Positions 1 through 39,255 of a stretch of 39,255 nucleotides of DNA are shown here, piece after piece. The stretch lies in assembly GCA_039815145.1 (NCBI GenBank), contig JBCBZW010000039.1, forward strand, positions 1-39,255, in the 5' to 3' direction. Origin of the DNA: Pseudomonadota bacterium. Its GTDB lineage: Bacteria; Pseudomonadota; Gammaproteobacteria; Steroidobacterales; JBCBZW01. Numbering within the stretch: the first letter of the stretch is position 1; every line of letters begins with the position of its first letter. The notes beneath the pieces were generated by a model, which saw only the letters and a program-made list of their open reading frames with translations, was not told where the DNA came from and did not search any database. The translations under genes were made by a program, and so were the position numbers.

Positions 1-2
1 GT

Positions 3-1046
3 GACAACGGCGATGCCATCGGCCTCGACGCCGTGGTCTACGCCACGGACCCGAACATCACCGAAGACCTGTTCCCGCCGATCATCGACAACTTCGGCTC
101 CGGTGCCGTGTTCGATGCCAACAACATGAGCGATCCGGACTTCAACCCGGCGTTCTCCGTGACCAGCGGCCAGGACTTCAGTGACGGCGACAACATCGTC
201 AACGTGGGCTTCGTGGCCATGTTCGGCTACGCCCAGGGCTTCGCCGCCGGCTTCGAGAACTTCAAGTTCAAGGTCCGCGACGTGCCGGTGGGTGCTGCCC
301 TCGAAGTGAAGTTCATCGGTGGCGGAGGCGAGACGTCCCGCCTCTACGACGTGCTCACCTACGAAGGGTCAGAGGCGATCGGCAACGGCTGGTACCAGCT
401 CACGATCCCGATGGCGGACTTCGCCGGCAGCGTCGCCAACAACGACGGCTTCCTGATCGGTCCCTTTGACAACCAGCCAGCCCCGTTCACCTTCCTGCTC
501 ACGGACATCGGCTTCAGCGGCATGGTCGCCGACGATGGCGGCGGTGGGGGTGGAAACGACGATCCCGACGAGCTGACCGAGAACGGTCGCTTCGAATCCG
601 GGGATCTGATGGGCTGGACGATCTTCGAGAACAACGGCCAGATCTTCATCGAAGAGAACGACGCGAGTGAGGGGATGTTCTCCGGTCGTCTCATCGCAGG
701 TCCGGGCCAGAACCCGGTGCTGAAGCAGGACTTCCTTGGCGTAGATGTGGTGATGCCTGGAGACACTGTGGAAATTTCCTTCGATATGAAGGGAACCTTC
801 GAAGGTCCGGGCCCGGTATTCGTGGCAGAGTTCTTCACCGAGGCCAGCGGTGGCGGCGTCTTCGCCGAGATCCTGGAGCAGGTGTTCGACGCACCGGCTG
901 ACTGGACCACCTACACCTACACCGCCACCGTGGCGGCGGATGCGGGTCGTGGCATCACCCTGCAGGTGGTGGCTATCTGCAGCGGGGACCCGGCCTGCCG
1001 CGCGGATGTGCTGGTCGACAACTTCAGCGTGAAGATCGCGCAATGA
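3..1046 (+). CDS. C-terminal part of a secreted carbohydrate-binding protein (5' end outside window)
   Basis: The frame is open from the first complete codon, so this is the last 347 residues of a longer protein. Two beta-rich modules are visible. The first (about residues 1-170) is unassigned. An acidic Gly-rich linker follows (DDGGGGGGNDD). The last about 155 residues begin with NGRFESGD..GWT, the usual opening of CBM4/9/22-type jelly-roll modules, and end in VLVDNFSVKI, the usual last strand of that fold. I infer an extracellular or surface polysaccharide-binding or -cleaving protein whose catalytic part, if any, lies upstream of the window. Only about 53 bases separate its stop from the next start, so it is probably the upstream member of the glucan operon. 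The N-terminal identity cannot be judged. Confidence 0.8.
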   Translation, partial: DNGDAIGLDAVVYATDPNITEDLFPPIIDNFGSGAVFDANNMSDPDFNPAFSVTSGQDFSDGDNIVNVGFVAMFGYAQGFAAGFENFKFKVRDVPVGAALEVKFIGGGGETSRLYDVLTYEGSEAIGNGWYQLTIPMADFAGSVANNDGFLIGPFDNQPAPFTFLLTDIGFSGMVADDGGGGGGNDDPDELTENGRFESGDLMGWTIFENNGQIFIEENDASEGMFSGRLIAGPGQNPVLKQDFLGVDVVMPGDTVEISFDMKGTFEGPGPVFVAEFFTEASGGGVFAEILEQVFDAPADWTTYTYTATVAADAGRGITLQVVAICSGDPACRADVLVDNFSVKIAQ

Positions 1047-1099
1047 GCCGAGCACAACAGAAAGCCCGGCCGGCCGCACTGGGAGGGGAGCCAGTGACC

Positions 1100-4000
1100 A
1101 TGAACGAGATCAACAACAGGGAATTCGCTATGACCGCTAGCCGCCTTTGGCGTCGCATGAAGGCCGTCGTCTGGGTGTTGCCGCTGCTCCTTGCGCTCGG
1201 CGCACCGGTGCAGGTGGCCCACGCCCAGGTGGATCGGGTCGAGACCTACAAGGACGCGAACGGCTGGAAGCTGAAGGTCAATGGCTCCGACTACTACGTC
1301 AAGGGCGTGGTCTGGGGCTATTCGCCGCGCGGTCAGAACTACACCTACAACCTGTGGGGCCAGCCGGACGACTTCATCCGCAAGGTGCTGGACTACGAGA
1401 TGGGCCTGATGAAGGCCGCAGGCATCAACACGATCCGCACCTTCTCCATGATCCCGCCGAAGTGGATCACCTACATCTACCGCGAGCACGGCATCATGTC
1501 CGTGGTGAACCCCCTGATGGGGCGCTACGGCTACAACGTGGGCGGTAAGTGGATTCCCTTCACCGATTACTCCGACCCCCTGACGCGTGAGACGCTCAAA
1601 CGCGATATGCAGGGCTGGGTGCAGCAGTACAAGGACACGCCGGGCGTGCTCATGTTCGCCTTCGGTAACGAGAGCAACTACGGCCTGTCCTGGTCCAGCT
1701 TCGAGATCGAGAACCTGCCTGCGGGCGAGCAGCAGACCGCGAAGGCGCGCTTCCTCTACTCCCTGTGGAACGAGGTGGTCAAAGCCGGTAAGTCGATCGA
1801 TCCGAACCACCCGTTCACGATCGTCAACGGTGACATTCAGTACATCGACCTCATCCAGGAGCTGTGCCCCGACCTCGACCTGCTCGGCTCCAACGTTTAC
1901 CGCGGCAAGAGCTTCACCACCCTGTGGAGTGAGGTGGAAGCGAAGCTCGATCTGCCCGTGGTGTTCTTCGAGTTCGGCAGTGACGCCTTCAACGCCCGCC
2001 GCTTGGAGGAGGATCAGCTGTCGCAAGCGCTGGTGCTGCGTGATCAGTGGGCGGAGATGTACCGCAAGGCCTACGGCAAGGGCGAGGAGGGCAACTCCAT
2101 CGGTGCCTTCGTCTTCGAGTGGCGCGATGAGTGGTGGAAGTACCTGCAGATCGAGAATCTGGAGATCCACGACACCAACGCCTCCTGGTCCAACCAGGCC
2201 TATCCCTTCGACTGGGCCGAGGGCCTGAACAACATGAACGAGGAGTGGTTCGGCATCATGGCCTTAGGGCTGCCGAACTCCGAGGGCGTGTACACGGCCC
2301 GTCCGCGTATGGCCTACGACGTGTTGGCGGAGATCTTCCAGATCGATCCGTACACGGCCAACGTCGGCGAGATCAACGCCCGTGTGGCGAGCGTCGACCT
2401 TGACGTGCTGGAGCTCAAGGGCGAGGTGCGGGCCCTGAAGTCTCGCGCCAACGAGGACCGGCGGCTCCTGAAGTTCACCGGCGGTGACATCCGCGGTGAA
2501 TTCGCCGTGCGAGCCCTCGAACAGGACATCACCGAGCTCGGTGAGAACGGGGTGGAGTTCACCACCGGCCAGCAGCTGAACGTCGACTTCGCCTTCAACC
2601 CGAGCGAGCAGGTGGAGGGTCAGTTCTCCCTCAACGTGCTCGGTGACGTGGCCGACAAGCAGCCCCTGGAGTTCGAGTACGGCCAGCGCGGCCTGCCGCT
2701 GACGATCCGCGTACCCACCCTGAACGAGAACCCGGGCCTGGTCCTGCGCGATCAGACGCTGGATCAGTTCACGGAGCGCCAGGTGGTGCTGTCCGATCGT
2801 GAGCGCGTCGAGATCTACGACTTCAACGCCAAGTACACGGGCCAGAACTTCGATCTCGAGGCCTTCTACCACACGCCGCGTTTCCACTGGGCCTACGAGG
2901 GTGACTTCTTCGGCCTGATCCAGGAAGCCACGGACATCCCCGGCATCGACGTCTTCAACGGCAAGGCGCCGGAGGGCATCGAGTTCACCGGTAAGGGGCC
3001 GCTCGAGGGCCTGAAGATCGTGGCCGGTCCCGAGATCTACTGGGGCGCCAACCCGAAGGCGGTGATCAAGTACGAGTTCGCCACCAAGGGCATCGACTGG
3101 GCGATCATCCACTCGGAGGACTTCTCGCGATTGGGTACGGGTGCTAACGCCACCCAGGCCACCCAGCGTCAGACCCGGGCCACGTCCATCTACGCTTCCA
3201 CCCAGCTGCCGGGCGGCATCAAGGTGGAAGCGGGCGGTCTGCTCTCCGCACCCGAGCGTATCGACGAGCAGTTCGACCGGGTCGACGAGGATGGCAACAT
3301 CATCACGGACCAGATCGAGTTCGAAGACACCCTGGGCTTCAAGCTGAAGACGAGCTTCCGCCTGTTCGGCACCGAGGCCTACCTCTCCGCACAGCACGCG
3401 GGCCTGGTGTCGGAAGGTGGTCGTCCGGTGCCGACCTTCGGCGTGCTGGATCCGACCCGCTTGCCGCTCACGGGCCTGGGTAACCGTCGCGAGTACGAGG
3501 CGGGCACGATCATTCGCTTCGGCAACCTGATGATCTACCCGCGCTTCCTCTACCGCGACAACCTGGTGGACGCGAACCCGTTCATCGAGCCAGGCATTAC
3601 GCCGGACGGCATCCTGAACCCCGGCCTCGTGCCGCGTGACCGTGACAACGATGCCTTCGCCGTGTTGAGCAACCGTGAAGCCCGCTCCGGTGAGATCTTC
3701 TTCACCTGGGATCCGACCGGTGCCACGCCGTTCTACGACTGGGACAACGAGTGGCGTGAGGACGCGAAGTTCGCCTTCAACATCGGTGCCAACTACACCG
3801 AGTACCCGACGGCCACGGACGCCAACCTGTTCTTCCTCGACTTGGGTAACGGCGGCAGCAACGCCTCCTTCGGTCAGGGCCTGCCCGCCGAGGACGTGTG
3901 GAGCGTCACCAGCCGCATGGTCTGGAACCCGAGCCCGAACCAGAACTACATCCTGACCCTGGTGCGAGGCTTCGATCAGTCGACGGGTGATCCGACCGGA

Positions 4001-4330
4001 GGAACGCGTGATTTCTACGAGGCATACTGGAAGGCGGTGATCAACAAGCGCCACCTGGTGCGCGGTTACTTCAAGAAGGACTCGTGGGGTCCGGAGGACT
4101 TCTTCCGCCAGTTCAACTTCACCTACCCCGAGCAGTTCGAGTTCGACTACTCCTTCCTGCTGGGTAAGGGGCTGTCCTTTGGCAATCTCATCGATGAGAT
4201 CCGCGCCACCCGTATCGGCGTGCGCACGATCTTCCGTACCACCGATGAGAACTCCCTGCCGGAGGAGTTCCTGGACGGCGAGAACGACTACGCCTTCCTG
4301 ACCACCTTCTACTTCACCTATCGCTTCTGA
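1100..4330 (+). CDS. Clan GH-A glycosidase fused to a predicted outer-membrane beta-barrel
   Basis: This is a 1076-residue exported protein. I chose the ATG at 1100 because GGGAGGGGAG lies 9 bases upstream; ATGs at 1043 and 1130 are also in frame. A signal peptide follows, with likely cleavage after AHA. Residues about 45-410 form a TIM-barrel glycosidase domain of the GH2/GH5/GH72 kind (clan GH-A): the acid/base candidate is E191 in FGNESNYG and the nucleophile candidate is E291 in FFEFGSD. A short heptad-like helix (about 420-455) follows. Then come about 500-600 residues of alternating amphipathic strands rich in Tyr, Phe and Trp, ending in FYFTYRF, a C-terminal Phe signature of BAM-inserted barrels. 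Such a fusion would hold a glucanase at the outer membrane, perhaps over its own pore. The exact GH family and substrate are inferred from the neighbouring GH16, GH17 and phosphorylase genes. Confidence 0.82.
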   Translation: MNEINNREFAMTASRLWRRMKAVVWVLPLLLALGAPVQVAHAQVDRVETYKDANGWKLKVNGSDYYVKGVVWGYSPRGQNYTYNLWGQPDDFIRKVLDYEMGLMKAAGINTIRTFSMIPPKWITYIYREHGIMSVVNPLMGRYGYNVGGKWIPFTDYSDPLTRETLKRDMQGWVQQYKDTPGVLMFAFGNESNYGLSWSSFEIENLPAGEQQTAKARFLYSLWNEVVKAGKSIDPNHPFTIVNGDIQYIDLIQELCPDLDLLGSNVYRGKSFTTLWSEVEAKLDLPVVFFEFGSDAFNARRLEEDQLSQALVLRDQWAEMYRKAYGKGEEGNSIGAFVFEWRDEWWKYLQIENLEIHDTNASWSNQAYPFDWAEGLNNMNEEWFGIMALGLPNSEGVYTARPRMAYDVLAEIFQIDPYTANVGEINARVASVDLDVLELKGEVRALKSRANEDRRLLKFTGGDIRGEFAVRALEQDITELGENGVEFTTGQQLNVDFAFNPSEQVEGQFSLNVLGDVADKQPLEFEYGQRGLPLTIRVPTLNENPGLVLRDQTLDQFTERQVVLSDRERVEIYDFNAKYTGQNFDLEAFYHTPRFHWAYEGDFFGLIQEATDIPGIDVFNGKAPEGIEFTGKGPLEGLKIVAGPEIYWGANPKAVIKYEFATKGIDWAIIHSEDFSRLGTGANATQATQRQTRATSIYASTQLPGGIKVEAGGLLSAPERIDEQFDRVDEDGNIITDQIEFEDTLGFKLKTSFRLFGTEAYLSAQHAGLVSEGGRPVPTFGVLDPTRLPLTGLGNRREYEAGTIIRFGNLMIYPRFLYRDNLVDANPFIEPGITPDGILNPGLVPRDRDNDAFAVLSNREARSGEIFFTWDPTGATPFYDWDNEWREDAKFAFNIGANYTEYPTATDANLFFLDLGNGGSNASFGQGLPAEDVWSVTSRMVWNPSPNQNYILTLVRGFDQSTGDPTGGTRDFYEAYWKAVINKRHLVRGYFKKDSWGPEDFFRQFNFTYPEQFEFDYSFLLGKGLSFGNLIDEIRATRIGVRTIFRTTDENSLPEEFLDGENDYAFLTTFYFTYRF

Positions 4331-4363
4331 TCGGCTCGTAGGCAGAGCACGAGGATTGTGAGA

Positions 4364-5095
4364 ATGAACAACAAGACGCTTAAGGCCAGCAGCATCACGC
4401 GATGGATGACGATTGCCTCCCTCGCGGTGGTGGGCGGCCTCGGCCTCACGGCCTGTAACGACGGCACGGACGGCGGCATGGTGATCAATGCGATCGTGCT
4501 GCCGAGCGACACGCTGCTGAACCTCGCCTGCATCAACGTAGGCGTCGGTTCCGAGCGCTGTGTGCTGGACGACCCGGAGAACCCCTTCATCGGGACGCCC
4601 ATCGTCGAGTTCGACGCCAACAACCCCGACGCGGCGAACAAGTTCGAGCTGTTCAACGCGATCCCCGTGGGGCCGGAAGGTGCCAAGTCGCGCTTCTACT
4701 TCTGGGCCACGGCACTCGCCAACCGCCAGTCCGGGGAGAACCAATACTTCACGGCGCTGGCGTTGCACGAGCTGTGGGATATCAACGGCGACCCCCTGAT
4801 CCAGGAGCAGGCACTGAAGGCCTACCGCTCCGTGCTGGACAACTTCTTCGGCCAGGTCACCGTGTTCACCTGCTGCCCGGGCCTGAGCCCCGACGGCGAG
4901 CCGGTGCCGTTCCCGGTCGGCACCAACGAGCTGGCGGCGGATGCCCTGTACCGGACGGACGCGACCGGCTTCGATCGCCTGATCCCCGGCGATCCGCTGC
5001 TGGTGATCTCGCAGCTCCTCGAGTGGGGATTCACCTACCAGCCGGCGAATCCTCCGCTCTTCGATGACGGAGTGGTCAGCGTCATCGGTGGCTAA
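4364..5095 (+). CDS. Small lipoprotein of unknown function in the glucan operon
   Basis: The product is 243 residues. The ATG at 4364 is preceded by GAGGA at 4351-4355; an in-frame GTG two codons earlier is less likely. The N-terminus is a lipoprotein signal with lipobox LTAC, giving acylated Cys31 followed by Asn rather than Asp, so outer-membrane sorting is expected. The rest contains several Cys residues (LACINVG, SERCVLD, FTCCPG) and a helical middle part (ALHELWDINGDPLIQEQALKAYRSV). I do not recognise a family. It sits 33 bases after the barrel-fused glycosidase and overlaps the next glycosidase gene. A role as a surface partner, like the SusD-type binding lipoproteins of other glucan systems, is possible but not shown by the sequence. 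Confidence 0.75.
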   Translation: MNNKTLKASSITRWMTIASLAVVGGLGLTACNDGTDGGMVINAIVLPSDTLLNLACINVGVGSERCVLDDPENPFIGTPIVEFDANNPDAANKFELFNAIPVGPEGAKSRFYFWATALANRQSGENQYFTALALHELWDINGDPLIQEQALKAYRSVLDNFFGQVTVFTCCPGLSPDGEPVPFPVGTNELAADALYRTDATGFDRLIPGDPLLVISQLLEWGFTYQPANPPLFDDGVVSVIGG

Positions 5096-6926
5096 GCACT
5101 GGCGCCAGTCGAGCCTGGCAACGGCGGGCTCGGCGGTGGGCCTGGTGGCCGCGGTGACGGTGTTCCTCACCGCAGGCCTAGGCGTATCCCGCAGCGCTCA
5201 CGCGGAGGAGGCTCGGGGCCCCGTGCCCGTGGAATTGCGCGAGACCCCGCAGGGCTGGCAGCTCTACCGAGGGGGCGAGCCTTACTTCATTCGCGGCGCC
5301 GGCGGCGACGCGTCCCTGGAGGCCCTGGCCGCTGCCGGGGCGAACTCCGTGCGCACTTGGGGCGGTGAGGTCGACGAGGTGCTCGATCAGGCCCAGGCCT
5401 TGGGGCTGACAGTCACCGTCGGCATCTGGCTCGGCCACCCGCGACACGGCTTCGACTACGGCAACCCTGCCCAGGTTGAGAAGCAACTCGCCCGCGCCGA
5501 GAAGATGGTCCTGCGCTACCGCAATCACCCCGCGCTGCTGCTGTGGGGTGTCGGCAATGAGGCGGAAGGCTTCGACGAGGCGACGGACCCCAAGGTGTGG
5601 AAGGCCATCAACGACGTGGCCGCAATGGTGAAGGAAACGGATCCTCACCATCCCACCATGACCGTGACCGCCTTCGTCCACGGGGAGCGCATCGAGTACA
5701 TCCACGAGCGCTCACCGGCCATCGATATCCACGGTATCAACGCCTACGGGGGGGCACAGGTGGTGCCCGAACGCCTGCAGGAGAAAGGCGCCAGCAAGCC
5801 GTACGTGCTCACCGAATTCGGCCCCCTCGGCCCTTGGGAGACGCACTCGACCGAGTGGGGTGCGCCCCACGAGCAGACGAGTGAGGAGAAGGCCGCGTTC
5901 TACCGTGCCACCTACGAGCACGCGGTCGACGGCCAACCCGGCCGCACCCTGGGCGCCTACGCGTTCCTCTGGGGCCACAAGATGGAGGGCACGGACACCT
6001 GGTTCGGCATGTTCCTGCCCGACGGCGCCAGCACGGCGGCGGTGGATACCATGTCCACCTTATGGTCGGGTAAGGCGCCCGCCGATCGTGCGCCCACCAT
6101 CGCTGCCCTGACGGTGGCGGGAGAGGCCGCGGTAAAGTCGGGCGACGTGGTCGAGGTGTCCACGCGCATGGCCGATCCGGATGGCGGCGATCTACGCACC
6201 CGTTGGGTGTTGCGGGCGGAGTCCGGCGAATACGCCACCGGCGGCGACTTCCGGTCGACCCCTCTGCCCATCGAGGACGCGATCCTGTCGTCCAGCGCCA
6301 CCGGCGCGCGGGTGCGTATGCCCGAGGCACCGGGGCCGTACCGGCTCTTCGCCTACGCCTACGATGAAAGCGGCAAGGCAGGTACCGCCAACGTGCCTCT
6401 GCTCGTGAAGGGAGAGCGTCGCACGCCCCTGCCGTTCCCCGTGTACGAGGACAGCCTGGAACAGATGGCCTGGGTGCCGTCCGGGTGGATGGGGGGCGTC
6501 GAGCACCTATCCCTCGACGGGGACGACACCAGCAACCCTCATCGGGGCAAGGCATCGATCCGAGTTCGTTACGAAGGTCAGTTCGGCTGGGCCGGCATCG
6601 CCTGGCAGCATCCCGTCAACAACTGGGGTGATCAGGAGGGCGGCATCGACCTCACGGGGGCCCGCAAACTGGAGTTTTGGGCGCGCGGCGAATACGGGGG
6701 CGAGAAGGTGAGCTTCGGTGTGGGCTTGCTCGAGTCCGACAAGAAGTACCCCGACTCCAGCATCAGCAAGTCCGGCGACATCGTGCTGACCGACGCCTGG
6801 CAGCGCTACGAGATTCGCTTGAGGGGCAAGGACCTCAGCAGCCTCAAGACGGGGTTCTACGTCACCCTCGTGGGACGCACTTCGCCGGTCACCATCTACC
6901 TGGACAGCATCCGCTTCACACGCTGA
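5064..6926 (+). CDS. Exported clan GH-A glycosidase with C-terminal beta-sandwich module
   Basis: The product is 620 residues. The ATG start at 5064 lies inside the end of the lipoprotein gene (32-base overlap); a GTG at 5088 is a possible alternative and neither has a strong ribosome site. A hydrophobic segment ending in AHA (about residues 18-47) is a signal peptide. Residues about 55-345 form a GH2-like TIM barrel: acid/base candidate E166 in GVGNEAEG and nucleophile candidate E251 in LTEFGPLG. An Ig-like middle region (about 350-455) contains DPDGGDLRTRW. The last 160 residues are a jelly-roll-like module ending in VTIYLDSIRF, typical of carbohydrate-binding sandwiches. It is the last gene of the operon; a weak hairpin follows at 6931. 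A periplasmic or secreted enzyme acting on products of the barrel-fused glycosidase is the likeliest role; the exact family is open. Confidence 0.8.
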   Translation: MTEWSASSVAKHWRQSSLATAGSAVGLVAAVTVFLTAGLGVSRSAHAEEARGPVPVELRETPQGWQLYRGGEPYFIRGAGGDASLEALAAAGANSVRTWGGEVDEVLDQAQALGLTVTVGIWLGHPRHGFDYGNPAQVEKQLARAEKMVLRYRNHPALLLWGVGNEAEGFDEATDPKVWKAINDVAAMVKETDPHHPTMTVTAFVHGERIEYIHERSPAIDIHGINAYGGAQVVPERLQEKGASKPYVLTEFGPLGPWETHSTEWGAPHEQTSEEKAAFYRATYEHAVDGQPGRTLGAYAFLWGHKMEGTDTWFGMFLPDGASTAAVDTMSTLWSGKAPADRAPTIAALTVAGEAAVKSGDVVEVSTRMADPDGGDLRTRWVLRAESGEYATGGDFRSTPLPIEDAILSSSATGARVRMPEAPGPYRLFAYAYDESGKAGTANVPLLVKGERRTPLPFPVYEDSLEQMAWVPSGWMGGVEHLSLDGDDTSNPHRGKASIRVRYEGQFGWAGIAWQHPVNNWGDQEGGIDLTGARKLEFWARGEYGGEKVSFGVGLLESDKKYPDSSISKSGDIVLTDAWQRYEIRLRGKDLSSLKTGFYVTLVGRTSPVTIYLDSIRFTR

Positions 6927-6930
6927 GCGA

Positions 6931-6950
6931 AGCGCCCTTTACGGGCCGCT
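6931..6950 (+). terminator. Possible weak terminator after the first glycosidase operon
   Basis: AGCGCCC and GGGCCGCT pair into a 7-bp stem with one bulged C and a TTTAC loop, followed by TATTTG. It lies directly after the stop at 6926. The T tract is short, so this may be only partly effective. Confidence 0.35.
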
Positions 6951-7065
6951 TATTTGATCGACCTCACACTTTCGCTGTCCTGCAAGTTCCTGAGTGAACG
7001 GCCCGTCGTACTTCGATCCGCTGAAATAGTGGCATCGAAGTGTCAGCGGCGGGAGTGCTTGCGCC

Positions 7066-9006
7066 ATGAGTCTAAAAACAGGTCTGTTCGTCGTCGGAGG
7101 GGCGATCGCCGCCTCTTACGTATGGTCCTTGGCGGACCGTGATGCGCCCCTCGGGAGTATCGATGTACCCACGCCACCGGTGCCCCTCGCCGCAACGCTG
7201 ACGTTGCCGGAGGTGACTCCCGAGCGGATAGCGTCGCCCGCGGCGACGGTCGATATTCCCGCCTTGAGCGCCGCGGAGATCGAGGCGCGCATGAGCACGG
7301 CCGTGGCCGCGTTGGCACAAGCCGGCGGCACCGATCCGGTGGAGTTGGTGTTGAACGCCGAGCAAGGCGAGAAGCTCCTGGCGGCTGCAGAGCAGGCCGG
7401 CATCAACGTCACCGCCACGCGCACCTTCGCCACCCTACCTTACCTGGCCCTGACCGCCTCGGCTGGCGACTTGCATCGTCTCGCGGCGATCGAGGGCATG
7501 AGCTACATGACGCTCGACGGCACGGTGGAGTCCGCCCGCTACCGTCGCAGCGGTGGTTGGCGTCGCAGCGGTCACCGCAGCGGCAGCTGGAGCAGCTCCG
7601 GGGGCAGTTGGAGTGGCAGCGGCAGCAGCTGGAGCGGCAGCAGTTGGAGTGGTCACCGCGCCATGACCGCGATCGAGCGTCCCGTGGGCTTGCAGACGGC
7701 CAAGGCGCCGACCTCCGACATGATCGCCATGAACGTGCAGGTGGCGGTGCTGGACTCGGGTGTTACCGAAGCGGCTTACGATCTCCTTGGCTACGTGCAC
7801 ACAGTGGTGGATTTCACCGGCGGGCGCTCCGTCGATGACTACGGCCACGGCACCCACGTCGCCGGCATCATCTCCGGTGACGGCCTCGATTCGGCCGGAT
7901 TCTTCCAGGGCATGGCGCCGCGCGCCGGCATCCACTCGGTGCGTGTGCTCGATGACAAGGGTCGCGGGCGGATCTCCCAGGTGCTCGCCGGTATCGACTG
8001 GGTGATCGCCAACGCCGCTGCCAAGAACATCCGCGTGGTGAACATGTCCCTGGGCAAGGGAATCGACGAGGCCGCTGCCAACGACCCGCTGGTGCAGGCC
8101 GTCGAGGCGATGTGGGACGCGGGCCTGGTGGTCGTCGCCTCCGCCGGCAACTACGGCCGTGACGGTGCCATGACCATCACCAGCCCTGGCAACTCACCGA
8201 AGATCATCACCGTCGGCTCGCTCACCTACCGGGGCACGGCGCGTACGGACGACGACTTCGTCTCCACCTATTCCTCGCGTGGGCCGACGATGCTCGACCA
8301 CTACGTGAAGCCCGATCTGGTGGCGCCGGGCAACCGGATCCCGTCCACGGTGGCCCCCGGTTCGGTGCTGGATCGGGACCTCCCGAATTGGGTCCGCGAG
8401 CGTCCGACCAACTACTACACAGCGAGCACGGGCGACGGCTACGACACGGCGGACTACGTCGAGATGTCCGGTACCAGCATGGCGGCTGCCATGGTGTCGG
8501 GGGCCGTGGTGTTGATGCTCTCGGACGATCCCAACCTGTCGCCTGCCACCATCAAGGCTCGCCTGATGCGCTCCGCGCGCAAGATCGATGACGGCACCCT
8601 GGTGGCCGGTGCCGGTGTGCTCGACGTGCAAGCGGCCCTGGCGGAGCAGGGCTACGTATCCGGTCAAGCGCTTTCGCCGAAGCTCCAGCGTGCGCAGGAC
8701 GGCGAGATCTACCTGATCGAAGACACGGCCAAGCTCTGGGGCAACCCTGCCTTCGGCGCGGGCTACCTGTGGAGCGATGGCTACCTTTGGTCGGACGCCT
8801 ACCTGTGGAGCGACGGCTACCTCTGGTCGGACGCGTATCTGTGGAGTGACGGCTACCTATGGAGCGACGCGTACCTGTGGAGCGATGCCTACCTCTGGTC
8901 CGATGCGTACCTGTGGAGCGACGGCTATCTCTGGTCCGACCATGTGAAGAACGCCGATCCGCTGCTCAACCTGCAGAGCAACGGCCTGATCCACCGCCCC
9001 GACTAG
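7066..9006 (+). CDS. Subtilisin-like S8 serine protease with C-terminal YLWSD hexapeptide repeats
   Basis: The product is 646 residues. A hydrophobic N-terminus (residues 5-22) serves as signal or anchor. Residues about 90-155 resemble an inhibitor I9-type prodomain. Residues 160-198 are a Ser/Gly/Trp/Arg-rich stretch with repeated SGSSWSG units. The S8 catalytic domain follows, with the complete triad: D230 (AVLDSG), H261 (GHGTHVAG) and S471 (SGTSMA), plus oxyanion Asn362 (SAGNYG). The end of the protein carries ten tandem hexapeptides YLWSDG/YLWSDA (DNA 8764-8943). WSD- or WGD-type repeats occur at the C-terminus of other bacterial S8 proteases, but I know of no proven role. The gene has its own strong terminator at 9036. 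It may process surface proteins of the neighbouring locus, but nothing in the sequence proves that link. Confidence 0.92.
   Translation: MSLKTGLFVVGGAIAASYVWSLADRDAPLGSIDVPTPPVPLAATLTLPEVTPERIASPAATVDIPALSAAEIEARMSTAVAALAQAGGTDPVELVLNAEQGEKLLAAAEQAGINVTATRTFATLPYLALTASAGDLHRLAAIEGMSYMTLDGTVESARYRRSGGWRRSGHRSGSWSSSGGSWSGSGSSWSGSSWSGHRAMTAIERPVGLQTAKAPTSDMIAMNVQVAVLDSGVTEAAYDLLGYVHTVVDFTGGRSVDDYGHGTHVAGIISGDGLDSAGFFQGMAPRAGIHSVRVLDDKGRGRISQVLAGIDWVIANAAAKNIRVVNMSLGKGIDEAAANDPLVQAVEAMWDAGLVVVASAGNYGRDGAMTITSPGNSPKIITVGSLTYRGTARTDDDFVSTYSSRGPTMLDHYVKPDLVAPGNRIPSTVAPGSVLDRDLPNWVRERPTNYYTASTGDGYDTADYVEMSGTSMAAAMVSGAVVLMLSDDPNLSPATIKARLMRSARKIDDGTLVAGAGVLDVQAALAEQGYVSGQALSPKLQRAQDGEIYLIEDTAKLWGNPAFGAGYLWSDGYLWSDAYLWSDGYLWSDAYLWSDGYLWSDAYLWSDAYLWSDAYLWSDGYLWSDHVKNADPLLNLQSNGLIHRPD
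8764..8943 (+). repeat. Ten 18-bp tandem repeats encoding YLWSD(G/A/H)
   Basis: Ten in-frame 18-bp units, 180 bp in total, encode YLWSDG, YLWSDA and a final YLWSDH. Synonymous codons vary between units (tggagc/tggtcg/tggtcc, gac/gat), so the peptide is more conserved than the DNA. This suggests selection on the protein rather than fresh slippage. Confidence 0.95.
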
Positions 9007-9035
9007 GCGCTGTCACCGATACGAGCGTGGGCACA

Positions 9036-9069
9036 GGGGCCAGGACGTCACGTCCTGGCCCCGTCTTTT
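9036..9069 (+). terminator. Strong rho-independent terminator after the subtilase
   Basis: A perfect 12-bp GC-rich stem (GGGGCCAGGACG / CGTCCTGGCCCC) with a 3-base loop is followed by GTCTTTTTG. It starts 30 bases after the subtilase stop and insulates it from the VOC gene. Confidence 0.9.
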
Positions 9070-9158
9070 TGTTGGGTTTGTACCCACCGTCGATCGTTCG
9101 TGGCAGCATCGCGAGCGGAACGTGTGAGTCAGCTCAAGGGCGGCAAAGGAGCGGAGCA

Positions 9159-9539
9159 GTGTTTACCCACGTGATGGTTGGTACCAACGACATGGAGGCG
9201 TCGAGACGCTTCTACGACGCAGCGCTCGCGGCGTTGGGGCATTCGGCGGGCGTGATGGACCCGAAGGGACGCTGCTTCTACACCAGCAAGTACGGCGTGT
9301 TCTGCCTGACCTCACCGATCGACGGGCAGCCCGCGACGCACGCCAACGGCGGCACGATCGGGTTTCGCGCCGCGAATCCCGAGCAGGCGGATGCCTTTCA
9401 CGCGGCAGGCCTCGCCAACGGGGGCACCGCGTGCGAAGACCCACCGGGGGTGCGCGAGGGGTCGGGACGCACGATGTACCTCGCGTATCTGCGAGATCCA
9501 GATGGCAACAAGATCTGCGCCCTGCACTCGATCGCCTGA
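9159..9539 (+). CDS. VOC (glyoxalase/bleomycin-resistance fold) family protein
   Basis: The product is 126 residues from a GTG start at 9159, chosen because AAAGGAG lies just upstream and because the protein then begins with the classic first strand MFTHVMVGTNDMEASRRFYD. The second half carries the usual YLRDPDGNKI motif of the vicinal oxygen chelate fold. One candidate metal ligand is His4; the C-terminal ligand position is uncertain (ICALH). Enzymes of this fold include lyases, isomerases and dioxygenases, so the substrate cannot be named. The gene stands alone between the subtilase terminator and the convergent copper-protein gene. Confidence 0.88.
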   Translation: MFTHVMVGTNDMEASRRFYDAALAALGHSAGVMDPKGRCFYTSKYGVFCLTSPIDGQPATHANGGTIGFRAANPEQADAFHAAGLANGGTACEDPPGVREGSGRTMYLAYLRDPDGNKICALHSIA

Positions 9540-9645
9540 GCGCGCGCGGGGCTGACCCGCAATCCCGCACCTATTGCAGTTGTTGGCTCGACGCTGGGGG
9601 CTTCCCTCAGGCGGCGATCCGCTCGCATTCCTCGATGCAATGCTC

Positions 9646-10086
9646 TCAGGCCTTGGCGCACGCCCGGCATACCTCGTGATGCTTGGCGTGCTTGCGGCAC
9701 TCTTCCTCACAGCGCTTGCAGACGGCTGAGGTGGCCTTGGCAAACGCAGCCAAGTGCGAGGATCGGTGCGCGGCGAGTTGGGCGAGGGCGCGACAGGCGA
9801 TGACCAGGTCCTGCACGCGCACGGCGCAGTCGGCGAGGGTGGTGTCGCCGGACTGAAACTCGCTGAGGCAATGGGCGATGCAGTCATCGCCCGTGGTGAC
9901 GCACTCCAGGGCACTGTCGCGCAGCTTGTTGTCTACGGCCTGCATGGCGTGGTGGCCCGACTGCTCGTGATGGGCGGCGTGGCCCGCGGTTGCGAACGCG
10001 AGGCCCGCGAGGGCCGCGGTGGCGCCGCTCAGCACGTCCCGGCGCGCCCAGGATCCGTGTGCTTTGGATCGATCGTGGTCGGTCAT
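9646..10086 (-). CDS. Tat-exported Csp-type four-helix copper-storage protein, ending at a TGA in a Cys position
   Basis: The annotated frame gives 146 residues. The start ATG has GAGGAG about 10 bases upstream. A twin-arginine signal (R15 R16 DVLSG, then AGHAAHHE) targets folded protein to the periplasm. The mature part has the Cys pattern of Csp/DUF326 four-helix bundles (DDCIAHC, ADCAV, VIACRA, AVCKRCEEEC, EVCRAC) together with His-rich segments. Known Csp proteins bind many Cu(I) ions through such cysteines. The frame stops with CRACAKA-TGA, but reading through gives EHCIEECERIAA and a second TGA at 9607-9609, which is what the last Csp helix would look like. The TGA stands where the family pattern predicts Cys. 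It may be a nonsense mutation (TGC to TGA), a sequence error or, less likely, a recoded UGA. Confidence 0.85.
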   Translation of the reverse strand: MTDHDRSKAHGSWARRDVLSGATAALAGLAFATAGHAAHHEQSGHHAMQAVDNKLRDSALECVTTGDDCIAHCLSEFQSGDTTLADCAVRVQDLVIACRALAQLAAHRSSHLAAFAKATSAVCKRCEEECRKHAKHHEVCRACAKA

Positions 10087-10167
10087 GCTCGGTAGCTCCT
10101 CGTGGCAAGGCGATTGAGAGGGGCAGAGCCTACTGCAAATCTTGCCCGGGGTCGCTGTCGTGGGGCC

Positions 10168-10893
10168 TTAGTTCGGCAGCAGGCCCAACGCGTGGTAGGT
10201 GAGGGTCAGGAGGACTGCACTGACCGCGGCGTAGGCCAGCAGGCAGGCCATCAGCGGACGGCGAAAGATGGGCAGCAGATAGGCGGCTGGCGCGATCATG
10301 GCCTGACACCAGCGTTGCGTGGCGAGGATTGGCAACGCGCCCAGGGCGAACACCGGGAAGGCGCCGAGGCCGATCGCGTAGAGGTACACCCCGGTCAGGC
10401 TCTCGAAGCGGATACCAAAGCGGAAGGAACCCGCCACGGCGCCGAGGGCTGAGGCGGGATTGCCGGCGAAGGCGCCCTTGACGGCGGTCCACAGGAGGAA
10501 GGACACGGCCGTCAGCAACATCGTCAGGAGCAGGCGAGCGGCCGCATCGCCTAACAGAAATAAAAAGTGTCCGAGGGGTTCGCTGCCGAGGAACCTGTCC
10601 AGGTGCTGGGCGTAGTAACGGGCTACGGCCAAGTTAACCAGCAGCACGATGGGAAAGCCGTGCAGGGCCACCTGGGCCCACATCCCACTCTGCAGGGCGG
10701 ACGGGCGTCGCATGAGGAACACCGCAAGGCAGGGCAGCAGCGTAGCGGCGCTCATCGCGCTGATCCTGATGATCAGGCGGAGCCAATCCCGCTCGCAGCC
10801 CTGGCCGTAGAGCCAGCGCAGGCCGTCGCGCAGGGCGCGGAAGAACGTCGCGTCGTCGCGGGTAAGCAGGGTCGTGAGTAGCTGGGGCGCCAT
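10168..10893 (-). CDS. Polytopic inner-membrane protein of unknown function
   Basis: The product is 241 residues with an N-terminal amphipathic part of about 40 residues and then about five or six hydrophobic segments (for example ISAMSAATLLPCLAVFL, LLLTMLLTAVSFLLWTAV and LLAYAAVSAVLLTLTYHAL), consistent with an inner-membrane protein. The topology loosely recalls Yip1-like proteins, but I do not assign the family. No clear ribosome site precedes the ATG at 10893. It lies 81 bases upstream of the copper-protein gene on the same strand and is divergent from the DUF2239 gene. A link to copper handling would be a guess. Confidence 0.7.
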   Translation of the reverse strand: MAPQLLTTLLTRDDATFFRALRDGLRWLYGQGCERDWLRLIIRISAMSAATLLPCLAVFLMRRPSALQSGMWAQVALHGFPIVLLVNLAVARYYAQHLDRFLGSEPLGHFLFLLGDAAARLLLTMLLTAVSFLLWTAVKGAFAGNPASALGAVAGSFRFGIRFESLTGVYLYAIGLGAFPVFALGALPILATQRWCQAMIAPAAYLLPIFRRPLMACLLAYAAVSAVLLTLTYHALGLLPN

Positions 10894-10958
10894 GCCCGTA
10901 CCGTGCCATGGGTGGGGCGAGGCCCCAAGCGCACCGGTGGCGCGGAACGCACCTATGC

Positions 10959-10986
10959 TTGCGTATTATTTCTATCCGGGTATTAT
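10959..10986 (+). promoter_or_regulatory. Sigma70-type promoter of the DUF2239 gene
   Basis: TTGCGT (10959-10964), a 16-base spacer and TATTAT (10981-10986) form a good promoter about 35 bases upstream of the start codon. The 9-mer GTATTATTT occurs twice, at 10963-10971 and 10980-10988. Confidence 0.6.
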
Positions 10987-11021
10987 TTGCGCCCACTTGC
11001 ATCCACAGGAGAACACGCCCG

Positions 11022-11582
11022 ATGGCGACCAATGCTCATCAGTACTGCGCGTTCCGCGACGGCCAGGAGGTAGCTCGCGGGGATCTGCTACCCGTTGCAC
11101 TGAGGGTGCGGGATCTCGGCGCAGGTGCCCCGTCCCAGATCTTCGATCTCGAGGATGGTCGACTCGTCGACGTGCTGCTGGAGGGCACGGACCAGACCAT
11201 CGCTGACTGGATCGCCCAGCACCACCAAGCAGCAGCCGCGCCCGAGCGCGGTCGTGGCCGGCCCAAGCTGGGTGTCGTGGGGCGCGAGGTCACCCTCCTG
11301 CCGCGCCAGTGGGCATGGTTGAACGCACAGCCCGGGGGGGCCTCGACCACCCTTCGCCGGCTGGTCGACGAGGCGGCGAAGCGGCCGGATGCGCAACGCC
11401 AGGCGGCGCGCGACAGCACCTACCGCTTCTTGAACGCCCTCGCCGGCGACTATCTGGGGTTCGAGGAGTGCCTGCGCGCCCTGTACGCCGGAGACCGCGA
11501 GGCGTTTGGCGCCCGCACCGCGGCTTGGCCGAAGGATGTGCAACACCAGGCGGACGCCTTCGCAGCGGCCGTCTGGGAGTGA
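11022..11582 (+). CDS. DUF2239 family protein
   Basis: The product is 186 residues. The ATG has AGGAGA 9 bases upstream. The sequence fits DUF2239: an N-terminal part with QIFDLEDGRLVDVLLEGTD, the highly characteristic GRGRPKLGVVGREVTLLPRQW block near residues 75-95, and NAQPGGASTTLRRLVDEA after it. The GRPKLGVV segment is basic and could contact nucleic acid or a partner protein, but the family has no established function that I know of. The protein is cytoplasmic, with no signal or membrane segment. It stands alone under its own promoter and is convergent with the amidohydrolase gene, 15 bases apart. Confidence 0.88.
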   Translation: MATNAHQYCAFRDGQEVARGDLLPVALRVRDLGAGAPSQIFDLEDGRLVDVLLEGTDQTIADWIAQHHQAAAAPERGRGRPKLGVVGREVTLLPRQWAWLNAQPGGASTTLRRLVDEAAKRPDAQRQAARDSTYRFLNALAGDYLGFEECLRALYAGDREAFGARTAAWPKDVQHQADAFAAAVWE

Positions 11583-11592
11583 CCCGCGCCTG

Positions 11593-11606
11593 GGGCCCTA
11601 GGGCCC
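11593..11606. repeat. Perfect palindrome between convergent genes
   Basis: GGGCCCTAGGGCCC is a 14-bp self-complementary site between the DUF2239 and amidohydrolase stops; its TAG on the minus strand is the amidohydrolase stop codon. There is no T tract, so a terminator role is uncertain. Confidence 0.5.
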
Positions 11607-13067
11607 GCCGCTCCAGCGTTGGAGGTTGAGGAATTCCCGGCGGGTCTTGGGTCCGTAGGTCTCGAAGTGGGGGTCTGGCCGGTTGCGGTAGTCCTCGCGC
11701 CAAGCCGCCACCTGATCGTCGCCTAGGTGCGCCGCCCGCACGTCCGGTTCCACCTGATAGATCCGCAAGGCGTTCAAGCCGAAGATCTTGGCGCGGATCG
11801 CAGGCGTGATCTCCGGGTAGGCGAAGCGCTCGCGCAGGGGCTCGCTGATCTGGAAGGTGCGCATGGCCTGGATCTGGTCCTGCGGGGAGCCGTACCAGAT
11901 CGAGTCCGTGCCCCACAGCACGTTGTCCTCGCCCAGATGGAGCAGGAGCTTGCCGAGGGCGTGGGCGGCCTGATCCGGGTCGCGCATGAGGAAGCGCCAG
12001 GTAGAGCCGAGTTCGGCGAACACGTTGTGCTGCTCGCCGAGGCCCGCCTGGCGGACGGACGTGATCAGCTGATCGATACCGTCCGTGCGCTTCGGGTCGT
12101 AGGGGCCCTCCGCGCGGTTCACCGTGAAGCCCGAGTGGTAGATGAGGAAGTTCACATCGGGGTACTGCTTGGCCACCCTGCCCACGTCCACGCAGGTGGA
12201 GTGCTCGTAGGAGCGGGGGCCGAAGGGCAGGCCCTTGTGCACGGCGATGTTCTTCACCCCCAGGGCGCGGGCCTTCTCGACCATGGCGAGGCCGACGTCG
12301 TCGTCGAGGAAGAAGCCGGTGCCGGAGGGACCCCACTGGGTGTAGGTCTTCCACGCGGCGATACCGAATTCTTTCGATAGGCGCTCCATGTCCTCCACGT
12401 CGCCCGCCTGGTTCGGATTGACGCGACCGTGGAGGTAGAGGCGCCGGCTGCCGCCCATCTTGGCCACGATCTCCTGGGTGGCCGCTGCCTCCTCGATGGT
12501 CAGCGGTTCGCCGTCGCGGGTGGAGGGCACGAAGGACAGCACGGCGAGATCCGTATCGGAGTCCAGGAACAGGTGGCGGATGAAGGCATCCGGCCCGAGG
12601 CACTGCAGGTGGTCGCGGGGGCCGCCCATCGCCGCCGCCGCGCAGTTGCCCGTATCGGCGAAGCGCAGGGGGCTGGCCTCGTCGGGCAGCGCGCGTAGCC
12701 AGGCGCCCGTGGGGTTCACGAAGTGGCCTTGCACGTCGAAGATGAACTCATCGCCCGTAACGGCAGCGATGGCGGCGTCCAGGTCCGTGGCGGCTTCGCG
12801 TGGCAGGTCGTAGTAGCCACCCCGCCGGCCGATGGCGCCGAAGGCCTCGTTCATGGCGAGGAGGGTGCTGGCGGCGCCGCAGGCGCTCACTAGAAAGTCG
12901 CGCCGCGAGGCGCCCAGGCGGCGGGCATTCTCTGTGGCCTGGGCGAGGGCGTGGTCGCAGGCGTAGCGTTGAATTGGCGCCAAGGGCACCGGCTCGAATT
13001 CGCCGTTGCTGGTGCTGTCGAGCTTGATGGGCAGGCGCTGCCCGTTCGGATCCACCGACGTCGCCAT
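11598..13067 (-). CDS. Amidohydrolase-2-type metal-dependent hydrolase with displaced twin-arginine motif
   Basis: The product is 489 residues. The ATG at 13067 has AGAGGAAAG upstream. A twin-arginine motif, SRRDFLVSACGAAS, lies at residues 54-67 rather than at the extreme N-terminus, so the signal would have an unusually long n-region of about 50 residues. The rest matches the PF04909-type TIM barrel: DVQGHFVNP (residues 111-119, with Gln113 where the first His of an HxH pair is common), WKTYTQW, IAVHKGLPFG, LIYHSGF and VLWGTDSIWYGSP with the usual catalytic-type Asp. It follows the GH17 genes on the same strand after a 116-base gap holding two hairpins, so co-transcription is possible. The substrate is unknown; hydrolases and decarboxylases both occur in this superfamily. 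Confidence 0.85.
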   Translation of the reverse strand: MATSVDPNGQRLPIKLDSTSNGEFEPVPLAPIQRYACDHALAQATENARRLGASRRDFLVSACGAASTLLAMNEAFGAIGRRGGYYDLPREAATDLDAAIAAVTGDEFIFDVQGHFVNPTGAWLRALPDEASPLRFADTGNCAAAAMGGPRDHLQCLGPDAFIRHLFLDSDTDLAVLSFVPSTRDGEPLTIEEAAATQEIVAKMGGSRRLYLHGRVNPNQAGDVEDMERLSKEFGIAAWKTYTQWGPSGTGFFLDDDVGLAMVEKARALGVKNIAVHKGLPFGPRSYEHSTCVDVGRVAKQYPDVNFLIYHSGFTVNRAEGPYDPKRTDGIDQLITSVRQAGLGEQHNVFAELGSTWRFLMRDPDQAAHALGKLLLHLGEDNVLWGTDSIWYGSPQDQIQAMRTFQISEPLRERFAYPEITPAIRAKIFGLNALRIYQVEPDVRAAHLGDDQVAAWREDYRNRPDPHFETYGPKTRREFLNLQRWSGGP

Positions 13068-13086
13068 ACGCTTTCCTCTTGTCGGA

Positions 13087-13130
13087 CGTGCCTAAGGGGC
13101 ACGCCCTAGATAAACGTGCCTGAAGGCACG
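13087..13130 (-). repeat. Two tandem near-identical hairpins between GH17 and amidohydrolase genes
   Basis: CGTGCC-N5-GGCACG (13087-13103) and CGTGCC-TGAA-GGCACG (13115-13130) are 28 bases apart. Both lie in the gap upstream of the amidohydrolase start. No T tract follows on either strand, so they are more likely mRNA-stability or processing elements, or a protein-binding site, than terminators. Confidence 0.6.
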
Positions 13131-13183
13131 ATGCGCGACGCGGCCGTCGGGTCGCGCCGCGTTCGGCGCAGCGGTGGGTCGCC

Positions 13184-14134
13184 CTAGGCGGATGGGTGGT
13201 CGCGCATCGCGAGCTTAGGCGTGCGGTCCACGCGGTAGAGACCCCAGTGTTTCTCAGGCTCCAGGGGGTCCGCCGAGCCCTTCCAGGGCTCGTCGAAGGC
13301 CTCGAACACGAAGGTGAGTATCTCCTCCCGATCGACCCACTCGAGCAGCTGCTCGTAGTAGGCAGCTTGCAGCTCCTCGGAGGCGTTGTGGGGCTCGATG
13401 CCCCGTCCGTTGGCCGCCGTGGTCCACCCGGCCTCGGTGATGATCACCGACTTGTCGGGGTAGTGTTCGGCCACCGAGCGATAGTTGTCCTGCGTGTAGG
13501 CCAGGGCCTGGTCCAGCGAACGGTACTCCCACACGGGGTAGGTGTGGATCGCGATGACGTCCAGCACCGCGGCGAGCGGTTCCAGCTTTTGCGTCCAGGG
13601 CACGTAGTTCTCGCAGAAGGTCACCGGCTGTGGAATGCCCGCGCGCATCTGCGAGGCGTAGCTCACCAGGCGCTCCACCGGCACCAGGTGGTCCGTCCAG
13701 TCGACGCTCGCCTCGTTGCCGATCGACATGGCCATCACCGTGTGCGGATGAGCGCTGGCCAGGGCGATCGCGCGGATGACGCGCGATTCGTTGGCGGCGC
13801 GGTTCTCGCGCAGGGTCTCCTCACTGAAGTCAGCGCCCCAGGGGCAGTTCGGGTTGCTCACCTCGGCGGCGAGATCCACGCCTAACATCACGCGTAGGGG
13901 CAGCGCTTCGCGTTCGATCACCTCCAGCACCGTCTGCGCGTGGCGACTGCAGTCGTACAGGCGAAGGTACTGCCAATGGGGCGCGAGGATATTGAGATCC
14001 TCCCGAATCTCCTCGTAGGAGGGGTACAGACCGTGGCCGGGGTGTTGGCCCTCCCGGTAGCCCGAGTAGCAGATGGCGCGCCCGTAGGTGGGCAAGGAGC
14101 GGGTCATGAAGGGGCGGGCGATGATGTCAGACAT
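13184..14134 (-). CDS. GH17 family beta-1,3-glucan-active enzyme (second copy)
   Basis: The product is 316 residues. I start at the ATG at 14134 (MSDIIARP), preceded by GGGAAG; it overlaps the end of the upstream GH17 gene by 8 bases, which suggests translational coupling. The protein shows GH17 features: RLYDCSRHAQTV, acid/base candidate E141 in SIGNEASVDW, IHTYPVWEY, nucleophile candidate E234 in IITEAGWTT, and FEAFDEPWK near the end, close to a GH17 signature in altered form (EAGWTT instead of ETGWP). No signal peptide is present, so it should act in the cytoplasm. GH17 enzymes are endo-beta-1,3-glucanases or glucanosyltransferases. With the phosphorylase in the same operon, trimming or rearranging imported beta-1,3-glucan oligosaccharides is the likely job. 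Confidence 0.85.
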   Translation of the reverse strand: MSDIIARPFMTRSLPTYGRAICYSGYREGQHPGHGLYPSYEEIREDLNILAPHWQYLRLYDCSRHAQTVLEVIEREALPLRVMLGVDLAAEVSNPNCPWGADFSEETLRENRAANESRVIRAIALASAHPHTVMAMSIGNEASVDWTDHLVPVERLVSYASQMRAGIPQPVTFCENYVPWTQKLEPLAAVLDVIAIHTYPVWEYRSLDQALAYTQDNYRSVAEHYPDKSVIITEAGWTTAANGRGIEPHNASEELQAAYYEQLLEWVDREEILTFVFEAFDEPWKGSADPLEPEKHWGLYRVDRTPKLAMRDHPSA

Positions 14135-15023
14135 ACTTCGGCTTCCCGTGCTGGTCCCACAGGCCCCAGTAGGCGCCGACATCGCCCTCGGCGGCCACCT
14201 TCCAGGTCTCGTCGAAGGAGGAGAACCAGAAGACCTCCACGTCATCCTCTTCCGCCCACTGGTAGGTGTCGAGGAAGTACTTGATGGCGTGCTCGAAGGA
14301 GGGCACGGCGCCGCCGACGGGGGTGCCGATGTTGGGCCAGCCGGTCTCGCTCACGATCACGCGCTTGCCCGGCGCCACGCGCTGCGCGCGGCGGTACATG
14401 TCCTTCATGTACAGGCAGGCGAACTCCGCCGGGCAGCTCTCCCAGAAGGGATAGCAGTTGGCGAGGATCACATCGCAGGCCTCGGTGATGCGCGGATGCA
14501 CCTCGAACTCGAAGTAGGCATCGACGTAGCCTACCGGCACGCTGTCTGGCACCGCGGCGCGGGCGCGATGCAGGTACTCGAGCAGCTGATCTTCCGTGAG
14601 ATCGCCGCGCAGGAGCACTTCGTTACCCACGCCTAGCACATCCACAAGGCCGGCCTTGGCCAGTTCGATGCCCGTGGCCAGCTCCTGGTCGTTCTTCTCC
14701 AGGTCGTCGCCGAGCCAGACGCCGACCATGGTGTTGAGCCCTTCGCCCTTGGCGATGGCCGGGATGAGCTCGTTGCCCTCGCTGCAGGAGAAGGTGCGTA
14801 TCCAGCGCACGTAAGGCTGGATGATGGCCAGGCGTTCGCGAATCTGCGCCTCCGTGACCTTCACCACCTTGGGGTCCTGGCCCTCCACGTAGGGGCTGAA
14901 GGAAATCCCGTGGAGGCCGCGCTCGAGAAGCTCTCGTACGAGGCGGCGCAGGTCCTCGACGCTGCGATTACGAATATCGACCCCGGCGAGGGAGAGCTTG
15001 CGTTGGTAGGGCGACATCGACAT
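14127..15023 (-). CDS. GH17 family beta-1,3-glucan-active enzyme (first copy)
   Basis: The product is 298 residues with no signal peptide. GH17 hallmarks are clear: GISFSPYVEG near the N-terminus, RTFSCSEGNEL, acid/base candidate E135 in GVGNEVLLR, ANCYPFWE, and nucleophile candidate E226 in VSETGWPNIG, an almost exact match to the family signature; FSSFDETWK follows. It lies 20 bases after the phosphorylase stop and its end overlaps the second GH17 gene, so the three form one operon. The two GH17 proteins share architecture but differ a good deal in sequence, so they are probably not a recent duplication and may have different chain-length or transfer specificity. Confidence 0.9.
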   Translation of the reverse strand: MSMSPYQRKLSLAGVDIRNRSVEDLRRLVRELLERGLHGISFSPYVEGQDPKVVKVTEAQIRERLAIIQPYVRWIRTFSCSEGNELIPAIAKGEGLNTMVGVWLGDDLEKNDQELATGIELAKAGLVDVLGVGNEVLLRGDLTEDQLLEYLHRARAAVPDSVPVGYVDAYFEFEVHPRITEACDVILANCYPFWESCPAEFACLYMKDMYRRAQRVAPGKRVIVSETGWPNIGTPVGGAVPSFEHAIKYFLDTYQWAEEDDVEVFWFSSFDETWKVAAEGDVGAYWGLWDQHGKPKYV

Positions 15024-15043
15024 GTGCCTGGACTCCGAATCAA

Positions 15044-18000
15044 TCAGTGTTTGAAAAGCAGGGTGGTGCCGAGGCGCACGACGACTTCGCGTACGCGCCC
15101 CTCACGGCGGAAGAGCGACTCACTGTCGGCGCTCGAGAGCGTGAGCTCGGCTTGTGACTGGCTGGTGCCGTCGGCGTAGTGCACGGTGATGCCGGCCGCA
15201 TCTTCCACCTCGACCAGGGCGTAGCGCACCGGCACCTGGCACCAGGTGAACGCCAGGCTGTGCGGCGATAGCGCCAGCTCGTGCCACTCATCGTCGAGGC
15301 CCACGTAGCGCAGGGGCGCTGGCGCCGACAGGAACTCCTGTCCGCGCAACAGTTGCGGGCGAAAGCTCACGCGGCCATCGCGCACGCGCACGCCGAGCTC
15401 GCCGAAGCGTGTGAGCACCTCTTCCTTGACCTGTCCGGTCATGCCCGGTTGGCGCGCGCCGGCGTGGCCCGGGGTGTGCGAGTAGGCATCCATGGGGAAG
15501 GCGCCGAACTCCGCGGGGGACTTGTTGAAGCCGATGCCTGCCCGTACCTGATAGTAGTGTTCGCCGAGGCGATGGCAGGTGAGTTCGTCCGTACCCGCCT
15601 CGAGCGCCGCGAAGAACGTCTCCTGTACCGCCAGCAGGAGCTTGGAAACCATGTGCCAGTAGATGCAGCCGAGGCCCTCGAAGCCGAACATGGTGCCGGA
15701 TCGGCCGGTGAATGCTTGGTGATCGAAGACCTGTTCGAACAGTGCAAGGACGCTGTCTCGGCCATCGGCCACCAGGCCTTGGAAGCTCTCGGGCAGGGCG
15801 TCCAGCGCGCTTTGCAGGTCATCGGCGTTGGTGAAGTCCGCGTTGAAGCGATAGGTGCCCTCGGCATCCCTGTAGAGCACGTCCTCGTTACCGTCCGCGA
15901 GCAGGCGGGTGAGCAACGGATTGGCTTCGACCTGCGCCTGCGCCAGGCGGTTCTTATCCAGGAAGCTCGCCAGCTTGCGGTCGGGGTAGAGCATGAAGCT
16001 GTGTTGGTCCACCCGGTAGATAGGGCTGTCGAAGAGCCCGTCCAGTACCGCCACCGCTTCCTGAGGCGCCAGGGTGCCGGCGCTGAGCGCAGCCACCTGT
16101 CCCTCGAGCATCGGGTAGAGATGGCCGAGTTCCAGCCGTTCCTCGCTCACCCCCAGCAGGTTGTAGGCGTGGTAGAGGCCGTCTTCGCGACGGTTGCTCT
16201 GGATGCTCTGATCGACCACCGCGCGCGTATCGTCCAGCAGGCTGGTGATCTCGCCCATGGGCAGCGCTTGCACCGCGCCGTCGCCGGCGCCTTCGGCGTA
16301 GACGGTCGTGCGATAGGTGCTGGCCGCCTCCCCGAGTTGCACCAGCAGCGCGTAGCGGTCGTGGTCGTTGGGGACCGTACCGGCGTCGAGGCGGCCGCGG
16401 AAGGCGTGCAGGGCGGTCGCCGTGTCGCGCAGCCACTGGGCGAGGGGCGCGGACAGGGTGGCCGCCGCGTCTTCGCGGCTGAGCAGTCCGTGGAGGAAGT
16501 GCACGTAGCGGCGCAGGTAGTACAAGGTCACCATGGACAGCCCCTGGCCGACCAGGGCGTTGTTGGCGTCGTTCCACTCCGGACGTTGCGTGTTCATCCA
16601 GATGCCACCGTCCACCACCAGGTTGCCGAGCTTGGCGAGCAGCGGCACCAGCAGCTTCTCCAGCAGGGTCACCTGATGTACCTCGCCGTCGCGGGTGAGG
16701 ATCAGTTTCGCATCGCCGCCTATCTGCTCGAGGCGCGCTTCGATGGCGTGCGCGGCGTCGTCGGCGTAGTCGACGGTGGTCTTCGGATCCTCGAGCAGGG
16801 CGTGGAACGGGCGGATGCGGTAGGGCACGTTGGCGTAGGCGAACAGCGGCGCGTGCAGCAGCGCCTGCAGACGCTCCGGGTGGAACTGGCGCGACAGCTC
16901 CAGGAGCTTTTGCAGGTAGATGATCTGATGATCACCCCAATAGCCGATGTAGCTCCACGGATCGTCCGGCTCCTCGACCTCCCAGTCGATGCCTTCCTTG
17001 GTGATGCGGTAAGGGTTGTAGCCGTCCATGGTGGAGGCGTTGACGAACTTCGCCACCATGTGCTCGACGTACTCGGGAATGCTGAAGGCCAGGGCCTCCC
17101 AGTTCTGGAAGACATCGCGCCAGTTGCCCTCGTACCAGTAGACCGGCTGACCTTCGCCGTCGTGGGTGCGGATGGAGAACTGATTCCACGGACGGCTGGG
17201 GTCGCCGTGGCGGCGACCGAAGGCGATCGGTAGGTACTCCTGGGCGAGGCGCTCGAGCTGTCGGTCGCCCGTCGCGCCGATGCGTTCACGCAGCTCCCAC
17301 ACGGTGAGATCCCTCGGGAGGGCGCCGAGCATGGCTTCGTGGCGTTCGTAGACGGGGCGGTTGAAGGAGCGCACGGTGGCGGCGAAATCGCCCGCCGGCA
17401 CCTGGTACTGGGAGGGGAAGTAGCCCCCGCGCAGCACGTTCCACATCACGTTGGCGTAATGGTGGGCGGCCACGTTCTCCTCGGCCGTGCCCTGGTAGCC
17501 GTCGCAGGAGGCGATGATGCGGGCGAGGGCGTCGCCGCCCGCCGCCACGTCCGCGTCGATGGCTTCGGCGAGACCAGCGGGGTCGCGTAGCGCGTTGCGC
17601 AAGTTCACGACATCGCCCTGGGATCGCTCCAGGTCAGTGACCAGGCACCAGGATTTGCCGGCACCAGGCTCCAGGCTCAGGCGCTGGTGCACGAAGTAGG
17701 CACCGCGGATGCCGCGCTCGCGTTCCTCCTCGCGCAGGGCCTCACCGTGGCGGAAGGCCTCGAGCTGCTTGGACGAGATCAGCCGCGTGGGGGCGTCCAG
17801 GCCGAGGCAGTAGGCCACGTTGGCCTTGAGCGACTCGCAGGGCGCAGCGCGGTCCGTGATGCCCGAGTAGAGGGTGAACAGCGCTAGACCTGAGCTCGGA
17901 TCCAGCTCCGTCCACTTGTACGCGTCGACCAGGTTGCTCGAGTTGGTTTGGGTGAAGCGCGGCGTGCCGGCGGGGAGCAGGTTAGCGAGGCCGTCCAGGA

Positions 18001-18523
18001 ACTCCAGGTCCACCGGGCCATCGCCGAGGTTCAGCAACTCGCAGCGGCGTACGAGGCCGAATTGCGCGCTCGTCTCCCAGGTGTAGCGGAACGCCAGCTG
18101 CAGATCGTGGTTGACCTCTTCGAAGCGCAGCTTGTGCCCAACCAGGCTCTTCGCCAGCTGGCGGCTGGTGGAGTAGCGGCCGTCGTGTTCCCGGTTGAAC
18201 GGCTCCCAGCGCTGGGAGGCCTGACCGGTGCGGTGTACCCGGACGATGGTCTTCGGGCCCGTGTGCGGCAGGCTCTCGTGGATCCTGTCAACTGTCACGT
18301 AGGGGAACAGCGACGTGTCCGGGGACACCCGTCCAGCGGTGAGCCCACCCGTCGATGATACGAACAACCAGTGGTCCGCGCTCGAGATGACGCTGACGAA
18401 GAACGGCGCCATGTGGTCGACGTCGGTGATCGCATAAAAGCGGTCGCCGGCGATGTCGACGAAGGCGCCAGCGGGGACGGGGCGACCGCTGGTCGCCTGC
18501 GGGAAATGGTGTTCCACGGACAT
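15044..18523 (-). CDS. Probable beta-1,3-glucan phosphorylase (GH149/GH161/GH94 group)
   Basis: The product is 1159 residues from the ATG at 18523; a TTG two codons earlier is possible. It has an N-terminal beta-sandwich (FVDIAGDRFYAITD..PFFVSVISS), a helical (alpha/alpha)6 core and a C-terminal beta domain, the layout of inverting phosphorylases. The segment RPEWNDANNALVGQG carries D652, which by analogy to the GH94 group is the general acid. The length (over 1100 residues) and the GH17 neighbours fit the beta-1,3-glucan phosphorylase families GH149 or GH161 better than the shorter cellobiose phosphorylases. The reaction would be phosphorolysis of beta-1,3-glucooligosaccharides to glucose-1-phosphate in the cytoplasm; no signal peptide is seen. 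It is the first gene of the operon and is divergent from GH16 across a LacI-type operator. The family placement is by motif and context only. Confidence 0.8.
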   Translation of the reverse strand: MSVEHHFPQATSGRPVPAGAFVDIAGDRFYAITDVDHMAPFFVSVISSADHWLFVSSTGGLTAGRVSPDTSLFPYVTVDRIHESLPHTGPKTIVRVHRTGQASQRWEPFNREHDGRYSTSRQLAKSLVGHKLRFEEVNHDLQLAFRYTWETSAQFGLVRRCELLNLGDGPVDLEFLDGLANLLPAGTPRFTQTNSSNLVDAYKWTELDPSSGLALFTLYSGITDRAAPCESLKANVAYCLGLDAPTRLISSKQLEAFRHGEALREEERERGIRGAYFVHQRLSLEPGAGKSWCLVTDLERSQGDVVNLRNALRDPAGLAEAIDADVAAGGDALARIIASCDGYQGTAEENVAAHHYANVMWNVLRGGYFPSQYQVPAGDFAATVRSFNRPVYERHEAMLGALPRDLTVWELRERIGATGDRQLERLAQEYLPIAFGRRHGDPSRPWNQFSIRTHDGEGQPVYWYEGNWRDVFQNWEALAFSIPEYVEHMVAKFVNASTMDGYNPYRITKEGIDWEVEEPDDPWSYIGYWGDHQIIYLQKLLELSRQFHPERLQALLHAPLFAYANVPYRIRPFHALLEDPKTTVDYADDAAHAIEARLEQIGGDAKLILTRDGEVHQVTLLEKLLVPLLAKLGNLVVDGGIWMNTQRPEWNDANNALVGQGLSMVTLYYLRRYVHFLHGLLSREDAAATLSAPLAQWLRDTATALHAFRGRLDAGTVPNDHDRYALLVQLGEAASTYRTTVYAEGAGDGAVQALPMGEITSLLDDTRAVVDQSIQSNRREDGLYHAYNLLGVSEERLELGHLYPMLEGQVAALSAGTLAPQEAVAVLDGLFDSPIYRVDQHSFMLYPDRKLASFLDKNRLAQAQVEANPLLTRLLADGNEDVLYRDAEGTYRFNADFTNADDLQSALDALPESFQGLVADGRDSVLALFEQVFDHQAFTGRSGTMFGFEGLGCIYWHMVSKLLLAVQETFFAALEAGTDELTCHRLGEHYYQVRAGIGFNKSPAEFGAFPMDAYSHTPGHAGARQPGMTGQVKEEVLTRFGELGVRVRDGRVSFRPQLLRGQEFLSAPAPLRYVGLDDEWHELALSPHSLAFTWCQVPVRYALVEVEDAAGITVHYADGTSQSQAELTLSSADSESLFRREGRVREVVVRLGTTLLFKH

Positions 18524-18618
18524 AAGCAACGTACTCTTGTCGTTGTCTTCTGGGCCGGCCTCCGCCAGCGCCTGAGGCGCCTCGGCGACCGAAAATCTAG
18601 CGACAGTTTAATTGTGTC

Positions 18619-18632
18619 TGACAGCGCTGTCA
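18619..18632. promoter_or_regulatory. LacI-family operator, perfect 14-bp palindrome
   Basis: TGACAGCGCTGTCA is a perfect palindrome with the central CG typical of LacI-family operators. It lies between the divergent phosphorylase and GH16 genes, 96 bases from the former start and 38 from the latter. The LacI-type gene at 22042-23127 is the obvious candidate regulator, so one site could control both transcription units. Confidence 0.72.
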
Positions 18633-18670
18633 TTCAGAATCCTCCGTGGGCCAACCAGGGAGGGGGATCC

Positions 18671-19987
18671 TTGAAAACAACAATCGTGGTCAGTGTCGCA
18701 GGCCTCTGTTTATTGGGCAGTTCGGCCTATGCTGCACCGCCGTCAGCGGTATGGGCGGTGAACGTCAACGGTCCCGCCTACGAGGCGATGGATGGCACCC
18801 GCTTCGCCGCCGAGACCGACGTGAGCGGCGGCACCCCCGGGGCCCTCGAGGTGGTGAAGGGCAGTCAGGATCCGGCGTTGTACGCGGGCTACCGTGTGGG
18901 GGATGTGCGCATCGCGCATGCCCTGGCCTCCGGTACCTACGATGTGACCTTCTACTTCGCCGAGCCGCTGGCCGTGCCGGTCGGTCGCAGGACCTTCGAC
19001 GCCTATCTGGAGCAGAAGCGGGTTATCGAAGACATCAACGTCATGGGCTGGCGTGACGGCAAGGCGCAGTCGGCGCTCACGGTGACGGTGCCGGGCGTGG
19101 CGGTCAGCGACGGGCGCCTCGACGTGCACTTCGTCGCCCGCCAGGGGCAGCCCGTGCTGAGTGCCTTGTCCGTACGTCAGGCCGAGCCGGCCATCGGGTG
19201 GACGCTCGCCTGGCGTGACGAGTTCGATGGCGAGCGCCTGGACGACGCGCGCTGGACGCCCGATCTGTGGCCGGCGCGCAAGGTCAACGATGAGGATCAG
19301 GTGTACACGGATCGGCCCCGCAACCTGCGCCTGGCCAACGGCCACCTGATCATCGAAGCGCACCGTGAAACCTACGAGAACGGGCAGTACACCTCGGCCC
19401 GGATCCACTCCCAGGGCAAGGGCGATCTGCTGTACGGTCGCATCGAAGTTCGTGCGCGCCTGCCCCAGGGCCAGGGCACCTGGCCCGCGATCTGGATGTT
19501 ACCTAGCGATCCCTTTCGCTACGCGACCAAGTGCAGCGATGGCGACTGGCAGGGCAACGACGCCTGCGATGCGTGGCCGAACTCCGGCGAGATCGACATC
19601 ATGGAGCACGTTGGCTACCAGATGGGGCACGTGCACGGCACGGTCCACAACGAGGCCTACTACTGGGCGAAGTGGGAGCAGCGCAAGGGGCGGATCATCC
19701 TCGATGAGGTGGACCGGCGTTTTCGCGCCTACGCTCTCGAGTGGACCCCCGAGCGCATCGATGCCTACGTCGACGACACCCACTACTTCTCCTACGTCAA
19801 CGAGCATGACGGTTGGCGCTCCTGGCCCTACGATCATCCGTACCACGTGATCCTCAACCTCGCCGTGGGCGGGGCCTGGGGGCGGGCCGGCGGGCCGATC
19901 GACGACGCCGTGTTCCCCCAGCAACTCGTGGTGGACTACGTGCGGGTGTACGAGCCGAAAGGGGCAACCCCCACGGCGGGGCGCTAG
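18671..19987 (+). CDS. Secreted GH16 endo-beta-1,3-glucanase (laminarinase type) with malectin-like module
   Basis: The product is 438 residues from a TTG start supported by GGGAGGGGGA just upstream and by a clean signal peptide (cleavage after AYA). Residues about 25-170 form a malectin/CBM57-like domain (AVNVNGPAYEAMDGTRFAAE..; GTYDVTFYFAEP). Residues about 175-428 are GH16: WRDEFDGERLDDARW opens it, and the catalytic motif GEIDIMEHVG gives nucleophile E307, D309 and acid/base E312. The extra Met in EIDIME is the beta-bulge form common in laminarinases. WPYDHPYHVILNLAVGG follows. It acts outside the cytoplasm on beta-1,3-glucan. Its stop overlaps that of the convergent SHOCT gene in a shared CTAG. 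A LacI-type operator lies in its promoter region. Confidence 0.92.
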   Translation: MKTTIVVSVAGLCLLGSSAYAAPPSAVWAVNVNGPAYEAMDGTRFAAETDVSGGTPGALEVVKGSQDPALYAGYRVGDVRIAHALASGTYDVTFYFAEPLAVPVGRRTFDAYLEQKRVIEDINVMGWRDGKAQSALTVTVPGVAVSDGRLDVHFVARQGQPVLSALSVRQAEPAIGWTLAWRDEFDGERLDDARWTPDLWPARKVNDEDQVYTDRPRNLRLANGHLIIEAHRETYENGQYTSARIHSQGKGDLLYGRIEVRARLPQGQGTWPAIWMLPSDPFRYATKCSDGDWQGNDACDAWPNSGEIDIMEHVGYQMGHVHGTVHNEAYYWAKWEQRKGRIILDEVDRRFRAYALEWTPERIDAYVDDTHYFSYVNEHDGWRSWPYDHPYHVILNLAVGGAWGRAGGPIDDAVFPQQLVVDYVRVYEPKGATPTAGR

Positions 19988-20463
19988 AAGACGCTGGAGA
20001 TGATGCGCGTCTTGATGCGGGAGAACTCGTCCTCGGTGATGTAGCCCGCATCGCGCAGCTCGCCGAGCACACGGAGCTGGGACAGGGTGCGCGTGTAGTC
20101 ACCGTCGATGGCGGTGGCATCACCGCCCGCGCTCGGTGCCGCGGGTTGGCTCGGCGCGTACGTCGCGGCGGGCGCAGCGCTCGGCGGCGGGGCCGACGGT
20201 CGCGTCGCCGCGTAGGGCACGCCGCTGCTCGGCCCGCGGGGAATCGCCGTCGCCGTCGCGGCAGCGCTACCTTCCTCCGCCGGCTCCTCATCGGCCTGGC
20301 GCCGTTGCATATCCCGCTGAATCCGCTCGTTCGCGATCCGCGCGCGCTCTGAGGCCGTGTCCACCCCCTGGGCCAGCACGCCGCCGGAGAGGATCGTGGT
20401 GCACAGGCACGTGATGGCGAGCAGCGAGCGCAGGGGCGAGGCGCGGAGTGACGTTGCGTTCAT
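19984..20463 (-). CDS. Exported SHOCT-domain protein
   Basis: The product is 159 residues. The N-terminal signal (SLLAITCLCTTILSGGVLAQ) is followed by a charged helix (ERARIANERIQRDMQRRQ), a Pro/Ala-rich disordered stretch (about residues 60-120), and a C-terminal SHOCT motif: LSQLRVLGELRDAGYITEDEF with SRIKTRI after it. SHOCT segments are short oligomerisation-type modules found at protein ends. The partner is unknown. A lipoprotein form is possible but the Cys at LAITC lacks a good lipobox. The gene is convergent with GH16 and divergent from the FG-GAP lipoprotein. Confidence 0.85.
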   Translation of the reverse strand: MNATSLRASPLRSLLAITCLCTTILSGGVLAQGVDTASERARIANERIQRDMQRRQADEEPAEEGSAAATATAIPRGPSSGVPYAATRPSAPPPSAAPAATYAPSQPAAPSAGGDATAIDGDYTRTLSQLRVLGELRDAGYITEDEFSRIKTRIISSVF

Positions 20464-20534
20464 CCCACTAGGATAAACCGCTTTTCCGGCGGGTCGCCAA
20501 TGGGCACCGCACGCCAGCGCGCAAGCTGTTTGTT

Positions 20535-20588
20535 GTATTTTTCACGAAATACTGGTGTTTGAGCAAAGGGGTGTCTAGGCTCTACAAC
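20535..20588 (+). promoter_or_regulatory. Possible promoter and operator of the FG-GAP lipoprotein gene
   Basis: TTGAGC (20559-20564), 18 bases and TACAAC (20583-20588) could be a sigma70-like promoter. Just upstream, GTATTT-N6-AAATAC (20535-20552) is a 6-bp inverted repeat in an AT-rich patch, a plausible regulator site. Confidence 0.35.
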
Positions 20589-20623
20589 ATCGATGTCAAC
20601 CACACCGCGAAAGGGAACTCGTG

Positions 20624-21874
<1,251 letters not shown>

Positions 21875-21878
21875 TACT

Positions 21879-22044
21879 TAGGGAATCTCTGCACAAGTCC
21901 GCCCACCATCCCCGCGCACCAGCAACCCGATCTCGGCGTTGCGCAAAGTTCCCTGTAGCTGCGGCTACAGGGAACTTCGCGCGCCTTGATCTCGCGTCGC
22001 TGGACGCACGGGGCTGGCGACCAGACTTGCGCAGAGCTTCCCTA
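21879..22044. mobile_element. 166-bp MITE-like imperfect inverted repeat
   Basis: The ends are TAGGGAATCTCTGCACAAGTC and its near-complement (TAGGGAAGCTCTGCGCAAGTC read on the other strand), about 18-19 of 21 matching. The arms continue to pair inward with scattered mismatches, and the centre (21946-21977) is a perfect 14-bp stem, AAGTTCCCTGTAGC with loop TGCG, extended by GCGC pairs. It has no coding capacity. This fits a non-autonomous transposable element or an exported-RNA-like hairpin unit. It sits between two convergent genes, and its right tip supplies the TAG stop of the LacI gene. No clear target-site duplication is visible. Confidence 0.7.
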
Positions 22045-23127
22045 GGCGTTGGCGAAGCGATTGCGCCGGCGTCCGCCGGCGTTGGCGTCGTCCTCGGCGA
22101 CGGCGCCGGTGGAGTCGCGGATCTTCAGCTCTCCGAGCACCGTGCGCGGCAGGCGACGGGTGTCGTGGCCCTTAAGGCGAGCCAGCAGCAGATCAGCCGC
22201 TGCGCTCGCGAGTTCGAAGATCGGCTGGCGCACGGTGGTCAGCGATGGCCATAGGTGGCGAGCCAGGGGGGCGTCGTCGAAGCCCGTCACGGACAGACCG
22301 TGGGGCACGCTGAGCCCCATCTCGTGGGCGACGTAGAGGACGCCGGCGGCCATGTCGTCGTTGCTGGCGAGGATCGCCGTCGGGCGCTGGTGCGTGCCGC
22401 TCAGCAGCTTGCGTGCCGCCACCTGGCCCGATTCGAAGCTGTTGGTGCCCTGCTGGACGAGGTGCTTGTGGAAGGGTAAGCCGCAGCTCTCTAGCCCCTC
22501 CTTGTACCCGACGTAGCGGCTTTGCACGGCGCGATGGTCCGGATGACCGATGATGAACCCGATGCGCTCATGGCCAAGGGAGGCGACGTAGCGCGTCATC
22601 TCCGCGCAGAGCTCGCGATCGTTGGTGCGCACCGACTCGTCCGCGCGCGTACGCACACCGGGTGAGATCCGCACGCAGGGCATGTGCTGGTCTTGCAGCA
22701 TCTCGTTGAGGGCCGTCATCTCCGCGAAGGGCGGGGCGATGATGCAGCCGTCCAGGCGGGTCTCCTTCACCAGGCGCGCCACGATGCTAGGCGCATTCTC
22801 CGCGGTGGCTTCGAAGGGGTAGACCAGCAGCTCGTAGCCTTCGGCTTGGGTGCGGGCGAGCACGCCGCCCTGCAGATCGGTGAGGTAGCTCGCGCTCGGG
22901 CTCGCGTAGGGGCCGGGGTCTTCGTAGAGCAACGCGATGCGGAAGGAGCGCTTGCCGGCCAAGCGCCGGGCGGAGGTGTCCGGGCGATAGCCGAGCTCCT
23001 CGATCGCCGCCAGCACCGCCTCGCGGGTGGAGGGGCGGACGTTCGGTTCGTCGTTGATCACGCGCGAAACGGTCTTGATCGATACACCCGCCCGCGCGGC
23101 GACATGGTGCACATTCACTTTCTGCAT
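22042..23127 (-). CDS. LacI-family transcriptional regulator
   Basis: The product is 361 residues. The N-terminal helix-turn-helix (VHHVAARAGVSIKTVSRVIN) and the hinge helix TSARRLAGKRS, whose Leu normally enters the central CG of the operator, are typical. The periplasmic-binding-like ligand domain follows (DGCIIAPPF, GFIIGHP, AILASNDDMAAGVL, VTGFDDAPLARHLWPSLTTVRQP). It probably senses a glucan-derived sugar and represses the phosphorylase-GH17 and GH16 units through the palindrome at 18619. Its last residues (GGRRRNRFANA) end at a TAG that belongs to the tip of the MITE-like element, so the natural C-terminus may have been altered by insertion. Confidence 0.9.
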   Translation of the reverse strand: MQKVNVHHVAARAGVSIKTVSRVINDEPNVRPSTREAVLAAIEELGYRPDTSARRLAGKRSFRIALLYEDPGPYASPSASYLTDLQGGVLARTQAEGYELLVYPFEATAENAPSIVARLVKETRLDGCIIAPPFAEMTALNEMLQDQHMPCVRISPGVRTRADESVRTNDRELCAEMTRYVASLGHERIGFIIGHPDHRAVQSRYVGYKEGLESCGLPFHKHLVQQGTNSFESGQVAARKLLSGTHQRPTAILASNDDMAAGVLYVAHEMGLSVPHGLSVTGFDDAPLARHLWPSLTTVRQPIFELASAAADLLLARLKGHDTRRLPRTVLGELKIRDSTGAVAEDDANAGGRRRNRFANA

Positions 23128-23242
23128 CTGGCGCCGGGCTCCTCCAGGCGTCTCGCTCGGGGTTGCTCACCAACCCCAGGACTCCCCGGAGTATAAGCGG
23201 ACTCCATGTCGTCTAATCAAATTTTGCCGCTTCGGAAATCCC

Positions 23243-23980
23243 CTACACGGCCATCCATGGGGACCGTGGTAAGGACCATTGGAAGGCGGCAGCGACCCGC
23301 TCGAAAGCGTGACCGGGATGGGCGTGGAGCTGAAGGACGCGTCCGGTGCGCGGGTGCTGGACGCGCACGCCGACGCATGCCAGCAGGAGTCGATCGCAGG
23401 CGAATGCCTGGCGAAAGAAGCGGTTGTGAGTGCCCTTGCCGTAGGTGGTGTCGCCGATGATGGGATGGGCGATGTGCTTCATGTGGCGCCGCAATTGGTG
23501 GCGCCGGCCGGTGACGGGCTGGAGTGCCACCAGCGAGTAGCGGCTGGTCGGGTAGCGGTCGATCTGGGCCTCGATCTCGCCATGCCGAAGACAGCGGTAG
23601 GCCGTGCGCGCAGGACGCGGCGTCGTGTTTGCGCTCGTTCCGGGCTCGTCTGCGATGGGATTGTCCACTGTACCCTTGGGGGGACAATGGCCCCGCACCA
23701 CCCCCAGGTAGTCCTTGGTGACGGTATGGGCTTCGAACTGCTGGGCGAGCAGGCGTGCGTCTTCGGGGCTCAAGGCGAAGAGCAGGACGCCGGAGGTGGG
23801 CTTGTCGAGGCGGTGGATCGGAAACACTCGCTGCCCCAGCTGATCGCGCAGCAGCTGCAGGGCGAAGCGGGTTTCGTGGCGATCGAGGTTGGAGCGGTGG
23901 ACCAGCAGACCCGGCGGCTTGTCGATGGCCACCAGGTGCTCGTCGCGATAGAGGATGGTGAGGGGCGACCTATCACCCAC
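23243..23980 (-). CDS. truC: tRNA pseudouridine synthase TruC (RluA family)
   Basis: The product is 245 residues from a GTG start at 23980 with GGAAGG upstream. It is an RluA-type enzyme without the S4 domain: ILYRDEHLVAIDKPPGLLVHRS opens it and FPIHRLDKPTSGVLLFA carries the catalytic Asp59. Later motifs TGRRHQLRRHMKHIAHPIIGD and LLLACVGVRVQHP follow. The short length and N-terminus fit TruC, which makes pseudouridine 65 in certain tRNAs in the cytoplasm. The gene lies 15 bases after the arsC/yfgD-like gene and is co-directional with it, a common pairing with no obvious metabolic link. Confidence 0.9.
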   Translation of the reverse strand: MGDRSPLTILYRDEHLVAIDKPPGLLVHRSNLDRHETRFALQLLRDQLGQRVFPIHRLDKPTSGVLLFALSPEDARLLAQQFEAHTVTKDYLGVVRGHCPPKGTVDNPIADEPGTSANTTPRPARTAYRCLRHGEIEAQIDRYPTSRYSLVALQPVTGRRHQLRRHMKHIAHPIIGDTTYGKGTHNRFFRQAFACDRLLLACVGVRVQHPRTGRVLQLHAHPGHAFERVAAAFQWSLPRSPWMAV

Positions 23981-23995
23981 GCTGGGTCGACCTTC

Positions 23996-24343
23996 CTACA
24001 GAATCTCCAGGAGCTGCTCGATCGGGCGGCCCACAGCGGCGCGCGCACCCTTGATGCCGATCGGGCGCTGGATGAGTTTGGGATGCTCCGCCATGGCGGC
24101 AAAGACCTCGTTATCGCTCGCCTGCGCGTCGATCCCGAGGGCGGGACCGTCCTTGGCGCGCATGAACTCACGCGGACTCACCCCGCCCAGCTTCTTGGCG
24201 ATATCGCGCAGCTCGTCCTCGCTGAGTCGCTCGGAGACGTTCATGTACTTGCGCAGTTCGGGGGCGACGCCCTGCGCTTCGAGCAACGCGAGCCCCTTGC
24301 GACTGGTGCTGCAGGCGGGGTTGTGGATGAGCACGTAGGTCAT
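23996..24343 (-). CDS. arsC: ArsC/YfgD-type arsenate reductase-like protein
   Basis: The product is 115 residues with AGGAG upstream of the ATG. The thioredoxin-like ArsC fold is clear: HNPACSTSRK holds the catalytic-type Cys11, and the end IQRPIGIKGARAAVGRPIEQLLEIL is close to YfgD-like members. True arsenate reductases and uncharacterised YfgD proteins cannot be separated by eye. The arsenic genes arsR and arsI lie 10 kb away in another unit, and the neighbour here is truC, so the arsenate role is not supported by context. It is probably transcribed with the upstream channel-like gene (33-base gap). Confidence 0.85.
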   Translation of the reverse strand: MTYVLIHNPACSTSRKGLALLEAQGVAPELRKYMNVSERLSEDELRDIAKKLGGVSPREFMRAKDGPALGIDAQASDNEVFAAMAEHPKLIQRPIGIKGARAAVGRPIEQLLEIL

Positions 24344-24376
24344 GGTTCGTCGTTCTCCTGCGGGTGCGCTGCCATT

Positions 24377-25444
24377 CTACCGTGGGTCGGGTGCTACCGG
24401 CGTCACCGGCGCTGGGGTGGCCGGCGGTGAGCCCTCATCGGCTGGGTGTTCCTGGCGCCAGCGCTGCACTTGCACCTGGGATTTGATGAGGTCGATGGCA
24501 TCGATGAGCATCTGGTTGGTGACCTCGTCGAATTGCTCATCGTGCTGCAGCAGCTGGTCCAGGGTGGAGGAGAGGAGGTCTTCGACGAAGGCCCGGTTGC
24601 GCTCGGACTGCAGGTCCGCCGCGGCACCGTCGATCACAGCGAATACGATCTGCGCGATCGTGCGTTCCAGCAGCCGCGTGCCGTAGGCGCCGAAGACGGG
24701 GATGAGCTGCAGACGCTTGACGTCCTGGCTCTCCTCCACTGCCTTGGTGATCAGGTTGTCCACGTAGACGCTGACGTCGGCCCGGTGGTCACCGTAGGCC
24801 TCGTCCACCAGCAGCTCGAGGCGGCGGCCGAGGGCTTCCACGAGATCGCCCCGACGCTTCAGCACCACGTCGTTGACGATGCGGCGGACCACCGGCTGGT
24901 CCGCGCGCAGCTCCGCCTGCACGCCGTCGAGCACGTTCACCACCACCCGGTCCGCCACCTCTTCCACGAGGATGGCGTAGTAGCGGGCCACCAGACGTGC
25001 TGGTGCCGTGTCGGCCAGGTCGATGACGCCGAGCTTCTGCAGGCGGTAGACCATCGAGAGGATGCGCAGGAAGCGCAGGGCGCGGAAGCCGGCCAGGGGC
25101 AGGCAGCCGAGCACTTCGTACCAGTGCAGGAAGGGGTAGTGGTACCAGCGGTCGTAGATCTTGCGCCGCACGGCGATCGCCCAGCGCAGCACGAACTCGC
25201 TGAGGAACACCGCCACGAAGGCGAGGTCGATGAGCCAGAAGACCGGATCGATGTGAGCGGCGTAATAGTCACCGATCACCGGCAATAGGCGCGAGACGAG
25301 GGGCGGGAACCAGGTGCTGGCGTAGAGCCAGTCGAGGATCAACCAGGCGAGGTTGATGACCAGCAGCCCGAGCATGGCCAGATCGAGCACCAACCAGGTG
25401 GTCTCCTGATTGTGCAGGAAGTTGCGCGGTCGGAACTTGATCAT
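24377..25444 (-). CDS. Ion-channel-like membrane protein with long cytoplasmic tail
   Basis: The product is 355 residues. Hydrophobic segments occur at about 17-40, 68-90 and 103-120, then RALRFLRILSMVYRLQKL (about 121-138) has Arg every third residue like an S4 voltage-sensor helix. There is no recognisable pore or selectivity filter after it. The remaining about 200 residues are soluble, with long helices, ending in a Pro-rich tail (PPATPAPVTP). It may be an ion-transporter-family relative that has kept only a sensor-like part, or a channel that forms its pore otherwise. It lies 57 bases after the propeller protein gene and 33 before arsC. Confidence 0.72.
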   Translation of the reverse strand: MIKFRPRNFLHNQETTWLVLDLAMLGLLVINLAWLILDWLYASTWFPPLVSRLLPVIGDYYAAHIDPVFWLIDLAFVAVFLSEFVLRWAIAVRRKIYDRWYHYPFLHWYEVLGCLPLAGFRALRFLRILSMVYRLQKLGVIDLADTAPARLVARYYAILVEEVADRVVVNVLDGVQAELRADQPVVRRIVNDVVLKRRGDLVEALGRRLELLVDEAYGDHRADVSVYVDNLITKAVEESQDVKRLQLIPVFGAYGTRLLERTIAQIVFAVIDGAAADLQSERNRAFVEDLLSSTLDQLLQHDEQFDEVTNQMLIDAIDLIKSQVQVQRWRQEHPADEGSPPATPAPVTPVAPDPR

Positions 25445-25501
25445 CGCGGTTCGCGTCGGCCGGGAGGGATCGCCGGCGCCGCGGGGGCGCCGGCGTGCGG
25501 G

Positions 25502-28500
25502 TCAGTCCCTGGCGCCAATACGCTGCCCCGGTGTCCAGGGCGCACCTGCCTCAGCGAGGGCGCTCTCGACGGCCGCGAGTTGCTCGGCACGTACGCGCTC
25601 CACCCGTGCTTCCACATCTTCCAAGCCGCTGCGGGCGAGGGCCATGTTCTCCCGCTGCGTTGCCGTGGGCGCCATGCGCGTGGCCAGGGCACCGCCCGCC
25701 GCGTAGAGGCGGGAGATGACACCAGGGCGGTCGGGTTCGTTGAGCTTGGCGCGGGCCGGGTTGCCGCGCAGGGTCTCCTGGATGGCCGCCACGGAGCGGC
25801 GAACGTCGTCGATCGCCTGGTAGAGGCTGGCGTCCGCGCTCGGTGTCCGTTCCAAGGCGGTCCGCAGGTAGGGGAGGCGGGCGTCGATCTCCTTCAGTAC
25901 GCCGTTCACCGCGTCCAGGCGACGGCTCAGGTCGAGGAGCTCCACCCGGAAGGCCACGGTGGTGGCGGGATCGGCATCTGGCGGCAGGTTGTCGACGGCG
26001 TGCAGGGTGAAGGACTCTGCACTGCCGAGCGTGCGAACGCCCTGATCGCTGACCTCGATGAGTTGTACACGGTAAGTGCCCGGCCCCATGAGGGCACCTT
26101 CCGGATCTGTAAACCACGGCGGCGAGAAGCCCGGTGGCGAGAGATCGATGGCTTCCCCGGGCGCGGTGCGCATGTTCCACGCGACGCGCTGCAGGCCTTC
26201 CTTCGCCGCTACAGACAGGCGGCGAACGGGGGTGCCGTCCTCGGCGCTGACCTCGAGGGCGTAGCGGGTCTGCCCGGCGAGGGCTTCATCGCGCAGGGTT
26301 TCGAAGCCTGGGAAGGCGACGTCGGCCCCGTCCTTCGCTTGGCTCTGCTCCTGCTCACGTCGCGCCTTCTTGGCAGACAGGGGAACGTCGCTCAGGAAGA
26401 CGTTGAAGACGGCACCGTGTGGCGGGTTCGGCGTGCGCCAGGCGCTGCTGCCCTGGGTGGGCAGGCCGATCGCCTGGCCCGGCTGGGCGGGCAGGAACCA
26501 CCAGGCATCGCGCACGGCGAACAGGGCGCCAGCGTCGTCACCGGGGATGCCGTCACCGCCCTGGCGCAGATCAGCGGCGGCCGCGCGCAGGGGGCCGTAG
26601 TCGTCGAGCACGTAGAGGCCGCGACCGAAGGTGGCGCCCACCACGTCGTCGTCGCGACGCTGGAGCTTCACGTCGCGGAAGGAGATGGTCGGCACGCCGG
26701 CGCTGAAACGGCGCCAGTGCTTGCCGCCGTCTAGGGTCACGTAGAGGCCGTTCTCCGCGCCCAGGAAGAGGAGGTTCGGCTCGATGTGATCCTGCTGGAT
26801 GGCCCACACGATCACCCCGTCGGCCAGATTGCCCGAGATGTCCCGCCAACTGCGTCCGCCGTCGTCGGTGGCGAAGAGGTAGGGCTTGTAGTCGCCCGTC
26901 TTGTGGTTGTCGGCGGCGATGAAGGCCCCGTCGACAGCATGCTGGGAGGCTTCCACATCGTTGATGAATGCCTGCGCCGGCAGGGGAGGCGGGGTGACCT
27001 GACGCCAACGTTCACCGCCGTCGTCGCTCGTGTGCACGAGGCCGTCGTCGCTGCCGGTCCACAGGCGAGCACCGTCGCGGGGCGATTCACTGATGGCCGT
27101 AAGCGTGGCGTAGCGCGACATGGCGCGCAGATCCCACAGCGCATCGGCGCTGCGCACGCGTCCGCCCACGGGCAGTTCGAAGCGGTTGGCGTTGGTGGTG
27201 AGGTCGCCGCTGATCGGCGTCCAGCTGTCGCCGCGGTCGTCGCTGCGCCAGAGGCGTTGGGAGGCGAAGTACAGGCGTTGCGGGGCATGCTCGCTCACCA
27301 GCAGCGGGGAATCCCAGTTCCAGCGCTCCGGCGGATCGCCAGGGGCGGGCTGCGGGCGGATGTAGACGTCTTCCTCGCTGGGTCGGTGGTGGCGGACGAG
27401 GTTGCCGTTCTGGCTCATCTGGTAGAAGACGTCGGGGTCTAGCGGATCGAAGGCCACGCCGTAGCCGTCGGCGCCGTAGGAGACGTACCAGTCCTGGTTG
27501 CGGACGCCCTCGGTGTGCAGGGTGCGCGAGGGGCCGTGCAGGGTGCCGAGGTCCTGCGCGCCTGCCAGCACGTCGTAGTAGGGCGTGCGGTTGCTGAGCG
27601 CGACCTTGTAGAACTGGCTGATGGGCAAGTTAGGGAAGTGGCGCCATTTGCGGCCGTCGTCGAAACTCTCGTAGAGGCCACCGTCGGTGCCCGCGATCAG
27701 GTGCGTGGGGTCGTCGGGGTCTATCCACAGGGCGTGGTTGTCGCTGTGCTTTTCCCGCCCCGTGCCGAGCTCGGTGAAGGTGCGTCCACCGTCGCGACTC
27801 ACGTGCATGAACACGTCCATCTGGTAGAGGTGGTCGGCGTTGCGGGGCGAGGCTTCCAGCTCCTGGTAGTAGTGCGGTCCGGTGCCGCCGGAGATGTACT
27901 CAGCGCGGCGTTGCCAGCGTTCGCCGGCGTCCTCGCTCGCGTAGAGGCCGAGATGGTCGGCGTCAGCTTCGATGGTGGCGTAGACCCGGTCGGGGGCGGC
28001 GGGGGTCACCGCGATGCCGATCTTGCCTACGGCCGCATCCGCGGGCGGCAGGCCCGCGCTCAGGCGCCGCCAGGTCACGCCGCCGTCCGTGGACTTCCAC
28101 AGGCCCGAGCCCGTGCCACCCGCGAGCAGCGACCACACGGTGCGACGCCGGTCGTAGGTGGCGGCGTACACGATCGAGGGATCGGTGGGATGGAACTCGA
28201 GGTCCGTCGCGCCGGTGCGCTCGTCCACGTGCAGCACGCGGGTCCAACTCTCGCCGCCGTCGGTGCTGCGGTACACGCCGCGTTCGCCGCCGTCCGCCCA
28301 CAGAGGGCCCTCGGCCGCCACCAGGATGATCTTGGAGTCCTGCGGGTGCACGAGGATGCGCCCGATGTGTTCGCTGCGCGCGAGTCCCATGGCTTGCCAC
28401 GAGTGGCCACCGTCGAGGCTGCGGTACACGCCGTTGCCCCAGGCGACGTGGCGACCGCTGACGTTCTCGCCCGTCCCCACCCACACGGTGTCCGGGCGCT

Positions 28501-28825
28501 GGGGGTCGAGGGTGATCTCGCCGATGGAATAGGTGGCTTGGTCATCGAACAGCGGTGACCAGGTGATACCGGCGTTGACCGTCTTCCAGACGCCACCGGA
28601 GCCGGCAGCGACATACCAGGTGCTGCGGCGGGTGGGGTGCACGGCGATATCGGCGATACGACCGCCGGAGACCGAAGGACCGATGCTGCGCAACGCCAGG
28701 CCGTCGATGAGTTGATCGTTGGGCGCGTCGTCGGCGACGGCGGGGGTGTGGGCGCCGACCGCCAGGGTCAGCAATACGCTGAATGCACCGAGGGCTGCGC
28801 CCCTGCTCATGGTCGCCGTCGTCAT
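25502..28825 (-). CDS. Large exported Asp-box (BNR/Vps10-type) beta-propeller protein
   Basis: The product is 1107 residues. The ATG at 28825 has GGAGG upstream and starts a signal peptide (LTLAVGAHTPAVADD). About ten Asp-box motifs of the SxDxGxxW type are spread over residues 50-800 (SLDGGHSW, STDGGESW, STDGGVTW, SEDAGERW, SFDDGRKW, SDDRGDSW, TSDDGGERW, ATDDGGRSW, TLDGGKHW), as in Vps10/sortilin and xyloglucanase-like tandem propellers. A C-terminal region of about 300 residues contains a beta-sandwich and a helical end. Proteins of this type are often labelled glycosyl hydrolase, but no catalytic acids can be assigned here. It is periplasmic or secreted. Function unknown; peptide or glycan binding is possible. 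Confidence 0.85.
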   Translation of the reverse strand: MTTATMSRGAALGAFSVLLTLAVGAHTPAVADDAPNDQLIDGLALRSIGPSVSGGRIADIAVHPTRRSTWYVAAGSGGVWKTVNAGITWSPLFDDQATYSIGEITLDPQRPDTVWVGTGENVSGRHVAWGNGVYRSLDGGHSWQAMGLARSEHIGRILVHPQDSKIILVAAEGPLWADGGERGVYRSTDGGESWTRVLHVDERTGATDLEFHPTDPSIVYAATYDRRRTVWSLLAGGTGSGLWKSTDGGVTWRRLSAGLPPADAAVGKIGIAVTPAAPDRVYATIEADADHLGLYASEDAGERWQRRAEYISGGTGPHYYQELEASPRNADHLYQMDVFMHVSRDGGRTFTELGTGREKHSDNHALWIDPDDPTHLIAGTDGGLYESFDDGRKWRHFPNLPISQFYKVALSNRTPYYDVLAGAQDLGTLHGPSRTLHTEGVRNQDWYVSYGADGYGVAFDPLDPDVFYQMSQNGNLVRHHRPSEEDVYIRPQPAPGDPPERWNWDSPLLVSEHAPQRLYFASQRLWRSDDRGDSWTPISGDLTTNANRFELPVGGRVRSADALWDLRAMSRYATLTAISESPRDGARLWTGSDDGLVHTSDDGGERWRQVTPPPLPAQAFINDVEASQHAVDGAFIAADNHKTGDYKPYLFATDDGGRSWRDISGNLADGVIVWAIQQDHIEPNLLFLGAENGLYVTLDGGKHWRRFSAGVPTISFRDVKLQRRDDDVVGATFGRGLYVLDDYGPLRAAAADLRQGGDGIPGDDAGALFAVRDAWWFLPAQPGQAIGLPTQGSSAWRTPNPPHGAVFNVFLSDVPLSAKKARREQEQSQAKDGADVAFPGFETLRDEALAGQTRYALEVSAEDGTPVRRLSVAAKEGLQRVAWNMRTAPGEAIDLSPPGFSPPWFTDPEGALMGPGTYRVQLIEVSDQGVRTLGSAESFTLHAVDNLPPDADPATTVAFRVELLDLSRRLDAVNGVLKEIDARLPYLRTALERTPSADASLYQAIDDVRRSVAAIQETLRGNPARAKLNEPDRPGVISRLYAAGGALATRMAPTATQRENMALARSGLEDVEARVERVRAEQLAAVESALAEAGAPWTPGQRIGARD

Positions 28826-28920
28826 CTCGAATCGCCTCCATTGCTCGCGCGGACGAGGCAGTCTGACCAGCCCACCGGGCCTGACGCAACCGCGCCGGCC
28901 ACCTTCCCCGCGCATCTGCC

Positions 28921-28948
28921 TTGTACGAGGCCTGGCAGCGTGTAGGCT
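28921..28948 (+). promoter_or_regulatory. Candidate sigma70 promoter of the methyltransferase gene
   Basis: TTGTAC (28921-28926), 16 bases and TAGGCT (28943-28948) lie about 50 bases upstream of the start codon in the divergent gap with the propeller gene. Confidence 0.45.
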
Positions 28949-28998
28949 AAGGAGCCCTGCGTGCGCCCGCACGAACCAACCGATGGAGCGAGAGACAG

Positions 28999-29934
28999 AT
29001 GAAGCACTGGACATGGTGGATCGCCCTGCTACCGCTGGCCCTCACCGGCTGCGCCGAGACGGGCGAGGAGGCGGCGGGCGAGCCGTCGGCATCGCCGAGC
29101 GCCGAAGCCCCCGCGCCCGAGGCGGCGGCCCCGGCAGCTGAGGAGCAAGTCGATCGTCTGGCCGAAGTGCTGGCGGCCCAGCCCGAGGAGATGCAGGCGC
29201 GCTATGAGTGGCGCCACCCCGAGGAGACGATCCGCTTGTTTCGGATCGAGCCCGGCCACACGGTGGTCGAGGCGCTGCCGGGCGGTGGCTGGTACAGCAA
29301 GATCCTGCTGCCCTACCTGGGCAGCGACGGCACGCTGATCGGCGCCACCTACGAGGACAGTCTCTGGCCGCTGTTCGGGTTCTTCGACGATGAAGCGATC
29401 GCCGAGCGCGTCAAGTTCCCCACCCAATGGCCCGAACAGGTAGCGGGTTGGGACATCGAGGGCGCGGCGTCGGTGGAGGCCTACACGCTCGGCACCATGC
29501 CCGACTACCTCTCGGGCACCGTCGATCGCGTGTTGTTCGTCCGCGCCTTGCACAACCTGGCACGCTTCGAAGGTGACGGCGACTACATGAGCCGAGCGAT
29601 CGAAGAGTCCATGCGAGTGCTCAAGCCCGGTGGCCTGGTCGGCGTGGTGCAACACCGCGCACCCAACGATGCACCGGACGAGTGGGCGACGGGCGCCGCC
29701 GGCTACCTCAAGGAGGCGGACGTCAAGCGGGCCTTCATCTCCGCGGGCTTCGAATTGCTCATGGAGTCGGGCATCAACCGCAACCGGGCGGACCAGCCGA
29801 CGGCGGAGGATATCGTCTGGCGCCTGCCGCCGAACCTGTCCACCAGTGGCGAAGACCCCGAACTGCGGGCGTCGCTCGAGGCCATCGGCGAGTCCGATCG
29901 CATGACGGTGGTCTTCCGCAAACCCGAGGCCTAG
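28999..29934 (+). CDS. Lipoprotein with class I SAM-methyltransferase-like domain
   Basis: The product is 311 residues. The ATG is preceded by GGAGCGAGAG. The lipobox LTGC gives acylated Cys18, then an Ala/Pro/Glu-rich tether runs to about residue 48. The body looks like the predicted methyltransferases of the COG4798 kind: WRHPEETIRLFRIEPGHTVV, the glycine-rich VVEALPGGGWYSKIL in place of motif I, VLFVRALHNLARF, and MRVLKPGGLVGVVQHR as the post-I region. An exported SAM-dependent enzyme is puzzling because SAM is cytoplasmic, so the domain may have another role or use another ligand. It is convergent with the OmpA-like gene. Confidence 0.85.
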   Translation: MKHWTWWIALLPLALTGCAETGEEAAGEPSASPSAEAPAPEAAAPAAEEQVDRLAEVLAAQPEEMQARYEWRHPEETIRLFRIEPGHTVVEALPGGGWYSKILLPYLGSDGTLIGATYEDSLWPLFGFFDDEAIAERVKFPTQWPEQVAGWDIEGAASVEAYTLGTMPDYLSGTVDRVLFVRALHNLARFEGDGDYMSRAIEESMRVLKPGGLVGVVQHRAPNDAPDEWATGAAGYLKEADVKRAFISAGFELLMESGINRNRADQPTAEDIVWRLPPNLSTSGEDPELRASLEAIGESDRMTVVFRKPEA

Positions 29935-29948
29935 CCCCACCGGGCGGT

Positions 29949-29982
29949 GCCGGTACCGACCGATCTGAAGGTCGGTACCGGC
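29949..29982. terminator. Perfect hairpin between convergent genes
   Basis: GCCGGTACCGACC and GGTCGGTACCGGC form a perfect 13-bp stem with an 8-base loop, 15 bases after the methyltransferase stop and 9 bases beyond the end of the OmpA-like gene. No T tract is present on either side; a bidirectional stop or mRNA 3' end protection is likely. Confidence 0.6.
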
Positions 29983-29990
29983 GCTGGCGC

Positions 29991-30557
29991 TCAGCGCTGT
30001 CCGAAGCGGTACTCGAGGCCGATCGAAAACACGGTGCTGTCGGCGTCGTCGAGGGCGTAGTGGGAGACGTCTGCGGTGATCATCAGAGGTGCCGCTACCT
30101 GATAGCCGACGCCCAATCCGAGCAGCAGGTTGGTGTCATCGGGGCTGGCGGAGGTGACGTCGTTGATCTGCGCCCTCCCGTTCCAGAAGAAGGCGCCGGC
30201 GCGACCGAGGATGGCGACCCGCTCGCCGAGCGGGATGCGCCCGGTGAGCGCCAAGGTGAACCCGTCGGCACTGAGCGAGACGTCGGCCGGGGTGCCGTCG
30301 ATCAGGGTCTCCTGCTCGAAGTCACCGAAGTTGTGGTAGCCGGCCTCTAGGCCGATGTAGTCACCGAAGCGATAGCCGAGTGAGAAGCGGAACGCGGTGC
30401 TGCTCGTGTCTAGGAGGGTGCCGTCGTCGAACTGCTCGTCGATGATGGCGCGCCCGGCAGCGGCGTTCAGGTGCCAACCACCGCCGTCGTCGGCGGACGC
30501 GGAGGCGATGGCCACTGGGGCGACGAGGGCGAGGAAGAGGACGTGTGCGAGGCGCAT
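29991..30557 (-). CDS. OmpA/OmpW-like outer-membrane beta-barrel protein
   Basis: The product is 188 residues with a signal peptide (cleavage near ASASA). The mature part has about eight amphipathic strands with conserved aromatic-glycine girdles (FRFSLGYRFGDYIGLEAGYHNFGDF, LGLGVGYQVAAPLMITADVSHY) and ends FSIGLEYRFGQR, so the last strand is typical but followed by two extra residues. It should insert as an eight-stranded barrel. Ligand unknown. It is divergent from the CadC-like regulator, which probably controls it through the phased repeats at 30621. Confidence 0.85.
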   Translation of the reverse strand: MRLAHVLFLALVAPVAIASASADDGGGWHLNAAAGRAIIDEQFDDGTLLDTSSTAFRFSLGYRFGDYIGLEAGYHNFGDFEQETLIDGTPADVSLSADGFTLALTGRIPLGERVAILGRAGAFFWNGRAQINDVTSASPDDTNLLLGLGVGYQVAAPLMITADVSHYALDDADSTVFSIGLEYRFGQR

Positions 30558-30620
30558 GGGGGCTCCTGATCATTTCCGTTGTGTGAGGAGGGGCCACCCT
30601 AGGGGCGCGCCACGGCAGAT

Positions 30621-30670
30621 GCTTGAAGCCTCGATGAAGATCGATGAAGGCCGGATGAAGCTCGAAAAAG
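30621..30670. promoter_or_regulatory. Five helically phased GATGAAG-like direct repeats
   Basis: The units CTTGAAG, CGATGAAG, CGATGAAG, CGGATGAAG and CGAAAAAG end at 30628, 30639, 30649, 30660 and 30670, that is 10-11 bases apart. Such phasing puts each copy on the same DNA face and is the usual layout of OmpR/CadC-type winged-helix binding sites. They lie in the divergent gap between the OmpA-like and CadC-like genes. Confidence 0.6.
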
Positions 30671-30711
30671 ACGCTGTCGGATCAATGCCTTGGGGGCACG
30701 CGTAGCGCGCC

Positions 30712-32628
30712 ATGGGCGATTCGCAACACCCATCGGAGGTCGCGACACACCCCCACGTTGGCGGCGCGGTGCCCATGTTGCTGCGCTCCGGCCCCTTGGA
30801 GCTCGATCCCCAAGCCGAGCGCGTCTCGTGCGACGGGGGCTGGGTGGAACTGCCCAAGCTCTCCTACCGCCTGCTCCTCGCATTGGTCACCCGTGCGCCA
30901 CACACCGTGAGCAAGGACGAACTCATCCAATCCGTATGGGCGCGCACGGCGGTGAGCGATGAGACGCTGGCACAGCGAGCGCGCCTGCTGCGCCAGGCCC
31001 TGGCACCGGCGGCGGGGGATTCCTCGGCGCACTGGCTGGTGGCGGTGCGTGGTGAGGGTTACCGCTGGCAACTGCCCGTCGAGCGGGTACCGCGCCTCGC
31101 CGTCACGCAAGGCAGTGACGGGGCGGTGGAGGAGAGGCAGGCGCGTGCCGCTCGCCGCGCGTCCCCATGGCGCGGATGGGGGTTGGTGCTCGCGGGCCTC
31201 GTTCTGCTCGCCGCGAGCATCGGCTGGTGGACAGCACAGCGACCGATGCCCCCGGTCGACGCCGGCGAAGGTCGTGAGTTGATTACGGTGGCCGTGCTGC
31301 CCTTCGAGGCCGAGGCCGACCAGTCCCACGTCGCGCTCGGCTTGGAGGACGCCCTGCGCTCGCGGCTAACCGCCGTGCCCGGGTTGGCGGTGCGCTCACG
31401 CACGCGCCTGTCCGGCCAGGCCGAAGTGCCTAAGGCGGATGCTTTGGTGGGCGGCCGTCTGACCCGCGCGAGTGACGGCCAGTTGCAGCTCGCGCTGGAA
31501 CTCGCCGACGCGGGCTCGCAGACGCTGCTCTGGGCCGACAGCTTCGAGGCGGACTTGAGCGTAGGTAGTCTCTTCGACCTGCAAGCGCAGGTGGCGGCGC
31601 GTGTGAGTAGTGCGCTGATCGACGAGGCCTCGGCGGCTGTCCAGCCCCCGGCGCGCAACGGGGACCGACTGCCGACCGACAGCATCGCTGCCTACGAGCT
31701 CTATTTGCTGGGTCGCTACCACACCTTCCGGCAGACGCTGCCGGATCTGCGGCAGGCCGTCGAGCACCTGGAGACGGCGGTAGGCATCGATCCGCAGTTC
31801 GCCCAGGCGTGGGCCGCTCTGGGCTGGGCCTACACCTTCCTGGGCACGAGCTACGGCGCGCTCACACCGTCCGAGGCGTACCCGAGCGCTCGCGAGGCGG
31901 CCCTGCGCGCGCTCTCGCTGGCGCCGAACCTGGCGGACGCGCGCAGCCTGCACGCGGACATTCTCACCTGGTACGACTGGGACTTCCCGGCCGCCGAGGC
32001 GGAGTATCAGCAGGCCCTCGCGCAAGACCCCTACAACACCCTCGGCTACGCCTTGCTGCTCTCGGTGCTGGAACGCCACGAGGAGGCGATCGCCATGGTG
32101 GAGCGTCGCCTCGCGGTCAGCGCTGATGATCCCTACGTCCATGCCAACGCCGCCTGGCGCTACCTCAATGCCAACCGCCTGCCGCAGGCGATCAGCGCTG
32201 CCCGCCGTGCCGAGAGCCACCCTGACGCTGCCGCAGTGCTCGGTCGCGCGCTGCTCGCGAGCGGCGAGGTCGAGCAGGCGATCGAGGTGTTCGAAGAGGA
32301 CGTCGCGCGTCGCGCTCGGGCGCCGGGGCAGCTGGCGAACCTGGCGGTTGGGTACTACGCGGCGGGCAATCGCGAAGGTGGGGACGCCATCGCCGGCGAG
32401 CTCGCGCAGCAGGCGCAGGAACGCTACGTGAGTTCGGTGCTCCTGGCCCGCGTCGCCTTTGCCGGCGGGCACGTCGATGAGGGGTTTGCCTATCTCGAAG
32501 CCGGCCTGGAAGGGCGCTCGCGGGGCATGATCTTCCTGCCGCTCCTGCGAGAGCTGGCAGGCGTGCGCAGTGATCCGCGCTACATCTCCTTGCTGCGAAG
32601 GATGGGGCTGCGCAGCGCAGACTCCTGA
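30712..32628 (+). CDS. CadC-like membrane regulator with winged helix and TPR repeats
   Basis: The product is 638 residues. An OmpR-type winged helix lies at about residues 22-125 (LELDPQAERV, LPKLSYRLLLALVTRAPHTV, ELIQSVWARTAVSDETLAQR, VRGEGYRW). One transmembrane helix follows at about 155-175 (GWGLVLAGLVLLAASIGWW). The periplasmic part starts with a TolB-N/FlgO-like module (VAVLPFEAEADQSHVALGLEDALRS) and continues with TPR-type helical repeats (YLLGRYHTF, AQAWAALGWAYTF, PYVHANAAWRYLNANRLPQA) to the end. Proteins of this kind sense an envelope signal and bind DNA from the membrane. No phosphorylation domain is present. The phased repeats directly upstream suggest autoregulation and control of the OmpA-like gene. 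The ATG lacks a strong ribosome site; an internal start at Met22 is possible. Confidence 0.88.
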   Translation: MGDSQHPSEVATHPHVGGAVPMLLRSGPLELDPQAERVSCDGGWVELPKLSYRLLLALVTRAPHTVSKDELIQSVWARTAVSDETLAQRARLLRQALAPAAGDSSAHWLVAVRGEGYRWQLPVERVPRLAVTQGSDGAVEERQARAARRASPWRGWGLVLAGLVLLAASIGWWTAQRPMPPVDAGEGRELITVAVLPFEAEADQSHVALGLEDALRSRLTAVPGLAVRSRTRLSGQAEVPKADALVGGRLTRASDGQLQLALELADAGSQTLLWADSFEADLSVGSLFDLQAQVAARVSSALIDEASAAVQPPARNGDRLPTDSIAAYELYLLGRYHTFRQTLPDLRQAVEHLETAVGIDPQFAQAWAALGWAYTFLGTSYGALTPSEAYPSAREAALRALSLAPNLADARSLHADILTWYDWDFPAAEAEYQQALAQDPYNTLGYALLLSVLERHEEAIAMVERRLAVSADDPYVHANAAWRYLNANRLPQAISAARRAESHPDAAAVLGRALLASGEVEQAIEVFEEDVARRARAPGQLANLAVGYYAAGNREGGDAIAGELAQQAQERYVSSVLLARVAFAGGHVDEGFAYLEAGLEGRSRGMIFLPLLRELAGVRSDPRYISLLRRMGLRSADS

Positions 32629-32642
32629 GGAAAGCTGCTCGA

Positions 32643-32669
32643 AGGGGTGGGCCTTGCGGTCCCACCCCT
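32643..32669. terminator. Hairpin between convergent genes
   Basis: AGGGGTGGG and CCCACCCCT form a perfect 9-bp stem, with further CC/GG pairing inside the loop. It lies between the CadC-like and phytase-like stops. No long T tract follows. Confidence 0.5.
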
Positions 32670-32682
32670 GGAGGCCTTGCTC

Positions 32683-33798
32683 CTAGTCGCCGACAGACAG
32701 GGCGAAGGCTAAGAACTGCGTAAACTGATCCGGGTTGAAGTTGTTGTCCGACACCAGGATCAACGAGCGATCACCGTTCGGTAGCCGCGGACCGAAGGTG
32801 ACCCCTTCGATGTTGTCGAGGGTGATCTGCAAGTCGGCGAGATCCAGCAGCAGGGTCTTGGCCGCCACTTGCACCTCCTGACCCTCCACGCTGTCGACGT
32901 CGCTGACGTCATCCGCCCGCCGCACGCTGACCAGGTACAGCTTGATCGCGTTGCCGACGCCGACGGAGAAGGAGCGCTCCACGGCGAGGAAGCGGTTGCC
33001 GCCGCCGAGGGACAGCAATTCCACCAGGCCGTTGGTGGTGAAGTCGCCGGGCGGGTCGGACTCCGCGGCCACCGGGTCGGTCTCGTAGATGAACTCCGCG
33101 CCGGCCTCGCCGGTGGCCACATCGAGGACCAGGAATCGGCTGGGGCTGCCGTTGTCGACCGTGGCCGACGGGCCGTCCTCGGCCAGGGCGTTCTCCGTCG
33201 CCGTGACCAGCTTCGTGCGGCGCTCGGAGAAGGTAAGGCTCTCGAAGGCCAGGTTGTTACGGATGCCGGCGAGGCCGTCCTCGGTGGGCGCGTACTTGAC
33301 GGGCGTTTCGAACTCGCGGACGAAGGAGCCGTCGGGGTTCATCTCGCGCACGAACGGTGCCTGCAGGGCGCTGGCATCACCCTCGCTGGTCCAGTACAGG
33401 CTGCCGGTGATCGGGTCGTGGCGAATCGCCTCTGGATCCACGCCCGAGGCCTCGAAGGGCAGGCCGTCGGTGTCGAGGAGGGTCACCAGGCTTTCGAAGG
33501 TGACGTCGCCGTCGTCCAGGGTGCCGTCATCGAGGTCGATGGTGATGGTGTAGAAGCGCGCGTCGTCAATGCTCGAGCGATCGTCGCTCAGCACGTAGTA
33601 GAGGTCGTTGGCGCGGTCGTAGTCGATGCCCGAGAGGCCGCCGATTTCCGTGCCCTCGAATTGCTGCCCGGTGGGCAGGGTGGCTTCACCGATGAACTCC
33701 AGCGCCAGCTGGGCCTCGGAAGCGGGGGCAGCGGCCATGAGCAGTGAGGCGAGGGCGCCTGCCACGGACGGGCGCCGCGGCGTGACAGCGGTCAGCAT
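32683..33798 (-). CDS. Exported phytase-like esterase-type protein (PF13449 type)
   Basis: The product is 371 residues. The ATG at 33798 has AAGGAG 10 bases upstream. A signal peptide ends near ASEAQ. The body fits the esterase-like activity of phytase family: LEFIGEATLP, GTEIGGLSGIDYD, YYVLSDDRS, GVDPEAIRHDPITGSLYWTSEGD, NNLAFESLTFS, GLVELLSLGGGNRFLAVERSFS and NIEGVTFGPRLPNGDRSLILVSDNNF, all expected propeller-strand motifs. The protein is periplasmic or secreted. The natural substrate of such proteins is not settled; a phosphate or sugar-phosphate ester is one possibility. It is divergent from arsR with about 195 bases between them. Confidence 0.85.
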   Translation of the reverse strand: MLTAVTPRRPSVAGALASLLMAAAPASEAQLALEFIGEATLPTGQQFEGTEIGGLSGIDYDRANDLYYVLSDDRSSIDDARFYTITIDLDDGTLDDGDVTFESLVTLLDTDGLPFEASGVDPEAIRHDPITGSLYWTSEGDASALQAPFVREMNPDGSFVREFETPVKYAPTEDGLAGIRNNLAFESLTFSERRTKLVTATENALAEDGPSATVDNGSPSRFLVLDVATGEAGAEFIYETDPVAAESDPPGDFTTNGLVELLSLGGGNRFLAVERSFSVGVGNAIKLYLVSVRRADDVSDVDSVEGQEVQVAAKTLLLDLADLQITLDNIEGVTFGPRLPNGDRSLILVSDNNFNPDQFTQFLAFALSVGD

Positions 33799-33957
33799 GA
33801 TCAATGATCTCCTTAGCCGAGGGTAGGGATGCAAGCGGGAGGCAACGTACCGAGTGGGTGTTACGGGGATTCGACGGCTGGCGTGTCCCTTTGGGGTCCG
33901 TCGGGTGACATCACCGTGACAGCAGGGCCGGTCGCACCGCGGTGCAATTGGCGAGGC

Positions 33958-33986
33958 TTGAATAACTATATATCTAGAGGTATAGT
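33958..33986 (+). promoter_or_regulatory. arsR promoter, near consensus
   Basis: TTGAAT (33958-33963), exactly 17 bases and TATAGT (33981-33986) form a near-consensus sigma70 promoter. Transcription should begin about 7 bases later, at or next to the ATG at 33994, so the message may be leaderless. Confidence 0.8.
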
Positions 33987-33990
33987 TATT
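33961..33990. promoter_or_regulatory. ArsR-type operator overlapping the promoter
   Basis: AATAACTATA and TATAGTTATT are a perfect 10-bp inverted repeat separated by 10 bases, covering most of the -35 to -10 region. It is the only strongly AT-rich patch here. Binding of the ArsR protein would block polymerase directly. Confidence 0.78.
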
Positions 33991-33993
33991 TGC

Positions 33994-34341
33994 ATGATCG
34001 ATCACGTCGACATGACCGACAGCAGCGCCGCCGCTGCCTTCGCCGCCCTCGGCAGCGCCAGCCGCGTGGCCTTGCTGCGATTGCTGGTCCGGGCGGGTAC
34101 CGACGGCATGAACGTCAGCCAGTTGCGCGAGGCGATCGGCACGCCGGCCACCACCTTGACCCATCACCTAGGCAAGCTGGTGGAGGCAGGACTGGTCACT
34201 CAGCAACGGCGGGGACGGGAGCTTCGTTGCCGCGCCGACTACCCGGTGATCCGAGCGATCGGCGCCTTCTTGATGGAGGACTGCTGCGCCGGCGTGTTCG
34301 ATGCCCGCGGCGAGGTCTGTTGCTCCGCTACCACCGACTAG
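33994..34341 (+). CDS. arsR: ArsR-family metalloregulator
   Basis: The product is 115 residues from the ATG at 33994; an internal ATG at 34012 (MTDSSAAAAF) is the alternative if a leader is needed. The winged helix is clear: AAFAALGSASRVALLRLLVRAG, MNVSQLREAIGTPATTLTHHLGKLVEAGLV and QQRRGRELRCRADY. Cys pairs occur only at the C-terminus (DCCAGVFDARGEVCC), which is where several arsenic- or organoarsenic-sensing ArsR variants place their ligands; the classic CxC of helix alpha3 is absent. It precedes arsI by 26 bases and probably represses both through the overlapping operator. Confidence 0.88.
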   Translation: MIDHVDMTDSSAAAAFAALGSASRVALLRLLVRAGTDGMNVSQLREAIGTPATTLTHHLGKLVEAGLVTQQRRGRELRCRADYPVIRAIGAFLMEDCCAGVFDARGEVCCSATTD

Positions 34342-34367
34342 CGCCCTTTTCCTTTGGGAGAGCATTG

Positions 34368-34814
34368 ATGAAGCGTTTTCACTTGCACCTACGCACGGAG
34401 AATCTGGCCACGGCACGGCGTTTCTACACCGCGTTGCTGGGCCAGGAACCGAGCGTGATCGAACACGACTACCTCAAGTGGATGGTGGACGACCCCCGTA
34501 TCAACCTTGCCGTCTCCACCCATGGCGGTGGCGCGACCGGCGTGAATCACGTGGGGATCCAGGCCCAGAGTGATGAGGAACTGGAGGAGATCGCCGGGCG
34601 CCTCGCCCATGCGCAGATCAGCACCGTGGAAGAGCGCGACGCCAACTGCTGCTACGCCGAGTCGAACAAGCACTGGGCCAGCGACCCCGATGGCGTGGTC
34701 TGGGAGACTTTTCACACCCACGGCGCCCGACGCACCTACGGAGAGGACACGGTGCCACGGGTGGAGGAGCAACTGCGCAGCGAGGCCCAATCGTCCTGTT
34801 GTGCGGGCGAATAG
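34368..34814 (+). CDS. arsI: ArsI/CadI-type VOC metalloenzyme, likely organoarsenical C-As lyase
   Basis: The product is 148 residues with GGGAGAG upstream of the ATG. The VOC fold starts with FHLHLRTENLATARRFYTALLG. The ArsI/CadI hallmark is present: vicinal Cys94-Cys95 in ANCCYAESNKHWASDPDG. Likely Fe(II) ligands are a His near the start (H5 or H7), H61 in GVNHVGIQ and E113 in VWETFHTHG. ArsI enzymes cleave the C-As bond of trivalent organoarsenicals with O2. A second Cys pair sits at the C-terminus (SSCCAGE). It is co-transcribed with arsR. No arsenite pump or methyltransferase is next to it in this window. CadI-like cadmium-linked proteins have the same fold, so the exact metal is open. 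Confidence 0.88.
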   Translation: MKRFHLHLRTENLATARRFYTALLGQEPSVIEHDYLKWMVDDPRINLAVSTHGGGATGVNHVGIQAQSDEELEEIAGRLAHAQISTVEERDANCCYAESNKHWASDPDGVVWETFHTHGARRTYGEDTVPRVEEQLRSEAQSSCCAGE

Positions 34815-34886
34815 CACCGTTTCGCGTAAGCTACGCGGTCGCAGGGCGCTCGTGGTGAGCGGCAGGTTGGCGGCAGCGGAGCGACG

Positions 34887-35255
34887 ATGGCAGCGAGTGA
34901 TGGGCGTCCCGAACTGATCTTCAAGATCGAACACGGGCAGGCGTGGCGCGAGGCGGAGCAGGCCGGCGTCTACCGAGGAGCGGCCATCGATCATCGCGAT
35001 GGCTTCATCCATTTCTCGGCGGCCTCCCAAGTGCGCGGCACGCTCGAGAAGTACTTCGCCGGGTGCAGCGGCCTGGTGTTGGTGGCCGTCGACGCCGGGC
35101 AGTGCGGTGGCGCCCTGAAGTGGGAGGTGTCGCGGGACGGCGAGCGCTTCCCGCACCTCTACGCGAGCCTGCCGATGGCAGCGGTGGTCGGCGTCGGGGC
35201 GATCGGCGCGGAAGGTACGCTGCCCAACGCGACGGCCTGGGGGCTCGACCGATGA
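34887..35255 (+). CDS. DUF952 family protein
   Basis: The product is 122 residues with GCGGAGCG just before the ATG. It fits DUF952: LIFKIEHGQAWREAEQAGVYRGAAIDHRDGFIHFSAASQV at the start, LVLVAVDAGQCGGALKWEVSRDGERFPHLYASLPM in the middle. A small cytoplasmic alpha/beta protein of unknown function, sometimes compared with glutathione-transferase-like or ADP-ribosyl-type folds. Its stop overlaps the start of pyrD (ATGA), so the two are translationally coupled. Confidence 0.9.
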   Translation: MAASDGRPELIFKIEHGQAWREAEQAGVYRGAAIDHRDGFIHFSAASQVRGTLEKYFAGCSGLVLVAVDAGQCGGALKWEVSRDGERFPHLYASLPMAAVVGVGAIGAEGTLPNATAWGLDR

Positions 35256-36292
35256 GCGTCTCCTGGCTGCCCTGGCCGCTGATGCGTCCGTTGATCTTCC
35301 AGCTGTCGCCCGAGGAGGCGCACGAGCTTTCCCTCAAGGCCTTGGAGAGCGGCCTGCTACGGCCGAGCGCTCCGGCCTTGCGTCCGCGCCCCGGACTGGC
35401 CCGCACGGTGGCCGGCCTGCGCTTCGCGAACCCCATCGGCATCGCCGCCGGTTTCGACAAGGACGGCCGGGTGCCGATGGCCGTGCTGGCCCAAGGCTTC
35501 GGGTTCGCCGAGGTGGGCACCAGTACGCCCCGGCCGCAAGCCGGCAATCCGCGCCCGCGAGTCTTCCGGCTGGTGGCCGATGGTGCCCTGATCAATCGCC
35601 TGGGCTTCAACAACGAAGGCCACGACGCCTTGGCGGTGCGCCTCGAGCGGCTGCCTGCCAAGGGCGCGCGTCCCGGCGTGATCGGAGTTAATATCGGCGC
35701 TAACAAGGATGCCGAAGACCGCATCGCCGACTACGTCCTCGGCGTGCGCCGCTTCGCTGCCCTCGGCGACTACCTCACGATCAATATCTCCTCGCCGAAC
35801 ACCCCAGGCCTACGGGATTTGCAAGGTAAGGAGGCACTCACCCGGCTGCTGAGCGAGTGTCTCGATGCCCGTGAGCAATGCCTCGGCGCTGGTGAGCGCT
35901 GCCCGGTGTTGGTCAAGATCGCACCGGACCTGGATGAACAAGGCCTGGAGGACAGCCTCGCGGTGATCGAGGCGAGCGGGGTGGAAGGGGTCATCGTCTC
36001 GAACACCACCAACGCCAGGCCTGCCACCTTGCGCGCCGTCGACGCCGTGCGGGAGGAGGCGGGTGGCCTTTCTGGCAAGCCGCTCTTCGAAGCCTCCACC
36101 GCCATGCTGCGCACGGTTCGTTCGCACCTGGGTACAGGCGTGGCCCTGATCGGCGTCGGCGGGGTGGACTGCGCCGCTACAGCGCAGGCCAAGTTGGATG
36201 CGGGCGCCGATCTCGTGCAGCTGTACACGGGCTACGTCTACCAGGGGCCGGCGCTCATCGGGCGCCTGCTCGAGGGCCTGGATCAGCCCTGA
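35252..36292 (+). CDS. pyrD: Dihydroorotate dehydrogenase (quinone), class 2
   Basis: The product is 346 residues from the ATG at 35252, overlapping the DUF952 stop by 4 bases. It oxidises dihydroorotate to orotate in pyrimidine synthesis, donating electrons to quinone at the inner membrane. Class 2 features are an N-terminal amphipathic helix pair (PLIFQLSPEEAHELSLKALESGL), NPIGIAAGFDKDG, VGTSTPRPQAGNPRPRVFRL, LINRLGFNNEG, and NISSPNTPGLRDLQ with the catalytic-type Ser181. FMN-site residues continue in LVKIAPDL, VSNTT, SGKPLFE and LIGVGGV. Length and motifs are normal for the family. Confidence 0.96.
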   Translation: MSVSWLPWPLMRPLIFQLSPEEAHELSLKALESGLLRPSAPALRPRPGLARTVAGLRFANPIGIAAGFDKDGRVPMAVLAQGFGFAEVGTSTPRPQAGNPRPRVFRLVADGALINRLGFNNEGHDALAVRLERLPAKGARPGVIGVNIGANKDAEDRIADYVLGVRRFAALGDYLTINISSPNTPGLRDLQGKEALTRLLSECLDAREQCLGAGERCPVLVKIAPDLDEQGLEDSLAVIEASGVEGVIVSNTTNARPATLRAVDAVREEAGGLSGKPLFEASTAMLRTVRSHLGTGVALIGVGGVDCAATAQAKLDAGADLVQLYTGYVYQGPALIGRLLEGLDQP

Positions 36293-36380
36293 TGCAGGGC
36301 GTGCTACTCGCCTTGCGCACAAGGCCTCGGTACGATTCTCAAGGCGACCCGCCTGGCCCGACAGATAGCCCTCTATCGCT

Positions 36381-36947
36381 GTGACCCACACCCCAAACGA
36401 TTCTGAAGACGACGCTGCGCTCCTGGCGCGCATCGGGGCGGGCGATGAGGCCGCGATGAAGGTGATCTACGATCGCTACGCGGGGCCGCTTCGCTTCTTC
36501 GTGAGGACATGGCTCTCGGACGAACACGAGGGCGGCGACGTGGTGCACGAGGCGATGCTGGCCGTGTGGACCCAGGCGACCCGCTTCGAGGGGCGTTCCT
36601 CCGCCAAGTCGTGGATCTTCGGCATCGCACGCAACAAGGCGATTGACCGGGTGCGCGCCACCTCGCGCATGGTGCCGACGGAGCCCGAGCACTTCGACGA
36701 TGCGGACGAGTCGCAGGACCTGCAGCACGACCTCGAAGCCATGCAGGACGCGGCAGTGGTGCGCGAGTGCGTCGAAGCGCTCGGTGAGGCCCATCGTCGG
36801 GCCGTGCACTTGGCCTTCTTCGAAGATATGGCCTACCGAGATATCGCCGACGTCGAAGGGTGCCCGGTCGGTACGATCAAGACGCGCATCCTGCACGCCA
36901 AGCGCTTGATCGTGCGCTGTGTGAGCCTCAAGCGCCGCGGCGCTTGA
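36381..36947 (+). CDS. ECF-type sigma70 family factor
   Basis: The product is 188 residues from a GTG start at 36381. Region 2 spans about 15-95 (ALLARIGAGDEAAMKVIYDRYAGPL, DVVHEAMLAVWTQATRFEG, SWIFGIARNKAIDRVR) and region 4 about 125-180 (VRECVEALGEAHRRAVHLAFFEDMAYRDIADVEGCPVGTIKTRILHAKRL). The linker is acidic. The fold is complete and looks functional. The predicted anti-sigma gene is on the opposite strand and convergent, 7 bases between stops, which is unusual. No clear ribosome site precedes the GTG. Confidence 0.92.
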   Translation: MTHTPNDSEDDAALLARIGAGDEAAMKVIYDRYAGPLRFFVRTWLSDEHEGGDVVHEAMLAVWTQATRFEGRSSAKSWIFGIARNKAIDRVRATSRMVPTEPEHFDDADESQDLQHDLEAMQDAAVVRECVEALGEAHRRAVHLAFFEDMAYRDIADVEGCPVGTIKTRILHAKRLIVRCVSLKRRGA

Positions 36948-36954
36948 GCGCTGT

Positions 36955-37560
36955 TTACGGCAGGGTCGCGCTCACCACGAGATCCGCGCGCTCGCGAAGG
37001 CTCGTGAGCGCTGCGTCGCGTGCGCCTTCATCGGCGAACTGCAGCTGGTAGAGCCCCAAGGCCGAGGGACCGGAGACGATCTGGCCGCGCGTGTCGAGGA
37101 GCAGGGCGCGTAACGCCTGTTCCGACGCATCGGGTTGAAATGCCACCTGGAGGGTGAACGCGGCGGTGGCGACCTGGGCGGGATCGCCAGCCGTGACGTA
37201 GCGATCGCTCCCGGTGTTCGACAGCATGATGGCCTGGCCGAGCACCACGGCGGCGAGCACCGCCGCTGCCGCCCGCCACAAGGGCGAGGTCGTTGGGCGC
37301 TGGTCAGCCGTCCCAGGCGCTTCGCGGGGCGGCAGGGCCCGTTGCAGGCGACGCCAGCCGAGCTCCTCGGCAGGGCTTACGTCGCCTCCCTCTCGCACGG
37401 CCTGGCGGATGCTGCGGAACACCTCGATTTCGGCGGCGATGCGAGGGTCTTGGTCGGCCGCCTGTTGCACCTGTCGGCGCTCGTCGTCGCCCAGCTGGCC
37501 GTTGACGAACTCGGGGATCAGCGCGATCAGCGTGTCGGGCTCAGAGGTCTTGTCGTTCAA
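36955..37560 (-). CDS. Predicted membrane anti-sigma factor
   Basis: The product is 201 residues from a TTG at 37560, chosen because GGAGAT lies 8 bases upstream and because the frame before it shows no protein-like features. The N-terminal anti-sigma domain (DTLIALIPEFVNGQLGDDERRQVQQAADQDPRIAAEIEVFRSIRQAV) lacks the HxxxCxxC zinc motif. A transmembrane helix is at about 94-114 (PLWRAAAAVLAAVVLGQAIML). A periplasmic domain of about 85 residues ends the protein and contains VQFQPDASEQALRALLLDTRGQIV-like folds (actual start AFTLQVAF). It should hold the convergent ECF factor at the membrane. Confidence 0.8.
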   Translation of the reverse strand: MNDKTSEPDTLIALIPEFVNGQLGDDERRQVQQAADQDPRIAAEIEVFRSIRQAVREGGDVSPAEELGWRRLQRALPPREAPGTADQRPTTSPLWRAAAAVLAAVVLGQAIMLSNTGSDRYVTAGDPAQVATAAFTLQVAFQPDASEQALRALLLDTRGQIVSGPSALGLYQLQFADEGARDAALTSLRERADLVVSATLP

Positions 37561-37670
37561 GCGCTTATCTCCGGTTCGGGACGGTGCCACGGCGAGCGAT
37601 ATCGTAGCGTAGATGGGGCGGCAGCGCCGGCCTTCGGACCGCGTCGCAGCAAGGGCTCTACGGGTTGGTC

Positions 37671-37710
37671 GTGACAAAAACGTAGGGGGTTCAAAATTTT
37701 TTGTGGGTTC
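37671..37710 (-). promoter_or_regulatory. AT-rich candidate ECF-type promoter upstream of the anti-sigma gene
   Basis: On the minus strand the patch holds two GAACCC elements 18 bases apart around an AAAAAATTTT tract, then GTTTTTGTCACGACC. GAAC with a GTC/CGA-type element downstream is the usual form of ECF promoters. The patch is sharply AT-rich for this genome. The rest of the gap 37561-37794 shows no gene. Confidence 0.3.
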
Positions 37711-37794
37711 CCCTCTCGAGGCCCGCTCGGCATCCTTTAGGGCCCTGAGACTGACGGCTCGCGGTGGGCGAGCCCCCACCCGAGGATCCAGCGC

Positions 37795-39057
37795 TTGCCA
37801 CGATCGCACAGCGGATTGCCGGCGATGCTACTCGCTTGCATGGGCGTGGCTGCGATTGCCACCCCGATGCTCCCGGCGAGTGCGCTGGAGGAGGAGGCGT
37901 CCGCACGCGGTGGACCCCGCCTGCTCGGTAATGGGCGACTCCGTTACGAGACGGTGAACGATTCGCTGAACCCGAAGGACGCGACGGCGCTTACCGTGCG
38001 CTACCGCGGCGCCATCGAGGTGCCCCTGGGCCAGCGCCTCACCTTTCTCGGGGAGGTGGAGGGTAACGAGGACCTCATCGCCCGCTTCAACGATGGACGC
38101 GAGAACTGGACTAACCGTCTCGATAGGCCCTTCATTCTCGACCCCGACGGTCGCGAGCTCAATCGCCTGCAACTGCAAGCTGAGTTCGCGCCCGGCAAGC
38201 TGCTCACGATCGGCCGGCAACGGATCGTCCTCGACGACGAACGCTTCTTGGGCGTCTCGGCCTTTCGCCAGAACGATCGCACCTTCGACGCCGTGCGCCT
38301 CGGCGCCGACCTCGGCGGCACCGTACTCCTCGATGCCGCCTACCTGCGGCGCACCCAGCGCGTGCTCGGCGATGACTCGCCCTTCGGCAGCTTCGTCGGC
38401 GACAGCCTGGCCCTGAACCTCAATCTGCCAAGCCCCGCCGGGCGCCTCTCCCTATTTCACTACGCCCTCGACCTGCGCACGGGGCCGGCGCAGGAGCGCA
38501 CGGACAAGGCGTCGTCGCAGACCACGGGTATTCGCGTGACGGGACGACGCTACTGGCAGGGCCATGGCCTGCGGTGGGAACTGTCCTACGCCACCCAACG
38601 CGACTTCGCCGACAACCCCAAACGCTATCGCGCCGACTACGGGCTGCTGTCGGCGACCTACGAGCGCGCACGGTTCTCGGCCACCTTGCGTGGCGAGGTG
38701 CTGGGCGGGAGCGAGGAGGGCGTGGGCTTTCAGACGCCGTTGGCGACCTTGCGTAAGTTCCAGGGTAACGCCGATGTGTTCTTCAACACCCCTGGCGATG
38801 GCGTGCGCGATCTCTCCCTCGAGGTGCAATGGCGCTTCCAACCCACCGTGCCCCTGGTGGATGAGGTGCAGGTGTTCGCTCGCCAGCACGGCTTCTGGGC
38901 CGAACGCGGCGGCCAGCGCTACGGCACCGAGCTCGATCTGGGCATGACGGCTCGGCGCGGGCGCACGAGCGTGTCGGCGGGCCTCGCGGCCTATCGCGCC
39001 GACACCTTTGCCGGCGATGTCGACCGCATCTTCTTCTCCCTCAGTCGCATCTTCTGA
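37795..39057 (+). CDS. AlgE-like (alginate-export-type) outer-membrane porin
   Basis: The product is 420 residues from a TTG at 37795 with GAGGA upstream; an ATG at 37825 is possible. The signal peptide ends near LPASA. The mature protein resembles the alginate_exp barrel group: LLGNGRLRYETVND, ALTVRYRGAIEVPL, LQLQAEFAPGKLLTIGRQRIVLDDERFLGVSAFRQNDRTFDAVRL, LLDAAYLRR, YGLLSATYERARFSATLRGEVL and a terminal strand ending FFSLSRIF with the C-terminal Phe. About 16-18 strands are expected. Substrate unknown; members transport anionic polymers or small solutes. It has no clear tie to the glucan locus 18 kb away. Confidence 0.85.
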   Translation: MPRSHSGLPAMLLACMGVAAIATPMLPASALEEEASARGGPRLLGNGRLRYETVNDSLNPKDATALTVRYRGAIEVPLGQRLTFLGEVEGNEDLIARFNDGRENWTNRLDRPFILDPDGRELNRLQLQAEFAPGKLLTIGRQRIVLDDERFLGVSAFRQNDRTFDAVRLGADLGGTVLLDAAYLRRTQRVLGDDSPFGSFVGDSLALNLNLPSPAGRLSLFHYALDLRTGPAQERTDKASSQTTGIRVTGRRYWQGHGLRWELSYATQRDFADNPKRYRADYGLLSATYERARFSATLRGEVLGGSEEGVGFQTPLATLRKFQGNADVFFNTPGDGVRDLSLEVQWRFQPTVPLVDEVQVFARQHGFWAERGGQRYGTELDLGMTARRGRTSVSAGLAAYRADTFAGDVDRIFFSLSRIF

Positions 39058-39255
39058 AGCCTTGCATTGAACCGATCGCCCGCCAGCGTCGACTGAATGC
39101 CTGATGCCCCAAGGTCCTAGTGTGGTGGGGGGGGGGGGGGGGGGGGGGGGAGGGGGGGGGGGGGTGTTTGTGGGTGGGGGGGGGGGGGGGGGGGGGGGGG
39201 GGCGGGCGGGGGGGGGGGGGGCGGGCGAGGGGGAGCAGAGAAACACGAAAGCAAA
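39058..39255. other. Poly-G contig end, probable sequencing or assembly artefact
   Basis: After the porin stop about 65 bases look normal. From about 39125 the sequence is nearly pure G with rare A, T or C up to about 39230, ending in gcagagaaacacgaaagcaaa. Long G runs are what dark-cycle errors of two-colour sequencers give. No gene is present and any Pro-rich minus-strand reading frame here is spurious. Confidence 0.85.

Follow-up and report, generated by a model that had tools for sequence, protein, structure and literature searches.

A clan GH-A glycosidase fused to a predicted 26-strand outer-membrane barrel: a candidate doorway for algal beta-1,3-glucans

The DNA analyzed here (39,255 nucleotides of contig JBCBZW010000039.1; "the window" denotes this whole stretch) carries a gene that joins a glycosidase to a predicted outer-membrane barrel in one polypeptide. 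Judged from sequence and structural models, the fusion looks like an undescribed doorway that would import and trim algal beta-1,3-glucans. Its architecture, its conservation, the predicted barrel fold, the genes around it and the finding that four draft genomes lack barrel and lipoprotein together were all obtained computationally. The gene and its parts are as follows:

1100..4330, + strand: fusion gene, 1076 aa; signal peptide, clan GH-A glycosidase, helical linker, outer-membrane beta-barrel (predicted)
1229..2359, + strand: GH-A TIM-barrel domain, residues about 44-420; E191 at 1670-1672, E291 at 1970-1972
2360..2464, + strand: helical linker, residues 421-455; helices 422-430 and 434-453 in the AlphaFold2 model
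2468..4327, + strand: predicted 26-strand outer-membrane beta-barrel, residues 457-1076; without a Pfam or NCBIfam family

The frame is open to the stop ending at 4330, both from the ATG at 1043 and from that at 1100. The original prediction had described a signal peptide, a GH-A domain, a helix and a barrel in one 1076-residue chain; this was borne out by the frame and the AlphaFold2 models, and the joining of an intact glycosidase to a porin-like barrel was supported. The proposed catalytic residues, E191 (in GNES) and E291 (in EFG), were found at their predicted positions and do not vary in any of the 82 aligned sequences. The C-terminal Phe is likewise present in the window protein, but as a general mark it fared less well, since only 35 of the 81 homologues end in Phe. 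By eye, the linker (421-455) is coiled-coil-like.

The same fusion was found in other genomes: 81 full-length homologues (37-67% identity) keep both halves and are spread over nine phyla, the phylum names being taken from record titles, many of them of metagenome bins. The relatives were the best 80 of at least 588, from which L041, L054, L065, L068, L074 and L080 were dropped as not full-length or enzyme-only, leaving 74 loci. These loci, seven sequences from an order search and the window sequence made up the first alignment (82 rows); a second contained 41 of the 81 homologues plus the window sequence. Pairwise identities of the two halves agree over 3321 pairs (Pearson 0.91). An assembly error or chance join, raised beforehand as a possible refutation, was rejected: homologous frames in other assemblies span both halves, and because 80 of the 81 end at a stop, the join is not an artefact of the window's contig. 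Homologues also occur in Thiomicrorhabdus and Mariprofundus records.

Stand-alone barrels were sought in class, phylum and order genome samples, and none was found. Of 369 genomes in the class sample, four matched the barrel; the enzyme half is not in view in one (G507), where the match starts 46 bases into a contig of 3326 bases. The phylum sample, drawn around a Bacteroidales relative (G614), gave matches in 34 of 395 genomes, 32 of them as one frame of 1046-1084 aa. In G827 of that sample, the fusion is split into two pieces, each running to a contig end, while G858 has, in the interior of a 38 kb contig, a broken copy with one frame change and without the last ~400 residues. Three order-sample cases (G083, G043 and G188) are cut by contig ends.

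Structure prediction had been named beforehand as the test of the barrel, and it returned a membrane-barrel fold, not a soluble multi-domain beta fold. In the AlphaFold2 model of the full protein, built on the 82-row alignment (mean pLDDT 83.5, pTM 0.68), a TIM barrel is followed by a helix at 434-453 and then by 26 long strands spanning 457-1075; when the barrel half was folded by itself, it again had 26 long strands (pLDDT 81.4, pTM 0.79). The count is uncertain because the link between strands s4 and s5 runs through a segment of poor prediction quality and the two models disagree on the first hairpin. All 50 rows listed by VIA for the barrel half were membrane barrels, from AlgE2 (Z 15.9) down, and included ushers and the SusC of BT1762-1763 (Z 12.9, 376 aligned), over model residues 1-617. 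With the full model, only TIM-barrel rows were among the VIA matches listed, which is uninformative on the barrel half. AlgE was the best match of this half in both Foldseek and VIA, at Foldseek TM-scores to known barrels that were low (about 0.2-0.4); LptD-containing entries were also among the Foldseek matches. Hydrophobicity alternation was 1.24 in the barrel strands vs. 0.64 (sd 0.09) after shuffling within strands (a value reached in none of 2000 shuffles), but this measure is unusable as proof of a membrane barrel because the TIM-barrel strands score 1.09 too.

By sequence, the barrel half had no Pfam or NCBIfam match in any of 42 members (E up to 0.01), and a search of the PDB with its profile gave no sequence relative at E up to 5. 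Plug and TonB-dependent Pfam profiles matched neither the fusion (E up to 1) nor the 42 barrel halves (E up to 0.01), and a Pfam autotransporter barrel profile likewise matched neither; Alginate_exp, LamB-type and similar sugar-porin Pfam profiles matched none of the 42, though the folds are alike. True TonB receptors in the relatives do match the TonB-dependent Pfam profiles. A barrel family without a Pfam or NCBIfam entry is likely to have been passed over by automatic annotation.

The C-terminus of outer-membrane barrels is periplasmic. When loops were counted back from it, the putative outer loops had a median of 18 residues and the putative periplasmic turns 3 (Mann-Whitney p 0.0013); loop-length variation across the family was also compared between the two sides (p 0.029). 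The 26 modeled strands, the periplasmic C-terminus and this long/short alternation would thus give the N-terminal enzyme a periplasmic location, so sugars would probably pass through the pore before they are cut. The cutting before transport that had been proposed was therefore not borne out. Across the 82 sequences, 29 barrel-half positions never vary; polar or aromatic residues occupy many of them (including H596, D602, W648, N651, R846, D851, R859, E865, W881 and E887).

The enzyme is, by sequence, a clan GH-A TIM barrel nearest the GH158 endo-beta-1,3-glucanases, with profile E-values of 3.3e-7 to GH158(Pro) (9oro) and 2.3e-6 to BuGH158 (6pal); the true GH158 gene in the neighborhood of the fusion matches 9oro far more strongly (E 6.8e-107). 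N190, E191 and E291, invariant in the 82 rows, align with GH158 sequences. BuGH158, GH158(Pro) and LaGH157 share with the fusion enzyme the clan GH-A fold, the NE acid/base (after strand 4) and the position of the Glu nucleophile (after strand 7), a feature common to the whole clan. Foldseek returned GH158 and GH157 as best matches, including entries solved with laminari-oligosaccharides. In VIA, 9oro (Z 29.1, rmsd 2.8, 284 aligned, 23% identity on the structure alignment) was tied with GH157 and GH2 rows, with GH2 glucuronidases at Z 28.4; because of this tie, structure alone does not fix the substrate, and beta-1,3-glucan is a putative one. The C-terminal Ig-like domain of BuGH158, described in PMC7157763, is absent from the fusion, in whose model the TIM barrel is followed by the helix and the membrane barrel.

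Around the fusion, the window holds a GH158, two GH17, a GH16, a GH149 and a LacI gene, among the following:

33..1046, + strand: protein with a CBM_4_9 domain (Pfam E 6.6e-7); may be cut, as the window begins at contig base 1
4358..5095, + strand: lipoprotein partner gene, 245 aa, family c5; lipobox Cys invariant in 35/35 aligned members
5064..6926, + strand: separate GH158 enzyme; 9oro matched over residues 52-448
13184..14245, - strand: GH17 (Pfam 28.3 bits vs. a cut-off of 28.2)
14127..15023, - strand: GH17 (Pfam E 9.8e-11)
15044..18529, - strand: GH149 beta-1,3-oligoglucan phosphorylase, 1161 aa, presumably cytosolic; 6hq6 E 0 over 23-1152
18371..19987, + strand: GH16 with a Malectin domain (Pfam E 2.7e-19 and 1.3e-13)
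22042..23127, - strand: LacI-type regulator (Pfam), a recurrent neighbor of the fusion

The GH149 gene was the only match in a search of its own genome, and scans of window proteins turned up no inner-membrane sugar importer. The expected nearness of the fusion to GH16 and GH17 genes held in most loci (GH16 in 51/74, GH17 in 41/74). Genes for beta-1,3-glucan enzymes (GH16, GH17, GH30, GH149, GH161 or GH158) lie nearby in 61 of the 74 loci (at least one) and in 54 (at least two); a GH149 or GH161 phosphorylase occurs in 39/74, an MFS_2 importer in 38/74 and LacI matches in 20/74. Neighbor genes were taken as the longest non-overlapping frames, and because this procedure loses genes in G+C-rich loci (even the fusion frame in L069, L083 and L099), these counts are low estimates. 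Thirteen of the 74 loci, comprising short contigs and several Myxococcaceae, gave no match to such an enzyme at E 1e-15 within the DNA fetched. Five of these Myxococcaceae loci have weaker GH16-like matches.

It had also been proposed that the fusion replaces SusC/SusD. Consistent with this, the fetched flanks mostly contain neither SusC/SusD nor another TonB receptor, the scan having been seeded with four proteins and so possibly missing divergent receptors; as a general statement, though, it goes too far. Replacement is not general, because four of the 74 fusion loci (L036, L038, L081 and L089) carry a TonB receptor as well, and because a SusC gene is present in 7 of 11 Woeseiaceae laminarin loci, according to PMC12175321.

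Directly downstream of the fusion lies a gene of family c5 in 33/74 loci, of family c7 (a presumed lipoprotein) in 29/74 and of neither in 12/74. The lipobox pattern, run on uncorrected start sites, was passed by 26 of 35 c5 and 15 of 30 c7 proteins. For the c5 lipoprotein, Pfam gave no family above its cut-off and a sequence search of the PDB gave no relative at E up to 1; for one c7 protein, the PDB search was likewise negative. Four loci (L068, L074, L113 and L114) hold enzyme-only versions, whose sequence stops at or before the linker end. Neither the barrel nor the c5 lipoprotein was found in these four draft genomes; both were present in three fusion genomes searched alongside. A TonB receptor lies 1.3-8.7 kb away in three of the four enzyme-only loci vs. 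4/74 fusion loci, and with at least 8.7 kb available on both sides the figures are 2/2 (L068 and L114) vs. 3/43; the receptor-free locus, L113, consists of a contig of 7.5 kb. The few enzyme-only cases are related to one another, in two pairs, and the tree allows one or two losses. Because the lipoprotein was not found in the enzyme-only genomes and a TonB receptor mostly lies near their enzyme gene, the barrel is probably an uptake channel that works with the downstream lipoprotein. The barrel-less relatives have an N-terminal signal-like sequence, which fits a soluble periplasmic enzyme, though it would fit a secreted one as well.

Several known systems resemble the predicted fusion protein in part. 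SusC/SusD and other TonB-dependent importers pair a large outer-membrane barrel with a lipoprotein in a glycan-utilization locus, as the fusion locus would; unlike them, the fusion is without a plug or TonB-dependent Pfam domain, bears an enzyme and has 26 strands in the model, where SusC-type barrels have 22. LptD/LptE has a 26-strand barrel, an N-terminal periplasmic domain and a dedicated lipoprotein, as predicted for the fusion, but serves lipopolysaccharide export and has a beta-jellyroll in place of the enzyme; no sequence relation of LptD to the barrel was found. AlgE, OprD/Occ, chitoporin, LamB and ScrY are outer-membrane barrels for sugars, polymers or small substrates and rank with the best structural matches to the barrel half, but they have 16-18 strands, no enzyme and no sequence match. 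No outer-membrane barrel fused to a glycoside hydrolase was among the papers listed in searches of an open-licence literature library. The nearest precedent found is FORMB_24740 of Formosa, an MFS-GH17 fusion in a laminarin locus that is proposed, in PMC6246565, to couple cutting and uptake. As would hold for the window protein, a transporter and a beta-1,3-glucan hydrolase share one polypeptide; that protein is, however, an inner-membrane 12-helix MFS carrier with a C-terminal GH17, whereas the window protein has a predicted outer-membrane barrel and an N-terminal GH158-like domain.

The following mechanism, partly inferred from sequence and models, is considered reasonably probable as a whole: glucan oligosaccharides would enter through the barrel with the lipoprotein, be processed by the tethered periplasmic enzyme and be used by the phosphorylase. 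Surface or secreted GH16/GH158 enzymes would cut laminarin-type glucan, and the oligosaccharides would pass into the 26-strand barrel, helped or gated by the neighboring lipoprotein. On the periplasmic side, the tethered GH-A domain may shorten or transglycosylate them as they emerge, and such processing at the barrel exit would maintain an inward gradient. The products would be handed on by GH17/GH30 enzymes and an inner-membrane importer (of MFS or ABC type in relatives) to a cytosolic GH149 or GH161 phosphorylase. The beta-1,3-glucan specificity, the inward direction, the periplasmic position of the enzyme, the role of the lipoprotein and the locations of the other enzymes are what we infer. 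A bolder proposal, at somewhat less than even chance, is that the family forms a separate TonB-independent class of outer-membrane glycan importer: a 26-strand barrel plugged or gated by its lipoprotein, as in LptD/LptE but directed inward, whose covalent periplasmic hydrolase/transglycosylase pulls substrate through by processing it on exit. In many phyla, this class would stand in for SusC/SusD in the import of algal beta-1,3-glucan.

Other arrangements were weighed against periplasmic trimming. The same architecture and gene context would suit an enzyme on the cell surface, threaded out or placed there by a different strand parity, that cuts glucan outside and feeds its own pore, and the uncertainty about s4-s5 and the first hairpin leans that way. 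This reading is nevertheless unlikely: the 26 strands of both models and the loop alternation point to a periplasmic N-terminus, provided that the C-terminus lies on that side too, and the signal-bearing barrel-less relatives fit a soluble periplasmic enzyme, albeit secretion would suit them too. Slightly less likely again is a barrel that merely anchors a glucanase at the membrane, as in autotransporter esterases, and transports nothing. Persistence of the enzyme alone in four genomes agrees with an anchor, but autotransporter barrels are 12-strand anchors, far below 26 strands, and an anchor accords poorly with the 29 invariant, often polar or aromatic, barrel-half positions and with a lipoprotein gene that accompanies the barrel and was not found in the genomes without it.

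The direction of transport could also be reversed. In the PgaB/PgaA and AlgE systems, polymer is secreted through a barrel and trimmed in the periplasm, and a GH domain trimming an exported glucan would recall them; AlgE is the best structural match, and Thiomicrorhabdus and Mariprofundus, whose records contain homologues, are chemolithotroph lineages. Against export, no synthase or glycosyltransferase was found among the annotated neighbor proteins (part of the neighbors), while a cytosolic-type phosphorylase, sugar importers and glucanases recur nearby, and a TonB-dependent receptor, an importing class, lies near three of the four barrel-less loci. Export is thus judged the most improbable of these readings, and import with periplasmic trimming is preferred.

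Laminarin entry into Gram-negative bacteria is usually ascribed to SusC/SusD or other TonB-dependent receptors. The polysaccharide has been put at >10% of the carbon dioxide fixed each year (PMC11345257). An outer-membrane transporter is noted as missing from the type I GH149 clusters of PMC5827456, and loci without susCD are remarked on in PMC10811738. Such receptor-less enzyme loci had no outer-membrane step. The fusion family, found in nine phyla by record title, is a candidate for that step, and one that would couple pore and enzyme in an unusual way.

The fusion was modeled with AlphaFold2 using 82 sequences (81 full-length homologues and the window protein), which resulted in a mean pLDDT of 83.5 and a pTM of 0.68. 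The gene and its predicted parts were as follows:

1100-4330, + strand: open frame of 1076 residues, predicted to begin with a signal peptide and TIM barrel, continue through a helix (434-453) and finish with 26 long strands
3710-3769, + strand: predicted inner turn of the barrel, residues 871-890

When the barrel half was modeled separately, 26 long strands were again obtained (pTM 0.79); the first hairpin of the barrel was not alike in the two models. A broken copy of the fusion was observed at locus L153 (G858:C53), 1328-3210, which lies inside a 38-kb contig, with one frame change and the final ~400 residues absent.

The enzyme half was compared to known glycosidases by sequence and by structure. 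A single-sequence search matched 9oro, a GH158(Pro) entry (E 6.8e-7), and the family profile matched both 9oro and BuGH158 (6pal). Foldseek ranked GH158 (E 1.6e-15) and GH157 (E 4.6e-13) at the top, followed by GH2 enzymes (from 1.6e-11). In VIA, GH158 was aligned over 284 residues with a Z of 29.1 and 23% identity; GH157 also had a Z of 29.1, and the GH2 glucuronidases, at 28.4, were tied with GH158. Laminari-oligosaccharides are present in solved entries of both GH158 and GH157 among the Foldseek matches. Residues N190, E191 and E291 were invariant (82/82 sequences) and aligned with GH158 residues whose mutation in BuGH158 abolished activity, according to PMC7157763. For the window protein, the Pfam result was limited to a GH2 match below the threshold; two relatives, at loci L085 and L071, exceeded the GH2_C cut-off. 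The most suitable label for the enzyme half is an unclassified family of clan GH-A, close to GH158.

All 42 barrel-half members examined lacked a Pfam or NCBIfam match at E up to 0.01, and the family profile had no match among PDB sequences. Foldseek was led by AlgE, OprD/Occ porins, chitoporin and TonB receptors, with LptD and ushers lower; E-values were 1e-7 to 1e-9, yet TM-scores were only ~0.2-0.4. All 50 rows listed by VIA were membrane barrels, and its usher and SusC rows ranged over the whole barrel model. The topology was examined using loop lengths, a test that depends on the predicted strands and a periplasmic C-terminus: the putative outer loops had a median of 18 residues and the inner turns 3 (p 0.0013). 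A C-terminal Phe was found in only 35 of the 81 homologues. On the loop-length pattern, the N-terminal enzyme would lie in the periplasm. The predicted inner turn 871-890 was exactly 20 residues long in all 82 sequences, with D871, P872, T873, W881 and E887 invariant, and could serve for docking of the enzyme or the lipoprotein.

The original prediction had cutting precede transport; with the enzyme placed in the periplasm, that order was reversed, and the favored reading has passage through the pore before cutting. Oligosaccharides would pass in via the barrel, assisted by the lipoprotein, and the tethered enzyme would process them on the inner side. An enzyme located at the surface, at odds with this topology, had less support, as did a barrel that is a mere anchor and a system that acts as an exporter.

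The neighborhood was surveyed in 74 full-length loci (from 80 of at least 588 relatives). In the window, the fusion is directly followed by a lipoprotein gene and then by a true GH158 (E 6.8e-107); the contig also encodes two GH17 enzymes, a GH16 with a malectin domain, a LacI regulator and a GH149 phosphorylase, the sole GH149 match in its genome. At least one of GH16, GH17, GH30, GH149, GH161 and GH158 was found in 61 of the 74 loci and at least two in 54; an MFS_2 importer was found in 38. A family-5 solute-binding protein (9/74) or a GH1 (7/74) occurred in some Myxococcota and other loci. GH149 and GH161 clusters of similar make-up are described as glucan-degrading loci in PMC5827456 and PMC6484121, and PMC12175321 reports Woeseiaceae laminarin loci with GH16, GH17, GH149 and GH158, a SusC gene being present in 7 of 11. 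Two further genes were noted in the window:

7066-9006, + strand: subtilase (Pfam E 1.9e-48), its C-terminus carrying about ten YLWSD[GA] copies in a row
37795-39057, + strand: another protein of outer-membrane type, matching Alginate_exp (Pfam E 6.7e-8) and lying ~18 kb from the closest gene for a glucan enzyme

Immediately after the fusion, the same 74 loci carried lipoprotein family c5 (33), the different family c7, whose members are larger (29), or neither (12). The lipobox Cys of c5 was invariant in 35/35 aligned members. Because only 15 of 30 c7 proteins had the strict lipobox pattern, c7 is termed a presumed lipoprotein; it had weak Big_2-type matches, and a PDB sequence search with one member returned no relative. 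In L081, L096 and other Bacteroidota-group loci, c7 occupied the place of c5.

At four loci (L068, L074, L113 and L114), the enzyme half occurs by itself, with 64-76% identity, and terminates at the helix or inside it. In the enzyme tree, these proteins were nested as two pairs in fusion-bearing Woeseiales (order name by inference), which is compatible with one or two barrel losses. Neither barrel nor c5 was found in the four genomes at E up to 0.001, an absence that is no proof because they are draft assemblies; the same searches located both in all three fusion genomes covered. A TonB receptor lay 1.3 to 8.7 kb away in 3/4 enzyme-only loci vs 4/74 fusion loci or, when restricted to loci flanked on both sides by 8.7 kb or more, in 2/2 vs 3/43. 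The enzyme-only state is taken to reflect loss of one transport module in the presence of a putative alternative, on few, related cases; fusion and TonB receptor coexist in loci L036 and L038. A second enzyme fusion was observed in this locus type (L068:5210-7474, + strand), with a GH158-like and a GH17 domain in one 755-aa frame.

By record title, full-length homologues occur in Pseudomonadota, Bacteroidota, Myxococcota, Thermodesulfobacteriota, Cloacimonadota, Ignavibacteriota, Calditrichota, Delongbacteria and Eisenbacteria lineages; isolates include Geomonas limicola, Thiomicrorhabdus, Corallococcus and Flavobacterium. Woeseiaceae records were among the window protein's nearest relatives in the enzyme tree, the basis for the order name Woeseiales. 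The whole-protein query matched 36/246 genomes of the window's order (a count that takes in the window's genome, two enzyme-only ones and fragments), the barrel query matched 4/369 genomes in the class (its own included), and 34/395 matched in a phylum sample around one Bacteroidales genome, one being a broken copy. The fusion was also present in L060 and L047 (records titled Thiomicrorhabdus and Mariprofundus), where a glucan-eating locus was unexpected; these lineages are known as chemolithotrophs.

The nearest published precedent found was the MFS-GH17 fusion of Formosa, which resides in the inner membrane rather than the outer; the authors of PMC6246565 were unaware of any transporter-CAZyme fusion elsewhere among bacteria. 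No outer-membrane counterpart was found in searches of open-licence journal articles. Outer-membrane sugar uptake is filed as known, and the barrel family and its coupling to an enzyme as new.
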